Origin: Bursaphelenchus xylophilus
Taxonomy: Eukaryota > Nematoda > Chromadorea > Rhabditida > Aphelenchoididae
Direction: 5' to 3'
Length of the DNA stretch: 64,000 nucleotides
NCBI GenBank assembly: GCA_904066235.2
Contig: CAJFCV020000003.1
Span: 1,116,001 to 1,180,000 of the forward strand
Shown here: positions 1-64,000 of the stretch, piece after piece
Position numbering within the stretch: position 1 is the first letter of the stretch
Layout of the letters: each line of letters begins with the position of its first letter
Notes under the pieces: generated by a model
Database searches by the model: none
What the model was told of the DNA's origin: nothing
What the model saw: the letters and a program-made list of their open reading frames with translations, nothing else
Program-made: the position numbers and the translations under genes

Positions 1-599
1 CTACCTTATAAGGCAATTTCAGTTGGTGACTTTTTGAATGTATCATCAGCATACTGTCTTTGTACAACCTGAATGGCAGCCGAGTCAAAAAAATCTAACT
101 CCTTTCAAAAAATTTTTTAAAATCTGCTTTTTATCGGTAGCTCGGCTCTCCGGCCAACTTTATGGGATCCTACAAAAAACGCCAGAGTAGATATGAGTAG
201 AGCAATAAATTCAGAAGAAACTACAGCCATCGCAAGTACGAATAACCCAAAACCCGAGACTTTTTAGTGGGCTGGAAAATTGCTAGGGCCCGGGATATTC
301 ACCATGACACAAACGAAGAAATTTTTAGTATTTTTGAAATATTCTGAAAGAACGCTTGTAGAAAATAAAATGCTACGAATCAAAAATTTTGCAATGTTCT
401 GCCCCATACATCTATGCTCTCAGTTTTAACGTACATTCAATCAGGCTCTAGAAATTTTATTTTGAAGTGTCACAAAAAAATGTGGAAAAACTTTTGAATC
501 ATCCTAATATTTTGATTAAATAGCTCGCAGTTATTACGGTAAATTTTACCAAAAAAGTAAATTTTTCGAAGAGGGTCATTATTTGTTGGACAACCTAAT
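1..599. other. AT-rich spacer, no gene seen
   Basis: No exon with GST or other protein similarity was found on either strand. In particular the expected 142-nt first exon of GST-1 is not here, so it lies upstream of the window or has been lost. Confidence 0.6.
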
Positions 600-690
600 A
601 GTTGGAGAGGGAGGCACATTTTTTTGATACTTGCCGGATGCAAAATGGTACACTTTTTGCCACCGGAACAGATCCGTCGCTGTAACGGAC
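600..690. repeat. F4 hairpin repeat, half copy
   Basis: The segment matches one arm of the F4 family seen complete at 35207-35437 and 36078-36340: a GGAGAGGGAGGCA start, then CCGGATGCAAAATGGTAC, then a degraded GATCCGTCGCTGTAAC terminus. The partner arm is missing. Confidence 0.7.
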
Positions 691-714
691 CACCCAAAAC
701 CGCATTTGTATTCC

Positions 715-985
715 ATTAGCCGTTGCATGCTTGGCGAACGCTCGGCGATGGCTCGGCGGAGACTTGGCGAAGCATACGCCTACTTTTTCGACAATAGTTT
801 TATCTATTGCTAATCTTAGTTTTCTTGACCATGAGCTGTCGTAGCATTCATATAAAAGACCAAAAGTTGCTCCGCAAAACAAAAGTCCATAGGTTTTATC
901 CGGAAATTATTGCAGTAATATGTACATGCGGAATACCTTAAAATAGGTCATAAACTATCCTAGGACCCGAATTCGTACAACGACG
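715..985. repeat. F5 dispersed repeat, fragment
   Basis: It is shared with 50390-50850 in the same order: CTTGGCGAACGCTCGGCG, then TTAGTTTTCTTGACC, then ATATAAAAGACCAAAA, then the tail around ACAACGACGA. The copy stops about 70 bp before GST-1 exon 2. If the gene's first intron is intact, this is an intronic insertion. No transposase is visible. Confidence 0.65.
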
Positions 986-1057
986 AATTGCGGCACAATT
1001 TTCGACTGGACCCACCTTATTTTTACTGGAAAACGAACATTTTTTACATTATTTTAG

Positions 1058-4000
1058 GATTCCCATACGGAGTGATGCCGGTTCTCCGCATCAACAACAC
1101 TGTAATCGCCGAGACTGCCGTTGTGACGCGTTACATTGCGCGAATTGTCAACCTCAATCACTACGCCGACCTGATGGATTCGGCGAGACTGGATGAGATC
1201 TACACGCTTGGGATTGAGTTCGTTGACATGATTCATCGCTATTTGACGATTAGTCTCCGAGACGGAAAGCAAGCTACGGTAAGTGGGAAGGTTTGATGCA
1301 GTTACAAAAATGGTCGCATTCTTTGTAGAAGAATCGTTGAAAGTTTTCACTAAAAAGAGCAAAAAAGGCAGAAACGGGATTTTTTGGGAATTTTGTTCAA
1401 GTCGTAAATTTAAAAGTAGCTTTAAAGGCCCTCTAGAGACGACGAAAGTTTTACATTTTGGTGCTTTTTGTCTCTGCAGAACAAAAAGTTTTTACATTGT
1501 TTCCAGCCGAAATAGGATGTTTCCACAAAAGATCAATGTTTTCCGCGCCAAGCCTGAAAAGATATGTCCAAAAATCGGTTTTCTCTCCGATCACCCTCCG
1601 CTTTTCGCGTGCTCTCAATTTCCCTCCGCACTCACAAGGGAAGTCGTTCAGATCGCAAATGAACTATGACATGAGACCTGTGTGGTTTTATAGTCACATA
1701 CTCTACTATATCGAATATAAAGGCATTTTTGCGTCTGGGCCCCCGCGGCCGAGAAAATCGACTATACAGTTTCGCAAGAAGAGAGCGCCGAAAAAGTCCT
1801 CTCTCCGAAAGCAAACCCAAACAGCTGCCCAGTTGGCCGAGTGGAAAGAGCGCTCGTCTAACGAATCTTCTTTTGGGTCGGGGGGCTGGGTTCGATTCCT
1901 TTCACCTGCAATGTAAAGCGTAAGACTACTGTGTACACTACAGTATGCGTAAAAAAAAATTTTTTTTGTGTTTTTCCAATTTTATGAAGATTTGTGCATT
2001 TTCTTGAGACAAAAACAAACAAATTTAGTCGACTTTTCTCCAGACTGTTAAATTTCAAAGGAGGTTATCTTGACAATAGGCCTCCTTCCTTCAAGACTCC
2101 AGTGGAGTATTGTTTCCCCCATGATGTCCACACAGCTTGTTCTGCTTCTAGTTGTGACATCTTGTCTTTTTTTTTGTGCTCGTACTGTAATCAAAAACTT
2201 TGTTTTCATCATTTTGTTGAATGTGTTCACGACTGTTGTTAAATGATAGTTAAAAAGTTAAATAAAAAAATTAGTAATTTTGTTTGTTTTTGTCTCAAGA
2301 AAAGGCACAAATCTACATAAAATTGGAAAAACACAAAAAAATTTTTTTTTTTACGCATACTGTAGTGCACAGCGTTCTGTACTTTTTTGGAATGATTCCG
2401 ACACCGATTTTTTCGAATTTTTCTAAAATAGCCCGCATTTACGCGGGTGTCGCAAGGGAATACTGTAAGATTGACGTGTAAAATTTGCAGTGCTTATAGA
2501 GTAAAGAGAGATCTTTCCAACGATACAACCTACGTAAATTAATATGGAAAAAGAAACTTGTAATCAGCGCTGAAAAATGACCGACTTTGGATTTTAGGCG
2601 CTAAATATTGCCCTTGGGCAGATCTCTTAGAAGAAGTGGATGGTACCACCTTATGCAGAATTTAATTCTGTACAACATATCCAAAAACTACGAAATTTTA
2701 CTGCTTTTCCGTCGAATTATGCCTCAAAAATGCAATTTTTGCACTAGTTCTACCAATATTTTCAAAATATCTGCACTTTAAGGGCATTATTACAAAAACT
2801 GAGTCGTACATATTGAAGCTTGCATGGTAGCTGAGCATACTGTTTAATTTTACCCTGTCATCTTTCTCCATCTTCAAGAACAACGGAGCTAAAGTTTGGT
2901 GCTTGGACCCAGCATAAAAATGCCCTAAGGGCGAATTTCAAAAATGCGATAGTGCCACTGGACGTGAAATAAGCGTTCGAACAGCCATGCTCAAAAGGCA
3001 ACGATTCAATTCCTTCTTCTGTCACTGCTCCAAGAAATCCATGCAACATCATGAACGCGTAAATGTGTTCATGAGGCCACCGATGTATCAAACTATTCCG
3101 GAAAATCTCAACGTTTATTTTTTCTTCAAATTTGGCGTGCCTGTAGTACAAAAAATTCTATGTTCAATGGCACTATCGCATTTTTGAAATTCCCCCTTAG
3201 GGCATTTTTATGTTGGGTCCAAACACCAAACTTTAGCTCCGGTGTTCTTGAAGACGGAGAAAGATGACAGGGTAAAATTAAACAGTATGCTCAGCTACCA
3301 TGCAGGCTTCAATATGTACGACTCAGTTTTTGTAATAATGCCCTTAAGGTGCAAATATTTTGAAAATATTGGTAAAACTAGTGCAAAAATTGCATTTTTG
3401 AGGCATAATTCGACGGAAAAGCAGTAAAATTTCGTAGTTTTTGGATATGTTGTACAGAATTAAATTCTGCATAAGGTGGTACCATCCACTTCTTCTAAGA
3501 GATCTGCCCAAGGGCAATATTTAGCGCCTAAAATCCAAAGTCGGTCATTTTTCAGCGCTGATTACAAGTTTCTTTTTCCATATTAATTTACGTAAGTTGT
3601 ATTGTTGGAAAGATCTCTCTTTACTCTATCAGCACTTCAAATTTTACAAGTCAGTCTTACAGTATTCCCTCGCGACACCCGCGTAAATGCGGGCTATTTT
3701 AGAAAAATTTGAAAAAATCGGTGTCGGAATCATTCCAAAAAAGTACAGAACGCTGTGTAGTGTACACAGTAGTCTTACCCTTTACATTGCAGGTGAAAGG
3801 AATCGAACCCAGCCCCCCGACCCAAAAGAAGATTCGTTAGACGAGCGCTCTTTCCACTCGGCCAACTGGGCAGCTGTTTGGGTTTGCTTTCGGAGAGAGG
3901 ACTTTTTCGGCGCTCTCTTCTTGCGAAACTGTATAGTCGATTTTCTCGGCCGCGGGGGCCCAGACGCAAAAATGCCTTTATATTCGATATAGTAGAGTAT

Positions 4001-4421
4001 GTGACTATAAAACCACACAGGTCTCATGTCATAGTTCATTTGCGATCTGAACGACTTCCCTTGTCAGCAAAAGTCTTTGAATATCTCGGCTGTGGCGAAA
4101 CGTTTCCAATCCCACTTTCAGGCAGCCAACTACACGACCACTTTCCTCCCAACGGCCCAACGTTTCATCCCACTGATCGACGGCAAACTCCAGGGTAGCC
4201 AAAGCGGCTTGTTCAGTCCACTGGGCCTTTCGTATGTCGACTTTTTCTGGGCTGGTCTCATTGATTGGATCAATGATGTTCATCCGGAGATTGTTCAGCA
4301 ATTCCCGAGGTCGGTGGCTCTGAAAAATGAAGTTTATTCGCTGCCTCAGCTTCAAAGCTACTTGGCGACGAGAGACAGTTTGAATGCGCCGACTGCGAAT
4401 ACTGGGTTGAATATTGGGTAG
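1058..4421 (+). CDS. GST-1: sigma-class glutathione S-transferase, exons 2-3 only
   Basis: Two exons are visible: 1058-1278 (221 nt, after ATTTTAG, donor GTAAGT) and 4122-4421 (300 nt including TAG, after CTTTCAG). They correspond to GST residues 48-121 and the C-terminal helical domain. The glutathione-site cis-proline loop is present (FPYGVMPVL). The next motif reads ETAVV, where the other nine genes have ESH or QSH followed by a hydrophobic residue, so the gamma-glutamyl-binding Ser67 is Thr. Exon 3 ends in an unusual 12-residue tail rich in Asn, Thr and Gly. A poly(A) signal AATAAA sits at 4453. The 2.8 kb intron is filled by a palindrome. No exon 1 with the catalytic Tyr8 is seen upstream within 1.05 kb, so this is either cut by the window edge or a decaying paralogue. 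Confidence 0.8.
1823..1910 (+). pseudogene. tRNA-like sequence (left palindrome arm)
   Basis: An intact A box (TGGCCGAGTGG, from 1834) and B box (GGTTCGATTCC) have the spacing of a class II (Ser/Leu-type) tRNA, and CACCTGCA follows at the 3' end. The 3' end could pair with GCAGCTG at 1823, but six extra bases lie between that stretch and the A box. The T-stem has mismatches and no clean anticodon stem forms. I read it as a tRNA-derived pseudogene or SINE-like module, not a working tRNA. Confidence 0.65.
1941..2362. mobile_element. 422 bp TA-flanked inverted-repeat element in the left palindrome arm
   Basis: Termini CAGTATGCGTAAAAAAAA and its reverse complement are bordered by TA at 1939-1940 and 2363-2364. 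Inner arms also pair (TGTTTGTTTTTGTCTCAAGA against its complement near 2005). The opposite palindrome arm lacks the element at the matching point near 3758, so it is a discrete insertion. It has no coding capacity and looks like a non-autonomous Tc1/mariner-type MITE. Confidence 0.8.
3788..3876 (-). pseudogene. tRNA-like sequence (right palindrome arm)
   Basis: Reverse-complement twin of 1823-1910, with the same A and B boxes and the same defects. The two copies point toward each other, so any RNA polymerase III transcription from either would run into the palindrome. Confidence 0.65.
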
Positions 4422-4458
4422 TACAGTATGTATAAGGTTAATGTGTTACATAAATAAA

Positions 4459-5109
4459 CCAGCAGATTTAAAAGATTTGCTTTACAGAGCGTTTTACAGT
4501 AATTTGACTTGTTTTGAAATACAGTGGAACTCCTGTACAAAGAAACCTGTCTATAACCAACAATTTCTTAAATTTTATCTTCTGTAAACTATGACGTCAT
4601 TAGAGCCCATTCTTGCCTGCTATCAGCTAGACATTTTGTTGTCACCATTGACGCCTTCTTGTAGTTTATTTTCTAATCTGGCCGTGTAAAGGTTCAAACT
4701 TGAGCCCAAGTTGAAAGGAATGAACACATACAGTGCGGGACCTGATCTAGTGGCAAAAAAAGAACCGTTTTGCATCCAGGAACGAACCAAAATGTCGCAA
4801 AATACCTCCCTTCTCTAACCTAAAAAATCCCGCTTTGAAGAGCGCTTTCCTTCACGAAGAGAGCGCTAGCTGCGAATGCATACAATATTCGCAATCAGTA
4901 TACAAATCTCCGAAGTGCCCTAAATTTTTCAAAAACATTAAAGCTCGATATTTGCAGAGGCAACCCGGATATCCAGCAACCTTTTATGAGTGTGCGAAAT
5001 GGGAGACCGGTCATGGGAAAACTTTTTTTTTTATCTTCATAAATGTCGCGCGGAAAAATGGGTGTACACAACGAGACTTGAAGTTTTTCATGTCTTACAG
5101 AGGTCTAAA
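4459..5109. other. Intergenic spacer with repeat fragments
   Basis: After the GST-1 poly(A) signal come a piece of F6 (about 4522-4575, TGTCTATAACCAACAATTTC) and a half F4 copy (about 4731-4870, GACCTGATCTAGTGGC then TTTTGCATCCAGGAA). No gene is seen. Confidence 0.6.
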
Positions 5110-5700
5110 TTTTCAAGGGAATACGCGACGCTCAGATTTTCTTTGAATTTTGTACACATTTCGAGAATATGGCACGCACTTTTGCCATATTAAACTGAGA
5201 AGTCCGGTGACCGGAATAGACTCTTTGTTATCGGTTTTTTACACTTCGTCTTGATTTCACAGAGAAGTCAGAGAAAAGACGCGCAAAACCCGTACTCTCT
5301 CGCCCCAAAAATTCCCCATTTCTTCTCCGACAAAACTTTTTTGCGTCTTTTTTTTTGGCAAATTGCCAATCAATTTACCGGACTTTTTAGCTGATCTCAG
5401 TTTGACGTGCAACGCTCAGATTTTGATGAAACTTGGCACAAATTTAGAATATTTTTTTCTACGCACGAATGCTAGGCCGCGCTTTGCAGAAACAACCGAG
5501 ATTTTTAGGTCGAAAGTCGACGAAAATGAGAGGCGTTTTTGCCGAATCTCGGCACAGAAAAGAAATTCCGGACATTTTTGTTTCGCGCTTTGCAGCAGCA
5601 GCCAAGATGTTCAACAATCTTTGCGGCTAAGAGATTACGCTAATTACGGAGAGCAGTCAGACAGAAAAACACTTTTTGGATTTTTTCAATAAAAAATCCA
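5110..5700. repeat. F2 repeat carrying an F3 inverted unit
   Basis: GCGACGCTCAGATTTTCTT at about 5128 and CAACGCTCAGATTTTGATG at about 5410 mark F2 ends. Between them lies F3 (about 5190-5405, from AGTCCGGTGACCGGAATAG to TTACCGGACTTTTTAGC). F3 is found in reverse orientation at 14208-14440 inside another F2 copy. The right part continues with the F2 body (AACAACCGAGATTTTTAGG). Confidence 0.75.
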
Positions 5701-6783
5701 TAAAAATCTAAATGGCTCCCAGGCCATGCAATATCCATATTCCGGTTTTTCAAAAAAATCCCCAATTTTATTCAGCAAGAACGCCATTTTTATTGTAAAA
5801 TTGTTTTTGTATACATGCCTTTTTTCGCTTTCAACGAAATCAATCTAAAAAACAGCTGGAGAAGGCTCAGTTGAACTTTATGATCCAAACATCACATTGT
5901 TTACGGGGGTAAATCAGATTAAAAAAAAAGTACAGTGTTTGCCTCCTAGCAAGCATGAGAAACCGATGATGCAACAAACGATAGGTGATATTTGCACTTT
6001 TCAAAACGTTGAGCCACGTGCAGTGAATTTTTATGGTATTTTTTTGAGATTTTTGCTGATTTTTTGTTGGTTTGTGGCTGGGCTCGGGACTGCAAAATTT
6101 TGAAAGACTGGCCTGGGTAAAAGACTTGTAATTCTTTGAGTTTGAAAATTTTTATTCTGTGAGAAACATCCTAGCCGGACTTTTTTGGAAGCCAAGAAAC
6201 TCTTGCCATTCCACCTGGGGAAGACCAGACATTTTTTTTGGTCTTCCTGATGTAATCTTGCAATATTTTCGAGCGATTTTTTTATGAAATTTCTCTATTC
6301 TTTTGACAATTAAGGGAAATCCATATTTTTTTGAAATTGGGCTGGCCCGGGCCTGACAAAAAAAATCTGCAGTCCGGGCCAAAAAAAATTTTTAAAAGCC
6401 CGGCCCGGAGCTCTGCCTATGCGACAGAGTGCTCATTATTTTCCCGACAGACTGATAGTGAAAAATTTTAGAGCTCTCAGAAGTCAAGTCTAGGCCAAAA
6501 TGAAGTTCCATTCAACAAATTTTTCTACTAGTCGCGCCATAAAGTCCGTAGAATTTTTTTCGCCGAAAAGTACATGTCGCTAGTGCAAAAACGGGAAGTC
6601 GCGCGGCAAGGGCGAAAAAATGAACTGTGCAAATTCTACGGAATTTATGTCGCGACTACTATACACAGCAATTTTCTTGTTCGTTGCACAAAGGCTTAAG
6701 AACGTCAGATATTTTAATTTCGGCTATAGGATTTTGATATCTCCACTATTTTTGATTACGTTTTACTAATACGTTCGCAAAAT
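5701..6783. other. AT-rich spacer with short repeat pieces
   Basis: No gene is seen. It includes a terminal half of a core-A MITE at 6418-6462 (GCTCATTATTTTCCCGACAG), an F6 piece after it, and short purine/pyrimidine hairpins around 6215-6410. Confidence 0.6.
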
Positions 6784-6960
6784 TGCTGGGGTGATTTTTG
6801 CAACATGCACTGTGAGAAAACAAGAGTTTACTTTGCACTGTGCAATTTCTTGCTTTTTGCACAGTGCAATAGGCTTGTTTGAGCTGTCGCTCGCAGCCCA
6901 AAAAAAGCCGTACTTTTTCGCAAGTGCAAACGCCAAAAACCACGCCAGCGACTTGCGAAC
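6784..6960. repeat. F8 hairpin repeat
   Basis: Begins near GCATGCACTGTGAGAAAA and contains TTTGCACTGTGCAATTTC and GAGCTGTCGCTCGCAGCCC. It matches the F8 copies at 62666-62905 and 63857-64000 in inverted orientation. Confidence 0.7.
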
Positions 6961-7159
6961 GGACTAGTATTTATTTTTATATTGGTATAATATGTGTTGA
7001 TATTCAACGGTTTGGATATATAATACAATAACCTTGATTTATCATAAACCCTGTTGACATAATCATCGACTTTCAATCACTTCCATCAACATTTTGCATT
7101 AAAAAAACGGTTTCCTCTTATCACTGCAATTTCCGGATTGTTTCCCCCTAAAAGTACTC

Positions 7160-7313
7160 GCATTACGTAAACAATAAGAGCCCAACGAGCGCCACGTTTT
7201 CGACCAAAGTGGGCAGGACTTGTTTACAACCCCACCGCTGATCGCCAGCCCTATAAAAGCGCGATTTCCAAGGGGATTTGATCAGAATTGTCATTCTCAA
7301 GAAATTTTCTACC
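7160..7313 (+). promoter_or_regulatory. GST-2 promoter with two forkhead-type sites and TATA box
   Basis: GTAAACAA (7167-7174) and its inverse TTGTTTAC (7220-7227) match the forkhead/FOXO (DAF-16-type) core. Between them is CCACGTTTTCGACCAAAG followed by TGGGCAGGAC, which is repeated in the GST-3 promoter. TATAAAA is at 7252, 62 bp before the ATG. Factor assignment is inference. Confidence 0.7.
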
Positions 7314-9165
7314 ATGCCCACCTACGAGTTGCTGTATTTCGACGCCTACGGAAGAGCGGAGCCCATCCGGCAGGCGTTCGCGTACGCCGGACTCACCTAC
7401 AAGGACACCAGAATCAGCTTCGCTGAATGGCCCACGTTGAAGACGGATACGACGAGTAGGTTGCAATTATACGTGATCAGTCTGTCGGAAAAATAATGAG
7501 CATAATGTCGCTGTGCAAATCGCGTCGCTGAAGTGAAAAGAAATTCGGTTTTGTCGCGACGCAATTCATTTTCTCGCCGGTGATGCGATTTGCGACAGAG
7601 CGCTCATTATTTTCCCGACAGACTGATTTATTGGACTTCAGAGCCTATTTTAGAAAAGAAAAAAAAAATATTTCAACCAGGCATGGTTTTTTACCGCACT
7701 GTGCAAAATTTCGCCTTTTGCACAGTGCATAAAGACCGCAAAAAATTTTTGATTTTTTTTTTTGAAAAAAAATTCACGCAAAAACTGTCTATGACACACA
7801 GTGATTAAGGTAGTTAAAAGTCAGTTTTGGGCCAAAATTAAGCTCCACATTAGGCCGCTAGCCGGCGCAAAGCAACCAAGGTGCGACAAATCCACATTAT
7901 TTTCCCGACAGACTGATAGTCCGTTCGGAAAACAGCTGGCGTGATTTCTGCGGCATGCACTGTGGGCAAGCTGATATCCGCCTGTCGGGAAAATAATGTG
8001 GATTTGTAGAGCCTTAGAATCGTCCATCATCGCTTCACTACGACTAGCCGCGGCTGGAAATTTAGTCTTGACTGCGTTGAGGCGAGAGATTTTTCTGCGA
8101 CAAGCCCACATTATTTTCCCGACAGAGTGACAATACTTTCTTTCACGTATTTTGCAACTTTTCTCTCCAGAGATCCCGTACGGCCAAATCCCAGTCCTCC
8201 TCATCGACGGAAAGCCACTCACCGAAAGCCACACCATCACCCGATATGCGGCCCGGTTGACGAAACTCGACGGAACCGACCCATTGGAGACGGCCTTCCT
8301 GGATCAGGCCTACGAAATGGCGAGGACTTTCTTCGACTCTGTGGCCACATACTACAAGACGTTGATCGGGCTGGCCGAGGGAGATAAGGTATGCATTTTG
8401 GGGATAGTTTCTTAACCGATCGATACGGGGCAGGTGGATATGCAAAAAAAGGTTGTAGGAAGTGTCCACGAGGCCTGACAATGCCGTTGGATGGTCAGCG
8501 GACGCTCGGCGGAGACTTAGCTTTGTGACCGGCGAAATTGATTCTTTGTGGAAGCCTTACACTCTGCAGTATAAACGCGTGAAACGTTTTTAAGCCAAAA
8601 TTCGCCCATGAAATTTTCATTTTTTCTAATGCGATCTGCTCGGGGTTTACAAAGTTCATGGTGACAATTTTTATATAATTTGAATAAGAAACTTTCAGAG
8701 TCTCAAATACATTTTTTAATTTTTCAATACGTGCCACGGCGAGCCGACAATACAAAAAAACGTAGACCCCATTCTCGATTTTTTAGATTTTTTGCGGCAC
8801 CCAACTTCGAAACGTTGTGTGTTTCTTTAAAATGTCAAGCTTCATCAAAACCTGAGCGTCACATTTCAAACATTACCTCTATTAGCCCTTTTCATTTTCA
8901 GGAGAAATTAAAAGCCGAGCTCTTCTTGCCCAACGCTGAGAAGCAATTCAAGGCGTTGGAGGACCTGTTAAAGCCGAGCGGCTTCTTCGGCACCACCGGT
9001 CCCACCTATGTCGATCTCTATTGGGCGCAGACGACCGAATTCTACAACAGACATGCACCGGAGCTCTACACCAAGTATCCCAAGTTCCTGGAGCATCTGA
9101 AGAGAGTGGAGAACCTGCCCGAACTCAAAACATATTTCCAGAACCGCCCGGATGCCGCGTTTTGA
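7314..9165 (+). CDS. GST-2: sigma-class glutathione S-transferase, 207 aa
   Basis: Exons 7314-7455, 8171-8388 and 8902-9165 join to 624 nt. The N-terminal thioredoxin-fold domain (residues 1 to about 76) starts MPTYELLYF with catalytic Tyr8, which lowers the pKa of the glutathione thiol. It has cis-Pro55 (IPYGQIPVL) and Glu66-Ser67 (TESHTI), the glutathione gamma-glutamyl contact. The all-helical domain runs to residue 207 and ends PDAAF. It should conjugate glutathione to electrophiles as a cytosolic dimer; some sigma GSTs also isomerise prostaglandin H2. The start is fixed by Tyr8 spacing and a TATA box 62 bp upstream; no obvious trans-splice acceptor precedes it. Poly(A) signal at 9213. 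GST-3 is its closest relative here. Intron 1 holds MITEs; intron 2 begins with part of F5. Confidence 0.96.
7476..7626. mobile_element. Core-A MITE in GST-2 intron 1
   Basis: Near-complete copy with terminal ATCAGTCTGTCGGAAAAATA and its complement ending GACTGAT, and an internal palindrome (AAATCGCGTCGCTGAAGTGA against CGGTGATGCGATTTGCG). It starts about 20 bp after the exon 1 donor. Confidence 0.9.
7884..8130. mobile_element. Core-B MITE (complete) plus adjacent half copy
   Basis: The full core-B copy is about 7981-8128 (CTGTCGGGAAAATAATGTGG to CCACATTATTTTCCCGACAG). A second core-B terminus lies at 7884-7918. Between them is a short F8 piece (GCATGCACTGTGGGCAAG). The full copy ends 42 bp before the exon 2 acceptor. 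Confidence 0.85.
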
Positions 9166-9218
9166 TCAAAAAAACTTTTTTATGAACTTATTTTCAATCG
9201 TCATGAGAGGGTAATAAA

Positions 9219-9796
9219 TGTACTTGCAAAATTTTGATTTTTTTTCTTCTTGATTGTAAAATACGGAGATTGGAATTCTGTCTTTTTGGTTCGAATTGTA
9301 TGTAAAAGGAAATTATTATACAAATGCCACCCTCAGGTTTTCCAAATTTTGTGTTTATAATGCGAATGCAATCCAAGGTTGAAAGCGAATAGTATGTTCC
9401 TGGTATTACCAAAACATACGCAAAATACCTCCAAACGGCTCTCTCGACCTTCAGCATCAATCCCAAGACAAATATAACCACCAATTTATCCTCCGAAACG
9501 TCCTCTAATCTCCAAAATGCACTACAACACGGTCGACGACTAGAGTTTCTGTCCTCCAGAACCCCTTCACGGCAAACCAAAATAGAACAAAAATATCTCC
9601 CGCCCACTTTTGAGTTTCGTCCAAACAAAGTGTCACAACTGAAAAAAGCAATAAAATAATTTCGAGAAAAATAGTTTTCCTTCGAAAAACCACACGACAA
9701 ACTCTGTTGCGACATTTCGTGTGAATTTGACCGATACTGGGTGTGCGAAGTGCCGAAACGAGGAGGGAAACTCCCTGGGTTGCCGTGCCCTTTGTC
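9219..9796. other. Spacer after GST-2, no supported gene
   Basis: A 208-codon open frame on the minus strand spans 9194-9820, but it overlaps the GST-2 3'UTR and shows no recognisable domain. The right part may be old internal or flanking sequence of the LTR element that follows. Confidence 0.5.
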
Positions 9797-9968
9797 GAGA
9801 GGCCCGGGGGACAACCACACGATAAGACGAGAAGCTTGAGTTCAAGTGATTTATTGAGTGAAAAGCGGCCCATAATTAAGTCCCACGTAGGAAAGTACAG
9901 TCAAATTTGAATAATAAATGATGATTTCCGTGGGAATTCGGGCTCGAAGTGCGGTCGTTCCGTCTCAC
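9797..9968 (-). mobile_element. LTR of an LTR retrotransposon (family LTR-1, minus orientation)
   Basis: Read on the minus strand it starts TGTGAGACGG, has a promoter region and AATAAATCACTTGAACTC, and ends near GTTGTCCCCCGGGCCTCTC. It aligns with 11435-11617, 40029-40150 and 50069-50246. A purine-rich tract (AAGGAGGG) directly precedes the LTR start on that strand, the position of a polypurine tract, so this is a 3' LTR. Confidence 0.7.
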
Positions 9969-10195
9969 ACCCTCCTTGACCACAGACCCGTCCATGATCA
10001 CCGACCGTTCTTCGGGCTCTCGTTCCGACCAACTGTCCCTTTCATCCCAATTGTCCACGTTTGCTCCGGCTCTCGTTTCGCTGAGAGACAAATTCCGGTG
10101 CTCGTTGCCGGTTGCGACGGTACTAGCGCAACCGCGAAGCATCGCACTTGGTTCACTTCCCTTCTGAATCAAAATTCCGCCGTCCCGCACTGTTC
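9969..10195 (-). mobile_element. Internal remnant of LTR-1 element upstream of its polypurine tract
   Basis: GC-richer than the surroundings, with a minus-strand open frame (10190 to 9969) that is rich in Arg, Asp, Glu and Ser and runs into the LTR. Its position directly before the polypurine tract implies the C-terminal end of the element's polyprotein. No protease, RT or integrase motif is visible. Confidence 0.4.
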
Positions 10196-10506
10196 ATAGG
10201 CCATGTACTCATTAATGAAAACTATGACTAAGAACGCCGCGATATTCGACGAATGCGTTGATGCGCTCTGAGATCTTGTGCATTTCCTTCAACTAAACAA
10301 AATCTATCCATAACGAATAACTTCAGAGACCCCAATAGTTAATTCTAGGCCGAAAGGAGATTCTTTAAAGCAACCATTTCAATAACCTCTGTTTTTTTGG
10401 TCCCTTGAAATAAAAATCCAGAAAGAAACTGAGAGAAGAATTGCGTGCTATCAGTCTGCATTCTACGTCAACGGCCTTTCTTTACTGTAAAAAAGTTTCG
10501 CATTTA

Positions 10507-10669
10507 TGGCACACCAGTCTGTGGGGAAAATAATGAGCACTCTGCCGCTTCGAAAATCGCATCGCCGCCAAGAAAATAGTTGTATTGCGGCAAAATCAAT
10601 TTGCATCTCACTTCAGCGACGCGATTGGCGCAGCAACATTGTGCTCATTATTTTAACGACAGACTGATA
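10507..10669. mobile_element. Core-A MITE upstream of GST-3
   Basis: ACACCAGTCTGTGGGGAAAA to ATTATTTTAACGACAGACTG, with the usual internal arms. It ends about 125 bp before the first forkhead-type site of the GST-3 promoter. Confidence 0.85.
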
Positions 10670-10779
10670 CGTACAAAAAATTCCGCTATATCACAAGCTA
10701 GAGCGGAAAAATCTTCTTATCGCCTTCCATCGAGATTTTATCCAAGTTCTTTTCTACAATTATCAAAAACAATTTTTTG

Positions 10780-10990
10780 GGGAGTTTCCCCCGTAAACAT
10801 CGCCTGTTTACATGAAACATGCAAGCTCAAGGAACGCCACGTTTTCGGCGTTCGACCAAAGTGGGCAGGACCTGTTTGCAACAACAAGCAACGTCTTTTT
10901 TGTATCTTATCGCTCACGCTGGTCGCTATAAAAAGGCCATCCGCACATGGATTTGAGCAGAATTGTGATTCGCATCAAAGCTGTTTCACC
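10780..10990 (+). promoter_or_regulatory. GST-3 promoter, duplicate of the GST-2 promoter
   Basis: GTAAACA (10793-10799) and TGTTTAC (10805-10811) form a close divergent pair of forkhead-type sites. The block CGCCACGTTTTCGG, then TTCGACCAAAGTGGGCAGG (about 10835-10870), is shared with 7190-7218, with a short GCGTT-type insertion. TATAAAAAG starts at about 10926. Confidence 0.7.
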
Positions 10991-12392
10991 ATGCCCACTT
11001 ACGAGTTACTGTACTATGATGCTTACGGAAGAGCGGAGCCCATCCGCCAGGCCTTCAACTATGCCGGAATTGCTTTTAAGGACACCAGAATTCCGCTCAA
11101 CGAATGGCCCAAGTGGAAGGGTGACACGACAAGTGAGTTTTTGCTGTTTTTGTTTGTAATGGGGACTGCTGAAGTAGTGGAGTAAGAAATCGCAAAGTAA
11201 ACTTCATCTTCTGCGCACAGACAACCCTACAACAGAGTCTGTCTGTAGCAAACAGCCTTTAAGGTACTAAGAGTCAATTTTCGACCAAAATGAACCTCCA
11301 TACTAGTCCGCTAGCCGCCGCAGAACGATGATGGGCGATTCCAAGGCGCGACGAATCCATATTATTTTCCAGATCGACTAACAGTCCGTTCGGAAAGTCG
11401 GTGGAGCTAGGTAGTTTGGCGACATGCAGTGAGAAAGCGTCGAAAATCCCTACAACCCAGTAACTGACCAAGCCGAGAGTTCAACAGTCAAGTGATTTAT
11501 TCTGTTGAAATGAGGCCTTTTATAGGGAAACCCCACGTAGAAAAGTACAATCAAATTTGAATAATTGAAGTAGATTCTCGTGGGAAAATCCTCGAAGCTC
11601 GGTCGTACCGCCTCACAGAAAACAAGAGCTCTCTTTGCATTGTGCAATTTGCGAACGGAGTAGCACAGCAAAACCCTTCCAAAACAAATAATTTTTCTTA
11701 CTCTTTTGTTCTGCAGAGATTTTACAGTACTAAACAATTATGAAATTTTCACATTTTAAAATTCAATTACTTTAGAATTCCCCTACGGCCAAATCCCGGT
11801 CCTCCTCATCGACGGGAAGCCATTAACCGAAAGCCACACCATCACCAGATTTGTGGGCAGACTGGCCAAACTGGACGGCACAACCCCGCTGGAGTCGGCG
11901 TTTGTGGATCAGGCCTATGAAATGGCCAGAACCTTCTTCGAGTCCGTGGGCCCGTATTACAAGCTGCTTCTTGGGCAGGCCGAGGGAAACAAGGTGGGGT
12001 TTTGGGAGCGATTGCTGCTAGAAAGAATCTTTAAATGGTCAGAAATAAAAGCTCAGGGTTCTCTGAAATTGGGCTCAAGACGCTTTTCAACGAAGATATT
12101 TCGTTTTTCATCTTAATTCATATTTCAGGAGAAACTGAAAGCCGAGTTCTTCGCCCCCAACGCTGAGAAGCAATTCAAGCCATTGGAGCGCCTCCTCAAG
12201 CCGAGCGGCTTTTTCGGCGAGAACGGTCCCACCTATGCCGACCTTTATTGGGCTCAGACCATCGAATTCTACAACAGACACGCGCCAGAGATCATCAGCA
12301 AGTACCCCAAGTTCTTGGAGCATCTGAAGAGAGTGGAGAGCCTGCCCCAACTCAAAACCTACTTCAAGAACCGACCAGCTGCTGCTTTTTAA
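10991..12392 (+). CDS. GST-3: sigma-class glutathione S-transferase, 207 aa
   Basis: Exons 10991-11132, 11776-11993 and 12129-12392. Tyr8 (MPTYELLYY), cis-Pro55 (FPYGQIPVL) and Glu66-Ser67 (TESHTI) are present, and the C-terminus ends PAAAF. It is the sister of GST-2: promoter block, exon sequences and the 3'UTR stretch TCATGAGAG ahead of AATAAATGTACC are all shared, so the whole gene was duplicated recently. The second donor is weak (GTGGGG) but keeps frame and exon length. Predicted role is glutathione conjugation in the cytosol, probably co-regulated with GST-2. Intron 1 contains a solo LTR inserted in an F8 repeat. Poly(A) signal at 12445. Confidence 0.96.
11435..11617 (-). mobile_element. 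Solo LTR-1 in GST-3 intron 1, inserted in an F8 repeat
   Basis: On the minus strand it runs TGTGAGGCGGTACGACC, then TATAAAAGGCCTCA, then AATAAATCACTTGACTG, then CAGTTACTGGGTTGT. The flanks GCGACATGCAGTGAGAAA and GAAAACAAGAGCTC together rebuild the F8 sequence seen at 6799, so the LTR split an F8 copy. The left boundary is uncertain by several bases. Confidence 0.75.
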
Positions 12393-12450
12393 TCAAATCG
12401 AAAAATTTGCTGAATAATTTTATTTTCAATTGTCATGAGAGAGCAATAAA

Positions 12451-13013
12451 TGTACCAACCGCGTTTTTGAGGGCTTTCTGAGGTTTGTAAAATACGGTAG
12501 TTTTTGAAGGACTTCTGAGAGTTATAAAATGCGGTAGGACAGTAAATTCTGATGCTGCAGTGAAGTTGGTGGCGGCCAAATTAAAAGCAAAGTAATCTGA
12601 AATGTGGCCCTCAAAGAGTATTAATTTTGCATTGAATCTAGTAGCTTGCCCATCTATAGATTTATAAGGATTCTAGGGCTGTCTAGTGGTATACATATAT
12701 GTAAGTAATACCACCGTCAACGCAGTGTGAAATAGATTGCAATCGATCAAAGAAAGCTCATTTCTTTTGGAAAGGTTTGCTTCTTTCCGTTTTTCAGACA
12801 AGCCTCTGTACTTCGAGACCGCAAGAAAAATTGTGCGTTATAGAAGGTTTTTGCTGAAGCGAAGTTCACTTTGGTCTGAAAGTGACTACGCGACCAGTAT
12901 CTGACCGGTCCACAACCGATTTTTTCTGGTCCGGTTCGCGAAATTTTAAAATTTTTGGGCTCTCTCCGAAAGTGTTTATACTTGTTTTGTTGTACGAAAC
13001 TTGTTCTACAGAC
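12451..13013. other. Intergenic spacer, nothing recognised
   Basis: Both strands were read. There is no exon-like or structured-RNA signal. Confidence 0.5.
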
Positions 13014-13167
13014 TGTCTCAGTCTGAATAATGGGCATAATGTCGTTGCGCCAATCGCGTCGCTGAATTGAAAAGCAATTTGATTTTGCCGCGAAGACAAT
13101 TCATTTTCTCGACAGCGATTCGATTTTTGATGCGACAGAGCGCTCATTATTTTCCCGACAGACGGTA
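13014..13167. mobile_element. Core-A MITE
   Basis: TGTCTCAGTCTGAATAATGG to GCTCATTATTTTCCCGACAG. The left terminus is diverged; the internal CAATCGCGTCGCTGAATTGA arm is clear. Confidence 0.8.
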
Positions 13168-13756
13168 GCAACATTCATATAGTACTCAAAGCAATGCCTA
13201 AATTGTTTTGCAGACTAATTTTCTTATTGGCAATTGCAATACATGCTCAATTGCCTATCTCAAAAACAGCCGGATTGCAATTTTTTGCAATTTCCATAAC
13301 TTTTGATCGCAAATTCCCCGATTTGCAAACCACTCTCGAACGGGCAACGTATTTGACCCCCAAAAAGCGATTCAAAACTAAAAAAACACACTGGGGTAAT
13401 TCCCTTGTTTATTTATCACGTTTTTTAGCGGCCCGTTTCAACGCAAAACAATTCACAAGTTTAGAAGGTACGTATTCGCAGGGGAGCATGCACGGAAGAT
13501 ACGTAATTTCGTGAGTTTTGAACTGATAAAATCAAGAGTTATGGTTGATTGGGAAGAGAAATGGACGGGGAACAACATGGGCTCGAGGGACCGTCGAAAA
13601 GTTGGGGGGAAACAAACAAGAATTGTTTTCCAAAGCAATGATTTTCTCCTTGTATTTCATTGAAATCTCAAAATTGTGAGAGGTATCACAGTTCAAAATG
13701 CCTAAAATTTCATTTTCAGCAGTTTTAAGAGCAAAAAATGGCATGTTGTTATAGAT
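13168..13756. other. Spacer, nothing recognised
   Basis: AT-rich, with short open frames only and no protein-like composition. Confidence 0.5.
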
Positions 13757-14457
13757 ATGGGAGTGCTACAAGTGCGACGTTTTCAGGGGATATACTCCAA
13801 GTGCGACGCTCGGTTTTTGATGAAACTTGTGGAAAATTTAGAATAATTTTTTCTAAAATAAATGCCAGAATCCTAGCTCGCGCTTTGCAGAAACAACCGA
13901 GATTTTTAGATCGAAAGTCGGCAAAAAATTGAGACTTTTTGCCGAATTTTGGCACGAAAAGTTTCATAAATAATTCTACTGCTGAGAGTAATTTCTCCAG
14001 AAATAATAAAAATTTTTTATCCAAAATTAACAACGTTATGGCCAAAAAGTGTTTTTAATATCTCTGACCGCTCTCCGCCTTTAACGTACTCTCTCGGCCG
14101 CAAAGATTGTTGAAAATCTCGGCTGCGCATTCAAAACGGGAGCTAAAATTTTCACTAATTGATATGTGACCTATGCCGGAATTATAGACAAATTTTAAAG
14201 AAATTCTCGGCGTCGCACGTCAAACTGAGATAAGCTAAAACAGTCCGGTGAATGGATTGGCAATTTGCCAAAAAAAGACGCGAAAAAACGTTTTGTCGGG
14301 GAAGAAATGGGGAATTCTTGGGGTGAGAGAGTACGCTTTTGCGTGTCTTTTTTCGCTCTTTCTCTGGAAATCAAGACGAACTGCAAAAAACCGATAGCGA
14401 AGAGTCTATTCCGGTCACCGGACTCCTCAGTTTGACATACGTCGCACTTGGGGAGAC
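13757..14457. repeat. F2 repeat with inserted F3 unit
   Basis: GAGTGCTACAAGTGCGACG and CCAAGTGCGACGCTCGGTTT begin F2. The body has AACAACCGAGATTTTTAGAT and GTACTCTCTCGGCCGCAAAG. F3 lies at about 14208-14440, reverse to the copy at 5190-5405. The end reads CGTCGCACTTGGGGAGACTT. Confidence 0.75.
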
Positions 14458-14930
14458 TTCCCTTATAACAAGGAAAGTACTTCTATGGGGTATGGAGTTA
14501 CAGGTCGAGTCATATATCAAAAAAATCGCAAAATTTTTCTGATTCAGAATATGTAAAAGTTAGCTGCCTAATTTTGGTTTGCAAGGGTGAAAAAATCCTA
14601 TGAACTTTTCTCGCAACACCATGGAAATGCGCCTTTTTACATGGCAACTACTAATTCAGGTGTAGTATAAATTAAATTTGACATTTTAAATCTTTCCAAG
14701 ATACCAGAGTTTACTTTAGCTCAAAAACAAGCATTTGATTTGGTAAAAACTTGGTCAAAAAGGCATTTGCGTGGTGTTGCGAGAAAAGTTCTGAGGGTTT
14801 TTTTCACCCTTACAAACCAAAATTAGGCAGCTAATTTTTACATATTCTGAATCAGAAAAATGTTGCGATTTTTTTGATATATGACTCGACCTGTAACTCC
14901 ATACCCCATAGAAGTACTTTCCTTGTAAGA
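14458..14930. repeat. Hairpin element with ACAAGGAAAGTACTTCTATG ends
   Basis: Left arm about 14467-14625 and right arm about 14775-14926 are reverse complements (TATGGAGTTACAGGTCGAGT against its complement near 14890; TTAGGCAGCTAATTT near 14823). The loop is about 150 bp. The element at 44868-45455 is a diverged relative (AAGGAAAGTACTTTTATGGG) whose loop carries a tRNA-like sequence; this one has none. Confidence 0.8.
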
Positions 14931-15620
14931 TTTTTTGGTCTCAAAGAGCTTGTGTATGCATAATTTAAAGGAAATCGAAAATCGGGACCTTTCACGGTCA
15001 GTATATCCAAAAGGCCACACGTTAAAATGATATGAAAGTTATGTATGTTCTTGATTTCCAATACTTTGTGCGACACGTCGTCGTCTTCATAACGATAAAA
15101 ACCGTTAAAAATAAGCGTTGTGATACTTTGAAAAAAAGTTCGAAAAGGATTGAAAAAAATGTTTTAATAAAAAGGATTTTTTAGATGCGGAATCTCAGGG
15201 ATGGAAGCGATATGGCCGAAAAGTATCGCCTCTCTGGCCGCTCTCCGCATCTTGTGCCACAAACAATTGAGTGCATATATGTCGGCTCTCCCTGCAAAAC
15301 GCGGGCTAAAACTTTTGATTACTTGATATGTCATCAAGGCCGACGGATCTTGATGTAAATAGAATCTCGAACATACCCTTGAAAGTCATCAAAATTTTTT
15401 GATTTTTTCACACTCCATGTCGCCGAGCTTATCCCAGCGACTTTGATAATGGACTGCACAACACACCAAAGAAATTTTGAAAATTTGATAACAAGAACAC
15501 ACTTCATTTCTAAATCTGTGGCGTAAAAATCAAATCACAATCAAATTCTTGCATTGTCTTCAAAAACATGCCCAGACTCGACATGAAACTATAATAGAAC
15601 CATTACGCATAGAATTGCCC
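14931..15620. other. Spacer before GST-4 with an F2-like piece
   Basis: About 15190-15330 resembles an F2 inner part (GCCGCTCTCCGCATCTTG). Otherwise nothing is recognised. A TATA-like GATAAAAGG lies at 15631, 75 bp before the GST-4 ATG. Confidence 0.5.
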
Positions 15621-15705
15621 TTTTTTGTCTGATAAAAGGCCGCGGAAAGAAACCTTCTTATCAACACCGCTTATTCGTTCGTCTCTCAAGTTTCTTCCCA
15701 GCCCT

Positions 15706-17056
15706 ATGCCGGTTTACGAATTGATCTATTTCAATGCCTACGGGAGAGCCGAGCCAATTCGGCAGTGTTTCGCGTACGCGGGAATAAAATACACGGATAC
15801 AAGGCTGGAATTTTCGGAATGGCAAGTGATTAAGAACAACAAGAGCAGTAAGTTGGCTTGAGCAAAGATTGTGGCCTTTCAATGCATGTTGTCGGAGAAA
15901 TCTCTGAAGAAAAATGTGTAAAAAACTCGGGGAGAGAAGCTCTTTGTTGTCCAGGCGCTTCACTATCAAAAGGCTGAAAATTTGTAATTGTAAGGCTGTC
16001 GGGAAAATAATGAGCATTCTGTCGCCTCAAAAATCGCATAGTCGCCGAGAAAATGAATTGTGTGGCGGCAAAATCAAATTGCTTGCACTTCAACGAAGCG
16101 ATTGGCGCAGCGACATTGTGCTCATTATTTTTCCAACAGAACGATAACAGGTTTTCGAAAAATTGCAAATAATGGCTAACATGGAAAGACGCCAAAATAA
16201 TGCTCAGATTTTCATTAAAACTTTCCAATTTTTCAGAGATTCCTTATGGAGTTTTGCCAGTGCTTTTGATTGATGGCAAACCGCTTTGTGAGAGTCACGC
16301 AATCACTCGCTATGTTGCCGAGGTTGCCGGGTTGGACGGAAAAGCGGACCTTCTTGAAGTTGCCCGACTGGATCAGGCGTATGAGTTGTGTCGCGGTTTC
16401 TTCGATGCCGTGAAGCCGTATTGGCTATGTTTGTTCGGTTTCAACCCAGAGGATCCGGTGAGTGAAGGGAATTTATAAACCCTGATGTCTGTAGTGGCTA
16501 ATTTGACGAAAGAAATTGTACTTGACATGTCAAATGTTACAAGGGAACTACATAGTACTAGCGCGACTCTCGATTTGAAATTTAGCACAAATTAAGGTTA
16601 CTTCTTTCTAAGGTCTATGCGAGATTCTTTTGACTTTATCACAATTTCGCTGCGCCGATCGCGTCGCTGAATTAAAAAGCAATTTGATTTTGCCACAATT
16701 CATTTTCTCTTCGGCGATGCAATTTTCGATGCGAAATTGTCCTCATTATTTTCCCGACAGACTGATGTTTATTGTACTTGTATTGTTTCCAGGAAATACT
16801 AAAGGCCGAAGTGTTCCTTCCAGCGGTGGAAAAGTATTTCCCAAATATCATCGAACTTCTACGGCCAAATTATATCTTCGGACGCAACGGCATAACATAC
16901 GTTGATCTGTATTGGGCCAATATCATTGAATTCTACAAAAAGCACGCCAGAGATGTGATCGAAAAGTACCCACAGTTTATGGAGCAAGAGCGACTAATCA
17001 AGGCGGTCCCAAAACTTCAAGAATATTTTGCCACTCGACCTAAGTGCCCGTTCTGA
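15706..17056 (+). CDS. GST-4: sigma-class glutathione S-transferase, 208 aa
   Basis: Exons 15706-15847, 16237-16457 and 16793-17056. MPVYELIYF gives Tyr8; IPYGVLPVL gives cis-Pro55; CESHAI gives Glu66-Ser67. Exon 2 is 221 nt, one codon longer than in GST-2 and GST-3, and the region before the exon junction is FNPEDP instead of the usual GDK. The C-terminus ends RPKCPF. Cytosolic glutathione transferase; substrates unknown. A CTTCCCAG just before the ATG could be a trans-splice acceptor, and GATAAAAGG at 15631 could act as a TATA box. Both introns contain core-A MITEs, the second ending only 26 bp before exon 3. Poly(A) signal at 17111. Confidence 0.95.
15993..16146. mobile_element. Core-A MITE in GST-4 intron 1
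   Basis: GGCTGTCGGGAAAATAATGA to CTCATTATTTTTCCAACAGA, with palindromic inner arms. Confidence 0.85.
16640..16767. mobile_element. Core-A MITE, 5'-truncated, in GST-4 intron 2
   Basis: Starts within the left arm (CGCTGCGCCGATCGCGTCGC) and keeps the right terminus CATTATTTTCCCGACAGACT. The end lies 26 bp upstream of the exon 3 boundary at 16793. Confidence 0.85.
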
Positions 17057-17138
17057 TTTTGGTGACAGTTTCAGAAATTGTTTTATGTATGCTTCGGAAT
17101 TTTTCGCTGGAATAAAGTTTTTTTGACGCTCAGAAATT

Positions 17139-17945
17139 ATGGAGCGTATCTACGTCTGGTCTGTTCATCAACGGACCGCGAGTGTCCGATTCCACCTCCG
17201 GTCAGAAAAGAAATTCAACGATGGCTGTGGTCTTGCGGTGGTCTCTTCAATCGACTACCTTCCGCACTCTTGCTACCTGAAATTACTTGGCCTTCCAAGT
17301 GGAAGGTTGCGGATGTGGATGTCGGGTAATCGATTGTATTCGTTCCCCTTAAAAGATGAACACGAGAATAAGATCAAATTAACTCGAATAAATGAATTTA
17401 TCAATAAACGTAAACAATACAATAAAATAAGCAATAATACAACACAACTCTACAACAACAACACTACAACCACTACAACACGACACAACAACAACCCTTA
17501 ACAATATATCTGATCAAGATGGGATAAAACCTTGGAGAAGGTTACGGTGTCGTGAATCAGGCGCTTCGCTTCGGGATCTCTCCATCGAACATTCTCGAAC
17601 ATCGGGGAAAACAACTAGGGAAACAGTTGACACAGGGGACATCTCTCTCTCTCCATAAATTCCATCGAGTTGACACATCGTGGATAACTCCAGGTTCCGT
17701 GGAATCTGACAGCGAGAATTGGAGAAAAAGACAATTGGGAAAAAGTCAGCTGTCGCCAAATCTGTACCATTATGTCCCCAAATTCTCCCATTCTGTCCCC
17801 AAAGAAGAGTTCGGAAGCTGCCCTTAAAATATTCCGAATTTGTGTCCACAAATTCAATGTCATCATTTCCGGGCAATATGAAGGTCACGATTACCGCTTG
17901 TTCTATGGATAGCTTCAAGCGGGGCCTCTAGTGGGATCGGGACTC
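17139..17945. other. Possible retroelement debris and (ACA)n-rich tract
   Basis: GC-richer stretches with protein-like composition in changing frames (17139-17330 plus; about 17520-17640 minus) flank an ACA/ACT-rich simple tract at 17446-17505 and AATAAA-rich sequence. I cannot name a domain. The association with LTR-like and MULE sequence just downstream makes mobile-element debris the likeliest origin. Confidence 0.3.
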
Positions 17946-17989
17946 TAAATGCAAAGGGTCGAACACCCTGGCCAAACGGTGACGCGAAA

Positions 17990-18420
17990 AAACGGCAAAG
18001 ACGGGAATCTTACCATACGTTGAGATCCGTTTCACTGTGTGCACGAGCACCCCATGTACAAGATAGGCACGGAAAGGAGGAGATTGGGGAGTCGGTAGAC
18101 GAAATAAACCGGTCAACAGAGAAGAGACGATTCATTCGTCGAGCACGGGAAAGAATGAGGTAAAAATCTATTATTATGGCTTTTATAGATAAATCCATTA
18201 TGCAAATTCCGATATCTTGAAACTGTCTTTTGATAAGATTTTTCTTTATTTTGTTGGCGCTAAGCCCCAAATTTGCATAAGTTCGCCAATCCACTATAAA
18301 AGACACAGATCTCTTCATTTTATAATCACTTTTTCTCTCTGTCGTGTCCAATAAATACTCCATTTCTTGGTCTTCTCGTCTTCCTCAACCGGTCGATCCT
18401 CAACTCCAATTATTCTCCTG
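17990..18420 (+). mobile_element. LTR-like fragment with TATA box and poly(A) signal
   Basis: ACTATAAAAGACACAG (about 18293) is followed about 50 bp later by CCAATAAATACTCC, then by CTTCTCGTCTTCCTCAACC. A TATA box and AATAAA so close together is LTR-like and different from LTR-1. No second copy is in the window, so this is tentative. Confidence 0.35.
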
Positions 18421-18449
18421 GCTTGCCAGTTTAATTTTCACTTCTGTTT

Positions 18450-18870
18450 TTAGCCGTTTGGTTTTATTGACGCAAAAAGAAGTTTCGTATGTTGTGGGTT
18501 TACGATTGCCAAGACTGAGAGCATCTTCAACTTCACAAATATACTGAAAGCCTTGAAAGAGAACAACGTAAATCCATGGACTATTATGGGCCCGGAATTA
18601 CGTGATTGGACTCAGCAATCCGTGAGGTATATGGCAATAAAGTCAGCCGAAACATGTGCGCGTACCATGTCATCATAGTAAGTTGCACAAAAGGCCGGCA
18701 AATAAAGCGCAGATTGGAAAAATTTTGGAATTCTGTGGCAAGCAAGCGACCAATAAATAAAACAAAAAAGAGAAATCTTGGAGCCGACCGACGTGGAACC
18801 TTGCCTCCTATGGTAGAAATGGGTATGAAATATATTTTATCAGTCTGTAGGGAAAACAAGGATCACCCGG
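18450..18870 (+). pseudogene. Degenerate MULE-type transposase fragment
   Basis: One frame (from about 18509) reads AKTESIFNFTNILKALKENN and then a proline-Trp-Thr-Ile-Met stretch. After a one-base shift near 18608 another frame reads DSAIREVYGNKVSRNMCAYH. The order (Phe-rich helix, P..IM, D.AI..V, C..H) matches the C-terminal half of MULE-type DDE transposases as I know them. It is broken by frameshifts and its right end is overrun by a core-A MITE at 18839. Confidence 0.45.
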
Positions 18871-18993
18871 TTGCATTCAAAACAGCATCGCCGCGGAGAA
18901 AATGAATTGTGTCGCGACAAAATCAAATTGTTTTTCACTTTAGCGACGCGATTGGCGAATCAAAATTGTGCCCATTATTTTTCCGAAGACTAA
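18839..18993. mobile_element. Core-A MITE
   Basis: ATCAGTCTGTAGGGAAAACA to CCCATTATTTTTCCGAAGAC, diverged at both ends but with the GACAAAATCAAATTG arm intact. Confidence 0.75.
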
Positions 18994-19975
18994 CTGGATT
19001 TTATGTAGTTAGTTGATTTCGACATACCGCAGGAAAATAAGGCTTTCATCAACCGATAATTGCATACTTTATATGGTCTTTAACCTCATGCGGTCCGACC
19101 CTTCGTCTCACCTCATTAAAACACATCATCAACGAAATATTTATATCTTGTAGAGCGGTTAGACAACAAAAATTTGAGCAAGGTCGGTCCTCTCCCCTTT
19201 TTTTACTTTGACAACAACACACACGTGTTATTGTTTGTATCTTGTTTTCCTTGCACAGCTTTTTTCGAAATAGCTGAAGCGAACACTTTGTTGTAAAAAG
19301 GAACATGGCCATTTTTTTGGCCGGGAAAAGAGAACTGGGAAAGAGAAAATAACCCTTTTATGCGGTTGCTAGCGCGCTCTTTTAGCTGTTTATTCAAAAT
19401 ATTGAAGGTCTCAGAATATATTTTTCGCGGAAAATTTTGTTTTTTTTGTGTGTTGTTAAAATTTTAGAGGCGTAAGATGTCTGGTAAAACTATCTAGGAA
19501 AGATATTTATTCATTGGTCAACAAGAAAAAGCAAACTACAATGGCTGCCAATTTTTGGCCTTCTGCCGCGACAAGACGATTTCAGAATCTTGTCCATTCA
19601 GTTGTTTGCGCCCATGAGCTGCACTGATCCCCTGGGTTCTTCAAAATTTCCAAACAAAAAATTGTTTATTGTCACAAACCCCTCTCCGCAGCCATTTCGA
19701 CACGTTTCATGTATCATATCACAACATGCACGTTCCTTGCCACACCCTTTCTATGCTTTATAATCGAAAATCGGCCTCTCCGCACCCATCATTAATGAAA
19801 CTAAATATTTGTGAGCGAAATTTTTCGGTCACAAATTTTGACACAAGTTTCAAGTGTAGGGGTTTAAGAATTGCGCCGGCGAGATTAGCTGCGTGTTGAG
19901 AGTTCGTCTTTCGTCGAGTTTCTGGTTTGGAGTTGTCTCTGCCATTTTTTGATTACACAGACTGTGTTCGGGAAG
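18994..19975. other. Spacer upstream of GST-5
   Basis: No gene recognised. The last 150 bp, with pyrimidine blocks and GAGTTGTCTCTGCC, may be promoter sequence. Confidence 0.5.
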
Positions 19976-19983
19976 TATAAAAG
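19976..19983 (+). promoter_or_regulatory. TATA box, candidate promoter of GST-5 outron
   Basis: GGAAGTATAAAAGGGAACG is the best TATA context between GST-4 and GST-5. With the acceptor TTTTCAG at 20452-20458 next to the GST-5 ATG, this would give a pre-mRNA with an outron of about 450 nt removed by spliced-leader trans-splicing. Inference only. Confidence 0.4.
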
Positions 19984-20139
19984 GGAACGTTGTTGTTTTT
20001 TGCGACAATATTGCGCAATTTCTAGACCCTTCTGCAATGAAATTGGAGTGCCCTTTTAAGAAACATGTTAAGGTGGGCTGAAGAAGAGATAAGGGTTCGG
20101 TTGAGAGTTTTAGAGGCTTCCCATGTCTAAACTAGGGCC

Positions 20140-20345
20140 AGGTCACACCAAGTGCGACGCTCAGATTTCCTCTAAAAAGCGGGTACATTTCGGGCATAGA
20201 CCGCATAACAATCCCTCAACATATTAGCTCGCGCTTTCCAGACGCCGCGGAGATATTGAATGATCTTTGCTGGCCGAGAGAGTACGCTAGACGGGGAGAG
20301 CGGTCATAGAAAAAAGCAGTTTTCGGCCATATTTTTTTGCATAAT
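20140..20345. repeat. F2 repeat half copy in the presumed GST-5 outron
   Basis: CCAAGTGCGACGCTCAGATT to AGAAAAAAGCAGTTTTCGGC, with GCCGAGAGAGTACGCTAGAC in between. Only one arm is present. Confidence 0.65.
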
Positions 20346-20461
20346 ACCTGCTCATTACAGTAAATCGCATTTTCCCCAGGAAGGTTGCTTTTTAAATACG
20401 CGCGATCAACTTTTATCTTCACCAATTGCCCGGAAACATACTGAAACTCCGTTTTCAGAAC

Positions 20462-21738
20462 ATGCCCGAATACGAGCTGATATACTTCGGTATCCCCGGC
20501 AGAGCCGAGCCCATCCGACTGTGCTTTCATGCTGCTGGAGTCCCTTTCAAAGACACCAGAGTTGCACGTGAAGACTGGCCAACTGTGAAGCAGGACGTGA
20601 AAAGTAAGTCGCTTGCTTGGTTATATACATACTTGCACTGTAAAAATAAAGCATTTACCTTGGTCTTTTCAGAGATCCCATTCGGAGTGATGCCGGTTTT
20701 ACTGATCGATGGGAAGCCGTTGTGTGAGAGTCACACCATTACTCGCTACGTCGCCAAAGTGACTGGACTGGACGGCGGTCCAGATCCCCTCGACGTCGCT
20801 CATATCGATCAAATTTATGAGATGTGCAGATCGTTCAGCGATGCGGTGTTCAGATATCTGATGGTGTGTCTGGGAGTGCTTCAGGAAGACAAGGTAAACA
20901 AGAGTTTTTGATGACTTTATTATGAGTCAAGTCTTCCTCTGTTGTGTGTCGAGTGATTTCTTAATGAGTCAAGTCTTCTCCTATTTTGTGTCGAGTGATT
21001 TCTTAATGAGTCAAGTGTTACCCTAGTTTTAAACTGATTCCCCAAGAGTCAAGTCTTCCCTTAGTTTGAGTCAAGCGTTTCCCCAATGAGTCAAGTCTTC
21101 CTCTATTTTGTGTCAAGTGATTTCTTAATGAGTCAAGTCTTCACCTAATTTGAGTCAACTGATTTTCCAATGAGTCAAGCCTTCCTCTATTTTTGGTCGA
21201 GTTATAATATTTCTTAATGAGTCAAGTCTTCTCCGTGTTTGTGTCAACTGTTTCCCCAATGAGTCAAGTCTTTCCCAAGTTTGGGTCAATTGTTTTTCTA
21301 ATGAGTCAAGCCTTACTCTATTTTGTGTCAAGTCATTTTCCAGCATTCTTTCGGGAAAATAATGTGGACTAATCGCGACAAAATGCTTCTCCCATCAAAC
21401 CGCCAGCAAAGCGATGACAGGCGATTCCAAGCCGCCACAAACCCACATTATTTTCCCGACAGACTCACACCAAATTTTTTCAGCAAAAATTGTGCGACGA
21501 GGTGTTCTCGCCCAACGTCGAAAAGCACTTCAACCACATTCGCTCCCAACTCAAGCCGAGCGGGTTCTTCGGCGACAAAGTCACATACGCCGACATTTAC
21601 TGGTCCCGAGTCATCCTGGTCTTCAACAAGTTCAACCCGGAGATCATCCAGAAATACCCCGAGTTCCTGGAGCAGGCCAAAAAAGTCAACGAGTTGCCGC
21701 AGTTGCAAGACTACTTAAAATCACAGCAGCAAGCCTGA
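20462..21738 (+). CDS. GST-5: sigma-class glutathione S-transferase, 205 aa
   Basis: Exons 20462-20603, 20673-20893 and 21484-21738. MPEYELIYF gives Tyr8; IPFGVMPVL gives cis-Pro55; CESHTI gives Glu66-Ser67. Intron 1 is only 69 nt, the shortest in the array. TTTTCAG ends 3 nt before the ATG, a strong spliced-leader acceptor that also fixes the start. The C-terminus ends in three glutamines and Ala rather than the usual Pro-x-Phe, so the last helix is shorter by two or three residues. Intron 2 contains a 41-bp minisatellite and a core-B MITE. Poly(A) signal at 21813. Closest relative in the window appears to be GST-6 (shared GLDGGPDP and KYPEFLEQA). Confidence 0.95.
20922..21340. repeat. Minisatellite of about 41 bp in GST-5 intron 2
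   Basis: About ten diverged units alternate AATGAGTCAAGTCTTCCTCT with a GTGTCGAGTGATTTCTT type segment. The spacing between AATGAGTCAAG starts is about 40-60 bp. The TGAGTCA core is kept in nearly every unit. It ends just before the core-B MITE. Confidence 0.85.
21349..21469. mobile_element. Core-B MITE in GST-5 intron 2
   Basis: TCGGGAAAATAATGTGGACT to CACATTATTTTCCCGACAGA. Its right end is about 14 bp from the exon 3 boundary, so it nearly supplies the 3' splice site region. Confidence 0.85.
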
Positions 21739-21973
21739 AATGTGATTTGCAACGAGCTCTGTGTTATAATTTACACTTTTGTTGGTCTAAGTTTTTGATC
21801 CATAACTTACAAAATAAATACTTATGTTACTATTACTAACCATATAATGCGTTATTTTCGGCAAAGGCCCCGAGTTGCAAACCTCAAATATCGATGGCAT
21901 TCGGGAAGAGAAAGTGCTTAGACTGTGGCGCTGAAATTTTGATGAAGCCGATCGCCAATTTACAATATCACTT

Positions 21974-22340
21974 TGTCGGGAAAATAATGAGCACCTGTGG
22001 CACGGAAAATCGCATGGCCGCCGAGAAAATTAATTGCATTCGCGGCAAAATCAAATTGCTTTTCACTTTAGTGACGCGATCGGCGCAACGGCATTGTGCT
22101 CATTATTTTCCCGACAGATTGTTTCTGATTTTTTCTTTTTTATTTACTTTTTTCGTAAACCAATTTTTTTCAGCGCAAATTTGGCCAAGATATGTCCAAA
22201 AGCAATTGTTCTGTTTGACCGCTCTCCTCGTTCAGTGTGCTCTTTCGGCGGCAAAGATCGTTCAATATCTCAGCTGCCCTTGCAATGTGCGAGCTCAAAC
22301 TTTTAATAATTGATATGTGGCCTACTGCTAGTCGTTCCAT
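21974..22340. mobile_element. Core-A MITE followed by an F2 half copy
   Basis: MITE at 21974-22124 (TTGTCGGGAAAATAATGAGC to TTATTTTCCCGACAGATTGT). Then at about 22180-22330 an F2 arm (ACCGCTCTCCTCGTTCAGTG and GGCAAAGATCGTTCAATATC). Confidence 0.75.
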
Positions 22341-22616
22341 AAAGTGCGTAGACGGTTCGTCGCAAAATTTTTTTTGTGGTAAATGTCCGAAGCATGTGCT
22401 AGGTTTAATCCTACCTCGTGAATTTAGTACAGTCAATCCTCTACACATAGAATTTAGGTGCACGGCAAAAAAAATGTTTGTTAAAGAAAGGTTTCGTTGT
22501 ATGTGGGTTCATCCCGGCATAAAATTGGCTTTCGGGACCAGGGTGTCCCGGCTGCTCCTGTGAAACGTGAGCTAAAATTTTCAACGAACAGAAAACAATA
22601 TAGCCATATGGACTCT

Positions 22617-22766
22617 CAGTCTATCGGGAAAATAATGAGCACTCTGTCGCAGCGAAAATCGCCGCCAAGAAAATGAATTGTCTTCGCGGCAAAATCAAAT
22701 TACTCTACATTTCAGCGATGAGATCGGCGCAGCGACGTTGCGGTCAGTATTTTCCCGACAGACTGA
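22617..22766. mobile_element. Core-A MITE
   Basis: CAGTCTATCGGGAAAATAAT to GTCAGTATTTTCCCGACAGA. Confidence 0.85.
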
Positions 22767-23239
22767 AAATTTTACTTTTTGAAAAATATGAAATTTTGAA
22801 GAAGTAAAACGTTGCGCTTTGAACATTTTCGATTCTAAAAAAAGTGAATATTTGTAGTCTATTCAGCCATCAGACTTTGCCCCTACCCATTAATTTCCCC
22901 AATTCATGAGAACGCATCTAAAATTTACCTTCTATTACAACGTCTTCGTTCTCACGTTTTTACAGCGTCATCGGCGGAACGTGACTAGCGGGTTCCCGGC
23001 TCAAAGATGGGCAGCGACCACGTTCCGGTGGTCCGACCAAAATTCGGAGGCGTTTGTGAAAAACGTATGGCAGAGTGGTAAACACGTTTCAAAACATTGT
23101 CAGTTTATCTTTTCCACGTTGTTTTCGGACCAATTTTCGCGACTTTACGAGAATTTTTTGATGTTTTGGACTTGCGAAATCGCGGCGAGACTCTTTTTTG
23201 TTTATAAATATGTAATCAGCTGTGAATTGGGAGCCTGAG
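22767..23239. other. Spacer with GC-rich block, no supported gene
   Basis: A 110-codon plus-strand open frame (22906-23238) covers a GC-rich block around 22975-23060 (including GACCACGTTCCGGTGGTC) but has no recognisable motif and a nonspecific composition. It could be promoter sequence for GST-6; I cannot tell. Confidence 0.4.
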
Positions 23240-24130
23240 AAAGTGTGATTAACCAGGGAAGTGTTCAAGGCACGACTCTCAGATTTTTAGCTTAAGTTTT
23301 GCGCATGATTTGGACATATAAGCCACATATGACTTGCTCAAAATTTTAGCTCTCTCCAGGAGCTGCAAGATATTCAATAATCGTTGCGCCATAGAGAGTA
23401 GGCGAACGCTGAGAGCAGTCAGAGATAAAGACGCTTGTTTTTTCGCATCTTGCTGCTAGTTTTTCCATAAAAACTAGTGGCAAAAAAGTCGCGAGAAGTG
23501 CGTAGGAGGACTGGCAAAGCCGCTGGATGGCCGGCGAACGCTCGGCGAAGGCCCGGCGGAGGCTTGACAAAGGCTTGCAATATCTCCATTCTATTTTACT
23601 AACGTTGGTTTTCTTAACCCCTGAGTTATTGTAACATATAAAAGACCAAAATTTTTGGCAAAAAACGAAGATCCGTAACTTTTACCTTACAAGGGAAGTA
23701 CCCCAAGTGCGACGCTCAGATTTTCTTTAAATTTTGCACACACATCTGGTATGGACTAAACATCAATTCCTGAAAGTTTTAGCTAGCGCTTTGCGGGCGC
23801 CGCCGAGTTATCGAACGGTTTTTGCCGCCGAGAGAGCACGCTAAACGCGGAGAGAGGTCAGAGAGAAAAACGCCTTTTGGCCATAACTTTGGCAGTTTCG
23901 TACGGAAAAATTTGATTTTTTGTAAAAACATTATCTTTTACGGGAGAAATAGGCATGAAACTTTTCGTGCCGAAATTCGGCAAAAAGTCTCAAATTTTCG
24001 CCGACTTTATATCTAAAAATCTCGGTTGTTTCTGCAAAGCGCGAGCTAGGATTCTCGTATTTATTTTGGAAGAAATTGTTCTAAATATGATTCAGAGTAA
24101 TTTCAATAATTCACTGCAAGTTGCAAAATT
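23240..24130. repeat. F2 repeats with an F5 fragment between
   Basis: An F2 arm (about 23270-23450, CACGACTCTCAGATTTTTAG) meets an F5 piece (about 23490-23690, CCGGCGAACGCTCGGCGAAG, ACATATAAAAGACCAAAAT). A nearly full F2 copy follows (23700-24110, CCCAAGTGCGACGCTCAGAT to CGAGCTAGGATTCTCGTAT). It reaches within about 45 bp of the GST-6 start. Confidence 0.75.
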
Positions 24131-24156
24131 TAAGATACGAGACGGTATTTCAGAGA

Positions 24157-26787
24157 ATGCCAGAATATGAATTGATCTACTTTACCGCCGCCGGCAGAGC
24201 TGAGCCCATTCGTTTGATCTTGCATTATGGTGGAATCCCATTCAAAGATACGCGCTTGGACAGCACCGAGTGGCAAAACTGGAAGGCGGACAGCAAAAGT
24301 GAGACTAAAATCATATTTTATGCCTCAGGCATTTCCTTGTAAACCTTCGAAAAAAATCCAAAAAATTTCGGAAAATTTGAAAAATTTTTTCAGAAATTCC
24401 ATTCGGTATGATCCCAGTTTTGCACATTGATGGCAAACCGTTGTGTGAGAGTCACACCATCACTCGGTATGTCGCCAAAATTGCTGGCATTGATGGTGGT
24501 CCGGATCCGATAGAAGCGGCACATATTGACCAGGTCTACGAGATGTGTAGGGCGTTCTATGATGCGACTGTCAAATACTTTTTGAGTTGTTTGGGATTCA
24601 CGCAGGACGAAAAGGTAGGCAAAGGCGAGTGCCGGCTTTTTCGGGTCGACTACTGTTCGGGTCAATACAAAATTGATCGATACGATGCGTAGGGCAAGTG
24701 TATGCCTAGAAAAGGTTATGGGAAGTGCCTACGAAGCCTGGCAAGACCGTTATAGGATTGATCTATAGCCTAGGCTTGACGATTGTGCGTACAAAGCAAC
24801 CGGTCTATAACAGAAATTTTTTTTGCTTCCTTGCGATTTGTTATGTAATATGTATACCAAAATTTGACCGTAATTCGTTGACGCGTGAGAAAAAATCACC
24901 AAAGCTAACCGGTTCCCATACAAAAATATTCGTTTTCCCTAGCGACGAATTGATTTCCACAAGCCCCACCGTAATATGTTCATACATACTACATATACTC
25001 CCCGTACAATGTTTTGACCCCCCTCCTAACTCCGTCCAAAGTGTACTAATTCGGACCAAATTTGGTATGTAGTATACTCACAGGCTAGTAACAAAAAATA
25101 ACATAGCTGGACCTACCTTATAGTTGAATATCAAAATCTAGGGGCAATTTTCAAAAATCACCTTAAAAAATCGAGGAAAAAGTTTTGACCCCCCTTAAAA
25201 AACTTTAGATATCGCCAGCGGATGCCACCCGAACCTATCGTAATCGACGTCCCATACCTGAATACAGGTTAATATATGGTTTTCCGTTGAATTCTTCGTT
25301 GCATTTGAGTATTCAACGCGTTAAACCGTTTTTGATGAAGACCTGCCCAAAATTGTAAAAATCTTGCCCTAGCGCTTTCCTAGAGCTCTAAATTGGGTTT
25401 ATATTATGTGCTTTAGACCTGTATTTACCTTCTCCTTTCAATAAAAGTGCATGGTGGCCTGGCGGTGTAGATTCGGCAGATACCCTCTTGTCATGCCCAG
25501 CCTTGGTGAGCCATTTGCTCTTTGACTCAAGGTCGAGATGTGGTCGTTAGGTCCTCAATGTAATCCTGAGACTCCTAGTTACTCTCAGTAATGTAAAATG
25601 TTTTGATTTGACACGTTTTGTAGTGGGTTTCATTCACCTTAATCTTAAGTTTGCCGTTACTGTAGATGACCCCGAGTACTATTACATCCCCACCTCCCAT
25701 TTGGCGTTTCATACGTCTCAAATGAGTATGGTGGGTGCTGTAGCGTCTTAAATTACCTGGTCCATCAAATGAAAGCCGTCTTTGGTGGCTAAAAATCCAT
25801 TTGAAAAACGCGGGTTTTTCGTTAAGGTGCAGATCGGCGAAGTTGCGCCTGCAAACCATATGAGACCGTGTCAGCCGGAGTTTATTCTTTGTTTGAGAGT
25901 AACTAGGAGTCTCAGGATTACACTGAGGACCTAACGACCACATCTCGACCTTGATTCAAAGAGTAAATGGCTCACCAAGGCTGGGCATGACAAGAGGGTA
26001 TCTGCCGAATCTACACCGCCAGGCCACCATGCACTTTTATTGAAAGGAGAAGGTAAATACAGGTCTAAAGCACATAATATAAACCCAATTTAGAGCTCTA
26101 GGAAAGCGCTAGGGCAAGATTTTTACAATTTTGGGCAGGTCTACATCAAAAACGGTTTAACGCGTTGAATACTCAAATGCAACGAAGCATTCAACGGAAA
26201 ACCATATATTAACCTGTATTCAGGTATGGGACGTCGATTACAATAATTTTGCGTGGCATCCGCTGGCGATATCTAAAGTTTTTTAAGGGGGGTCAAAACT
26301 TTTTCCTCGATTTTTTAAGGTGATTTTTGAAAATTGTTTCTAGATTTTGAAATTCAACTTTAAGGTATGTCCTGCTATGTTATTTTTTGTTACTAGCCTG
26401 TGAGTATACTACATACCAAATTTGGTCCGAATTAGTACACTTTGGACGAAGTTAGGAGGGGGGTCAAAACATTGTACGGGGAGTATATGTGCATATATAC
26501 ATACTAGCGATATTACCCAATTTCAGGAAAAACTCTTCGATGACGTCTTCTCGCCGAACGTGCAAAGGCACTTCAGCCACATTCGGTCGCAACTCAGGCC
26601 GAGTGGGTTCTTCGGCGACAAGCTCACGTACGCGGACCTTTACTGGTCTTTGGTGATCACATTCTACAATAAATACCATCCCGAAATCATTCAAAAATAC
26701 CCGGAATTCTTGGAGCAGGCCCGAAAGGTTGACGCACTGCCGCAACTCCAAGATTACCTAAAATCAAGGCCGGAGACCAAGTTCTAG
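24157..26787 (+). CDS. GST-6: sigma-class glutathione S-transferase, 207 aa
   Basis: Exons 24157-24298, 24394-24614 and 26527-26787. MPEYELIYF gives Tyr8; IPFGMIPVL gives cis-Pro55; CESHTI gives Glu66-Ser67; ends RPETKF. TATTTCAG ends 3 nt before the ATG and is the likely trans-splice acceptor. Intron 2 is 1.9 kb, mostly a palindrome whose right arm ends about 22 bp before exon 3, so correct splicing must occur across a very long possible RNA stem. Exon 3 is very close to that of GST-5. Poly(A) signal at 26891. Confidence 0.95.
24620..24830. repeat. F5 and F6 fragments in GST-6 intron 2
   Basis: TCGATACGATGCGTAGGGCA and AGTGCCTACGAAGCCTGG belong to F5. About 24780-24830 (CTATAACAGAAATTTTTTTT with GCTTCCTTGCGATTTG) belongs to F6. 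Confidence 0.55.
24981..26504. repeat. 1.5 kb palindrome in GST-6 intron 2
   Basis: Left arm about 24981-25593 and right arm about 25888-26504 are reverse complements with few mismatches (for example CCCCGTACAATGTTTTGACC against its complement near 26470; TAATCCTGAGACTCCTAGTT against the stretch near 25905). Loop about 290 bp. Each arm is about 615 bp. No transposase was found. Low divergence between arms suggests recent formation or ongoing gene conversion. Confidence 0.92.
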
Positions 26788-26909
26788 ACATATCACTATA
26801 ACTGATGGTCATGTTGTTCGTTTCATTGCTCACAACTCTCTCTTCACGCACAATAAACATTCTCGTTTCTTCTGTACTTGTAATTTTATTAATAAAGCAC
26901 ATGTGAGAA

Positions 26910-27390
26910 CTCCAGCTCACGTTTTGCAGAAACCACCGAGATTTTTAGGTGGTAAGTTGCAAAAACATGTACAGAAAGCAAACGTTAGCAAAAGCTAAAA
27001 TTAGAAAAAAATGCGCATATTGCATGTCTCCACTGAGCGTCCGCCAACCATCCGAACGTCCTGCAACCTTTCTTTGGGTATCCACCTTCCCCACGCCCCG
27101 TGTCGATCGATTTTGTATTGATCAGAAGTGTCACCCGAAAAATTGGGAGTCGGAGATTTTTAGGTGCTAAGTTGCAAAAACATGGCCTAAAACGATTTTT
27201 TTTTCTCTGACCCTCCTCCGCGTCTAGCATACTCTCTCGGCCAGCAATGGTCATTCAATATCTCGGCTGCCTCTGAAAAGCGCAGGCTAGAATTTTTGGG
27301 CATTGATAAGTGGCCTGTCCCCAAAGTATTTAATATGTACAAAATTTAGAGACAATCTGAGCGTCACACTTGTGGTAATTCCCCCGTAAC
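26910..27390. repeat. F2 repeat with an embedded F5 piece
   Basis: CACGTTTTGCAGAAACCACC starts the F2 arm. A short F5-type stretch (GCGTCCGCCAACCATCCGAA, reverse orientation) follows at about 27035-27120. The F2 remainder (CGCGTCTAGCATACTCTCTC, CAATATCTCGGCTGCCTCTG) ends AATCTGAGCGTCACACTTGT. Confidence 0.65.
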
Positions 27391-27639
27391 TTCACAGCAT
27401 AGTAAGTCCGGGAAATTATTTGAAAATGTCCTCGTCTTTCAAATATTTTTTCTGATTTTTAACTCTACAATATGATTTCTAATTTAACCCGTGTCTTGTG
27501 TTTGAACCGTCGTTCGTCGCAATAATCTTCTTTTTTTTTGAAACCCCTTTTTCGATGCATTTGCCGAACAACCTTGCATTTCAAAACCTCTTCTCTCCAT
27601 TTATTCTCCTTTGTATTAACTTTACTTCTACCCAAGGAA

Positions 27640-28631
27640 ATGCCTGAGTATGAGCTCCTGTATTTCGCAGCGCCAGGCCGTGCGGAAACTATCCGCTTGA
27701 TGCTGCATTATGCTGGGATTCCTTTCAAAGATACTCGAGTTGACTTCAAAGAATGGTCGGAGCTGAAAAAGAATAAAGAGCGTGAGCTTTTGCGACTAAA
27801 TTTGTAACGTTCAATAAGTCTGACAAAATCCTCACCACAACGAACTTTTCCAAAGTTCGACCTCCCCATAGCGGACGATCGCAGAGGCTACAAAAGCCAA
27901 CTCCAGGCGAAGATAACCCCTCTACAATGAAATGCTTCTATAACAAACAATTTTTTTCTTGCGATTCATTGAAGTAGGCGCCGCGCAAAACGATTGTCGC
28001 ACGTTTAGAGCTACTAATTCATTTGGATTTCTAGATTTCCAAAAGTGTTCCCCTTTTTATTCTCTAAACTTCAGGTGTTCCCTACGAAGTGCTTCCAGTG
28101 TTATTTGTGGATGGTGTCCCATTAGCCGAAAGTCATGCAATTTATCGCTACGTAGCAGAAATCACCGGCCTTGACGGTGGCCCAGACCCTCTGGAACGAG
28201 CCTTTATTAGTCAGGCTCACGAGTTATGCAGAGGCTTTGCTGACGCCGCGTTTCCCTACATTTATGTGATGATGGGATTCTGGGATGATGATAAGGTAAA
28301 TGAACTCTATTTTTTGCCTCATTAAAAAAATTTCCAGGACAAATCTTACAATGAGGTTCTTCTGCCCAACGTCGAAAAGCATTTCCCCAAAATTCTAGCG
28401 CAACTGAAGCCCTCCGGCTACTTTGGCAAAGCCGGACCAACTTTTGTCGATTTTTATTGGGCCGAAATTATTGGGCAGTATAGACAATTTTGCCCGGAAC
28501 TCATGGCCAAGTATCCGCAGTTTGAGAAGCTCCGGGAGAGAATAAACTCGCTTCCGCAAATCCAGGAGTATCTGAAAAATCGACCGGAAACAAAGACTTG
28601 GATGAGATCAGAAAAGTCGCCGAGTGTGTGA
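27640..28631 (+). CDS. GST-7: sigma-class glutathione S-transferase, 218 aa
   Basis: Exons 27640-27781, 28075-28295 and 28338-28631. MPEYELLYF gives Tyr8; VPYEVLPVL gives cis-Pro55; AESHAI gives Glu66-Ser67. Two differences from its neighbours stand out. Residue 52, Gly in the other nine genes (PYG or PFG), is Glu (PYE). The C-terminus runs about 10 residues beyond the usual PET-x end, adding a basic, Ser-rich tail (RSEKSPSV). Intron 2 is only 42 nt. No clear AATAAA follows the stop before the nested MITE at 28669, so the 3'UTR may be disturbed. Start chosen by Tyr8 spacing; CCCAAGGAA before the ATG is not a good splice acceptor. Confidence 0.93.
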
Positions 28632-28668
28632 AAAAGACGAAGATTTAACAAAATTATGATGTATTGTA

Positions 28669-30395
28669 TCAGTCTGTCGGGAAAATAATGTGGATTTGTC
28701 GCCTCCTTGTAATCGCCTACACTGAAAGAAAAAACATCAAATTCAAATTCATCAAAATAAAACATCACGCATTTATGATGTCCACGACATCAAAAGCTGG
28801 AGATTTTGATGTTTTCATCAAAAAAACTTTTTTGATGTTTGGGTTTATCAAATTCCAATTTGCCAATTGAACTCAAAGGGAAGGACACACATGTGCGTTT
28901 GCACAACAGAGAAAAAGGAAATCAGTCAAATTTCACTCTGTCGAATTTTTATAAAGTTGGTTGTTACACGATAAGATGCCTCATAAATTGTCGATTTCTT
29001 GTAAAAGGTCGTGATTGTCAGGGTTGTAGATCAGGTAAGCGAGTTTTGTTGTTGTTTTCTTTAATTTTTAGATCACTTATTTGGGCGACAATGATAAGCA
29101 GATGCTATAAATCGCAACGAAGATTGAGGTAAGCTTGTTCTCTGAATTATGTAATTCTTTAGAATTCAGATTAATTTTTTTTTATTGCTGGACATGTTAT
29201 GCTTATCCGCCTTCGCTGGTTTGGACCTGAGCTTTGTGTATGTTGGACGAAGAGCATACCGCCTTCCCGTACGTTTATCCAGTCCGCAAATGCGTTTTTG
29301 ACGACAAAATAGTCATACCGGAGGAACCAAGCGTTAATCGGACCTAAATTGTGAGTTTTTTTTATATTGTACTAGGTGTTTGGGCATACGTGATGGAAAA
29401 TTTTGAAAATTCGGAAAATTTTCTGAAATTTTGTCCAAAAAGTTTTTAAATACGGTCTATGGAGCTCCCTGATCCAGTTTTCGATTGGTGATGGTGAGAA
29501 AATGTTTACAAAAGCGTCCAATTTGGAGTCTAAAATGTAAATTTAGCTCCCGGTGTCTCATGTTTCGCGAAGAAAAGCAGGTGGATGTCGACTTTCCCGC
29601 CAAATACCTGCTTTCACCCCGTGACGATCTTCATCGTCAGTACTAACAGCCAATAGTCGAAGAGTTCGAATCATGTTTTTTCGGTAAGGTGAGCTGCGCT
29701 TGGTGATTGTCAAAATAATATTGTTTATTTGTAGAGCTGGGCCGTCAAGAAGCTGGATCACCAATGGAAAGACAGTATTTGACCGACCAGAAGCCGGAAT
29801 TCATCAAACGGGTGAGTTATTTATATTGTAGTAGGTTTGATTTTTAGGCCATGCGATGCAAATGCCCGACGGTAATGATGGTGGTAATGACTTGTTCCGC
29901 TTCGACGCAATCAACCCGACCCTTTCTTCCAATCGTCGACTTGGATCAGCGCAAGAAACGGCCGTTCTATGGAGTTAAAAGCGACGTGGTCAAGGTTTGC
30001 TATGACTGCAATTTGACTTAAATTGTGTTTTTACAAACGGTTTATTCGAATAAATTTTGTAAATAGCAGTATTTGTTTGAGTTTTTGATAAATTATCCAT
30101 CAGAAATATTTGATTTACCTAACATCAAAAATTTTTGATGTGCCCCACATCAAAAAAAAATATCGTATTTTTTTTCTTTTTGATGAAACGAAACATCAAA
30201 AAAACTTTTTTTGATGTTTTCATCAAACTCTAATAGACTGATGAAAAACATCAAAAATATATGATGTTTTTTATTTCAGTGTATCATCGCTTGCGCGACG
30301 ACTAGCCGCAGCTGGAGATTTTGTGCGTGACAGCGAAGGAGCAAGATAAATATTTTGCCGCGACAAATCCACATTATTTTCCCGACAGGCTAACA
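28669..30395. mobile_element. Core-B MITE split by a 1.56 kb insertion
   Basis: The left part 28669-28719 (TATCAGTCTGTCGGGAAAAT) and right part 30282-30395 (TCATCGCTTGCGCGACGACT to CACATTATTTTCCCGACAGG) together make one normal core-B MITE of about 165 bp. Confidence 0.9.
28720..30281. mobile_element. 1562 bp TA-flanked element inserted in the MITE
   Basis: Ends CACTGAAAGAAAAAACATCA and the complement of CACTGAAATAAAAAACATCA, flanked by TA at 28718-28719 and 30282-30283, as for Tc1/mariner-type insertion. Both subterminal regions carry repeated ACATCAAA motifs and the stretch ATGTTTTCATCAAAAAAACT. The middle (about 28880-30010) has higher GC patches with splice-like GTAAG and TTTTTAG signals but no recognised transposase. 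It may be captured host sequence or a degraded coding region. Confidence 0.85.
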
Positions 30396-30504
30396 TAACG
30401 AATAGTTTCGAAATAAAAAACGATCGACTGCCGGTTGCAGAGCTCCTTGCATAGCGGAACCATCGCCAGTCTGTGCTATTACTTTCGTTTTTCTCTATTC
30501 TCCT

Positions 30505-30970
30505 TACATGGGAAGTACCCCAAGTGCGACGCTCAGATTTTGTTGAAACTTGGCAAAAATTGATTAAAATTTTTTTTAAAATATATGCGAGAATCCTAGC
30601 TTGTGCTTTGCGGAAACAGCCGAGATTTTAAAATCGAAAGTCGGCGAAAATTTAGGACTTTTTGCCGAATTTCGGCACAAAAAGTTTCCTGCTTATTTCT
30701 ACCGTATAGGGTAATAAAGGGTGTTTTCATTAAAAAATCGATTTTTTTCCGCACGAAACTGTAAAAGTTATGACTGAAAGGAGTTTTTCGCCCTGACCGC
30801 TCTCCGCGTTTAGCGTACTCTCTCGGCGGCAAAGATGGTTCAATATCTCGGTGGCGCTTGCAAAGCACGAGCGAAAACTTTCAGGAATTGATACTTAGTT
30901 CATGGCCGATGTGTGTGCAAAATTTAAAGAAAATTTGAGCGTCGCACATGGAGTACTTCCCTTGTTAGCT
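30505..30970. repeat. F2 repeat, nearly complete
   Basis: CATGGGAAGTACCCCAAGTG to CGTCGCACATGGAGTACTTC, with palindromic internal order (AACAGCCGAGATTTTAAAAT; CGCGTTTAGCGTACTCTCTC). About 460 bp; the best full-length example together with 23700-24110. Confidence 0.8.
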
Positions 30971-31466
30971 GCCTCTCTCTGGCCTCATTTGACCGGATTC
31001 CACGGTATAGATAGGACTTGGTTCGGCATCCATTGGTTGAATTTTCCTTCGGCTTGTCCTGAACGTGAGTCCTAGCCGTGCTGACAGCCCAGAGCCGTAC
31101 AGGCGACAAAGTTGTGCAAAATTTTTGAAAAATGTGCTATCTCATTGATACGGCTAAATAAGTCATGTTCTTCTCCTATTCCAACTGAACTCCAACGGGT
31201 TGTCTGCACAAATGATTTGTCTCTAGTTTATATTCGTTGCGTTCTCGCCTCTCTCTTTTTCTGCTTTGATTTTTGCTCAACCACAAAAACTCTCACCATT
31301 TTGATCTTTTTCCCCGCTTTTGCTCTTTTTTGCTCTCTTTAAAGCCCGCTTTTTTACCTCACACAAACCAGAAAGTAGTATAATTTGTATCATAAATGCA
31401 CTTTTCGCACATAAAGTTTCATTTTCCACTTCCAAATTGATTTACGCGCATTTTTCAGCCGTGAAA
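30971..31466. other. GST-8 upstream region
   Basis: No gene. ATTTTTCAG at 31450-31458 is a probable trans-splice acceptor 8 nt before the ATG. CTCTTTAAAGCCCGC lies at about 31336. Confidence 0.5.
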
Positions 31467-32876
31467 ATGCCATCCTACGAACTGTTCTACTTCAACGCGC
31501 GCGGCAGAGGGGAGGTCGCAAGAATGTGCTTTCACTTTGCCGGAGTTCCATTCAAGGACAGTCGAATTGCTCATGAGGAATGGCGGAGTGTGAAGGGAGA
31601 TACTAGCAGTAAGTGTAATGTTATATTATTAATCAGATAAGAATTGGCAGTAAAATATGTGAGCATAGCTGGCAAAGGGAGGGGCCTCCTTTTTTACGTA
31701 CCACCTTACCTTTCAAAAACGGCTGCAGCCTGCGATTTAACACTTTATACGATAAAACGTGTCCGGAACTAAACTTATTGCCTCCGTATAGAACTAAATG
31801 AGCCGTCATTGCCTTCTTAGGTACCCTCAAACCTATAGAGCCATTATAGTAATTCAGTGCCAGTTAGGTAGAAGTCTTTTTTCCTCACTTTGGTTGCCAA
31901 GCTTGGGAGCAGTTCGCAGAGTACCTGTGTTGTGGCCAGAATAAGGAACTTTTTCCAAAAACTCAATTTCAGCGTCAAATTGATGATAGCGTGGCTAAAT
32001 GCCTTGCCACTTTGCGTAGACGGCGCAGTGGAAACATGTCAAGACTTTTTTGGCACGTCTAGTACAGGGACTCAAAAAACGGAAACTCCTTTTATGGGTC
32101 CTGCCGCAAAAACCATCTGGTATAGCCAATTGATTTTTTACCATAAAATTCTCCGTATTTATGCTCGTATCGATCGGTTACCATTCACGCTTTGAATGTC
32201 CAACAGAGGTCTAGATTTCGGACCTGTTTCGGCAAGAAAGAGGGCAGTATGAGATTTTGTGCCACAAAAAATCTCATGTTTAAAAGCCTTAGCTTCCCTC
32301 GTTTTTTCAGAATTCCCCTATGGCCAAATGCCATCACTCCTCATCGATGGAAAGCCGTTGACCGAGAGTCATGCCATTAACCGATTCGTTGCCAGAGTGA
32401 CCAACTTGGACGGAGGGTCTGACCCAGTCGAAACAGCGTTCCTGGACCAGGCCTACGAAGTGTTTCGCTGCTTCGTTGACGAAACTTACACTTTCTACAT
32501 TACCGCGCTTGGATATGCCCAAGGAGACAAGGTAAGATATTTACAGTAGGCTGTGATAGTTTGAGAGTAATTTCACAAGGAATGAGGCAGATAATATTGT
32601 GCCGTATTTCAGGACCAGCTCTACAAAGAGCAGTTTGTTCCCGCAGTTCAGAAGCATTTCCCGAAAATCATCGGCCTTCTGAAGCCCAACGGATTCTTCG
32701 GAAACAAAGGCCCAAGTTATGTTGATTTCTATGTCGCCGGATACATGGAGTCCTTCTTGAAGCAGGGTTTCGCCGAGGTCAACAAATTCCCTCCACTTGT
32801 GAAGCATCTCACCGACGTCAGGAACATTCCACAACTGCAGGAGTATCTGAAGAACCGACCCGATACGATCAGCTAA
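31467..32876 (+). CDS. GST-8: sigma-class glutathione S-transferase, 208 aa
   Basis: Exons 31467-31608, 32311-32531 and 32613-32876. MPSYELFYF gives Tyr8; the helix 1 region is GRGEVARMCF, closer to classical nematode sigma GSTs (RGAGE-type) than to the AEPIR form of GST-2 to GST-6. FPYGQMPSL gives cis-Pro55; TESHAI gives Glu66-Ser67; ends RPDTIS, without the usual terminal Phe. Probable spliced-leader acceptor 8 nt upstream. Poly(A) signal at 32902. Intron 1 (702 nt) has no recognised repeat. Confidence 0.95.
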
Positions 32877-32937
32877 TTTGATGGTTTTTCTGAAGATTTT
32901 TAATAAAGGTATTGCGTGTATTATGCTGAGGATAGGT

Positions 32938-33093
32938 ATCAGTCTGTCGGGAAAATAATGAACACTTTGTCGCATCGAAAATCGCCGCCGAGAAAATGAA
33001 TCGTCTTCGCAACAAAATCAAATTGCTTTTTAGTTCAGCGATGCGATTGGCGTAGCGACATTGCGCTCATTTTTTCCCCGACGGACTGAGCGA
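32938..33093. mobile_element. Core-A MITE 3' of GST-8
   Basis: TATCAGTCTGTCGGGAAAAT to GCTCATTTTTTCCCCGACGG, 30 bp after the GST-8 poly(A) signal. Confidence 0.88.
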
Positions 33094-33630
33094 TATGGGC
33101 TACGGATTGTAAAGACTTAGCTATAAGTCGAGGATTGTGAGGCCCTAACATGCCCGCTAGGCTAATGATTGACTCCCCCTAATAACCTGGGGACCACAAT
33201 TAAAAATTCTAGCTGAAAAACCGGCGACACTGGCAATAGGCCCACACAAATTGATTCCACTTTGTATGGACACCACCGAACTGTATCAAAAGGAACTTCC
33301 AACAAATCAGAGATTGCTTTATTTTACCCAAACGAGTGACCGAAAAGCGATTGGTCCATTACATTTATATCAAAATATTCGTCGGTTTATGCTAATTCCT
33401 GGGAATTCTTCACGGAATCGTGACAGGATTGGGCCAAAAATCCCCGGCCTATATTGGGATGGTCTTGCCCGATTTGATGACTGAAACACTGTATTGAATA
33501 AACGTTCTTGGACCGTCGTATAAAATGTCTCCCGCAAACCGGGTGTTCCCGTTCAACCCATTTTAGGTCAAGGCACCTTTGCTGGGACTGGAAGTGGCAA
33601 TTGTCATGAAACTGGCAAAGATACGGCTGA
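33094..33630. other. Spacer, no supported gene
   Basis: A 77-codon plus-strand open frame at 33251-33484 has plausible composition but no motif I recognise and no splice context. I do not call it. Confidence 0.4.
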
Positions 33631-33634
33631 AAAG

Positions 33635-33790
33635 TTGTTTTTTTTTGTGTGACCGCTCTCCGCGTTTCGCGTACTCCCTAAAGATCGTCGAATATCTCGC
33701 CTGCCCTTGCGAAACCGAGAACTAAAACTATGTTAATGTCAAAAATGTGTGCAAAATTTAAAGCGAATCTGAGGATTATCAGATTTTTCT
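33635..33790. repeat. F2 repeat fragment
   Basis: TGTGACCGCTCTCCGCGTTT, then TCGAATATCTCGCCTGCCCT, then a tail AAAGCGAATCTGAGGATTA. Confidence 0.55.
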
Positions 33791-33899
33791 CGCCCAGGGA
33801 GCGGTCGGTTTTTCCTGGCCACCTATGCCGTTGCAGGCACAAAGAGTTCTTCCTGGGCCAGTAGCCAACAATCAAAAGGATTTCATGGTACTGGCAATC

Positions 33900-34180
33900 A
33901 ACGTAAGGTCAATTCGGAGCGAGTGCTAAATGGAGCAATTCGAAAAATCGCTGGAAAAGCTAAAACGCGAGGAAGGAAGATGGGACAACAAGTGAATGGA
34001 CGCCACCCTGCAAACGACCATCTGGACGCCTGACACTCAGATGGACCGACGATTTTCGTAAGCACCATGGCCTGCGATGGAGTGACCTTATACTGACCAG
34101 GTAATGGAATCCCGACTGATACACTCCATGATTTTACATGTGATTATTGTGAATAAATTGAAATTGAATTGAATCTGTGC
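33900..34180 (+). mobile_element. 3' tail of a non-LTR (probably RTE-type) LINE
   Basis: From about 34010 one frame reads KRPSGRLTLRWTDDFRKHHG followed by Leu-Arg-Trp-Ser-Asp-Leu. This matches the conserved C-terminal end (GR..RW.DD.RK) of nematode RTE-type reverse transcriptase ORFs as I know them. It is followed by a stop and a short AT-rich 3' end with TTGAATTGAA repeats at about 34160-34175, typical of RTE tails. A dead 5'-truncated copy. Confidence 0.6.
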
Positions 34181-34189
34181 GTCGCACTT

Positions 34190-34884
34190 GGCCCACTTTT
34201 TTATTTCTTATCAAGGTCGACAGAGATTGGAACTTCAAAAAATATCGTTTGTGCTTTGCTTCCATATGCTTTTGAACCACCCTGTAACGCGAATGTGTGC
34301 CTTTGACAATCCCACCTTTTCTTATCTTATCATCAACACGACATAAGTATCATGATCTCACAAAAAAACCGTCTGGTTGGGGTTTAAAAAGCCGACCAAT
34401 TCTTTTTTCAAAGACAAACAAAAATTATCAGCAAACATTTTTTGTTTGCTTTTTAAGAATGTGAAGATCAACTGCCAGCCTTTGATTTATCATGGTCTTG
34501 ATGGATCAGAGAGTTCGGGTCTGCTGAGCGAAAATTTCGGTGTTACTTTACAATTTTTTTGAGATTTTTTTGGCATAAAAAACTTTGGAAGAATCAGGAA
34601 GTAAATCGTTGTGTGTAAACGCTAAAAGTCAACTCAAAACGGGCCGTCTAAAAGGCGGGGTTGAAGATGCTTTTTCTAGCTTGACGGTTGCGCAGACACA
34701 ATAAACTTTTGGTCAATCCACTAGTCAATTTTAATAGGATTTAGTGCGTGGTGAACTTGTAATACTATCAACTGATTTTTGGCTGTCGAAGATCACTTGA
34801 TAAAGGAGGTATTCTCGGACTTGTTTTAACTTTATGCCTCCGCAGACATCAATTCTTGACATTTTTTTTTATTTTAGCACTTTG
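34190..34884. other. AT-rich spacer, nothing recognised
   Basis: Read on both strands; only short frames. Confidence 0.5.
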
Positions 34885-34885
34885 C

Positions 34886-35010
34886 GGGTATACTCCGCCG
34901 ATTTAATTTGGACCAATCTGGTCCAAGAGAATGGAGTTCATAGCGATAACCGTTTTCAAGTTTCAGACTGGTCCAAATTTATATAATCGGTGGAGTATAC
35001 ACCCAAGGTA
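34886..35010. repeat. Small hairpin element
   Basis: GGGTATACTCCGCCGATTTA with TTTGGACCAATCTGG pairs with the complement CAGACTGGTCCAAATTTATA and CGGTGGAGTATACACCC. Stem about 38 bp, loop about 50 bp. Confidence 0.8.
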
Positions 35011-35206
35011 TTCAGCAATACGCCAGCAGTTTTGTGCCGAACGCATTTACATAGTTGATGAAGAAAAACAAATTTGATATCTGTCGCAGCAAAATTTTTC
35101 GCCTCGCCGAAAGAACGCAGCAGTCCAAATCTCCTGTTGTGGCTTGCAAAGCGATTATAGGCAGTTTCAACGTGCGACAACCCGTCACTATTATTTTCTC
35201 GACTGA

Positions 35207-35437
35207 TACAGTGGGGGACCTGAGCCAATGGCAAAAAACTTACCATTTTGCATTCAGAAAGTATCAAAAAATGTGGCAAAATAGCTCCCTCTCCAAGTGA
35301 AAAAAATTGAAATTTCAAAATCGCGCTCTTCAAAACGAAGTTTTTTCTCTTGGAGAGGGAAGCATTTTGCCACATTTTTGATGCTTCCCGGATGCAAAAT
35401 GGTACGTTCTTTGCCACTGAATCAGGCCCCTCACTGA
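35207..35437. repeat. F4 hairpin repeat, complete
   Basis: ACAGTGGGGGACCTGAGCCA to TGAATCAGGCCCCTCACTGA, with inner arms AGTGAAAAAAATTGAAATTT and the TTTTGCATTCAGAAAGTATC / GCTTCCCGGATGCAAAATGG pair. Confidence 0.8.
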
Positions 35438-35846
35438 TACAACCCGCACTCGCTACAATTTTATCTCGGAAAATTTGGACTGTTAAAAGTGATGAGATCA
35501 TAATGTGACCTTAAAAATTCACGTTTTATAAATTTTTATTAACAAACACAATACGTGAATCACTGCTGTCTGAGAGAATGAGGCTGAATATTAGGCTAAA
35601 TTTTTATGAATAAACATGAAAAAAATGTGTCGATTTTTGGTCATCTTTCCCTGCCAAACATCTCGGTTGTTTCTGTAATGCGTGGGCTAAAAATCTGACT
35701 CATTTAACACGCAGGCGAGACAAATATTTGTCAATTTATGTGTTGATTTTAATAGGATTTACTAAACGTGTAAAAGTGCGCGCTGTTCGGTTGTCGCTAA
35801 CATATAAACAAAATGCTTTAGCGACTTTTACAAGAACGTCATCACC
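35438..35846. other. GST-9 upstream region
   Basis: No gene. ACATATAAACAAAATG at about 35800 is a possible TATA-type element 45 bp before the ATG. Confidence 0.4.
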
Positions 35847-37504
35847 ATGCCCAACTACGAGCTTCTCTATTTCGAGTTCCGCGGCCGCGCCGAAGCCGCT
35901 CGACTGGTCCTGAACTACGCAAAGGTTCCCTTTACGGACACTAGGATTCCACGCGAAGAGTGGCCAAGTCTTAAGGGAGATAAAAGCCGTAAGTTTTCCT
36001 CAGTTCATATTAAATACACCCCGTTCTGAAAGTATGCCTAGCCCGTGGAAGACTGCAGTATCTAAGGCTTGGTAAGAGCTACAGTGACGGACCTGATCCA
36101 GTGCCAAAAAATACACCATTTTGCATTCGGGAAGTATCAAAAAATGTCGGAAAATGTCTCCTTCTCCAACTAAAAAACACCGTTTTGAAGAGCGCGCCCT
36201 TTCCCTCACAAAAATAGCGGGCGCGCTGTTGAAATCAGAGTTTTTTCACTTGGAAGAGGAAGTGTTTTGCCACATTTTTTTGACACTTCCCGGATGCAAA
36301 ATGGTACGTTTTTGGCCACTGGATCAGGTCCGCCACTGTAAGAGCTATCAAAAAACTGCTAACGCCATTCGAAAGAGCATGTTGAAAAATCCATTACCGC
36401 ATCGGTCAGTGAAAAAAAATTTGATCGGTTTGGTAACTATTTTAACATTTTCGACCGTTTCAAAAGTATACAGTGGCGAACCTGATCCAGCGGCAAAAAA
36501 CGTATCATTTTGCATTAGGGAAGCATCAAAAATGTAGCAAAATACCTCCCTCTCCAAGCGAAAAAACTCCGATTTCAAAAGCCCTCCCGCTCTTTTTGTG
36601 AGGGCCGTGAAAAACGCTGTTTTTTGTAGTTGGAGAAGGAGGCATTTTGCCACATTTTTTGATAGTTCCCGGATGCAAAATGGTACGTCCTTTGTCACTG
36701 GATCAGGTCCGTCACTGTACCTACCCCTGACGGTTTTTTCGCCCATCTGGCTGAGATTTTGAACTAACCCAGTCCCGTTTCATTCCATCGTGTACCCTAT
36801 GGTACCAGAACATGTATTAATCCTTCAAATTAAACTCACGTTCTTCAGGATTCCCCTACGGCCAACTCCCCGTCCTCCTCATTGACGGAAAACCGCTGGC
36901 CCAGAGCCACGCAATCCTCCGGTATTTGGCGCCGGAATGCGGAGTAGCCGGGAGAAGTCGTCTGGAAGCCGCGGAAATCGACGAGCTTTACGAAGTTTGC
37001 CGTTGCTTCTTCGACTTGATCATTCCGTATCTGAGAGTCTACTTGGGGTTCGGCGCGGGAGACAAGGTAGGCCATTTTTTTATATAGTGGAAGTGGTCAA
37101 GAAATGCTTCTTAGAACGCCAAAATTTCGCTACAGCCATCTATTTACTTCTATTTTTCAAAAATTTTTTTTTCACGGACTGAAAAAAACCTCATCTTCAA
37201 ATAGTACAGAGGTTTCTTTGAACTTTATTTTGTGTTTCAGGAGCAACTCTACAAGGATGTTTTTCTGCCAGCACTTGACAAGGAACTGCCAGTGATTCAA
37301 GAGTTGATCGGGGAGAACGGCTTCTTCCATCCAAGCGGCGTGACCTACACCGACTTTTACTTTGCCGACAGCATTGAGGCTTTTGTCAGGATGCACCCAG
37401 CTGATTTCGAGAAGTTCCCGAAAATCTTGGAGCACATAAAACGGATTCACCAACTCCCTGAGCTTCAAGAGTATTTGGCCAAGAGACCCGAACATTCTTT
37501 CTAA
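35847..37504 (+). CDS. GST-9: sigma-class glutathione S-transferase, 207 aa
   Basis: Exons 35847-35988, 36849-37066 and 37241-37504. MPNYELLYF gives Tyr8; FPYGQLPVL gives cis-Pro55. Unlike GST-2 to GST-8 it has the textbook Gln66-Ser67 (AQSHAI). The helix 1 region is FRGRAEAARL; ends RPEHSF. It pairs with GST-10 (AQSH, RLEAAEIDE or RVEAAEIDE, FH-SG, ALPELQ-type C-termini), so GST-9 and GST-10 are an inverted duplicate pair, tail to tail. Intron 1 holds two F4 hairpins. Poly(A) signal at 37547. Confidence 0.96.
36078..36340. repeat. F4 hairpin repeat in GST-9 intron 1, first copy
   Basis: ACAGTGACGGACCTGATCCA to TGGATCAGGTCCGCCACTGT, perfectly paired ends. The loop side contains GAAGAGCGCGCCCTTTCCC and GGGCGCGCTG. 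Confidence 0.88.
36468..36721. repeat. F4 hairpin repeat in GST-9 intron 1, second copy
   Basis: ACAGTGGCGAACCTGATCCA to TGGATCAGGTCCGTCACTGT, about 130 bp after the first copy. Confidence 0.88.
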
Positions 37505-37739
37505 TCAATGCAAGAAGTCTTTGATAAATGTTCAAAGGAGTAACGAAATAAAAATTTGACGAAACTTGAGACATTTTCGCATTATATATGGAGATTTTGC
37601 ACCTCCAGATTTGCAGAGAAATTTTGAGATTTTTTGAAAAAAAAAATTAAAAAATCGTGAAATTTTGACGCTGTAAAAAATGAAGCCTGTCACGACGTTC
37701 AGGTTTTTATTAAACAGGCATAGAAAACATATCAATTTC

Positions 37740-38163
37740 CGAAAATTTTAGCTTGCGCTTTACAGACGCCATATTGAACGATCTTTTCGGACGAGAGAGT
37801 ACGCAAAACTTTGAGAGCAATCCGGGAGAAAGACACTTTTTGGCGATAGCCTTGGTAGTTCTGTGCGGAAAAAATCGAGGTTTTTTTGGAAACATTGTAC
37901 CTTACGATAGAAATATGCGTGAGACTTTTTATCAGTCTGTCGGGAAAATAATGAGCTCAATAACGCTCGCCGATCGCGTTGCTGAAGTGAAGAACAATTT
38001 GATTTTATCGCGATACAATTGATTTTCTCGGCGACAACTATAGATGCGACAGAGTGCGCATTATTTTCCCGACAGACTGATATCAATATTTTCATAAAGT
38101 GCACGGACATTTGTCGCGCCCCGCACCGTGCACATATGTTCACTATTTTCCCGACAGACTGAG
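37740..38163. mobile_element. F2 fragment, core-A MITE and MITE half copy between GST-9 and GST-10
   Basis: F2 piece about 37745-37925 (CTTTACAGACGCCATATTGA). Core-A MITE 37932-38082 (ATCAGTCTGTCGGGAAAATA to TTATTTTCCCGACAGACTGA). A second right terminus at 38134-38163 (TATTTTCCCGACAGACTGAG). Confidence 0.8.
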
Positions 38164-38270
38164 ACACAATTCAAAAAGCGCACTCAGCTTATCACGTGAG
38201 GCCCTGGTAGACAAAGTCAAATTTTTTATTTGCAAAGCATGAAAGAAATAAGCTCAATAAATAAAAAAAA

Positions 38271-39573
38271 TCAAAAAGTATGATCTCTTCTCTTGGCCAG
38301 GTAATCCTGCAGCTCTGGAAGCGCATAGATCCTCTGAGTGTGCTCCAAAAGCTTGCCAAATCTCTTGAAGACTTCCGGATGCATTCTGTTGAAGATGTCA
38401 AAGTAATTGACAAAATAAAAGTCGGCGTAGCTGATCCCGCTTTGATGGAAAAATCCATTTTGCCCAATGAAGTCTTGAATTATCGGCAAGTACTTGTCAA
38501 CGGTCGGGACAAGAAGGTCTTTATAGAGTGCTTTCTGGAAATAAAACAGTATTTGTCTGTCGGGAAAATAATGTGGATTTGTCGCAGCGAAATGTCAACG
38601 CTCTAAATCTGCAGCCGTGGCTCCCGTCGTAATGCGATGATGGGCGATTTCAAGGCATCCACATTATTTTCCCGACATACTGAAAACGATACGGAAGGCC
38701 TCTCGACAAAAAATCCTACACAACTTGGAAAAAAGCTTAGTGACGGTAAAACTTCCTTTTTCTGGCCCCGAGCTTCGCAGCTTGCGCCCTGGCTTCCTTG
38801 CAGATTGCGAATAAAAATAGGAAACAGCCTAAGCGCTAAACTAAACCTGAGGCTAAGCCTAAACTAAGCCTAACCTGCCTATGCCTGATATTCCTTGCAA
38901 CCAGGATTGTTCGGGCGCAAGCTGCAAAACCATCTTTTCGCTGGGGCCAGAAAAAGGAAGTTTTGCCGTAGTGACTTTTCACTTATCAGTCTGTCGGGAA
39001 AATAATGTGGATTTGTCGCAGAAAATGTCTCGCCTCGTCGCACAACCACTCCAAATCGTCCAAATCTCCAGCCGCGGCTAGCCCTCGCAAAACGATCATA
39101 GGCGATTCCAAGGCGCGCCGGATCCACATTACTTTCCCGACAGGCTGATATCTTTCTTTTTTACTCTAGAGCTTACTATGTCACCGGGAATCCGACCAAT
39201 ATAGGTCCTCAAATACGGAGTCAGAGCATCAAACAGTTCTCGGCATGTCTCATAAATTTCATCGATCTCGGCGGCTTCCACACGATCTCTGCCGGCAAGT
39301 CCGGCTTCCGCAGCGAGATATCGGATAATGGAATGGCTCTGAGCAATCCGCTTTCCGTCGAAGAACAAGACTGGAACTTGGCCGTAGGGAAAGCCTTCAA
39401 AACGAACTCAAATATCGAGGGATTTACTTACGATTCTTTTCGCCTTTGATTTTTTCGAACTCCTGTCTGGTTAGCCGAGTATCAGTGAATGGGATCTTAG
39501 CGTAGTTCAAGGCCAGCCGTATGGCTTCAGCACGGCCACGGAATTCGAAATAAACGAGTTCGTACTGGGGCAT
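38271..39573 (-). CDS. GST-10: sigma-class glutathione S-transferase, 207 aa, inverted
   Basis: Minus-strand exons: 39573-39432, 39394-39177 and 38534-38271. MPQYELVYF gives Tyr8; FPYGQVPVL gives cis-Pro55; AQSHSI gives Gln66-Ser67; ends RRDHTF. Exon lengths 142, 218 and 264 equal those of GST-9. Intron 1 is 37 nt. Position 61 is Gly as usual, but the loop is FFDGKRI. CTTTCAG upstream (about 39588) is a probable trans-splice acceptor. The poly(A) signal (TTTATT on the plus strand, about 38225) lies downstream on this strand. It converges on GST-9. Intron 2 has two core-B MITEs, one ending about 17 bp from exon 3. Confidence 0.95.
38553..38687. mobile_element. Core-B MITE in GST-10 intron 2, near exon 3
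   Basis: TTGTCTGTCGGGAAAATAAT to CACATTATTTTCCCGACATA. On the gene's strand it ends about 17 bp before the 3' splice site. Confidence 0.88.
38985..39152. mobile_element. Core-B MITE in GST-10 intron 2, near exon 2
   Basis: ATCAGTCTGTCGGGAAAATA to CCACATTACTTTCCCGACAG. Between this and the 38553 copy lies an inverted pair about 38740-38780 and 38925-38965 (AAACTTCCTTTTTCTGGCCC). Confidence 0.88.
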
Positions 39574-39599
39574 TTTTGAATCGCTGAAAGAAAAAATTA

Positions 39600-40028
39600 C
39601 TTACAGTGGAAGTGCTCAAAATTCGACGCTCAGAATTTGAAGAAACTTCATATAAATGCTTTACAAATTAAAAAAATAAAGAAAGCTTTCATCGAAGTGG
39701 TCTTTCAAATGAAGCCAATAAGCCTCTCACAACAAACAACTCTTGATTCTTGCGACTTTAAGAACACACCTTGACTTTGTTTGTGACCACATTTGTCAAC
39801 AAGTTGGTGAATGAAATTGGGGTTATATCGAGAAGGTCACGTTTTAACGCCGAAAGTTTAGTCGTCACTCCAAACTAGAAAGCATAAACTTCTTTCGGCC
39901 GGAGAATCGTGAAGTTTCGGAGGTTTGTAGATTGTGCGAGAGTGCTCCAAAGGTTTGTCAAGAAAAGCGTCTGGACGCATTATCGCGCGTTAACGAAAAA
40001 ATCAGGGTTTCCCGATGAGCTCTCTCGA
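39600..40028. other. Spacer upstream of GST-10
   Basis: An F2 start-like piece at about 39603-39640 (AAATTCGACGCTCAGAATTT). No gene recognised. Confidence 0.5.
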
Positions 40029-40150
40029 AAGCGCCGACAACCCAGTAACTGTCCAAGGCGAGAGCTCAAGAGTCAAGTGATTTATTCAGTGGAAATGAGG
40101 CCCTTCTACGGGGTAATCCTCGAAGCTCGGTCGTTCCGCCTCACATCTCC
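40029..40150 (-). mobile_element. LTR-1 fragment with internal deletion
   Basis: Minus strand: TGTGAGGCGGAACGACC, AATAAATCACTTGACTC, CAGTTACTGGGTTGTCGG. The central promoter part is missing. The sequence just before the LTR start on that strand is TTGGAGGAGA, a polypurine-tract-like run, so this too is a 3' LTR end with a stub of internal sequence. Confidence 0.7.
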
Positions 40151-40204
40151 TCCAAGTGACCGTAGTTGAGCATGGCTTGGCATTGGCTGCCCAACTACTC
40201 CATC

Positions 40205-40760
40205 GAATGAGTATTACAAGGTCTTGATGCACTTAAAAACGAGAAGGAGACCGCTGACCATCGCTTTGAGGAATAGACGCGAATTAGAAAAGAGTTTATT
40301 GAAACACAACGCATAATAACACCACCCGACCAATCAAGCGAGAGACAGAATGAATGAGGGATTTTGGGATCAAACGGTAGTATTTATAGTCCTGCGCGTA
40401 TGCACATTTCTTGGGAAATTGGTTGTGATCCCAACAGTATTCGTGTTTTCCTGGGGTTCTTTGGCTTAAGATTCTGGGACTGCACCGAGCACTACTGAAA
40501 ATCCCGGTTTCTCACTCTCTGGTTCGGACATCGTTTCAGCCGGAATAGTCAAGGAAACTTCCCACGACTTATTCCTAAAACACCCAGCCAAACAACAACT
40601 CCCAACAATAAAACACACAATTTATCCGGCTCAACCTGAGTACAATACCATCAAATGAAAACGTATCAGATATCCAATCGCAGGCGAATCCGCTAGCTCG
40701 AGCGGTCCTCGACACTTCTCGGCTGCTTCCTACGTGCGGAATCCATCTAATTAACCAATT
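40205..40760 (-). mobile_element. Second LTR-like sequence
   Basis: On the minus strand ACTATAAATACTACCG is followed about 80 bp later by TTTCAATAAACTCTTTTC. The spacing of TATA and poly(A) signal is LTR-like and the GC content differs from the surroundings. No second copy is in the window, and boundaries are unknown. Confidence 0.35.
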
Positions 40761-40984
40761 TGTCCCCATTATTCACGTTTCGGCGGCTTGCGACGGGATG
40801 CCAACGCCACCAATCAGATCGCTTCGGGACTCGGCGGTGGTACAAATGCCTCACGGTTCTACTGAGCACAAGTTGAAGCCAATGCAACCCTTATCAGTGC
40901 TTTTTTTTTGGCTCCTTCGTCCGCAAGCACTCTTCAAAATCTTCGGCTGGATTTTTGGTATGTGACTGCGAGAAAGGAGAGACA

Positions 40985-41715
40985 TTTTCCTGTCACAAAT
41001 ACAAATTATTTTCGCGACAGACTGATGACTTTGCGAACGGACTAGTATTCACCAAAGTGCAATGCGTACAAAATTTTAAGCAAATCGGAGCGCTATAACT
41101 ACTTCCCTTGTTAGTTTGGCCGTTCGTTGTACGACGATTTTTTAACGTCCTCCCACTCCAACACGATTCAATTTTCCTTCCGAAAAATCCCCTTTTCTCC
41201 TCGGATTTCCGCCGATTCTCTCAGCACATTTGTTTATGTTAATCCCCGGCTGTTGCCTTTCCTCCCATCGGCCCGTAGCCGCTCGCCGTTTTCGTTGTTT
41301 TTGCCAAAAGATTCTCCACCCACTCGGTCCGCGCATCCCACCGGGAGAGCGGCGGGAGATTGATTGTCATTTCGACGGCTCGTTTTCCGCCGGCATAACA
41401 ATGACTTTGCCGCAATTCCGAGGGAATTGAAACGTTCTTCGTTGGGGGCTTTAAAGACCCTTTTATGGGGTTGTTGAGGAGAAAGGGAGTGGGAGTTTTT
41501 GGGGTAAGTTCGTTTGCCGAAAACGGGAAAATGGAATTTTTACAGAGGGGTTTGCTGCAAGTTTTGCATAAATTTTCACTTTTCTAGGGCTCTTCCCGGA
41601 GTACGACGCGAATATGACGGTAAAAAAAGGTGCAAGTCACCAAAAATTTTTTTGTTTAAACGTGGTTTCATTTACCCACACGCCTCAGGCATCGTTTTAT
41701 TTTTGGTGACATTGA
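40985..41715. other. Spacer, no supported gene
   Basis: A MITE half copy ends at about 41028 (AATTATTTTCGCGACAGACT). 41142-41390 is pyrimidine-rich and open in two frames without recognised motifs. GGCTTTAAAGACCC is at about 41447. Confidence 0.4.
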
Positions 41716-42309
41716 CCTGTCGGGAAAATAATGTGAATTAGTCGCGCCTTGGAATCGCCCATCATCGGTTTGCGACGGCTTTCCGCGGCATGCGACTTGC
41801 TCTGCGGCAAAGCGAAATTTTCTATAACAAATCCACATTATTTCCCCGACAAATTGATGCGTTATAGCAAGCTCTTCGTTTTACGGAGGTCCATTTTGGC
41901 CTAAAATTGATTCTTGAGACCTCCGATTTTGTTTGTTATAGAGAAGTTGCGTTGTAGAGACCTCAATGTGTTTTCTAAACGTTCAACAAAACTTGTCTAT
42001 AACGAGGAATTTTAAAGATTCTGTAAGTCAATTTTTGACCGAAATAGGCCTTCCTACAACAAAGTCCATCTAAAAACTGTTTGCCTCTGCGATTCGCTGT
42101 ACACAGGCTTGACCGTATACACACCGTATGTACTTCAAATAAGCTGTATGTCAGTCTGTCGGGAAAATTATGAGCACAATGTCGCTGCGCCGATCGCATC
42201 GCTAAAGTGAAGAGCAATTTGATTTTGACGCGAAGACAATTCATTTTCCCGGCGGCGATGGGATTTTCAGTGCAACAAAGTGTTCATTATTTTCCCGACA
42301 AACTGACAG
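41716..42309. mobile_element. Core-B MITE, F6 repeat, core-A MITE
   Basis: Core-B at 41716-41859 (CTGTCGGGAAAATAATGTGA). F6 inverted units about 41870-42120 (AACTTGTCTATAACGAGGAA). Core-A at 42151-42309 (CAGTCTGTCGGGAAAATTAT to CATTATTTTCCCGACAAACT). Confidence 0.85.
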
Positions 42310-42788
42310 GAATTTACAAATTTTTTTTTTCCTTCTTTGCAAAGAGATGAAAAATCAACTGTTTTTTTATAATTTTCCTTTCAAGAAAACGACTACATTT
42401 CGCTTTATTTGACCTTATAGTCCAATATTTTTGCAAATCAAGATTTCTGTTTGCAATAAAACACCGATAAGCCGTAGAATTGACGGCTTATCACCTCAAA
42501 AAACCATGTTTTTTCTTGTCCATCTGTCAGTCAGCGTTCTGTCTTGCAATAAAGACTTCTGTTCTTCCGCGATTTCGACCCCAGTCCTTTTAATTTCCGG
42601 TCTTGAGGTTCAAGTGCGCGAACGGCGGCCTAATGAGATCGCGGCTTAATTATTTCGGGAGTTATTGGAGGTCCAGGCGGGTTAGATATTTTCTTTACTA
42701 GGACTTTTAGACCCAAACTCATCGTTTTTTTCAATTTTTTTAATATTTTTTTTGAATTTTTTTATTTCGAATAAAAAACAACGCGTCC
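42310..42788. other. AT-rich spacer
   Basis: A short inverted repeat (AATTGACGGCTTATC region, about 42468-42495) is present; nothing else. Confidence 0.5.
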
Positions 42789-43899
42789 CGACATTTCGGG
42801 TCAGGGACAACTCGGGTCGCGACAACTCGGGTCAACGACAACTCGGGTCAACGACAACTCGGGTCGCGACAACTCGGGTCAACGACAACTCGGGTCAACG
42901 ACACTTCGGGTCAACGACACCTCGGGTCAACGACATTTCGGGTCAACGATACCGTTTAATATTTTCGCTTCGGGACTGGAAAAAAGAATTTTTTGGTGAA
43001 TTTGAGAAATTTTTGAAATATTTTCGCTTCGGGACTTGGAAAAAAGAATTTTTTGGAGAGTTTCAACAAATTTTTGAAATGTTTTCGCTTCGGGACTTGG
43101 AAAAAAGAATTTTTTGGTAAGTTTAAAAAATTTTTGAAATGTTTTCGCTTCGGGACTTGGAAAAAAGAATTTTTTGGAAAGTTTCAACAAATTTTTGAAA
43201 ATTTTTCGCTTCGGAAATTGGGAAAAGGATTTTTTGTTCTGAATGTTACAATTTTATTTTAAATAAGGTACGAATGTTATTTCTTTAATTTTTTAGATAA
43301 ATAGTTATTTTAGAGGTAATTGAGGTTTATTTTAAAAATTTTTTGGGAAAATAGTGTTTATAAGCGAGGAGCAAATAAGAAAATCGTTATGTGCATACAA
43401 TCATTACGACTATCTTCTTACTCCACTCTCTGGCACTGTCTGCGCTTAAATCCCGTGCTTCCAGTTAAAAACATAGACAATGGATACGATTTTCTTATTT
43501 ACTCGTCGCTTATACACTATTTTCCGAAAATTTTTTTAAAAATAAACCTCAATTCTGCAAAAATTTCTTTCCCCAGTTCTTGAAGCGAAAACATTTCAAA
43601 AATTTGTTCAAACTCTCAAAAAATTCTTTTTCCCAAGTTCCAAAGCGAAAACATTTAAAAATTTTTGTTCAAATTCTTCAAAAAATTCTTTTTTCCAAGT
43701 CCCGAAGCGAAAATATTTCAAAAATTTCTCAAATTCACCAAAAAATTCTTTTTTTCCAGTCCCGAAGCGAAAATATTAAACGGTATCGTTGACCCGAATT
43801 GTCGTTGACCCGAGGTGTCGTTGACCCGAAGTGTCGTTGACCCGAGTTGTCGTTGACCCGAGTTGTCGCGACCCGAGTTGTCCCTGACCCGAAATGTCG
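42789..43899. repeat. Hairpin A: 1.1 kb element with terminal tandem repeats
   Basis: The left end is about ten units of a 14-16 bp repeat (ACAACTCGGGTCAACG and variants). Next come about four 62-bp satellite units containing TTTTCGCTTCGGGACTTGG, then a unique inner arm. All of this reappears in reverse-complement order on the right, ending CGAAATGTCG at 43899. The unpaired loop is only about 90 bp (around 43390-43480). No coding potential. Shares its 62-bp satellite with the element at 57595-58854. Confidence 0.92.
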
Positions 43900-44490
43900 T
43901 AGCGCCAAAAACAAGACTTAATTTTTCTTATTTTCCGGCCATAGTGCTTTTTTAGACTTCATTTTCTAACCGCCTGTCCATATGCTTTTGATTAATCGAA
44001 TAAAACTTTTTTTTGAGTAATCAATGAAAGCTGAGAAAAACAGGCGAAAAATGATTGGAATTGTAATCTAGCGTTTCTTTTGAAGGGTAGTTGTAAAAAA
44101 AATTTTCCGAGAGGCCTTGAAGCTTGATTTATCATTTTTTACAGTGAAAATGGGATTTTCATTTTTCAATTTCTTTTGACTTTGGTAGTTTTTATACCCT
44201 TTGTTTTTTCGAAATTTATACATTTATTTTACTATTTTTTTATTTTTTTTTTTTTTTATTTAAACTTTACAAATTTATTTTATTATTTTTTTTTACTTTT
44301 TTTTATTCAAAAATACATCTCGTCGTGCAAGTCCAATATCGCTGGTATTCAAGCCATTTATACACCAGGAAGCTTAATTCGCAACATATTATATTATATA
44401 ATAACTTCCAAATTCATCGTTTGAATTTCCTCTTGTAAGCAAATGCTCTCTGATTTCCAAACATGGCCGCAGAATCTCCGTGGTTCTTCT
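43900..44490. other. AT-rich spacer with long T tracts
   Basis: T-rich 44180-44310; no gene seen. Confidence 0.5.
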
Positions 44491-44491
44491 A

Positions 44492-44712
44492 CAGTGGCGG
44501 ATCTCATCAAGTGGCAAAAAACGTATCATTTTGCATCCGGGAAGTATCAAAAATCCATCAAAATACCTCCTTTTCCAAATGAAAAAACTCCGATTTCAAA
44601 GGCGCACTCGTTTTTTTTGTAGTGGCTCTTCGAAATGGAGTTTTTTTGTAGTTGGAGAGGGAGGTATTTTGCTGCATTTTTGATGCCTCCCGGATGCAAA
44701 GTAGTACGGGCA
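44492..44712. repeat. F4 hairpin repeat
   Basis: ACAGTGGCGGATCTCATCAA start, CATTTTGCATCCGGGAAGTA against GCCTCCCGGATGCAAAGTAG near the right end. The right terminus is degraded. Confidence 0.8.
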
Positions 44713-44867
44713 AGCATGGGAAAAAATTCGAGATAAACCGTGCGAAAGTGAAAAAATTTCCAGGCACTTTATGAAAATACTAATGTTAATAACGCATAAT
44801 TAAGGAATTTTGGATGTTTCTGGCCTCGCTTGACCAAAAAAATACTATTTTTTATCTTTTTTATCTG

Positions 44868-45455
44868 ACAAGGAAAGTACTTTTATGGGGGCTCCTACTT
44901 TTTGACGGGACATACCTCAAAAAATCAGAAAAAATGTGCTGATCAAGGATATATAAATCTTAGCTGCCCATTTTGGGTTTTTATGGGTGAAAATGCCCAA
45001 AAACTGGCTTTATTTCCCTACAAAAGGCGCAGGGATTCGAAACAAAAGCGCAGTCGGTCTCTTCCTTCGGAAGAGAGCGGTGTGGCCGAGTGGTTAGTGC
45101 CGTAGTCTGGGAATCAAGAGGGTGGACGCCGCACGGGTTCGATTTCCCTTTTGGGCTGAACCAACGTTTTTTGAAGTTGAAGGTCGGAAAAATAAATTTT
45201 TGGGCCAAGACTGATTCTTTACGCCTTAGAAACTCAATAAACATCATTTTAAGCCAAAACAAAAATTGTAAACCCGTGAAAAATTAGGCGAAAAGGGGTT
45301 CATATAGGACTTTAAGTCAACTTCCGATTGAGTTTTCACCCCTAAAAACCTAAAATGGGCAGCTAAGATTTATATATCCTTGAATTTTTCCTGATTTTTT
45401 GAGATATGTCCCGTCAAAAAGTAGGAGCCCCCATAAAAGTACTTTCCTTGTCAAA
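44868..45455. repeat. Hairpin element with tRNA-like sequence in its loop
   Basis: Left arm about 44870-45020 (ACAAGGAAAGTACTTTTATG, AAATCTTAGCTGCCCATTTT) pairs with right arm about 45300-45453. Loop about 45030-45295. It is a relative of 14458-14930, which lacks the tRNA-like part. Confidence 0.85.
45075..45155 (+). pseudogene. tRNA-Ser-like sequence
   Basis: A box TGGCCGAGTGG and B box GGTTCGATTTCC with a long variable region, as in class II tRNAs. If the anticodon loop is TGGGAAT the anticodon would be GGA (Ser). The acceptor ends (GCGGTG and TTTGGGC) do not pair and the anticodon stem is poor, so it is probably a pseudogene or SINE-like module. Confidence 0.55.
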
Positions 45456-45856
45456 AACTCCCAGACAAACTCAAAAAATACATAGAATACCAGTTTAACA
45501 AACCCTACGCTTGAATATTCAATGTCGCTCCAAGAAAGATCATCAAAAAAAGTGGAGAAGAAACTGGAGCGCGGCCCGAGAGCGCGGCCCAAAAGACCGA
45601 GGGCACTCTTTTCTTTCGTTTTATGCGATTGGATTTCCGCGCTCCTCCCTTCTTCTCCCCTCATTCTTTTCGCTCATCTTGTCCCCATAAGTCTTCGGGC
45701 CATCCGAGTTTTCGGCAAATGGGGGGTTTTTTTGGGTCATGGAGGAGGAAATAAAATAAAAAACAATTTGACGAGCTCTCAAGTGGGTTTATGGGTTCAA
45801 CCCGACTAAGATTTTGTACGTATGCCTCAGGCATGAGGATTTTTGATGATATTAGT
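45456..45856. other. Spacer, no supported gene
   Basis: A 95-codon plus-strand open frame (45522-45809) starts with a basic segment but has no recognised domain. Confidence 0.35.
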
Positions 45857-46479
45857 TTGTCGGGAAAATAATGTGGATTTGGCGCGCCTTGAAATCGCCT
45901 CGCCGCGTTGCGACGGCCAGCCGCGGGTGACGATTTTGACACAAAATATACACATTATTTTCCCGACAGAGCGATAAAAAAGCACCTGTACAGCGAACTC
46001 CCAAACAAATCTAGAGATTTGGCGTGCTACTCCGAGACATTTTACTGCGACAAATACACATTATTTTCCCGACAAACACATAATAAAAATGTAAGCGTAT
46101 TTTTTAAGAGTGTTCTAAGAATATGGAGGAAAGCGTTTTATATCAGTTTGTCGGGAAAATAATGTGGATTTGTCGGGTCTTGTCATCGCGTCATCGCTTT
46201 GCGACGGCGAAGCCGCTGCTGACGGTTTTGCCCCAAAAATACCCATTATTTTCCCGACAACCACATAATAAAAATGTAAGACACCCTTCCCAGGGTATTT
46301 TAAGAACATGGAGAAAGGGTTTTATATCAGTCTGTCGGGAAAATAATGTGGATTCGTCGCGTCTTGTCATCGCTTGGCGACCTCTTCTCATAGCCGAAGA
46401 TTTGGACTGCGACCAGGCGAAACATTTAGTTTTGTCATCCCTGTGACAAATCCACATTATTTTTCCGACCGACTGATAT
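45857..46479. mobile_element. Three core-B MITEs in a row
   Basis: 45857-45973, 46143-46263 and 46328-46479, all with GTCGGGAAAATAATGTGGAT starts, plus a right-terminus half copy near 46062. Copies 1 and 2 are followed by the same motif (ACATAATAAAAATGTAAG, then GTGTTCTAAGAATATGGAG or GTATTTTAAGAACATGGAG). MITE plus flank were therefore duplicated together as a unit of about 185 bp. Confidence 0.88.
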
Positions 46480-46529
46480 ATTCGTACAGTAGATTGCTGA
46501 TAGAATTCAGGGTATTACAGCGAAATTTC

Positions 46530-46680
46530 TGTACAACAAATCGCTGAACACCCAAGAAATTGTTTGTTTTAGAAGGGTTTTTGTTGTTCGGAGGCTTATT
46601 CCGATAAAAAATTCATTTTTGAGATCTTAAAAATTGTTTGTTATAGACAGGTTTTGTTGTATGAAAAGGTTAAAGCGTAT
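46530..46680. repeat. F6 repeat
   Basis: TGTACAACAAATCGCTGAAC to ATAGACAGGTTTTGTTGTAT, inverted halves around GATAAAAAATTCATTTTTGA. Confidence 0.7.
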
Positions 46681-47458
46681 TGTTTTTGCATTCTTTGGTG
46701 GTTAAAATTTTTTTTACTATTCTTTACGTTGATATTTTACAAAGTTTCCTCGCCAAATCTCCCCTAGAAATTTATTTTTATCTTCAAGATAATTGAAAGA
46801 ATTTTTACCGGGCTTTGTAATAAATTTTGCATCTAGTTACTGCTTACATAATTACAACCAATTTTAGCCCCCCTGAGAATCCAGAACCAAGTAAAAGTGG
46901 GAACATGGCCAGCGGAAAGTGAGTTGTCACACCGCACTTGGAGAAGTTCTAATCAAAAATTGTAACCTCCCAATTTCCCCTTTTTTCAGCGGCTCTCCCC
47001 GTTCCTCAGGCGACTACGAAGTCTCAGCCGAAGAGCTGGTCGATTTGATGAGTCTGCGCGGAGTTGAAGCCAAAACACATATCGACACTGAATTTGGAGG
47101 GATCTCGGGGCTCTGCCGAAAGCTCAGGACTGATCCTTTTCAAGGCATTCTATCAAATGAATGCGAATTATTGAAACGACAGGAACTTTATGGGAAAAAT
47201 AGATTGCCCGCAGGAAATGCCCCGGAATTTGGACAAGCGTTGAAAGAGACGGCTTTGGTGAGTAAATTAAATGTCCCTGACAAAAGATTTGGTGAGAAAA
47301 TTAAACGTCCCTGAAACCGTAAAGGTTTGCAAAAATTCAAAGGTTGCATATAAAGTTTTTCTCGAGGGCCTACAAAATTTTGAATATCAAAATTTTTTTG
47401 CCATCCCCAAGATGTTCGATGTAATTTTTCGAGGAGTAAATCCAAAGCTAATAGCGTG

Positions 47459-47802
47459 TCAGTCTGTCGGGAAAATAATGAGCACAATGTCGCGGTGTAA
47501 GTCGAAAATGTCATTCCGCTTTTTGCCTCTTGGAGTAAAAAGTGCGCTGAAAGTGCATCAAATGATATGATTTTTTGAGTATGGTGTTAGGTTGTCCCAG
47601 GACGTTTCTATGCCGAATTAAGAGGTTGTAGGCCCAGCGGTTCCCGAGATACAAGGTGGAAAGGAAATTTTGTCAACGAGTATAATTCTGACATGCTGAA
47701 ACGAAAATCATTTTGATTTTGCCGCGAAGACAATTCATTTTTTCGGCGGCGATGCCATTTTCTACGCGACAGAGTGTTCATTATTTTCTTGATAGACTAA
47801 TA
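47459..47802. mobile_element. Core-A MITE split by about 190 bp, PMCA intron 2
   Basis: Left part 47459-47505 (CAGTCTGTCGGGAAAATAAT). Right part from about 47705 (CATTTTGATTTTGCCGCGAA) ends GTTCATTATTTTCTTGATAG. The sequence between belongs to neither core and is not otherwise recognised. A lone terminus follows at 47866-47895. Confidence 0.75.
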
Positions 47803-48362
47803 CCTCTCCGAAAGTCTTCGCAACGTGCACACATGTCTATAGGCGTATGTGTCAATCTCGCGAAAAATATTTTATTATTTTCCCGACAGACTGATATCTA
47901 TAACAAAAACACAAATCTCGTTCTACGACGAGCTTAAGCGTTGCATTGAGGCGCTCCTTTGTCTTGTGTTCCATGCATTCTAAGCTAATACTCAATTACC
48001 TTTTCCCTACAGTCCCTCCGACCAATCATCCTCGGCATGGCGGCTATCGGATCAACAGCAGCCTGCTCTTCCTACTTCGTCAATAACCGGAGGATGGTTC
48101 GAGCGGCCGAGGCCGCCACTCTGGTTGTTATTTTTGCGGCTGTTGTTGTGTTTGTTGGAGCCTTTGTGCGGTTTCAAAAACTCCGAAAACAATACGTAAT
48201 CGACGAATCGGCCAAGAAAAAATCATGGGCAGAATTGTTTTCCAGTCAATGCCAATGTATTCGGAATGGGAAACAGACGAAGGTGGATGCTCAAGAGCTC
48301 GTGTGTGGAGATGTAATGGAAATCGGGAAAGGTAGGTGATGTGCAGTTAATTTTTCGAATAC

Positions 48363-48516
48363 CAGTCTGTCGGGAAAATAATGTGCATTCTGTGGCATTG
48401 AAAATTGCATCGCCGCCGAGGAAATGAATTGTGTTGCGGCAAAGTAAAGTTGCTTTTCATTTCAGCGACACGATCGGCGCGGTGACATTAGGCTAATTAT
48501 TTCCCCGACAGACTGG
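48363..48516. mobile_element. Core-A MITE in PMCA intron 3
   Basis: CCAGTCTGTCGGGAAAATAA to TAATTATTTCCCCGACAGAC, starting 30 bp after the exon 3 donor. Confidence 0.88.
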
Positions 48517-49299
48517 TAGGCGTTGCAAGGCTTGTTGAAACGATGTTTCTCAATTCAAATGTTGATATGGCGAAAGAAAATTTTGAAGGCTTGCAAGTTG
48601 CAACAAGGCCGACGCGAGCCGGTTTTTCAGCTCTAAAAAGCCAACCTATATCCGGAGGGATGCCGTATTTTCATCTGGCTGGGCCCACTTTTTACCGGCA
48701 GAGATTTCGAGCTCGAGATTTTTATTTTGCCCGAGGCAAATTTTTTTTTTAATTTTGCAAAAAAAAATTTTTTTTTTGTAATTTGGCCTTGTCTTATTGT
48801 TAGCCAATTTAATATTGAAGACCATAACTTTGTGAAACCCTGAAACTTCAGTCTTTGATTTGGTTATTTTTGATTTATAAACATCAAGAAATTAAAAGGT
48901 TAAATCAACAAATCAACTTTATAACCTCAACCCTAATATTTGCTCGTTCATTGCGATCAAAAAACTCATTTGTTTAGTCTTTCTTTTCCCTCAATTCCAC
49001 TTCACGAAATTTTTCGAACTCGTAATTGAACATGTTTGCCGCTTCAGGGGATCGCTTGCCCGTGGACGGGGTCCTGCTGCAGGCGTGGGACCTGCGTGTC
49101 GACGAGACCAACCTGAACAAGCATTTGGACAAACAGATTGTGTTGCGAAAGTCGCGCGATCAGGACCCATTGCTGTTCGCGGGCACTCAAGTTGTGGAAG
49201 GGAACGCCAAGGTGCTTGTGACGGCGGTGGGCGGCCGAATTCAACTGGAGCGGCCCGACCCAAGCCCTCCGGCAACGCCGAGTCCGCGATGAGAAAATT

Positions 49300-49465
49300 T
49301 TCGAATTTTTTTTTTTTTAAATTTATGAAAATTTTTGAAATTTTTTTCAAATTTTCGATTTTTTTAAATTTTTTTGAAATTTTCGAAAATTTTCAATTTT
49401 TTTTTATTTTTTTGAATTTTTCGAAAATTTTCGATTTTTTTTTTTATTTTTTTGAGATTTCCGAA
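49300..49465. repeat. T-rich low-complexity tract abutting the PMCA truncation
   Basis: Runs of TTTTTTGAAATTTTCGAAAA type begin about 15 bp after the stop codon. The break in PMCA homology coincides with this tract. Confidence 0.8.
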
Positions 49466-49485
49466 GATTTGATTACTGTAAGTCT

Positions 49486-49650
49486 CTGTACAACAAACCC
49501 CCATACAACAAAACATGTCTATAACAAACAATTTCGGAGGTGTCAAGGGCCAATTTTAGGCCAAAACAAAACTCTGCACAACAAAAGCCTTCTATAACGA
49601 ACCATTTTTTTCGCTCCCTTACGATTCGTTGCACACAGGCTTGACTGCAA
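49486..49650. repeat. F6 repeat
   Basis: TCTGTACAACAAACCCCCAT, AACATGTCTATAACAAACAA, and right part GATTCGTTGCACACAGGCTT; the clearest F6 copy. Confidence 0.75.
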
Positions 49651-49976
49651 AAATTCGCCACGAAAATGCCTCAAACTAATATTATAACCATATGAAAGTA
49701 ATATTTTATTCAATATTTTGTTTTTTCCGAAGCCATCAACATATGTGACGTTACTAATAATTAGTTTTGGTGCTGATAAAATAAAGTGTTTAAAAACTGA
49801 ACTTGGAGACTAATTGGGTTATGTTCCTAGAGCGGAGTAACTATTATATTCCGACAAAAAATATAATCTTAAAACGTGCAATACAGGTGTTTACTTGTAA
49901 AAATGTCCTTTTCTTCAATTTTCTGATCTTATTTTTAAACCATTCCGCCCGTAGATTGAGCTTTGAATATGTAGGC
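49651..49976. other. AT-rich spacer
   Basis: Nothing recognised on either strand. Confidence 0.5.
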
Positions 49977-50312
49977 TGTCGGAAAAATAATGAGCACAAT
50001 GTCAGTGGACTGATCGTGTTGCTAAAAGCAACCTGATTTTGTCGCGAAGACAACTCATTTTTTTTTTTTGAGAGGCCCGACAACCCAGTAACGAGACAAG
50101 ACGAGAGCCCAAGAGGCATGTGATTTATTCAGTGGAGAGGAGGCCTTTTATAGGGAAGCCCCACGTAGGAGAGTACAATCAAATTTTAATAAATGCAGAT
50201 CGTTCCTCGTGGGAAAATCTTCGAAGCTCGGTCGTTCCGCCTCACAATTTTCTCGGCAGCGATGCGATTTTCGATGCGGCAGAGTGCTCATTACTTTCCG
50301 GACAGACTGATA
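49977..50312. mobile_element. Core-A MITE split by a solo LTR-1
   Basis: Left part 49977-50068 (GCTGTCGGAAAAATAATGAG to GAAGACAACTCATTT). Right part 50247-50312 (ATTTTCTCGGCAGCGATGCG to TTACTTTCCGGACAGACTGA). The two halves rejoin into a normal copy. Confidence 0.88.
50069..50246 (-). mobile_element. Solo LTR-1, about 178 bp
   Basis: On the minus strand it starts TGTGAGGCGGAACGACC and ends GTTGTCGGGCCTCTCA, giving TG...CA ends, with TATAAAAGGCCTCC and AATAAATCACATGCC inside. The right flank is ATTTT and the left flank is ATTTT expanded to a T run, consistent with a 5-bp target duplication. Confidence 0.75.
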
Positions 50313-50339
50313 GGCTGTTCGGGCCGACACAAAATCGAT

Positions 50340-50890
50340 CGATACGGGGCGTAGGGCAGGTGTATACTCAAAGAAGCGTTGTAGGAAGTGCCTACGAGGC
50401 CTGGCAAAGCCGTTGGATAGTCGGCGGACGCTCGGCGAAGGCTTGGCGGACGCAAGGCAAAGGCTTACAATACGACCATTTTTTCCAGTTTTAGCTATTG
50501 GTAACCTTAGTTTTCTTGACCTTGAGCTACTGTAACATATAAAAGATCGGAATTATCTCGGCGGAGACCTGGCGAAGAGCTCTGATATTTCCACTTTTCT
50601 AATTCTGACTATTAATAACGTTAGTTTTCTTTACCCTGGGTAATTGTAACATATAAACTACAAAATTTGGAGCAAAAAATGGAAAATCCGTAACTTTTCT
50701 CTAAAGATTATTAATGTGAGTACATGCAAAATACCTCAAAATATTTAGTTGATAAGTTATCTTAAGACCCGATCAATCTTGTGATTGCTACTAACTGAGC
50801 CTTCTACTAGCTCCTCCATGAATACAACGACGAACCGACGCCTTGCGTAGTATCGTTGACCCGAACTGTCGCGGACCCAAAAAGTCGTAG
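50340..50890. repeat. F5 repeat, longest copy, plus a hairpin-A end fragment
   Basis: GATACGGGGCGTAGGGCAGG, GTGCCTACGAGGCCTGGCAA, TTAGTTTTCTTGACCTTGAG, ACATATAAAAGATCGG, ending near GAATACAACGACGAACCGAC. At about 50852-50890 a single ATCGTTGACCCGAACTGTCG plus GTCGTAGCTCCG matches the terminal repeat of hairpin A at 43790-43905. Confidence 0.7.
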
Positions 50891-52005
50891 CTCCGAAAGG
50901 TTCATGTTTTGGCCGACACGTTACTGTTGACTGCCAGCCATCAAATTTTGTTTTCTCAGCTGCCATTACAAAACAAAATTACATGTAATTACATATCTCT
51001 TTCCCCGAAAAAACCATCTTCCCCCAAACCACAATATATTTTGGCATTGGGCACAGACGACTGCCGTACACGTCTACTCGGTAAATATAGCTGCTTTTCG
51101 ATGCAGACATGCTTCTTTCCTCCCATATTTGCGCAAAATCCGGGCAAACAAAAAAACGTAAATTCGAAAAATTGAACAGGGTTTGAAACGCCTTCTTTCC
51201 TGATAAAATCCGCACAAAACTTTTTTCCGATCTTCTCGAACAGCGGGAGGGCTTTAGCGGAACGTTTTGAGGTCTGGCTGGGATATAAATATAAAAAAAT
51301 CGTGAGTGATCGGTTCGAAAAATAATGTTATATTTTGTGGGGTTTGTGCATGGGAAAACGGGGGTGATTTCCATTTTGATTATTGGATATTTTTGCAGTT
51401 TGTTTTTGAAAATCTTTATTCTTACTTATCACATTTTTTGGGAGGGACCATTTGCAGTTATCGACCAAAAAATGATATTTTTTCATAGGGGGAGTGCTCA
51501 AATTGCGACTCTCAGATTTTTATGAAACTTGTTACAAATTTAGAAAAAGCTTTTCAAAGACATATGCTAGACTCGAAGCTCCCAGTTTACCGAAAAAATC
51601 AAGTTTTCACATCAAAAGATGGCAAAAATGTGGCAATTTTTGAGAATTTTGACATGTTTCGTCTCTATTTCTAACGTGGAAAGTAATGCTTCCACACCAT
51701 AATATCTAGGTATGACCTCCGTTTTTGGAGCATACTGTGGTATACATAATGACAGCTTAGGCAGGGGCGTAGTTGGGTGGAAAATTAATGCCAGCAATAG
51801 CCAGAATCCGAAGGACCGTCATACTGTAGGTCACCGCCAAGTCTCCGCCAAGCGTTCGCCGAGCATCCAACGGCTTTGCCAAGCCACGTAGGCACTTCTT
51901 ACAACCTTTTTTGGGTATTCACCTGCCCTACGCGTCGTATCGATGCTATGTTGACCTTTTTGCTTTGGCGAAACCGAAAATTATTATTTTTCTTCGATGC
52001 AAGTG
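50891..52005. other. Spacer with repeat scraps, no gene
   Basis: F2 start at about 51490-51560 (AATTGCGACTCTCAGATTTT); reverse F5 piece about 51830-51950 (CGCCAAGTCTCCGCCAAGCG). The rest is unassigned. Confidence 0.5.
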
Positions 52006-52462
52006 TAAAATTGGGATAATCGAGGGTGCTTATTTCGAAAATGACATTCATGTTTTCGATAGTTACTTTTATCCTTAAGTAGTACTGTAAGGTAGTAATT
52101 TTTTGACTTTTTTTTATAAATACTCGATTTAGGGGTTTTCGATGGTGCTGATTTCGAAAATGACATTCATTTTTTTGATAGTTACTTTTATCCTTAAGTA
52201 GTACTGTAAGCTAGTAATTTTTTGACTTTTTTTTATAAATACCCGATTTAGGGGTTTTCGATGGTGCTGATTTCGAAAATGACATTCATTTTCACAATCT
52301 TCTGATTTCAAAGCAGCACCACCGAAAACCCCCAAATCGGGTATTCATGAGAAAAATTCAAAAAATTACTGCTTTACAGTGCTACTTTTAAGTAAAGAAA
52401 AAAAGTAACTATCAAAAAAATTAATGTCATTTTCGAAATCAGCACCCTCGATTATCCTAATT
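52006..52462. repeat. Hairpin with internal 121-bp tandem duplication
   Basis: GATAATCGAGGGTGCTTATT at the left pairs with the complement of CAGCACCCTCGATTATCCTA at the right. The left arm contains about 2.5 tandem units (GGGGTTTTCGATGGTGCTGA, TTTATCCTTAAGTAGTACTG). The module GGTGCTGATTTCGAAAATGA also occurs in hairpin C at 63035 and 63150. Confidence 0.85.
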
Positions 52463-53050
52463 TCACAAACTGTTTTATACATATTTGGTGACTCGGCGCA
52501 AACCTGGCAGGCGTTGAAAGTCTGTAGAAAAAATTGTTTGAACACTTTGCTTGCCAAATTTTATACTCTTAATCTTTTGCGTAACATAATTCTTGTTTGG
52601 CTTTCAAGTACTCGCGACTTTGTTTTTTGCACTTTTCCCACGGAAAAATTTAATTTTCCACTTTCACTCAACCACGTTATAATTGTAAAAACACTTCAAT
52701 ATTATCGCATCCTTTAGGCCATTCAAGAAGTCATTATCAGTGTCATGTCCGCTTTGATGTTATAACTCGACGAATGCCACTGCTCGCCTTTGATTTATGT
52801 GACATTGAAGTGGTAATCATTGGGTGGAAGGCTTCAAAGTCTCAACGATTTGTGGAACCCGTGTTCGCCGAGAGCAAAGATGCAGAACAAGTATTTGACG
52901 TTGTTTTTGGGTGGTAAGTTTTCAAACATTTTGAATTTTTGCTTTGATACGAATGAATAATAAAATAAAGCCACGTATTTATAACACCGCAGGTGTGCTT
53001 TCGAATCGCCTATCATAAATATTGTTTGCCAGTATGAGCGCAATGTTTCT
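52463..53050. other. Spacer, nothing recognised
   Basis: AT-rich; short frames only. Confidence 0.5.
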
Positions 53051-53053
53051 GGA

Positions 53054-53580
53054 TATCAGTCTGTCGGGAAAATAATGTGTGTTTGTCATAGAAAAAGTTT
53101 CGCCTTGCCGCAGCTCAAATCGCAAGCCGCGGAAAACCGTCGCAAAGCGATGATGGGCGATTCCAAGGCGCGACGAATCCACATTATTTTCCCGACTGGT
53201 CGATGTCACCAAAAAGAAAACCTTCCATGAGGCGTATGGGTGATCGAAATTAGGTTTAAACGAAACTTTTTTGGTGACTTCCACATTTTTTACCGCTATA
53301 TTCACGTCGCAGCCCTAAAAATCGGAATTTTTAGCACCAAATCTCTAAAAATTGGTTCTAAGGATTCCTGACACCATTTATTATAGGCGGGTTTCGTCGT
53401 ACGAAAGTTTGTTGTATAGAGGTCTCAATATCAGTCTGTCGGGAAACTACTGTGGATTTGTCGCAGCGAAATATCTCGTCTCGTTGGGAAATTTTCATCT
53501 CCAGCCGCGGTAGCCGTCGCAAAGCGATGATAAGCGATTTCAATGCGTGATGAATCCACATTATTTTCCCGACAGACAAA
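53054..53580. mobile_element. Two core-B MITEs with an F6 scrap between
   Basis: 53054-53206 (ATCAGTCTGTCGGGAAAATA) and 53429-53580 (ATCAGTCTGTCGGGAAACTA to CACATTATTTTCCCGACAGA). 53375-53428 is an F6 piece (TTATAGGCGGGTTTCGTCGT). Confidence 0.85.
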
Positions 53581-53935
53581 TAAAAAATTTCGGGCGAAAC
53601 TTTTTTAACACTGCCAAAATTCAGGCCAGAACATTTTTTTGGTGTATTTCACAAAAAAAAAAAATCAAGAACAGCTTTTCACCCGATTTTTTTGACAAAA
53701 CGTTTAGAGGATCCATTGTTTGTTCCTGATTTGTAAAATTGAAAATATTCGTTTTGTAATTTTTGAACGCCTTTTATGACCCAAGAGAACAAAGCGAAAC
53801 AATCGCTAAGAAATTCAGAAGACGCTTCCGTCATTTTTGTTTACCTTGCGGAGCATTGCGGCTCAGCACGCTTTGTTTACTGTGTGAAATGGTCTCGTAT
53901 TTATTACATACCAGATTTTTTGCAAGTTATGAACT

Positions 53936-54330
53936 CTGTCGGGAAAACGATGAGCACTCTGTGGCGCACGTCAAAGAAAAAGTGAAAAAACAAGGAGCCC
54001 CGGACCATTGATTTTTGACGAAATCTCGCTGAATTATCGAGTCACAAAAGAAAACTTTCTCAGAGAACTTCGAGAAAAATGTTTTTTCGAAGAGGAAAGT
54101 AATTGTTCAAGCTCGATAATTCTGTGGAACTTCGCAAAAAATCAATGATCCGAGATTCCTTGTTTTTTTCAATTTTCTGAAAGAATTGTTTTGACGTGTG
54201 GCGTCGCAAATCGCATCGCAACGCGTTGAGAAAATGAATTGTTTTCGCGGCAAAATCAAATTGCTTTTCACTTCAGCGACGCGATCGGCGCAGCGACAGA
54301 GCGCTCATTATTTCCCCGAGACACTTTTAA
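53936..54330. mobile_element. Core-A MITE split by a hairpin of about 190 bp
   Basis: MITE parts CTCTGTCGGGAAAACGATGA (left) and GTCGCAAATCGCATCGCAAC to GCTCATTATTTCCCCGAGAC (right). The inserted hairpin (about 53985-54175) has arms AAACAAGGAGCCCCGGACCA and TGATCCGAGATTCCTTGTTT and an inner pair GAAATCTCGCTGAATTATCG / CGATAATTCTGTGGAACTTC. Confidence 0.75.
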
Positions 54331-54749
54331 GATTGTTAAAATATAATAATTTGCAAAAAATCGCATTTAACGGTATCCTGAAAGCATAAAGATAAGATTG
54401 CTTACAAGTGCCGAGCTTTTTTTTATTCCGCACAAGGCTGACGTGTATTTCGAACGCTCAAAAAAAGAGGCAAAGAAAGCAGCGTGAAGGCCGACCTTTT
54501 ATTTGTTCGCAACTTTTTTCGCCGTTTACTTGAGGTAACTTTTACTTGAGCTGACATTTTGACCCCAACAGAAACCGCAGAGCAACAGTTTTTGCAGACA
54601 TTTTTTTGTTTACGTCGCTGAAAACATTGGATTACAGCGTGTTATTTTATTTATCGCTGAGCCTTCGACCGCTGTCAAAACAAAAAACATCTGTTTTTGC
54701 TGCAAATCCTGTTACTCTGTAGCGTTCAACACTATAGAAAATATAAATA
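54331..54749. other. Spacer, nothing recognised
   Basis: No exon-like sequence on either strand. Confidence 0.5.
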
Positions 54750-55232
54750 AGTCTGTCGGGAAAATAATGTGGATTCGTCGCGCATTTGGAATCGCCCATC
54801 ATCGCTTTGCGACGGCTAGCCGCGGATTTTGGAGGTTTGTCTCGACGAGGCGGGAAATTTTGCCGCGACAAATCCACATTATTTTCCCGACAGACTGATG
54901 ATAAAACTTTTGTTCAACAAACTCCCCTACGGCAAAACCTGCCTATAATAAACGGTGTCAGAAATTCCAAAAGTCAATTTTTAAGCCAAAACCTCCGTAG
55001 AACGACACCCCTCTACAACAACAAAAAATTTTTCGGTCCCTTGTAAACCGTGGCACATATGTTTGAATGTATCAATCTGTCGGGAAAATAATGAACGTGC
55101 TGTTGCATGGAAAATCGCATCGCCGCCGAGAAAATGAAGTGTTTTCGCGGCAAAATCAAATCGCTTTTCACTTCAGCGACGCGATCGGCGCAGCGACATT
55201 GTGCTCATTATTTTCCCGACAGACTGATATAA
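54750..55232. mobile_element. Core-B MITE, F6 repeat, core-A MITE upstream of apyrase
   Basis: 54750-54900 (AGTCTGTCGGGAAAATAATG, with CATCATCGCTTTGCGACGGC intact, the best core-B example). F6 at about 54908-55065. Core A at 55070-55232 (ATCAATCTGTCGGGAAAATA to ATTATTTTCCCGACAGACTG). Confidence 0.9.
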
Positions 55233-55318
55233 TACATAATTCTCACCAATATCAACCGCCTGCATCACCAGACAGCAGTAAAACTCGCATTTTATTTTCA
55301 GTTGCTCTCGGCCTCACA

Positions 55319-57479
55319 ATGATCATAGTGACCCTGGTCATTATCATCCTGTACTCCGAGAAACAGCTCGCCGATGCTTGGGCCGCATTGCCGACCACCA
55401 GTCGGCCGGCATTCCAAGCCACTGTCAGTAATGGGACCTACAGTGTGCCTTTTGTCATGATCTCGGACCAAGATAAACGCTCAAAAATTCAGAAAGGATT
55501 GTACGTCGCCCCCTCGGTCCGGGGCTATCTGAATTACAATTTGGTAAGTAACTATGCGTTTAATTTTTGCTGTGCGGCGCTGGATGAAAACTCGTTAAGA
55601 ATCTGTCGGGAAAACTGTGAGCGCAAAGTCGCTGCCCCATTCGCGTCGCTGAAGTGGAAAGCAATTTGATTTTGCCGCGAAGACAATTAATTTTCTCGGC
55701 AGCGATGCGATTCTCGATGCGTCAGAGTGCTCATTATTTTCTCGACAGACTGATAAGAGTTGAAATTGGGTATTCCGAAGGCTTAAAATTCATTTTTTTC
55801 ATAGAAATTTATTTATTTCATGTGCTTACAATCGAAAAAGTTTTTTGTGTTTCTCACCCACTCTCCTCATTTTACGAATTCTCTCGCAAAAAATTGCCTT
55901 TCTAACAGGCAATTTTTTGTCGAGAAAATGAATTGTCTTCGCGACAAAATCAAATTGCTTTTCACCTCAGCGACACGATTGGCGCAGCGACATTGTGCTC
56001 ACTACTTTACCCACAGAATTGATAGTAAATAATATTGCCCATATTTCCTCCACTGATATGTAACCACTGAATGCATGGCTTCAATTTTCAGGAGCTCTCA
56101 AAGTTTCATGTGAACTACGACTCAGTCTACAACTACACTTCCAATTACGGGTTCGCCGACAAAGGAATGGAACTGTCGGACCTCAAATACTACAAGGGAT
56201 ACCTAATAGCGCCGGACGACAAAACAGGAATTCTTTTCAAGTCAGTTGACGCTATTTACTCCACCTTTTTATGGAAAACAAAATAATCAAGATGTTTTTT
56301 TCAGAATGACCGGAACAAAGGCCATTCCTTGGGTGATAAATGCGGATGGCGATGGGGAAAGTGATATGTGTAGGTTTGGAAACCCACTTTTATGAATTGT
56401 ACATTTACTTTTCCAGCATTCAAAGCCGAATGGATCACGGAGAAAGACGATCTTCTGTATGTGGGAAGTCATGGAACAGAACAGGTCATGAGGAGAAATG
56501 AGACAATTATGGATGAAAATCGAATGTGGATCAAGGTAAACACAGGGTAAAAAGGCGAGAAATTTCTCGAAAAAACAACTTTTTTTCATGATTTTGACAT
56601 GTTGTATTTTACAACTTGTTTTTGAGTGCACAGTGCCGAAATGAAAATTTTCGCTTTTCGCACTGTGCGGTTTTCAAAACGCAGTAAAAACTTGATAAAA
56701 ATAAAGAGTACGTATTTACGAAACCCCATGGCTAAACTGAATGTGCTACTCTCAGCGATGACCGTATTTTAGAGACATTTTTTGACTGCACTGTGCGAAA
56801 ATTAAAGAAAAAATTATTTTAATTATTTTGCATAGTGCGTGTTTCAAAAAAATTGAACTCTGTGACAGAGAAAACTAAGCTATGACTAACAGCTATAGAC
56901 CATAATCAGCCCATATTTCCAGACAGTCAACTCTCAAGGCCATGTTGAACATCAAAATTGGAAGAACAACTACATGGCTCTTCGCGACGCTGTGAACGTC
57001 ACGTTCCCCGGCTATATCGCGCATGAAGGCTGCCAATGGTCAAAACTACACAAGAAATGGTTCTTCCTGCCGCGGAGGCTGTCTCACGAGGTGTTCAACC
57101 CATTTCAGGACGGGTTCCGCTCAACCAACGTGCTCATGATTGCCGAAGAGGATTTCTCACAAATAGAGGTCATAGAAATCGGCGCCGTAGTGCCCGAACG
57201 AGGCTATAGTGCCTTTCAGTTCGTCCCTGGTAAGACACACCGAAAGGCATTTGCTGCGGCGTATTTTACAATCGTTTTTATATTATTCATGCTTCAGACA
57301 CGAATGACACCATAATTTTTGCTCTAAAGACAGTGGAAGCTCAAGGAATGCCGTTGGAGACGTACGCATCTGTCTTTGACATAAAAGGGAACATTCTCCT
57401 TCCGGATGTTGTTGTTCCGTTCGCGTATAAACTCGAAGGCGTCGAATTTTTCGACTTCACGCAACAAGATTGGTTGTAA
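55319..57479 (+). CDS. apy-1: Calcium-activated nucleotidase (apyrase, CANT1 family), 345 aa
   Basis: Exons 55319-55543, 56092-56240, 56305-56360, 56417-56535, 56923-57229 and 57298-57479 give 1038 nt in one frame. A short hydrophobic N-terminal segment (MIIVTLVIIILY) suggests a type II membrane anchor. The lumenal CANT1 domain shows GMELSDLKYY, WVINADGDGE, FKAEWITEKDDLLYVGSHG, NWKNNY, EGCQWS, KWFFLPRR, GAVVPERGYSAFQFVP and YKLEGVEFFDF. CANT1 enzymes hydrolyse UDP and GDP in the ER/Golgi with Ca2+, supporting glycosylation. The exon 3 donor is the GTGATA at 56361, not the GTGTAG at 56368, because only the former keeps frame. TTTTCAG lies 17 nt before the ATG, compatible with trans-splicing or with a further upstream exon for the cytoplasmic tail. 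Poly(A) signal at 57518. The symbol is by family resemblance. Confidence 0.93.
55600..56026. mobile_element. Core-A MITE and truncated core-A MITE in apyrase intron 1
   Basis: 55600-55757 (AATCTGTCGGGAAAACTGTG to CATTATTTTCTCGACAGACT) and, in the same intron, about 55908-56026 (TCGAGAAAATGAATTGTCTT to GTGCTCACTACTTTACCCAC). Confidence 0.85.
56620..56865. repeat. F8 repeat pieces in apyrase intron 4
   Basis: GTGCACAGTGCCGAAATGAA with TTTTCGCACTGTGCGG, and later GACTGCACTGTGCGAAAATT and TTTTGCATAGTGCG. Confidence 0.6.
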
Positions 57480-57594
57480 ATAGTTTAAACTGACTATACG
57501 AAGTATTAATTATAAGCAATAAAGGCGTGATAAATCTTATAAATCCGGTTTGAAAGCAGATTTGCAATTTTATGTCGAAATTTTCCCGTTCTCG

Positions 57595-58854
57595 GAGGAT
57601 AGGTTACCCCTAACAAATAGGTTACCCCAGCGGATAGGTTACCCCACCGGATAGGTTACCCCAAGTTTCGGATAGGTAACCTCGGAGGATAGGTTACCCC
57701 GAGGATAGGTTACCTGAAAAAAATTTTTTTTGAAATGTTTTCGCTTCGGGACTTTGAAAAAAAGGATTTTTTGCGAAATTTGAAAAAATTTTGAAATGTT
57801 TTCGCTTCGGGAGTTGGAAAAAAAAGATTTTTTGTGAAAATTGAAAAGAATTTGAAATGTTTTCGCTTCGGGAGTAGAAAAAAGGGTGTCTGACTGAATA
57901 TTAACTGTGGTGCCGCCAGCACTAAAATTTTGTCTAAAACCAATGGTACCACCTGGTACTATATAGTACCACGTGTTTTTGGGCTCTACTAAGCACTAAA
58001 CCATCACCATTACTGCCTTACGGCCAAATTTTTACTTCTCACAAAACAGTACCAGTTGGTACCATATAGTACCAAGTGTTAAAACGTGTTTTTGGGTTCT
58101 ACTAAGCACCAAGCCAACGCCATTACCGCCTTACGGCCAAATTTGCACCTCGTACTAAATAGTACCAGGTAGTACTATTTAGTACCAAGTGTTAAAAATG
58201 TGTTTTTTAAGCAGTACTAGGCACCAAAACAACACCATTAACGTCTAAAAGTGTTATAAGTCGAAAAAATTTCAAAAAGAATCCCTAAAGGTAGTAAAGT
58301 AACAGAAACCCGGTTTTCATATTCAGTCAGCTCGAAAACATTTCAAATTTTATTCAAATTTCACAAAAAAATCCTTTTTTTCCAGGTCCCGAAGCGAAAA
58401 CATTTCAAATTTTATTCAATTTTCACAAAAAATCCTTCTTATTAAACTCCCGAAGCGAAAACATTTAAAAATTTTTTCAATTTTCACAAAAAATCGTTTT
58501 TTTCCAAATCCCGAAGCGAAAACATTCCAAATTTTATTCAAATTTCACAAAAAATCGTTTTTTTCCAAGTCCCGAAGCGAAAACATTTCAAATTTTATTC
58601 AATTTTCACAAAAAATCCTTCTTATTAAACTCCCGAAGCGAAAACATTTAAAAATTTTTTCAATTTTCACAAAAAATCGTTTTTTTCCAAGTCCCGATGC
58701 GAAAACATTTCAAAAAAAATTTTTTTCTTTTTTTGGTAAGGGGTAACCTATCCGTGGAGTAACCTATCCGGTGGGGTAACCTATCCTCCGAGTTATGTGT
58801 TTTTTGGGGTAACCTATCCGGTGGGTAACCTATCCTCGGGGTAACCTATCCTCC
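57595..58854. repeat. Hairpin B: 1.26 kb element with GGATAGGTTACCCC ends
   Basis: The left end has about seven GGATAGGTTACCCC-type units (57595-57715), then the satellite with ATGTTTTCGCTTCGGGA (57725-57895), a loop of about 430 bp, then the satellite in reverse (58325-58720, about six units of about 60 bp) and reversed terminal units to 58854. The satellite is the same as in hairpin A; the terminal repeat is not. Confidence 0.92.
57942..58255. repeat. Tandem repeat of about 112 bp with TACTATATAGTACC palindromes (hairpin B loop)
   Basis: About 2.7 units, each with GGTACTATATAGTACCA-type palindromes, GTGTTTTTGGGTTCTACTAA and CCATTACCGCCTTACGGCC. A related array is in hairpin C at 63075-63680. 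Confidence 0.88.
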
Positions 58855-58869
58855 CCAAATCGAATTTTC

Positions 58870-58975
58870 CGATTTTAGGCGAAGTGTCACAAAAATATTG
58901 GATTGTTGACACTTCGCAACATTTTCTTCAGAACAAAGAAATATTCTTCTTATTTCTTTGTTCTTAAGAATACTC
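58870..58975. promoter_or_regulatory. Two adjacent inverted repeats upstream of the E2 gene
   Basis: GCGAAGTGTCA pairs with TGACACTTCGC across about 20 bp, and AACAAAGAAATATTC is followed at once by ATTTCTTTGTT. They lie about 320-420 bp before the start codon. Promoter function is speculative. Confidence 0.35.
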
Positions 58976-59291
58976 CGCTTCCTTCAAGAGATGTTTTTGT
59001 ACTCGGAATCATCGAAAGTGTCTTCGTTTTTTGCGATTTTCTTCTTTAGAGGTCACCTTTTTATGAACAACAAAGTTTTTCCCCAAATTTCACAATTCTC
59101 CGGGTTTGGTTGCCTTGGTGATTCACTTCCAGAGTTGAAACACACCTAGAGTTTTCTGATTTTGTTCGTTTGCAAAGCTTTCACATTTATTTGCGAGAAA
59201 CAATTGATATTCCTCGAGAAATTATCTGTTTTCAAGAATAATTTCGAAATTGTTTGTTTTACCTTGAATTTTTCAGCTCGATCAGGTGAAA

Positions 59292-60293
59292 ATGGCCTCA
59301 AATCGTCGTCTACAGAAGGAAGTTGTAGAACTGAAGAATCTGCCAGATACTGTTTGCAAAATTGTTGAGATCAATGAGCAGAATTTCTTGAACTGGACCT
59401 TGTTGTTGTTACCAGTAAGTTCTTGATGTTTCTGCTCGGTTTTTAGGTGAAAAGTGGTGCAAATTGCATGAGAATGAAAGGTTTATACCATTTCAAATGA
59501 TTTGGGTCGTCTCCGCTTTTTTGTGCCGAAATCGATTAGAAATTGCTTTTGAGAGGTTTTTGATGTTACACATAAGAAAATGATAAATTCCCTTTGTTTC
59601 CAGTCTTGTAGCAACTTTTTACTGATCGAACAAGTTTCTCCACATAATAAGCTTTGATTTCAAATGGAATATAGCTAGATTTTGGTTCTTTTTCTGGCGG
59701 AAAAATCCGATATTGTTTTTGGCTATCAGATTTAACGCTCAAGGTTTTCTGAGCGAAAAGAAGTGCCGCCTAACTTTACGCAGACTTCCGTAAACCACTT
59801 GTTTCAGCAAAAAGAACCCTACAGCAAAGGAGCTTTCCGGATTCAAGTCACTTTCCCTGCTGAGTACCCCTTCAAACCACCAAAGCTCATCTTCAACACC
59901 CAGATCTACCATCCCAATGTTGATGAGAAGGGGCAGGTTTGCTTGGGGATAGTGCTACCCGAGAACTGGAAGCCTGCGACTAAGATTGTTCAAGGTGAGG
60001 CTTTCTTCTTTGGTGTTTTTGATTTTAGGTGATGGTTAATATCCGAAGGTTGAATTTTGATGTCTTTTTCGGTAAAATGTTGTTTGAAATTGCTCATACA
60101 CTTGTCACATAGCATGATGTTGGATTTAATCTCATTTTTTTCAGTGATTCACGAGCTGTTGGACCTGATATGTGAGCCCGAACTTGACCATCCACTCCGA
60201 TCGGAGCTGGCCGAGGAATATCGTCAAGACAAGAAAAAGTTCTTCAAAACTGCCGAGGACTTCACGAAGAAGCATGCGGAGAAGCGAGATTAA
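59292..60293 (+). CDS. ubc-18: Ubiquitin-conjugating enzyme E2, UBE2L3/UBC-18 type, 152 aa
   Basis: Exons 59292-59414, 59808-59994 and 60145-60293. The protein starts [14 protein letters not shown] and ends [10 protein letters not shown], with [31 protein letters not shown] and ENWKPATK. Catalytic Cys86, HPN at 76-78 and Phe63 (E3-contact residue) occupy the same positions as in human UBE2L3, which has 154 residues. It accepts ubiquitin from E1 and passes it by transthiolation to HECT or RBR ligases. One residue is missing at the exon 1-2 junction (LLLLP then QKEPY, where relatives have an Asp). TTTTTCAG 15 nt before the ATG is a probable trans-splice acceptor. Promoter side is the hairpin B region. 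The symbol is by resemblance; a paralogue is possible. Confidence 0.94.
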
Positions 60294-61598
60294 GTCCATT
60301 CCCACATGAAATCACAATTTTTGATTGTTGTTATAGTCGTCTATCTGTAACACGATTTTCCTTCAGAATTTACTGTATTATCTTCGATGGGTTACTGTAA
60401 TTTGCAAAGATATGGGTTGTTTTTTGTCCCTATCCATTTTCTTCATCATAAATTTTGTGTTTATCTGTTCGTCAAAGTGGACCAGAGTTACAGTAATCCC
60501 CTCCTCCAATGTCAAAAATACGATATACATTACGTGTTAGGGTCCTACTGAATAACGTATCTCCATTGTGTCAAATCGTCGTATTTCTAAGAATTTTTTT
60601 TGATAGCAATTTTTATCACACAATAAATTTGAATTCCACCAAAATTTTTGGTATATTTGAAGGTGAAATATGTCAAATCTTCTGCGATACTGAAAAAATA
60701 TTGAATTTGTTATGTTTGAAAGCATTTTTTGGGTTTTGAATATTGATTTTCAGATTTTTTATCACTTGGGGTCAGGGTGTGGTCTGAAAAAACCCGAATT
60801 TTATATGATAATTAGGCGGAAATCAATGACTTTTTGCAATGAGAAATGCTTTACAGGTCCTCTTGAATAAATTGAAAGGCCGTTTTCGATTGATTTTTCT
60901 TTTTTAAGTTGAATTTTTTGAGATTTTATATTATCCTTGGTCAAGAAGTGGTGATGCTGAAAAAAATGTCGATTTTTGGTTGAAAATAGATAGTTACTGG
61001 GGCGAAATGGTTATAGAAATGTAAAATAGGCTTGTTGGATTATGGTTAATCAAAAATTTCCTAAAAAATTTTCTTGGGTTACTGTAATTTTATAATTTAA
61101 AAAAATTCTTCGATTTTCCAAAAAAATCGAGTTTTTAGTGCCAAAAATGGATGAAAATTTTAAATGCCCTCGGGCTATATAAATAAATTTACTAGATCTC
61201 AGCGTATGATAATTTTTTTTTGAATTTCAAATATTTTTTTCTCTCGAATTTTTTTTATTCCCATAAAAGAGGGGGAGAAACAAAGCAAAACGTGGCTTTT
61301 CCGGCTTGACGAGAGGGAGTGGAGAGACGTTGTGGAACGTGGATTATGTTTTTGAAATTGATTTGATTTCATGCCTCAGGCAGTGTTCGATTTTTCGCTG
61401 ATTTATGAGAAAATTTTTAATTTTTATGGGGATTTTCGATGATTTTTGAAATTTTTGGGATTTTTTTTGATTTTCAAGACCGTGAAATTGATTAGAAAGT
61501 AATGAAATTGATGTGAAAAATCTTATTTTGCAGAAAAATATCGAATTTATCGTCATCATCAGCACTTCTTGACCAAAAATATCGAAAAATCCGCAAAA
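60294..61598. other. 3'UTR of E2 gene and AT-rich spacer
   Basis: Possible poly(A) signal CAATAAATTTG at about 60621. No gene seen on either strand. GGCTTTTCCGGCTTGACGAG at about 61292 is the only GC-rich patch and may be part of the GDP-fucose synthase promoter. Confidence 0.5.
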
Positions 61599-62596
61599 AT
61601 GGGTAAATTTTTAAATTTTTTGTTATTTTTCAAATTCTTAGAGATTTTTTTAGTCAAATTATGTTTGATTATAATGTAAACGATGTAATAAGCAATGTTC
61701 AGGTAATCAGGTCTCCCAAGAAGAGCTCCCATCCCCAATGGAAAAGCCGGAAGTCCCGCCAGTCACGGTGTTGGTCACCGGAGGCTCGGGATTGGTCGGG
61801 AAAGCCATCGAAAAGGTAAAATACGTGCTGCAAAGCGTGTGGCGAATGCAAAAATCAATTTTTTGTACAGGAGAAAGAGTTTTTGATTCGTTTTTTTTTT
61901 TGAAATTTTTCGGTTTTTTTCATAAAATTTTTTTTTTTCATAAAAATTTTTTTTTCAAAAATCATGAAATTTCGCCCAGACAATCATAAAATATTTTTCA
62001 AAAAAGTTCATTTTTCCCCAAAAAATCCCAATTTTTTCTAATTACCGGCGGCTCGGGATTGGTCGGAAAAAGCGATCGAAAAGGTAAAATACGCTCGTCC
62101 TTGGTTGTAGATGTGAAAATCGATTTATTATGAAGGATGACGAATTTTTTATCCTATTTTTTTTTTTGAAAAAAAATCGAATTTTTCCAAGAAAAAATCA
62201 AGATTTTTACAAAAATCATGAAATTTCGCTCGAATTTTCATAAAAAATTTACTAGAAGTTCTTTTTTCCCCAAAAAAATCTCATTTTTTACCCAAAAAAA
62301 ATTATTTTCCCCCAAAAAAATCTTATTTTTCCCCCAAAAAAAATTTAATTTTCCCACCAAACAATCCCAAAAAATACTATTTTTTTCAATTTCAGGTAGT
62401 AACAGACCCCGCGAATCGCCGTCGAAATGAGAAATTTGTCTTTATCAACTCGAAGGAATGCGATTTGACCAATTTGGAGGCCACGAAAGCACTCTTCGAA
62501 CGAGTCAAACCCACCCATGTGATCCATTTGGCTGCCCGAGTCGGCGGATTGTTCGATAATATGAACCATAATCTCGAATTCTTCCAGTTGAATATG
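61599..62596 (+). CDS. ger-1: GDP-L-fucose synthase, N-terminal exons (gene runs off the window)
   Basis: Exons 61599-61602 (ATG plus one base), 61703-61815 and 62396-62596, ending at a GTAAGA donor with no later exon before 64000. The translation has the nucleotide-binding [18 protein letters not shown] (Gly-rich loop, residues 27-34), [25 protein letters not shown] and the start of the NL-F---N helix. This matches GDP-4-keto-6-deoxymannose epimerase-reductase (TSTA3/GER-1), an NADPH-dependent SDR enzyme that makes GDP-fucose in the cytosol. The catalytic Ser and Tyr-x-x-x-Lys lie in later exons. The tiny first exon is inferred from a GT after ATGG and the matching phase; an alternative start is the in-frame ATG at 61738. 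Intron 2 contains a partial duplicate of exon 2. Confidence 0.9.
62041..62290 (+). repeat. Tandem duplicate of exon 2 end plus intron start in GDP-fucose synthase
   Basis: ACCGGCGGCTCGGGATTGGT and CGATCGAAAAGGTAAAATAC copy 61776-61825, about 265 bp away. The A/T-rich sequence after it (ATCATGAAATTTCGC) also matches 61962. The copy has an extra A/G at the GGAAAAAGCG point, which shifts the frame. Confidence 0.85.
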
Positions 62597-62665
62597 GTAA
62601 GATCGATTTTTGAGGCTGAAATATTGTGAGCAAAAAAAATTTTTTTTGATGCAATTTTTTTGTCA

Positions 62666-62905
62666 AAAAGTGATTTGCACTGTGCGAAAAAAGCCAGGGT
62701 GCGAGCGACAGCCCAGAAAAGCCTATTGCACCGTGCAAAATGCGAGAAATTGCACAGTGCAAAGTGCCCTTTTGTTTTCGCACAGTGCATGTCGCTGAAT
62801 TAACATTTGGCGTTTGCACTGTGCGAAAAAAGCCAGGGTGCGAGCGACAGCCCAAAAAAGGCCAATTGCACCGTGCAAAATGCGAGAAATTGCACAGTGC
62901 AAAGT
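62666..62905. repeat. Two F8 repeats in tandem
   Basis: Each has GCACTGTGCGAAAAAAGCCA, GGGTGCGAGCGACAGCCC, TTGCACCGTGCAAAATGCG and GAAATTGCACAGTGCAAAG. The second is broken by hairpin C at 62906. Confidence 0.88.
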
Positions 62906-63856
62906 GGAATTCCATCGATTGCGACCCCGCATCGATTGCGACCCAGCATCGATTGCGACCCAAAATGGGGTAAAGCGACCCCGGGATGAAAATTCTTTGA
63001 TTCTCTTCGGGAAAAACTTGCTTTAGGGGTTTTCGAGGGTGCTGATTTCGAAAATGATGTTCATTTTTCCTCTAGTACTACATAGTGCTGTCTGATACTA
63101 TATAGTACGAAGTGAAAATATCGCTTTTGACGTTAAATGCTCGATTTAGGGGTTTTCGAGGGTGCTGATTTCGAAAATGATGTTCATTTTTCAACTAGTA
63201 CTACATAGTACGGTCTGATACTATATAGTACGGAGTGAAAATATCGCTTTTGACGTTAATGGTGTTGTTTTGATGCTTAGTACTCTTCAAAAACACGTTT
63301 TAAAGACTTGGTGCTATATAGTACTATCTGATACTATGTAGTACGAGGTGTAAAGTTGGCCTCTAGGCGTTTGTGGTGTTGTTCTGGTGTTTAGTACGCC
63401 TATTTTTACTTCGTACTATATAGTATCAGACAGTACTATATAGCACCAAGTCTTTAAAACGTGTTTTTGAAGAGTACTAAGCATCAAACCAACACCATTA
63501 ACGTCAAAAGCCATATTTTCACTTCGTACTATATAGTATCAGAGAGTACTAGATAGCACCAAGTCTTTAAAACGTGTTTTTGAAGAGTACTAAGCATCAA
63601 ACCAACACCATTAACGTCAAAAGCCATATTTTCACTTCGTACTATATAGTATCAGACAGTACTATGTAGTACTAGAGGAAAAATGAACATCATTTTCGAA
63701 ATCAGCACCCTCGAAAACCCCTAAAGCAAGTTTTTCCCGAAGAGAATCAAAGAATTTTCATCCCGGGGTCGCTTTACCCCATTTTGGGTCGCAATCGATG
63801 CGGGGTCGCAATCGATGCGAGGTCGCAATCGAGCGGGGTCGCAATCGAAGGATTCC
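62906..63856. mobile_element. Hairpin C: 951 bp element with 8-bp target duplication
   Basis: Starts GGAATTCCATCGATTGCGAC and ends in the reverse order ATCGAAGGATTCC. TGCAAAGT flanks it at 62898-62905 and 63857-63864, and the host F8 repeat reads on across it. Inside: terminal CATCGATTGCGACCC units (three to four per end), the GGTGCTGATTTCGAAAATGA module, and an array with TACTATATAGTAC palindromes, all mirrored about position 63390. No coding potential. Confidence 0.9.
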
Positions 63857-64000
63857 TGCAAAGTGCCCTTTTGTTTTCGCACAGTGCGTGTCGCTGAAGT
63901 GCTTTTTGGTTTTTGCACTGTGCGAAAAAAGCCAGGGTGCGAGCGACAGCCCAATAAAAAAAGCCTATTGCACCGTGCAAAATGCGAGAAATTGCACAGT
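63857..64000. repeat. F8 repeats continuing past the window edge
   Basis: TGCAAAGTGCCCTTTTGTTT resumes the F8 copy split by hairpin C, followed by the start of a third unit (TTTGCACTGTGCGAAAAAAG). Confidence 0.85.

What the first reader, a model, noticed from the sequence alone, without database searches (positions are those of the whole stretch)
42789..58854. Two giant hairpins share one inner satellite but carry different terminal tandem repeats
Hairpin A (42789-43899) and hairpin B (57595-58854) are built alike: an outer short tandem repeat, then about 60-bp satellite units containing TTTTCGCTTCGGGA, then a loop, then everything mirrored. The satellite is clearly the same, but the outer unit is ACAACTCGGGTCAACG in A and GGATAGGTTACCCC in B. 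Terminal sequence has been swapped while the inside is kept, which ordinary MITEs do not do. Together with hairpin C this may be an undescribed class of modular hairpin element whose ends are arrays, perhaps multiple transposase or protein binding sites.
Basis: seen in the sequence. Interest (0 to 1): 0.78.

Follow-up and report, generated by a model that had tools for sequence, protein, structure and literature searches.

The report
Foldback transposons that swap terminal arrays
The giant hairpins are jumping-DNA elements of the pine wood nematode whose interiors have moved between unrelated kinds of repeat-array ends, and the ends, not the interiors, go with how they cut their target.

Summary
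Both hairpins are real and multi-copy. A is 42782-43906, flanked by an exact 8-bp target duplication; B is 57587-58861, 9 bp with one mismatch. They are non-autonomous foldback elements of Bursaphelenchus xylophilus. Each arm is a 7-bp end motif, a 14-17-bp tandem array, a 60-bp satellite, then the loop: the layout published for Tm1 Mutator/Foldback elements. Of 63 elements with both ends, A ends have exact 8-bp duplications in 29 of 32; B ends 9 bp in 16 of 20; D ends, a third array, 9 bp in 9 of 11. One D-ended 9-kb element codes a MULE transposase. The satellite is not generic: 49 of 52 sampled loci lie near such ends. Loop B (95-99% alike across end types) rides on A, B and D ends; on A ends it has 8-bp duplications in 9 of 9. 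Nine chimeras have A-type satellite outside, B-type inside; five still hold an intact B end. I read this as nested insertion, then satellite recombination. The window's own A and B share only an old, diverged satellite; their loops differ. New variant of a known kind.

The parts
42774..42781 (+). 8-bp target duplication AAAAACAA, left of A
   Evidence: exact match to 43907-43914
42782..42788 (+). 7-bp end motif A1 (CGCGTCC)
   Evidence: 12-mer CGCGTCCCGACA in 31 of 32 A-ended elements
42789..42953 (+). outer array a, left arm of A (16-bp unit ACAACTCGGGTCAACG)
42958..43236 (+). satellite sA, left arm (60-bp units)
43237..43558 (+). loop A
   Evidence: present in 23 of 32 A-ended elements
43559..43777 (-). 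satellite sA, right arm
43783..43899 (-). outer array a, right arm of A
43900..43906 (-). 7-bp end motif A2 (GGCGCTA on the minus strand)
   Evidence: 12-mer GGCGCTACGACA in 30 of 32
43907..43914 (+). 8-bp target duplication, right of A
57578..57586 (+). 9-bp target duplication AAATTTTCC, left of B (one mismatch to the right copy)
57587..57593 (+). 7-bp end motif B1 (CGTTCTC), followed by GGA
   Evidence: 12-mer CGTTCTCGGAGG in 18 of 20 B-ended elements
57594..57714 (+). outer array b, left arm of B (GGATAGGTTACCCC)
57728..57883 (+). satellite sB, left arm (61-bp units)
57884..58332 (+). loop B, with a TAGTAC-rich 113-bp satellite related (80-84%) to the interior of hairpin C
58333..58714 (-). 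satellite sB, right arm
58740..58854 (-). outer array b, right arm of B
58855..58861 (-). 7-bp end motif B2 (GATTTGG on the minus strand)
   Evidence: 12-mer GATTTGGGGAGG in 16 of 20
58862..58870 (+). 9-bp target duplication GAATTTTCC, right of B
62898..62906 (+). 9-bp target duplication TGCAAAGTG, left of hairpin C
   Evidence: exact match to 63857-63865, read
62907..63856 (.). hairpin C: 7-bp ends GAATTCC / GGAATCC, outer array CATCGATTGCGACCC, interior satellites related to loop B, to the D satellite and to the worn hairpin at 51965-52467
63857..63865 (+). 9-bp target duplication, right of hairpin C
51965..52467 (.). fourth, degenerate hairpin: interior of F-ended elements (88% to L084 over 179 bases), terminal arrays not found

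Best explanation
A and B are non-autonomous foldback DNA transposons of the Mutator kind (Tm1-like). The working ends are a 7-bp asymmetric motif plus a short tandem array; each end type (A, B, D; C and F by the same layout) is mobilised by a transposase that reads it. The satellite arms and the loop are passive interior. Interiors pass between end types when one element inserts into the satellite of another and recombination between same-facing satellite units deletes what lies in between. The chimera then transposes with its new ends. Shown: element boundaries, target duplications, duplication length that follows the ends, chimeras with two stages, one loop on three end types, a D-ended element coding a MULE transposase. 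Inferred: that the arrays are transposase binding sites, the recombination route and its order, and that other transposases serve A and B.
For: Exact duplications: A 8 bp in 29 of 32; B 9 bp in 16 of 20 (2 more at 8); D 9 bp in 9 of 11 (1 more at 8). Flanks paired across different elements matched over 8 bp or more in 2 of 992 (A), 8 of 380 (B), 0 of 110 (D). Among carriers of loop B, A-ended copies have 8 bp in 9 of 9; B- and D-ended have 9 bp in 23 of 29, 8 bp in 3, none exact in 3 (Fisher on the exact ones p=3e-6; some copies are local duplicates, so p is optimistic). Loop B is 95-99% alike between end types. Its tree (32 of 38 carriers) has D as one group (82/80) and B rows on both sides (3 of 26 inner branches firm). 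In 17 of 17 chimera arms with two or more classified units, A-type satellite lies outside B-type, one inner unit unclear. Five chimeras share one junction, satellite core then intact B1 end, 211 bp inside the A end. L081 (9 kb) has D arrays at both ends, duplication TCATTTTTG, and the best MULE hit of the genome (PF10551); the matching 680-aa protein record is P0001. Joined flanks of one B element match C3:16988-17156 end to end at 92% without the element.
Against: No transposase with A or B ends was found: twelve frames from seven long A- or B-ended copies gave no Pfam match above cut-off, and the D transposase is single-copy. No copy of the predicted first step (a whole B element with both ends inside an A element) was seen. 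D-ended copies join loop B through AT-rich junctions, not clearly through the satellite, so their route may differ. Elements were gathered mainly by similarity to A and B, so frequencies are not genome-wide. Six of 29 B- or D-ended loop-B copies lack an exact 9-bp duplication.
Confidence: 0.82

Rival explanations
1. One family: A, B and D descend from one element whose terminal arrays drifted apart in place by unequal crossing-over; interiors were inherited, not transferred.
For: The satellite subtypes of A and B are homologous and old (87% consensus identity), so some shared ancestry of the interiors is likely.
Against: Loop B is 95-99% alike on three unrelated arrays, too recent for three arrays and three pairs of 7-bp motifs to have drifted apart. 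Five chimeras hold an intact B1 end inside an A element.
Confidence: 0.08
2. Cross-superfamily chimeras: A ends belong to a transposase of another superfamily with 8-bp duplications (hAT-, P- or Merlin-like; lengths recalled), while B and D ends are Mutator.
For: Consistent 8 bp against 9 bp; A lacks the GGA found after the 7-bp motif in B and F; of the six MULE hits the nearest listed A-like end is 14 kb away (C4:842480, lists cut at 100).
Against: A shares the layout of asymmetric 7-bp motif plus array with B, C, D and F; Tm1 duplications are reported at 8-10 bp (PMC3169594, passage read).
Confidence: 0.25
3. A generic genome satellite that happens to form inverted arrays.
For: 1039 matches to a 22-base stretch of the unit genome-wide at up to 3 mismatches.
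Against: Of 52 loci formed by the 100 listed exact matches, 49 lie within 1.5 kb of a listed A, B or D end; random positions 1.6%.
Confidence: 0.02
4. Assembly artefact.
For: Long palindromes are hard to assemble.
Against: Dozens of places with exact duplications and uninterrupted paralogous sites.
Confidence: 0.01

Closest known systems
Tm1 Mutator/Foldback family of Meloidogyne (PMC3169594; abstract and passages read)
   Same: asymmetric 7-bp end motifs, then (here in B and F) GGA, then a tandem array of about 14 bp with variable copy number; mostly 9-bp duplications (8-10 seen); a MULE transposase in one member; many short non-coding copies; nested insertions
   Different: different motif sequences; here several array types share interiors, and a second satellite layer forms the arms; A has 8-bp duplications; no FLYWCH match by Pfam here; the histone-hairpin motif of Tm1 was not looked for
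Galileo of Drosophila mojavensis (PMC3573991; passages and section 7 read)
   Same: long, internally repeated inverted ends; copies with ends of one subfamily and interior of another (98% interior, 77% ends)
   Different: P superfamily, 7-bp duplications; exchange among related subfamilies; here the end arrays are unrelated in sequence and differ in duplication length
Tetris of Drosophila virilis (PMC4079207; passages read)
   Same: foldback with outer domain, tandem repeats of about 220 bp in the arms and inner domain; 8-10-bp duplications; a satellite born in a foldback
   Different: no swapping of array types in the passages read; in the sample the satellite here stays with its elements
MULEs with multiple long inverted ends in plants (PMC3310237; passages read)
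   Same: an extra set of Mutator ends inside an element that still transposes
   Different: extra ends of the same family; the authors find no duplication at inner ends and leave recombination open

Membership tests
Mutator/Foldback, Tm1-like | 7-bp asymmetric motifs at the two ends | tested here: met
   dominant 12-mers in 31 and 30 of 32 (A), 18 and 16 of 20 (B), 11 and 11 of 11 (D); C read
Mutator/Foldback, Tm1-like | GGA directly inside the 7-bp motif | tested here: inconclusive
   present in B and F; absent in A, C, D
Mutator/Foldback, Tm1-like | ends built of a tandem array of about 14 bp | tested here: met
   units 14-17 bp
Mutator/Foldback, Tm1-like | about 9-bp target duplications (8-10 reported) | tested here: met
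   B 9 bp in 16 of 20, D in 9 of 11; A 8 bp in 29 of 32
Mutator/Foldback, Tm1-like | MULE transposase in an element with the same ends | tested here: inconclusive
   met for D; none found for A or B
Mutator/Foldback, Tm1-like | FLYWCH domain (Phantom) | tested here: inconclusive
   Pfam gives only a weak RYYR-CCHC match, E 0.2
Galileo / P superfamily | 7-bp target duplications | tested here: not met
   8 or 9 bp
Helitron | no target duplication (recalled) | tested here: not met
hAT | 8-bp duplication with hAT-type ends and transposase (recalled) | tested here: inconclusive
   A has 8 bp; no hAT transposase search was made

The most novel reading that the evidence does not exclude
A shared pool of interiors circulates among at least five unrelated end types (A, B, C, D, F), with recombination in shared satellites as the exchange device. 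A hairpin interior thereby switches from one transposase to another, perhaps across superfamilies (8-bp against 9-bp cutting), and outlives the death of any one transposase.
Probability: 0.3. Interest if true: 0.75.

Novelty: new variant of a known kind. Interest (0 to 1): 0.56.

Why it matters
It is a natural swap experiment. The same loop on different ends takes the target-duplication length of its ends, which points to the end motif and array as what recruits the transposase. It leaves a stepwise record (parents, nested intermediate, cleaned-up product) of how non-autonomous elements can change transposase, and offers a testable reason why foldback elements in unrelated superfamilies carry tandem arrays in their arms.

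Tried and rejected
Coding copies with A or B ends: frames of long A- and B-ended copies were listed (L061-L067 and the region L069). Twelve of them, from L061-L067, were scanned with Pfam: nothing above a family cut-off (best: gag E 0.019, Arcadin E 0.064). The rest were only looked at.

Long A elements by pairing end lists by eye (100 shown of 244, 251 and 306 matches, overlapping sets): none longer than 5 kb; one pair of 2.3 kb (C4:1380514-1382786) was not fetched.

Generic satellite and artefact: rejected.

Arm homogenisation: the two arms of one element are hardly more alike than arms of different elements (A 0.779 vs 0.738, B 0.676 vs 0.661, D 0.647 vs 0.654), so no claim is made.

Rfam (gathering threshold) and tRNA scans of the window: nothing.

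Papers: foldback + nematode + terminal inverted repeats + chimeric, none; Bursaphelenchus xylophilus + foldback, two, seen in the listing only; a 2024 survey of nematode transposons names MULE once, foldback, Mutator and MITE never (passages). I saw no report of these elements; most subscription journals are not held.

Not used: structure prediction, fold search, and scans of the viral, metagenome and species-genome collections.

Dropped before counts: five loop-B carriers with short best matches, and one with a 60-base match, left out of the tree and (32 of 38 used); elements with an end within 12 bp of a locus edge; elements over 3.5 kb from the satellite and arm counts. The joined-flank output was cut in part.

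Full report
WHERE IT IS. The window is C3:1116001-1180000 of an assembly of 78,253,340 bases in 8 contigs. The transposase found below matches a protein named Bursaphelenchus xylophilus on a contig of 12,633,386 bases, the length of C5. A 2024 survey gives 78.2 Mb for that species (PMC11118728, passage read).

OBSERVATION. Hairpins A and B are there as described, far beyond chance: 481 and 222 bits of self-complementarity against at most 43.6 in 100 shuffles each. True boundaries are 7 bp further out: A 42782-43906 with AAAAACAA on both sides, B 57587-58861 with AAATTTTCC/GAATTTTCC. Hairpin C, 62907-63856, has TGCAAAGTG on both sides. A fourth, worn hairpin lies at about 51965-52467.

ANATOMY. 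Each element is: 7-bp end motif, different at its two ends; array of 14-17-bp units; 60-61-bp satellite; loop; mirror image. A ends are CGCGTCC / GGCGCTA, B ends CGTTCTC / GATTTGG, and a third type, D, found on other copies, CACGAAG / GATTGAG with unit CGGAAAGGTCCGCTGTG. C has GAATTCC / GGAATCC. A fifth type, F (GGAACTG / CGGAGTT, unit GACGATTGGGGAAAAA), was read on two elements that came up as interior-only matches of hairpin C; their duplications read as 9 bp, but 8 bp with a one-base-longer end is possible. Interiors of C, F and D are related at 76-93% in stretches, C and loop B at 80-84%: older links than the loop-B swaps below.

TARGET DUPLICATIONS. 63 different elements with both ends were found in the 81 loci then held plus the window; 60 of the loci were brought in by similarity to A or B, so this is no random sample. 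Exact duplications: A 8 bp in 29 of 32 (two more 8 bp with one mismatch, one 9 bp with one mismatch); B 9 bp in 16 of 20, 8 bp in 2, none exact in 2 (one is the window's B); D 9 bp in 9 of 11, 8 bp in 1, none in 1. Some are not independent: L006/L007 have near-identical flanks, and the two B elements of L003 stand head to tail with the same 9-bp duplication. Uninterrupted sites: joined flanks of the B element in L066 match C3:16988-17156 end to end at 92%, C4:334364-334527 at 89%, C1:6269150-6269309 at 85%. Local spanning matches exist for several A elements and one D element, many of them inside repeats.

SATELLITE. The pattern TTTTCGCTTCGGGACTTGGAAA with up to 3 mismatches occurs 531+508 times, reversed control 0. 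The 100 listed exact matches fall in 52 loci on C1-C3; 49 lie within 1.5 kb of a listed A, B or D end (random 1.6%). Two subtypes, 87% alike in consensus: A-ended copies with loop A carry one (97 of 97 units), B-ended the other (95 of 97, 2 unclear), D-ended the B type (37 of 43, 6 unclear), leave-one-element-out.

SWAPS. Loop A occurs in 23 of 32 A-ended elements; loop B in 9 of 32 A-ended, 19 of 20 B-ended and 10 of 11 D-ended. Between end types loop B is 94.8-99.1% identical over aligned bases, gaps left out (means: A-B 97.3, A-D 96.3, B-D 96.7; within B 97.2; 32 of 38 copies); counting gaps the lowest pair is 87.6%. So copies on different ends are almost as alike as copies on the same ends. 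The tree is shallow: D copies form one group (82/80), A copies need 4 changes, B copies lie on both sides, so B looks like the source (3 of 26 inner branches are firm, root at midpoint). All nine A-ended loop-B copies have exact 8-bp duplications; of 29 B- and D-ended ones, 23 have 9, 3 have 8, 3 none exact. Duplication length follows the ends (Fisher 3e-6 on exact ones, ignoring relatedness).

ROUTE. In each chimera arm with two or more classified units (17 of 17; one innermost unit unclear), A-type satellite lies outside and B-type inside (chimeras were not in the training set). Five chimeras (L068, L070-L073) read: A1 array, A-type satellite ending TTCGGGACTTG, then the intact B1 end CGTTCTCGGAGG with one or two b units, B-type satellite, loop B, then in the right arm B-type and A-type satellite and the A2 array (in L068 the right array is interrupted by an insertion, and L070 has one classified unit there). 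Whole-genome positions put the B1 end 211 bp inside the A1 end in the five. This is what a B element inserted into the left satellite of A leaves after recombination between same-facing satellite units of the right arms. The other four (L018, L019, L023, L067) lack the B end, as a second such deletion in the left arm would leave. The nine duplications differ from each other, so chimeras moved after they formed. The order of steps is inference.

TRANSPOSASE. L081 (C5:367690-376730) holds an 8,969-bp element with D ends, D arrays, a satellite of about 119 bp in both arms, and TCATTTTTG on both sides. It codes a MULE transposase: PF10551 E 2e-11 on one exon, best of six hits in the genome at E up to 0.1; protein record P0001, 680 aa. 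A second frame has weak protease-like matches (ULP1/C48 and ElaD/SseL-like), below cut-off. P0001 finds this copy and one weak match elsewhere. So D ends are tied to Mutator; A and B ends are not yet tied to any transposase.

COMPARISON. The layout is that of Tm1 of root-knot nematodes (PMC3169594): 7-bp asymmetric motifs, GGA, array of about 14 bp, 8-10-bp duplications, MULE. By layout I file the elements as Tm1-like Mutator/Foldback; for A the 8-bp length and missing transposase keep membership open. Interior exchange is known from Galileo among related subfamilies (PMC3573991). What I did not see in print is one interior on several unrelated array ends, with duplication length following the ends and a surviving nested intermediate.

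VERDICT. It is a new variant of a known kind, with an unusually legible record of how it arose.

Noticed in passing
window 51965-52467: Worn hairpin with the interior of F-ended elements (88% to L084) but no terminal arrays found.
   Followed up: partly
window, 18 + 20 places from about 6430 to 55202: A short abundant repeat with ends like GGGAAAATAATGTGGA (up to 2 mismatches, no control run), many in facing pairs about 90-130 bp apart: probably a small MITE.
   Followed up: no
window 20922-21338: Array of 42-bp units (GAGTCAAGTCTTCCCC...) between gene-like frames; similar words lie beside or inside some A elements (L015, L068).
   Followed up: no
window 38829-38873: Degenerate CTAAGCCTAAA repeats, like interstitial nematode telomere repeats (TTAGGC, recalled).
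   Followed up: no
window, several ORFs: Several ORFs read by eye like glutathione S-transferases, a local gene cluster; no search made.
   Followed up: no
L012 1231-1310: Another possible end array, unit like CATTCCGGAAGTGTC, beside a D element.
   Followed up: no
L003 138-2703: Two B elements head to tail, each flanked by CAAAATTTT.
   Followed up: partly
genome: A sister set of A ends with CGACTTTT instead of CGACATTT; two pairs span about 450-490 bp.
   Followed up: no
L065 818-1642: 275-aa open frame inserted in a B element; only a sub-threshold Pfam match.
   Followed up: partly
C1:58195-60139, C1:4041446-4043272, C1:7341647-7343369, C2:7389105-7390868, C2:9819750-9821681: D-ended pairs of 1.7-1.95 kb, each with CCGCCG in at least one end: a possible further D subfamily, not fetched.
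   Followed up: no
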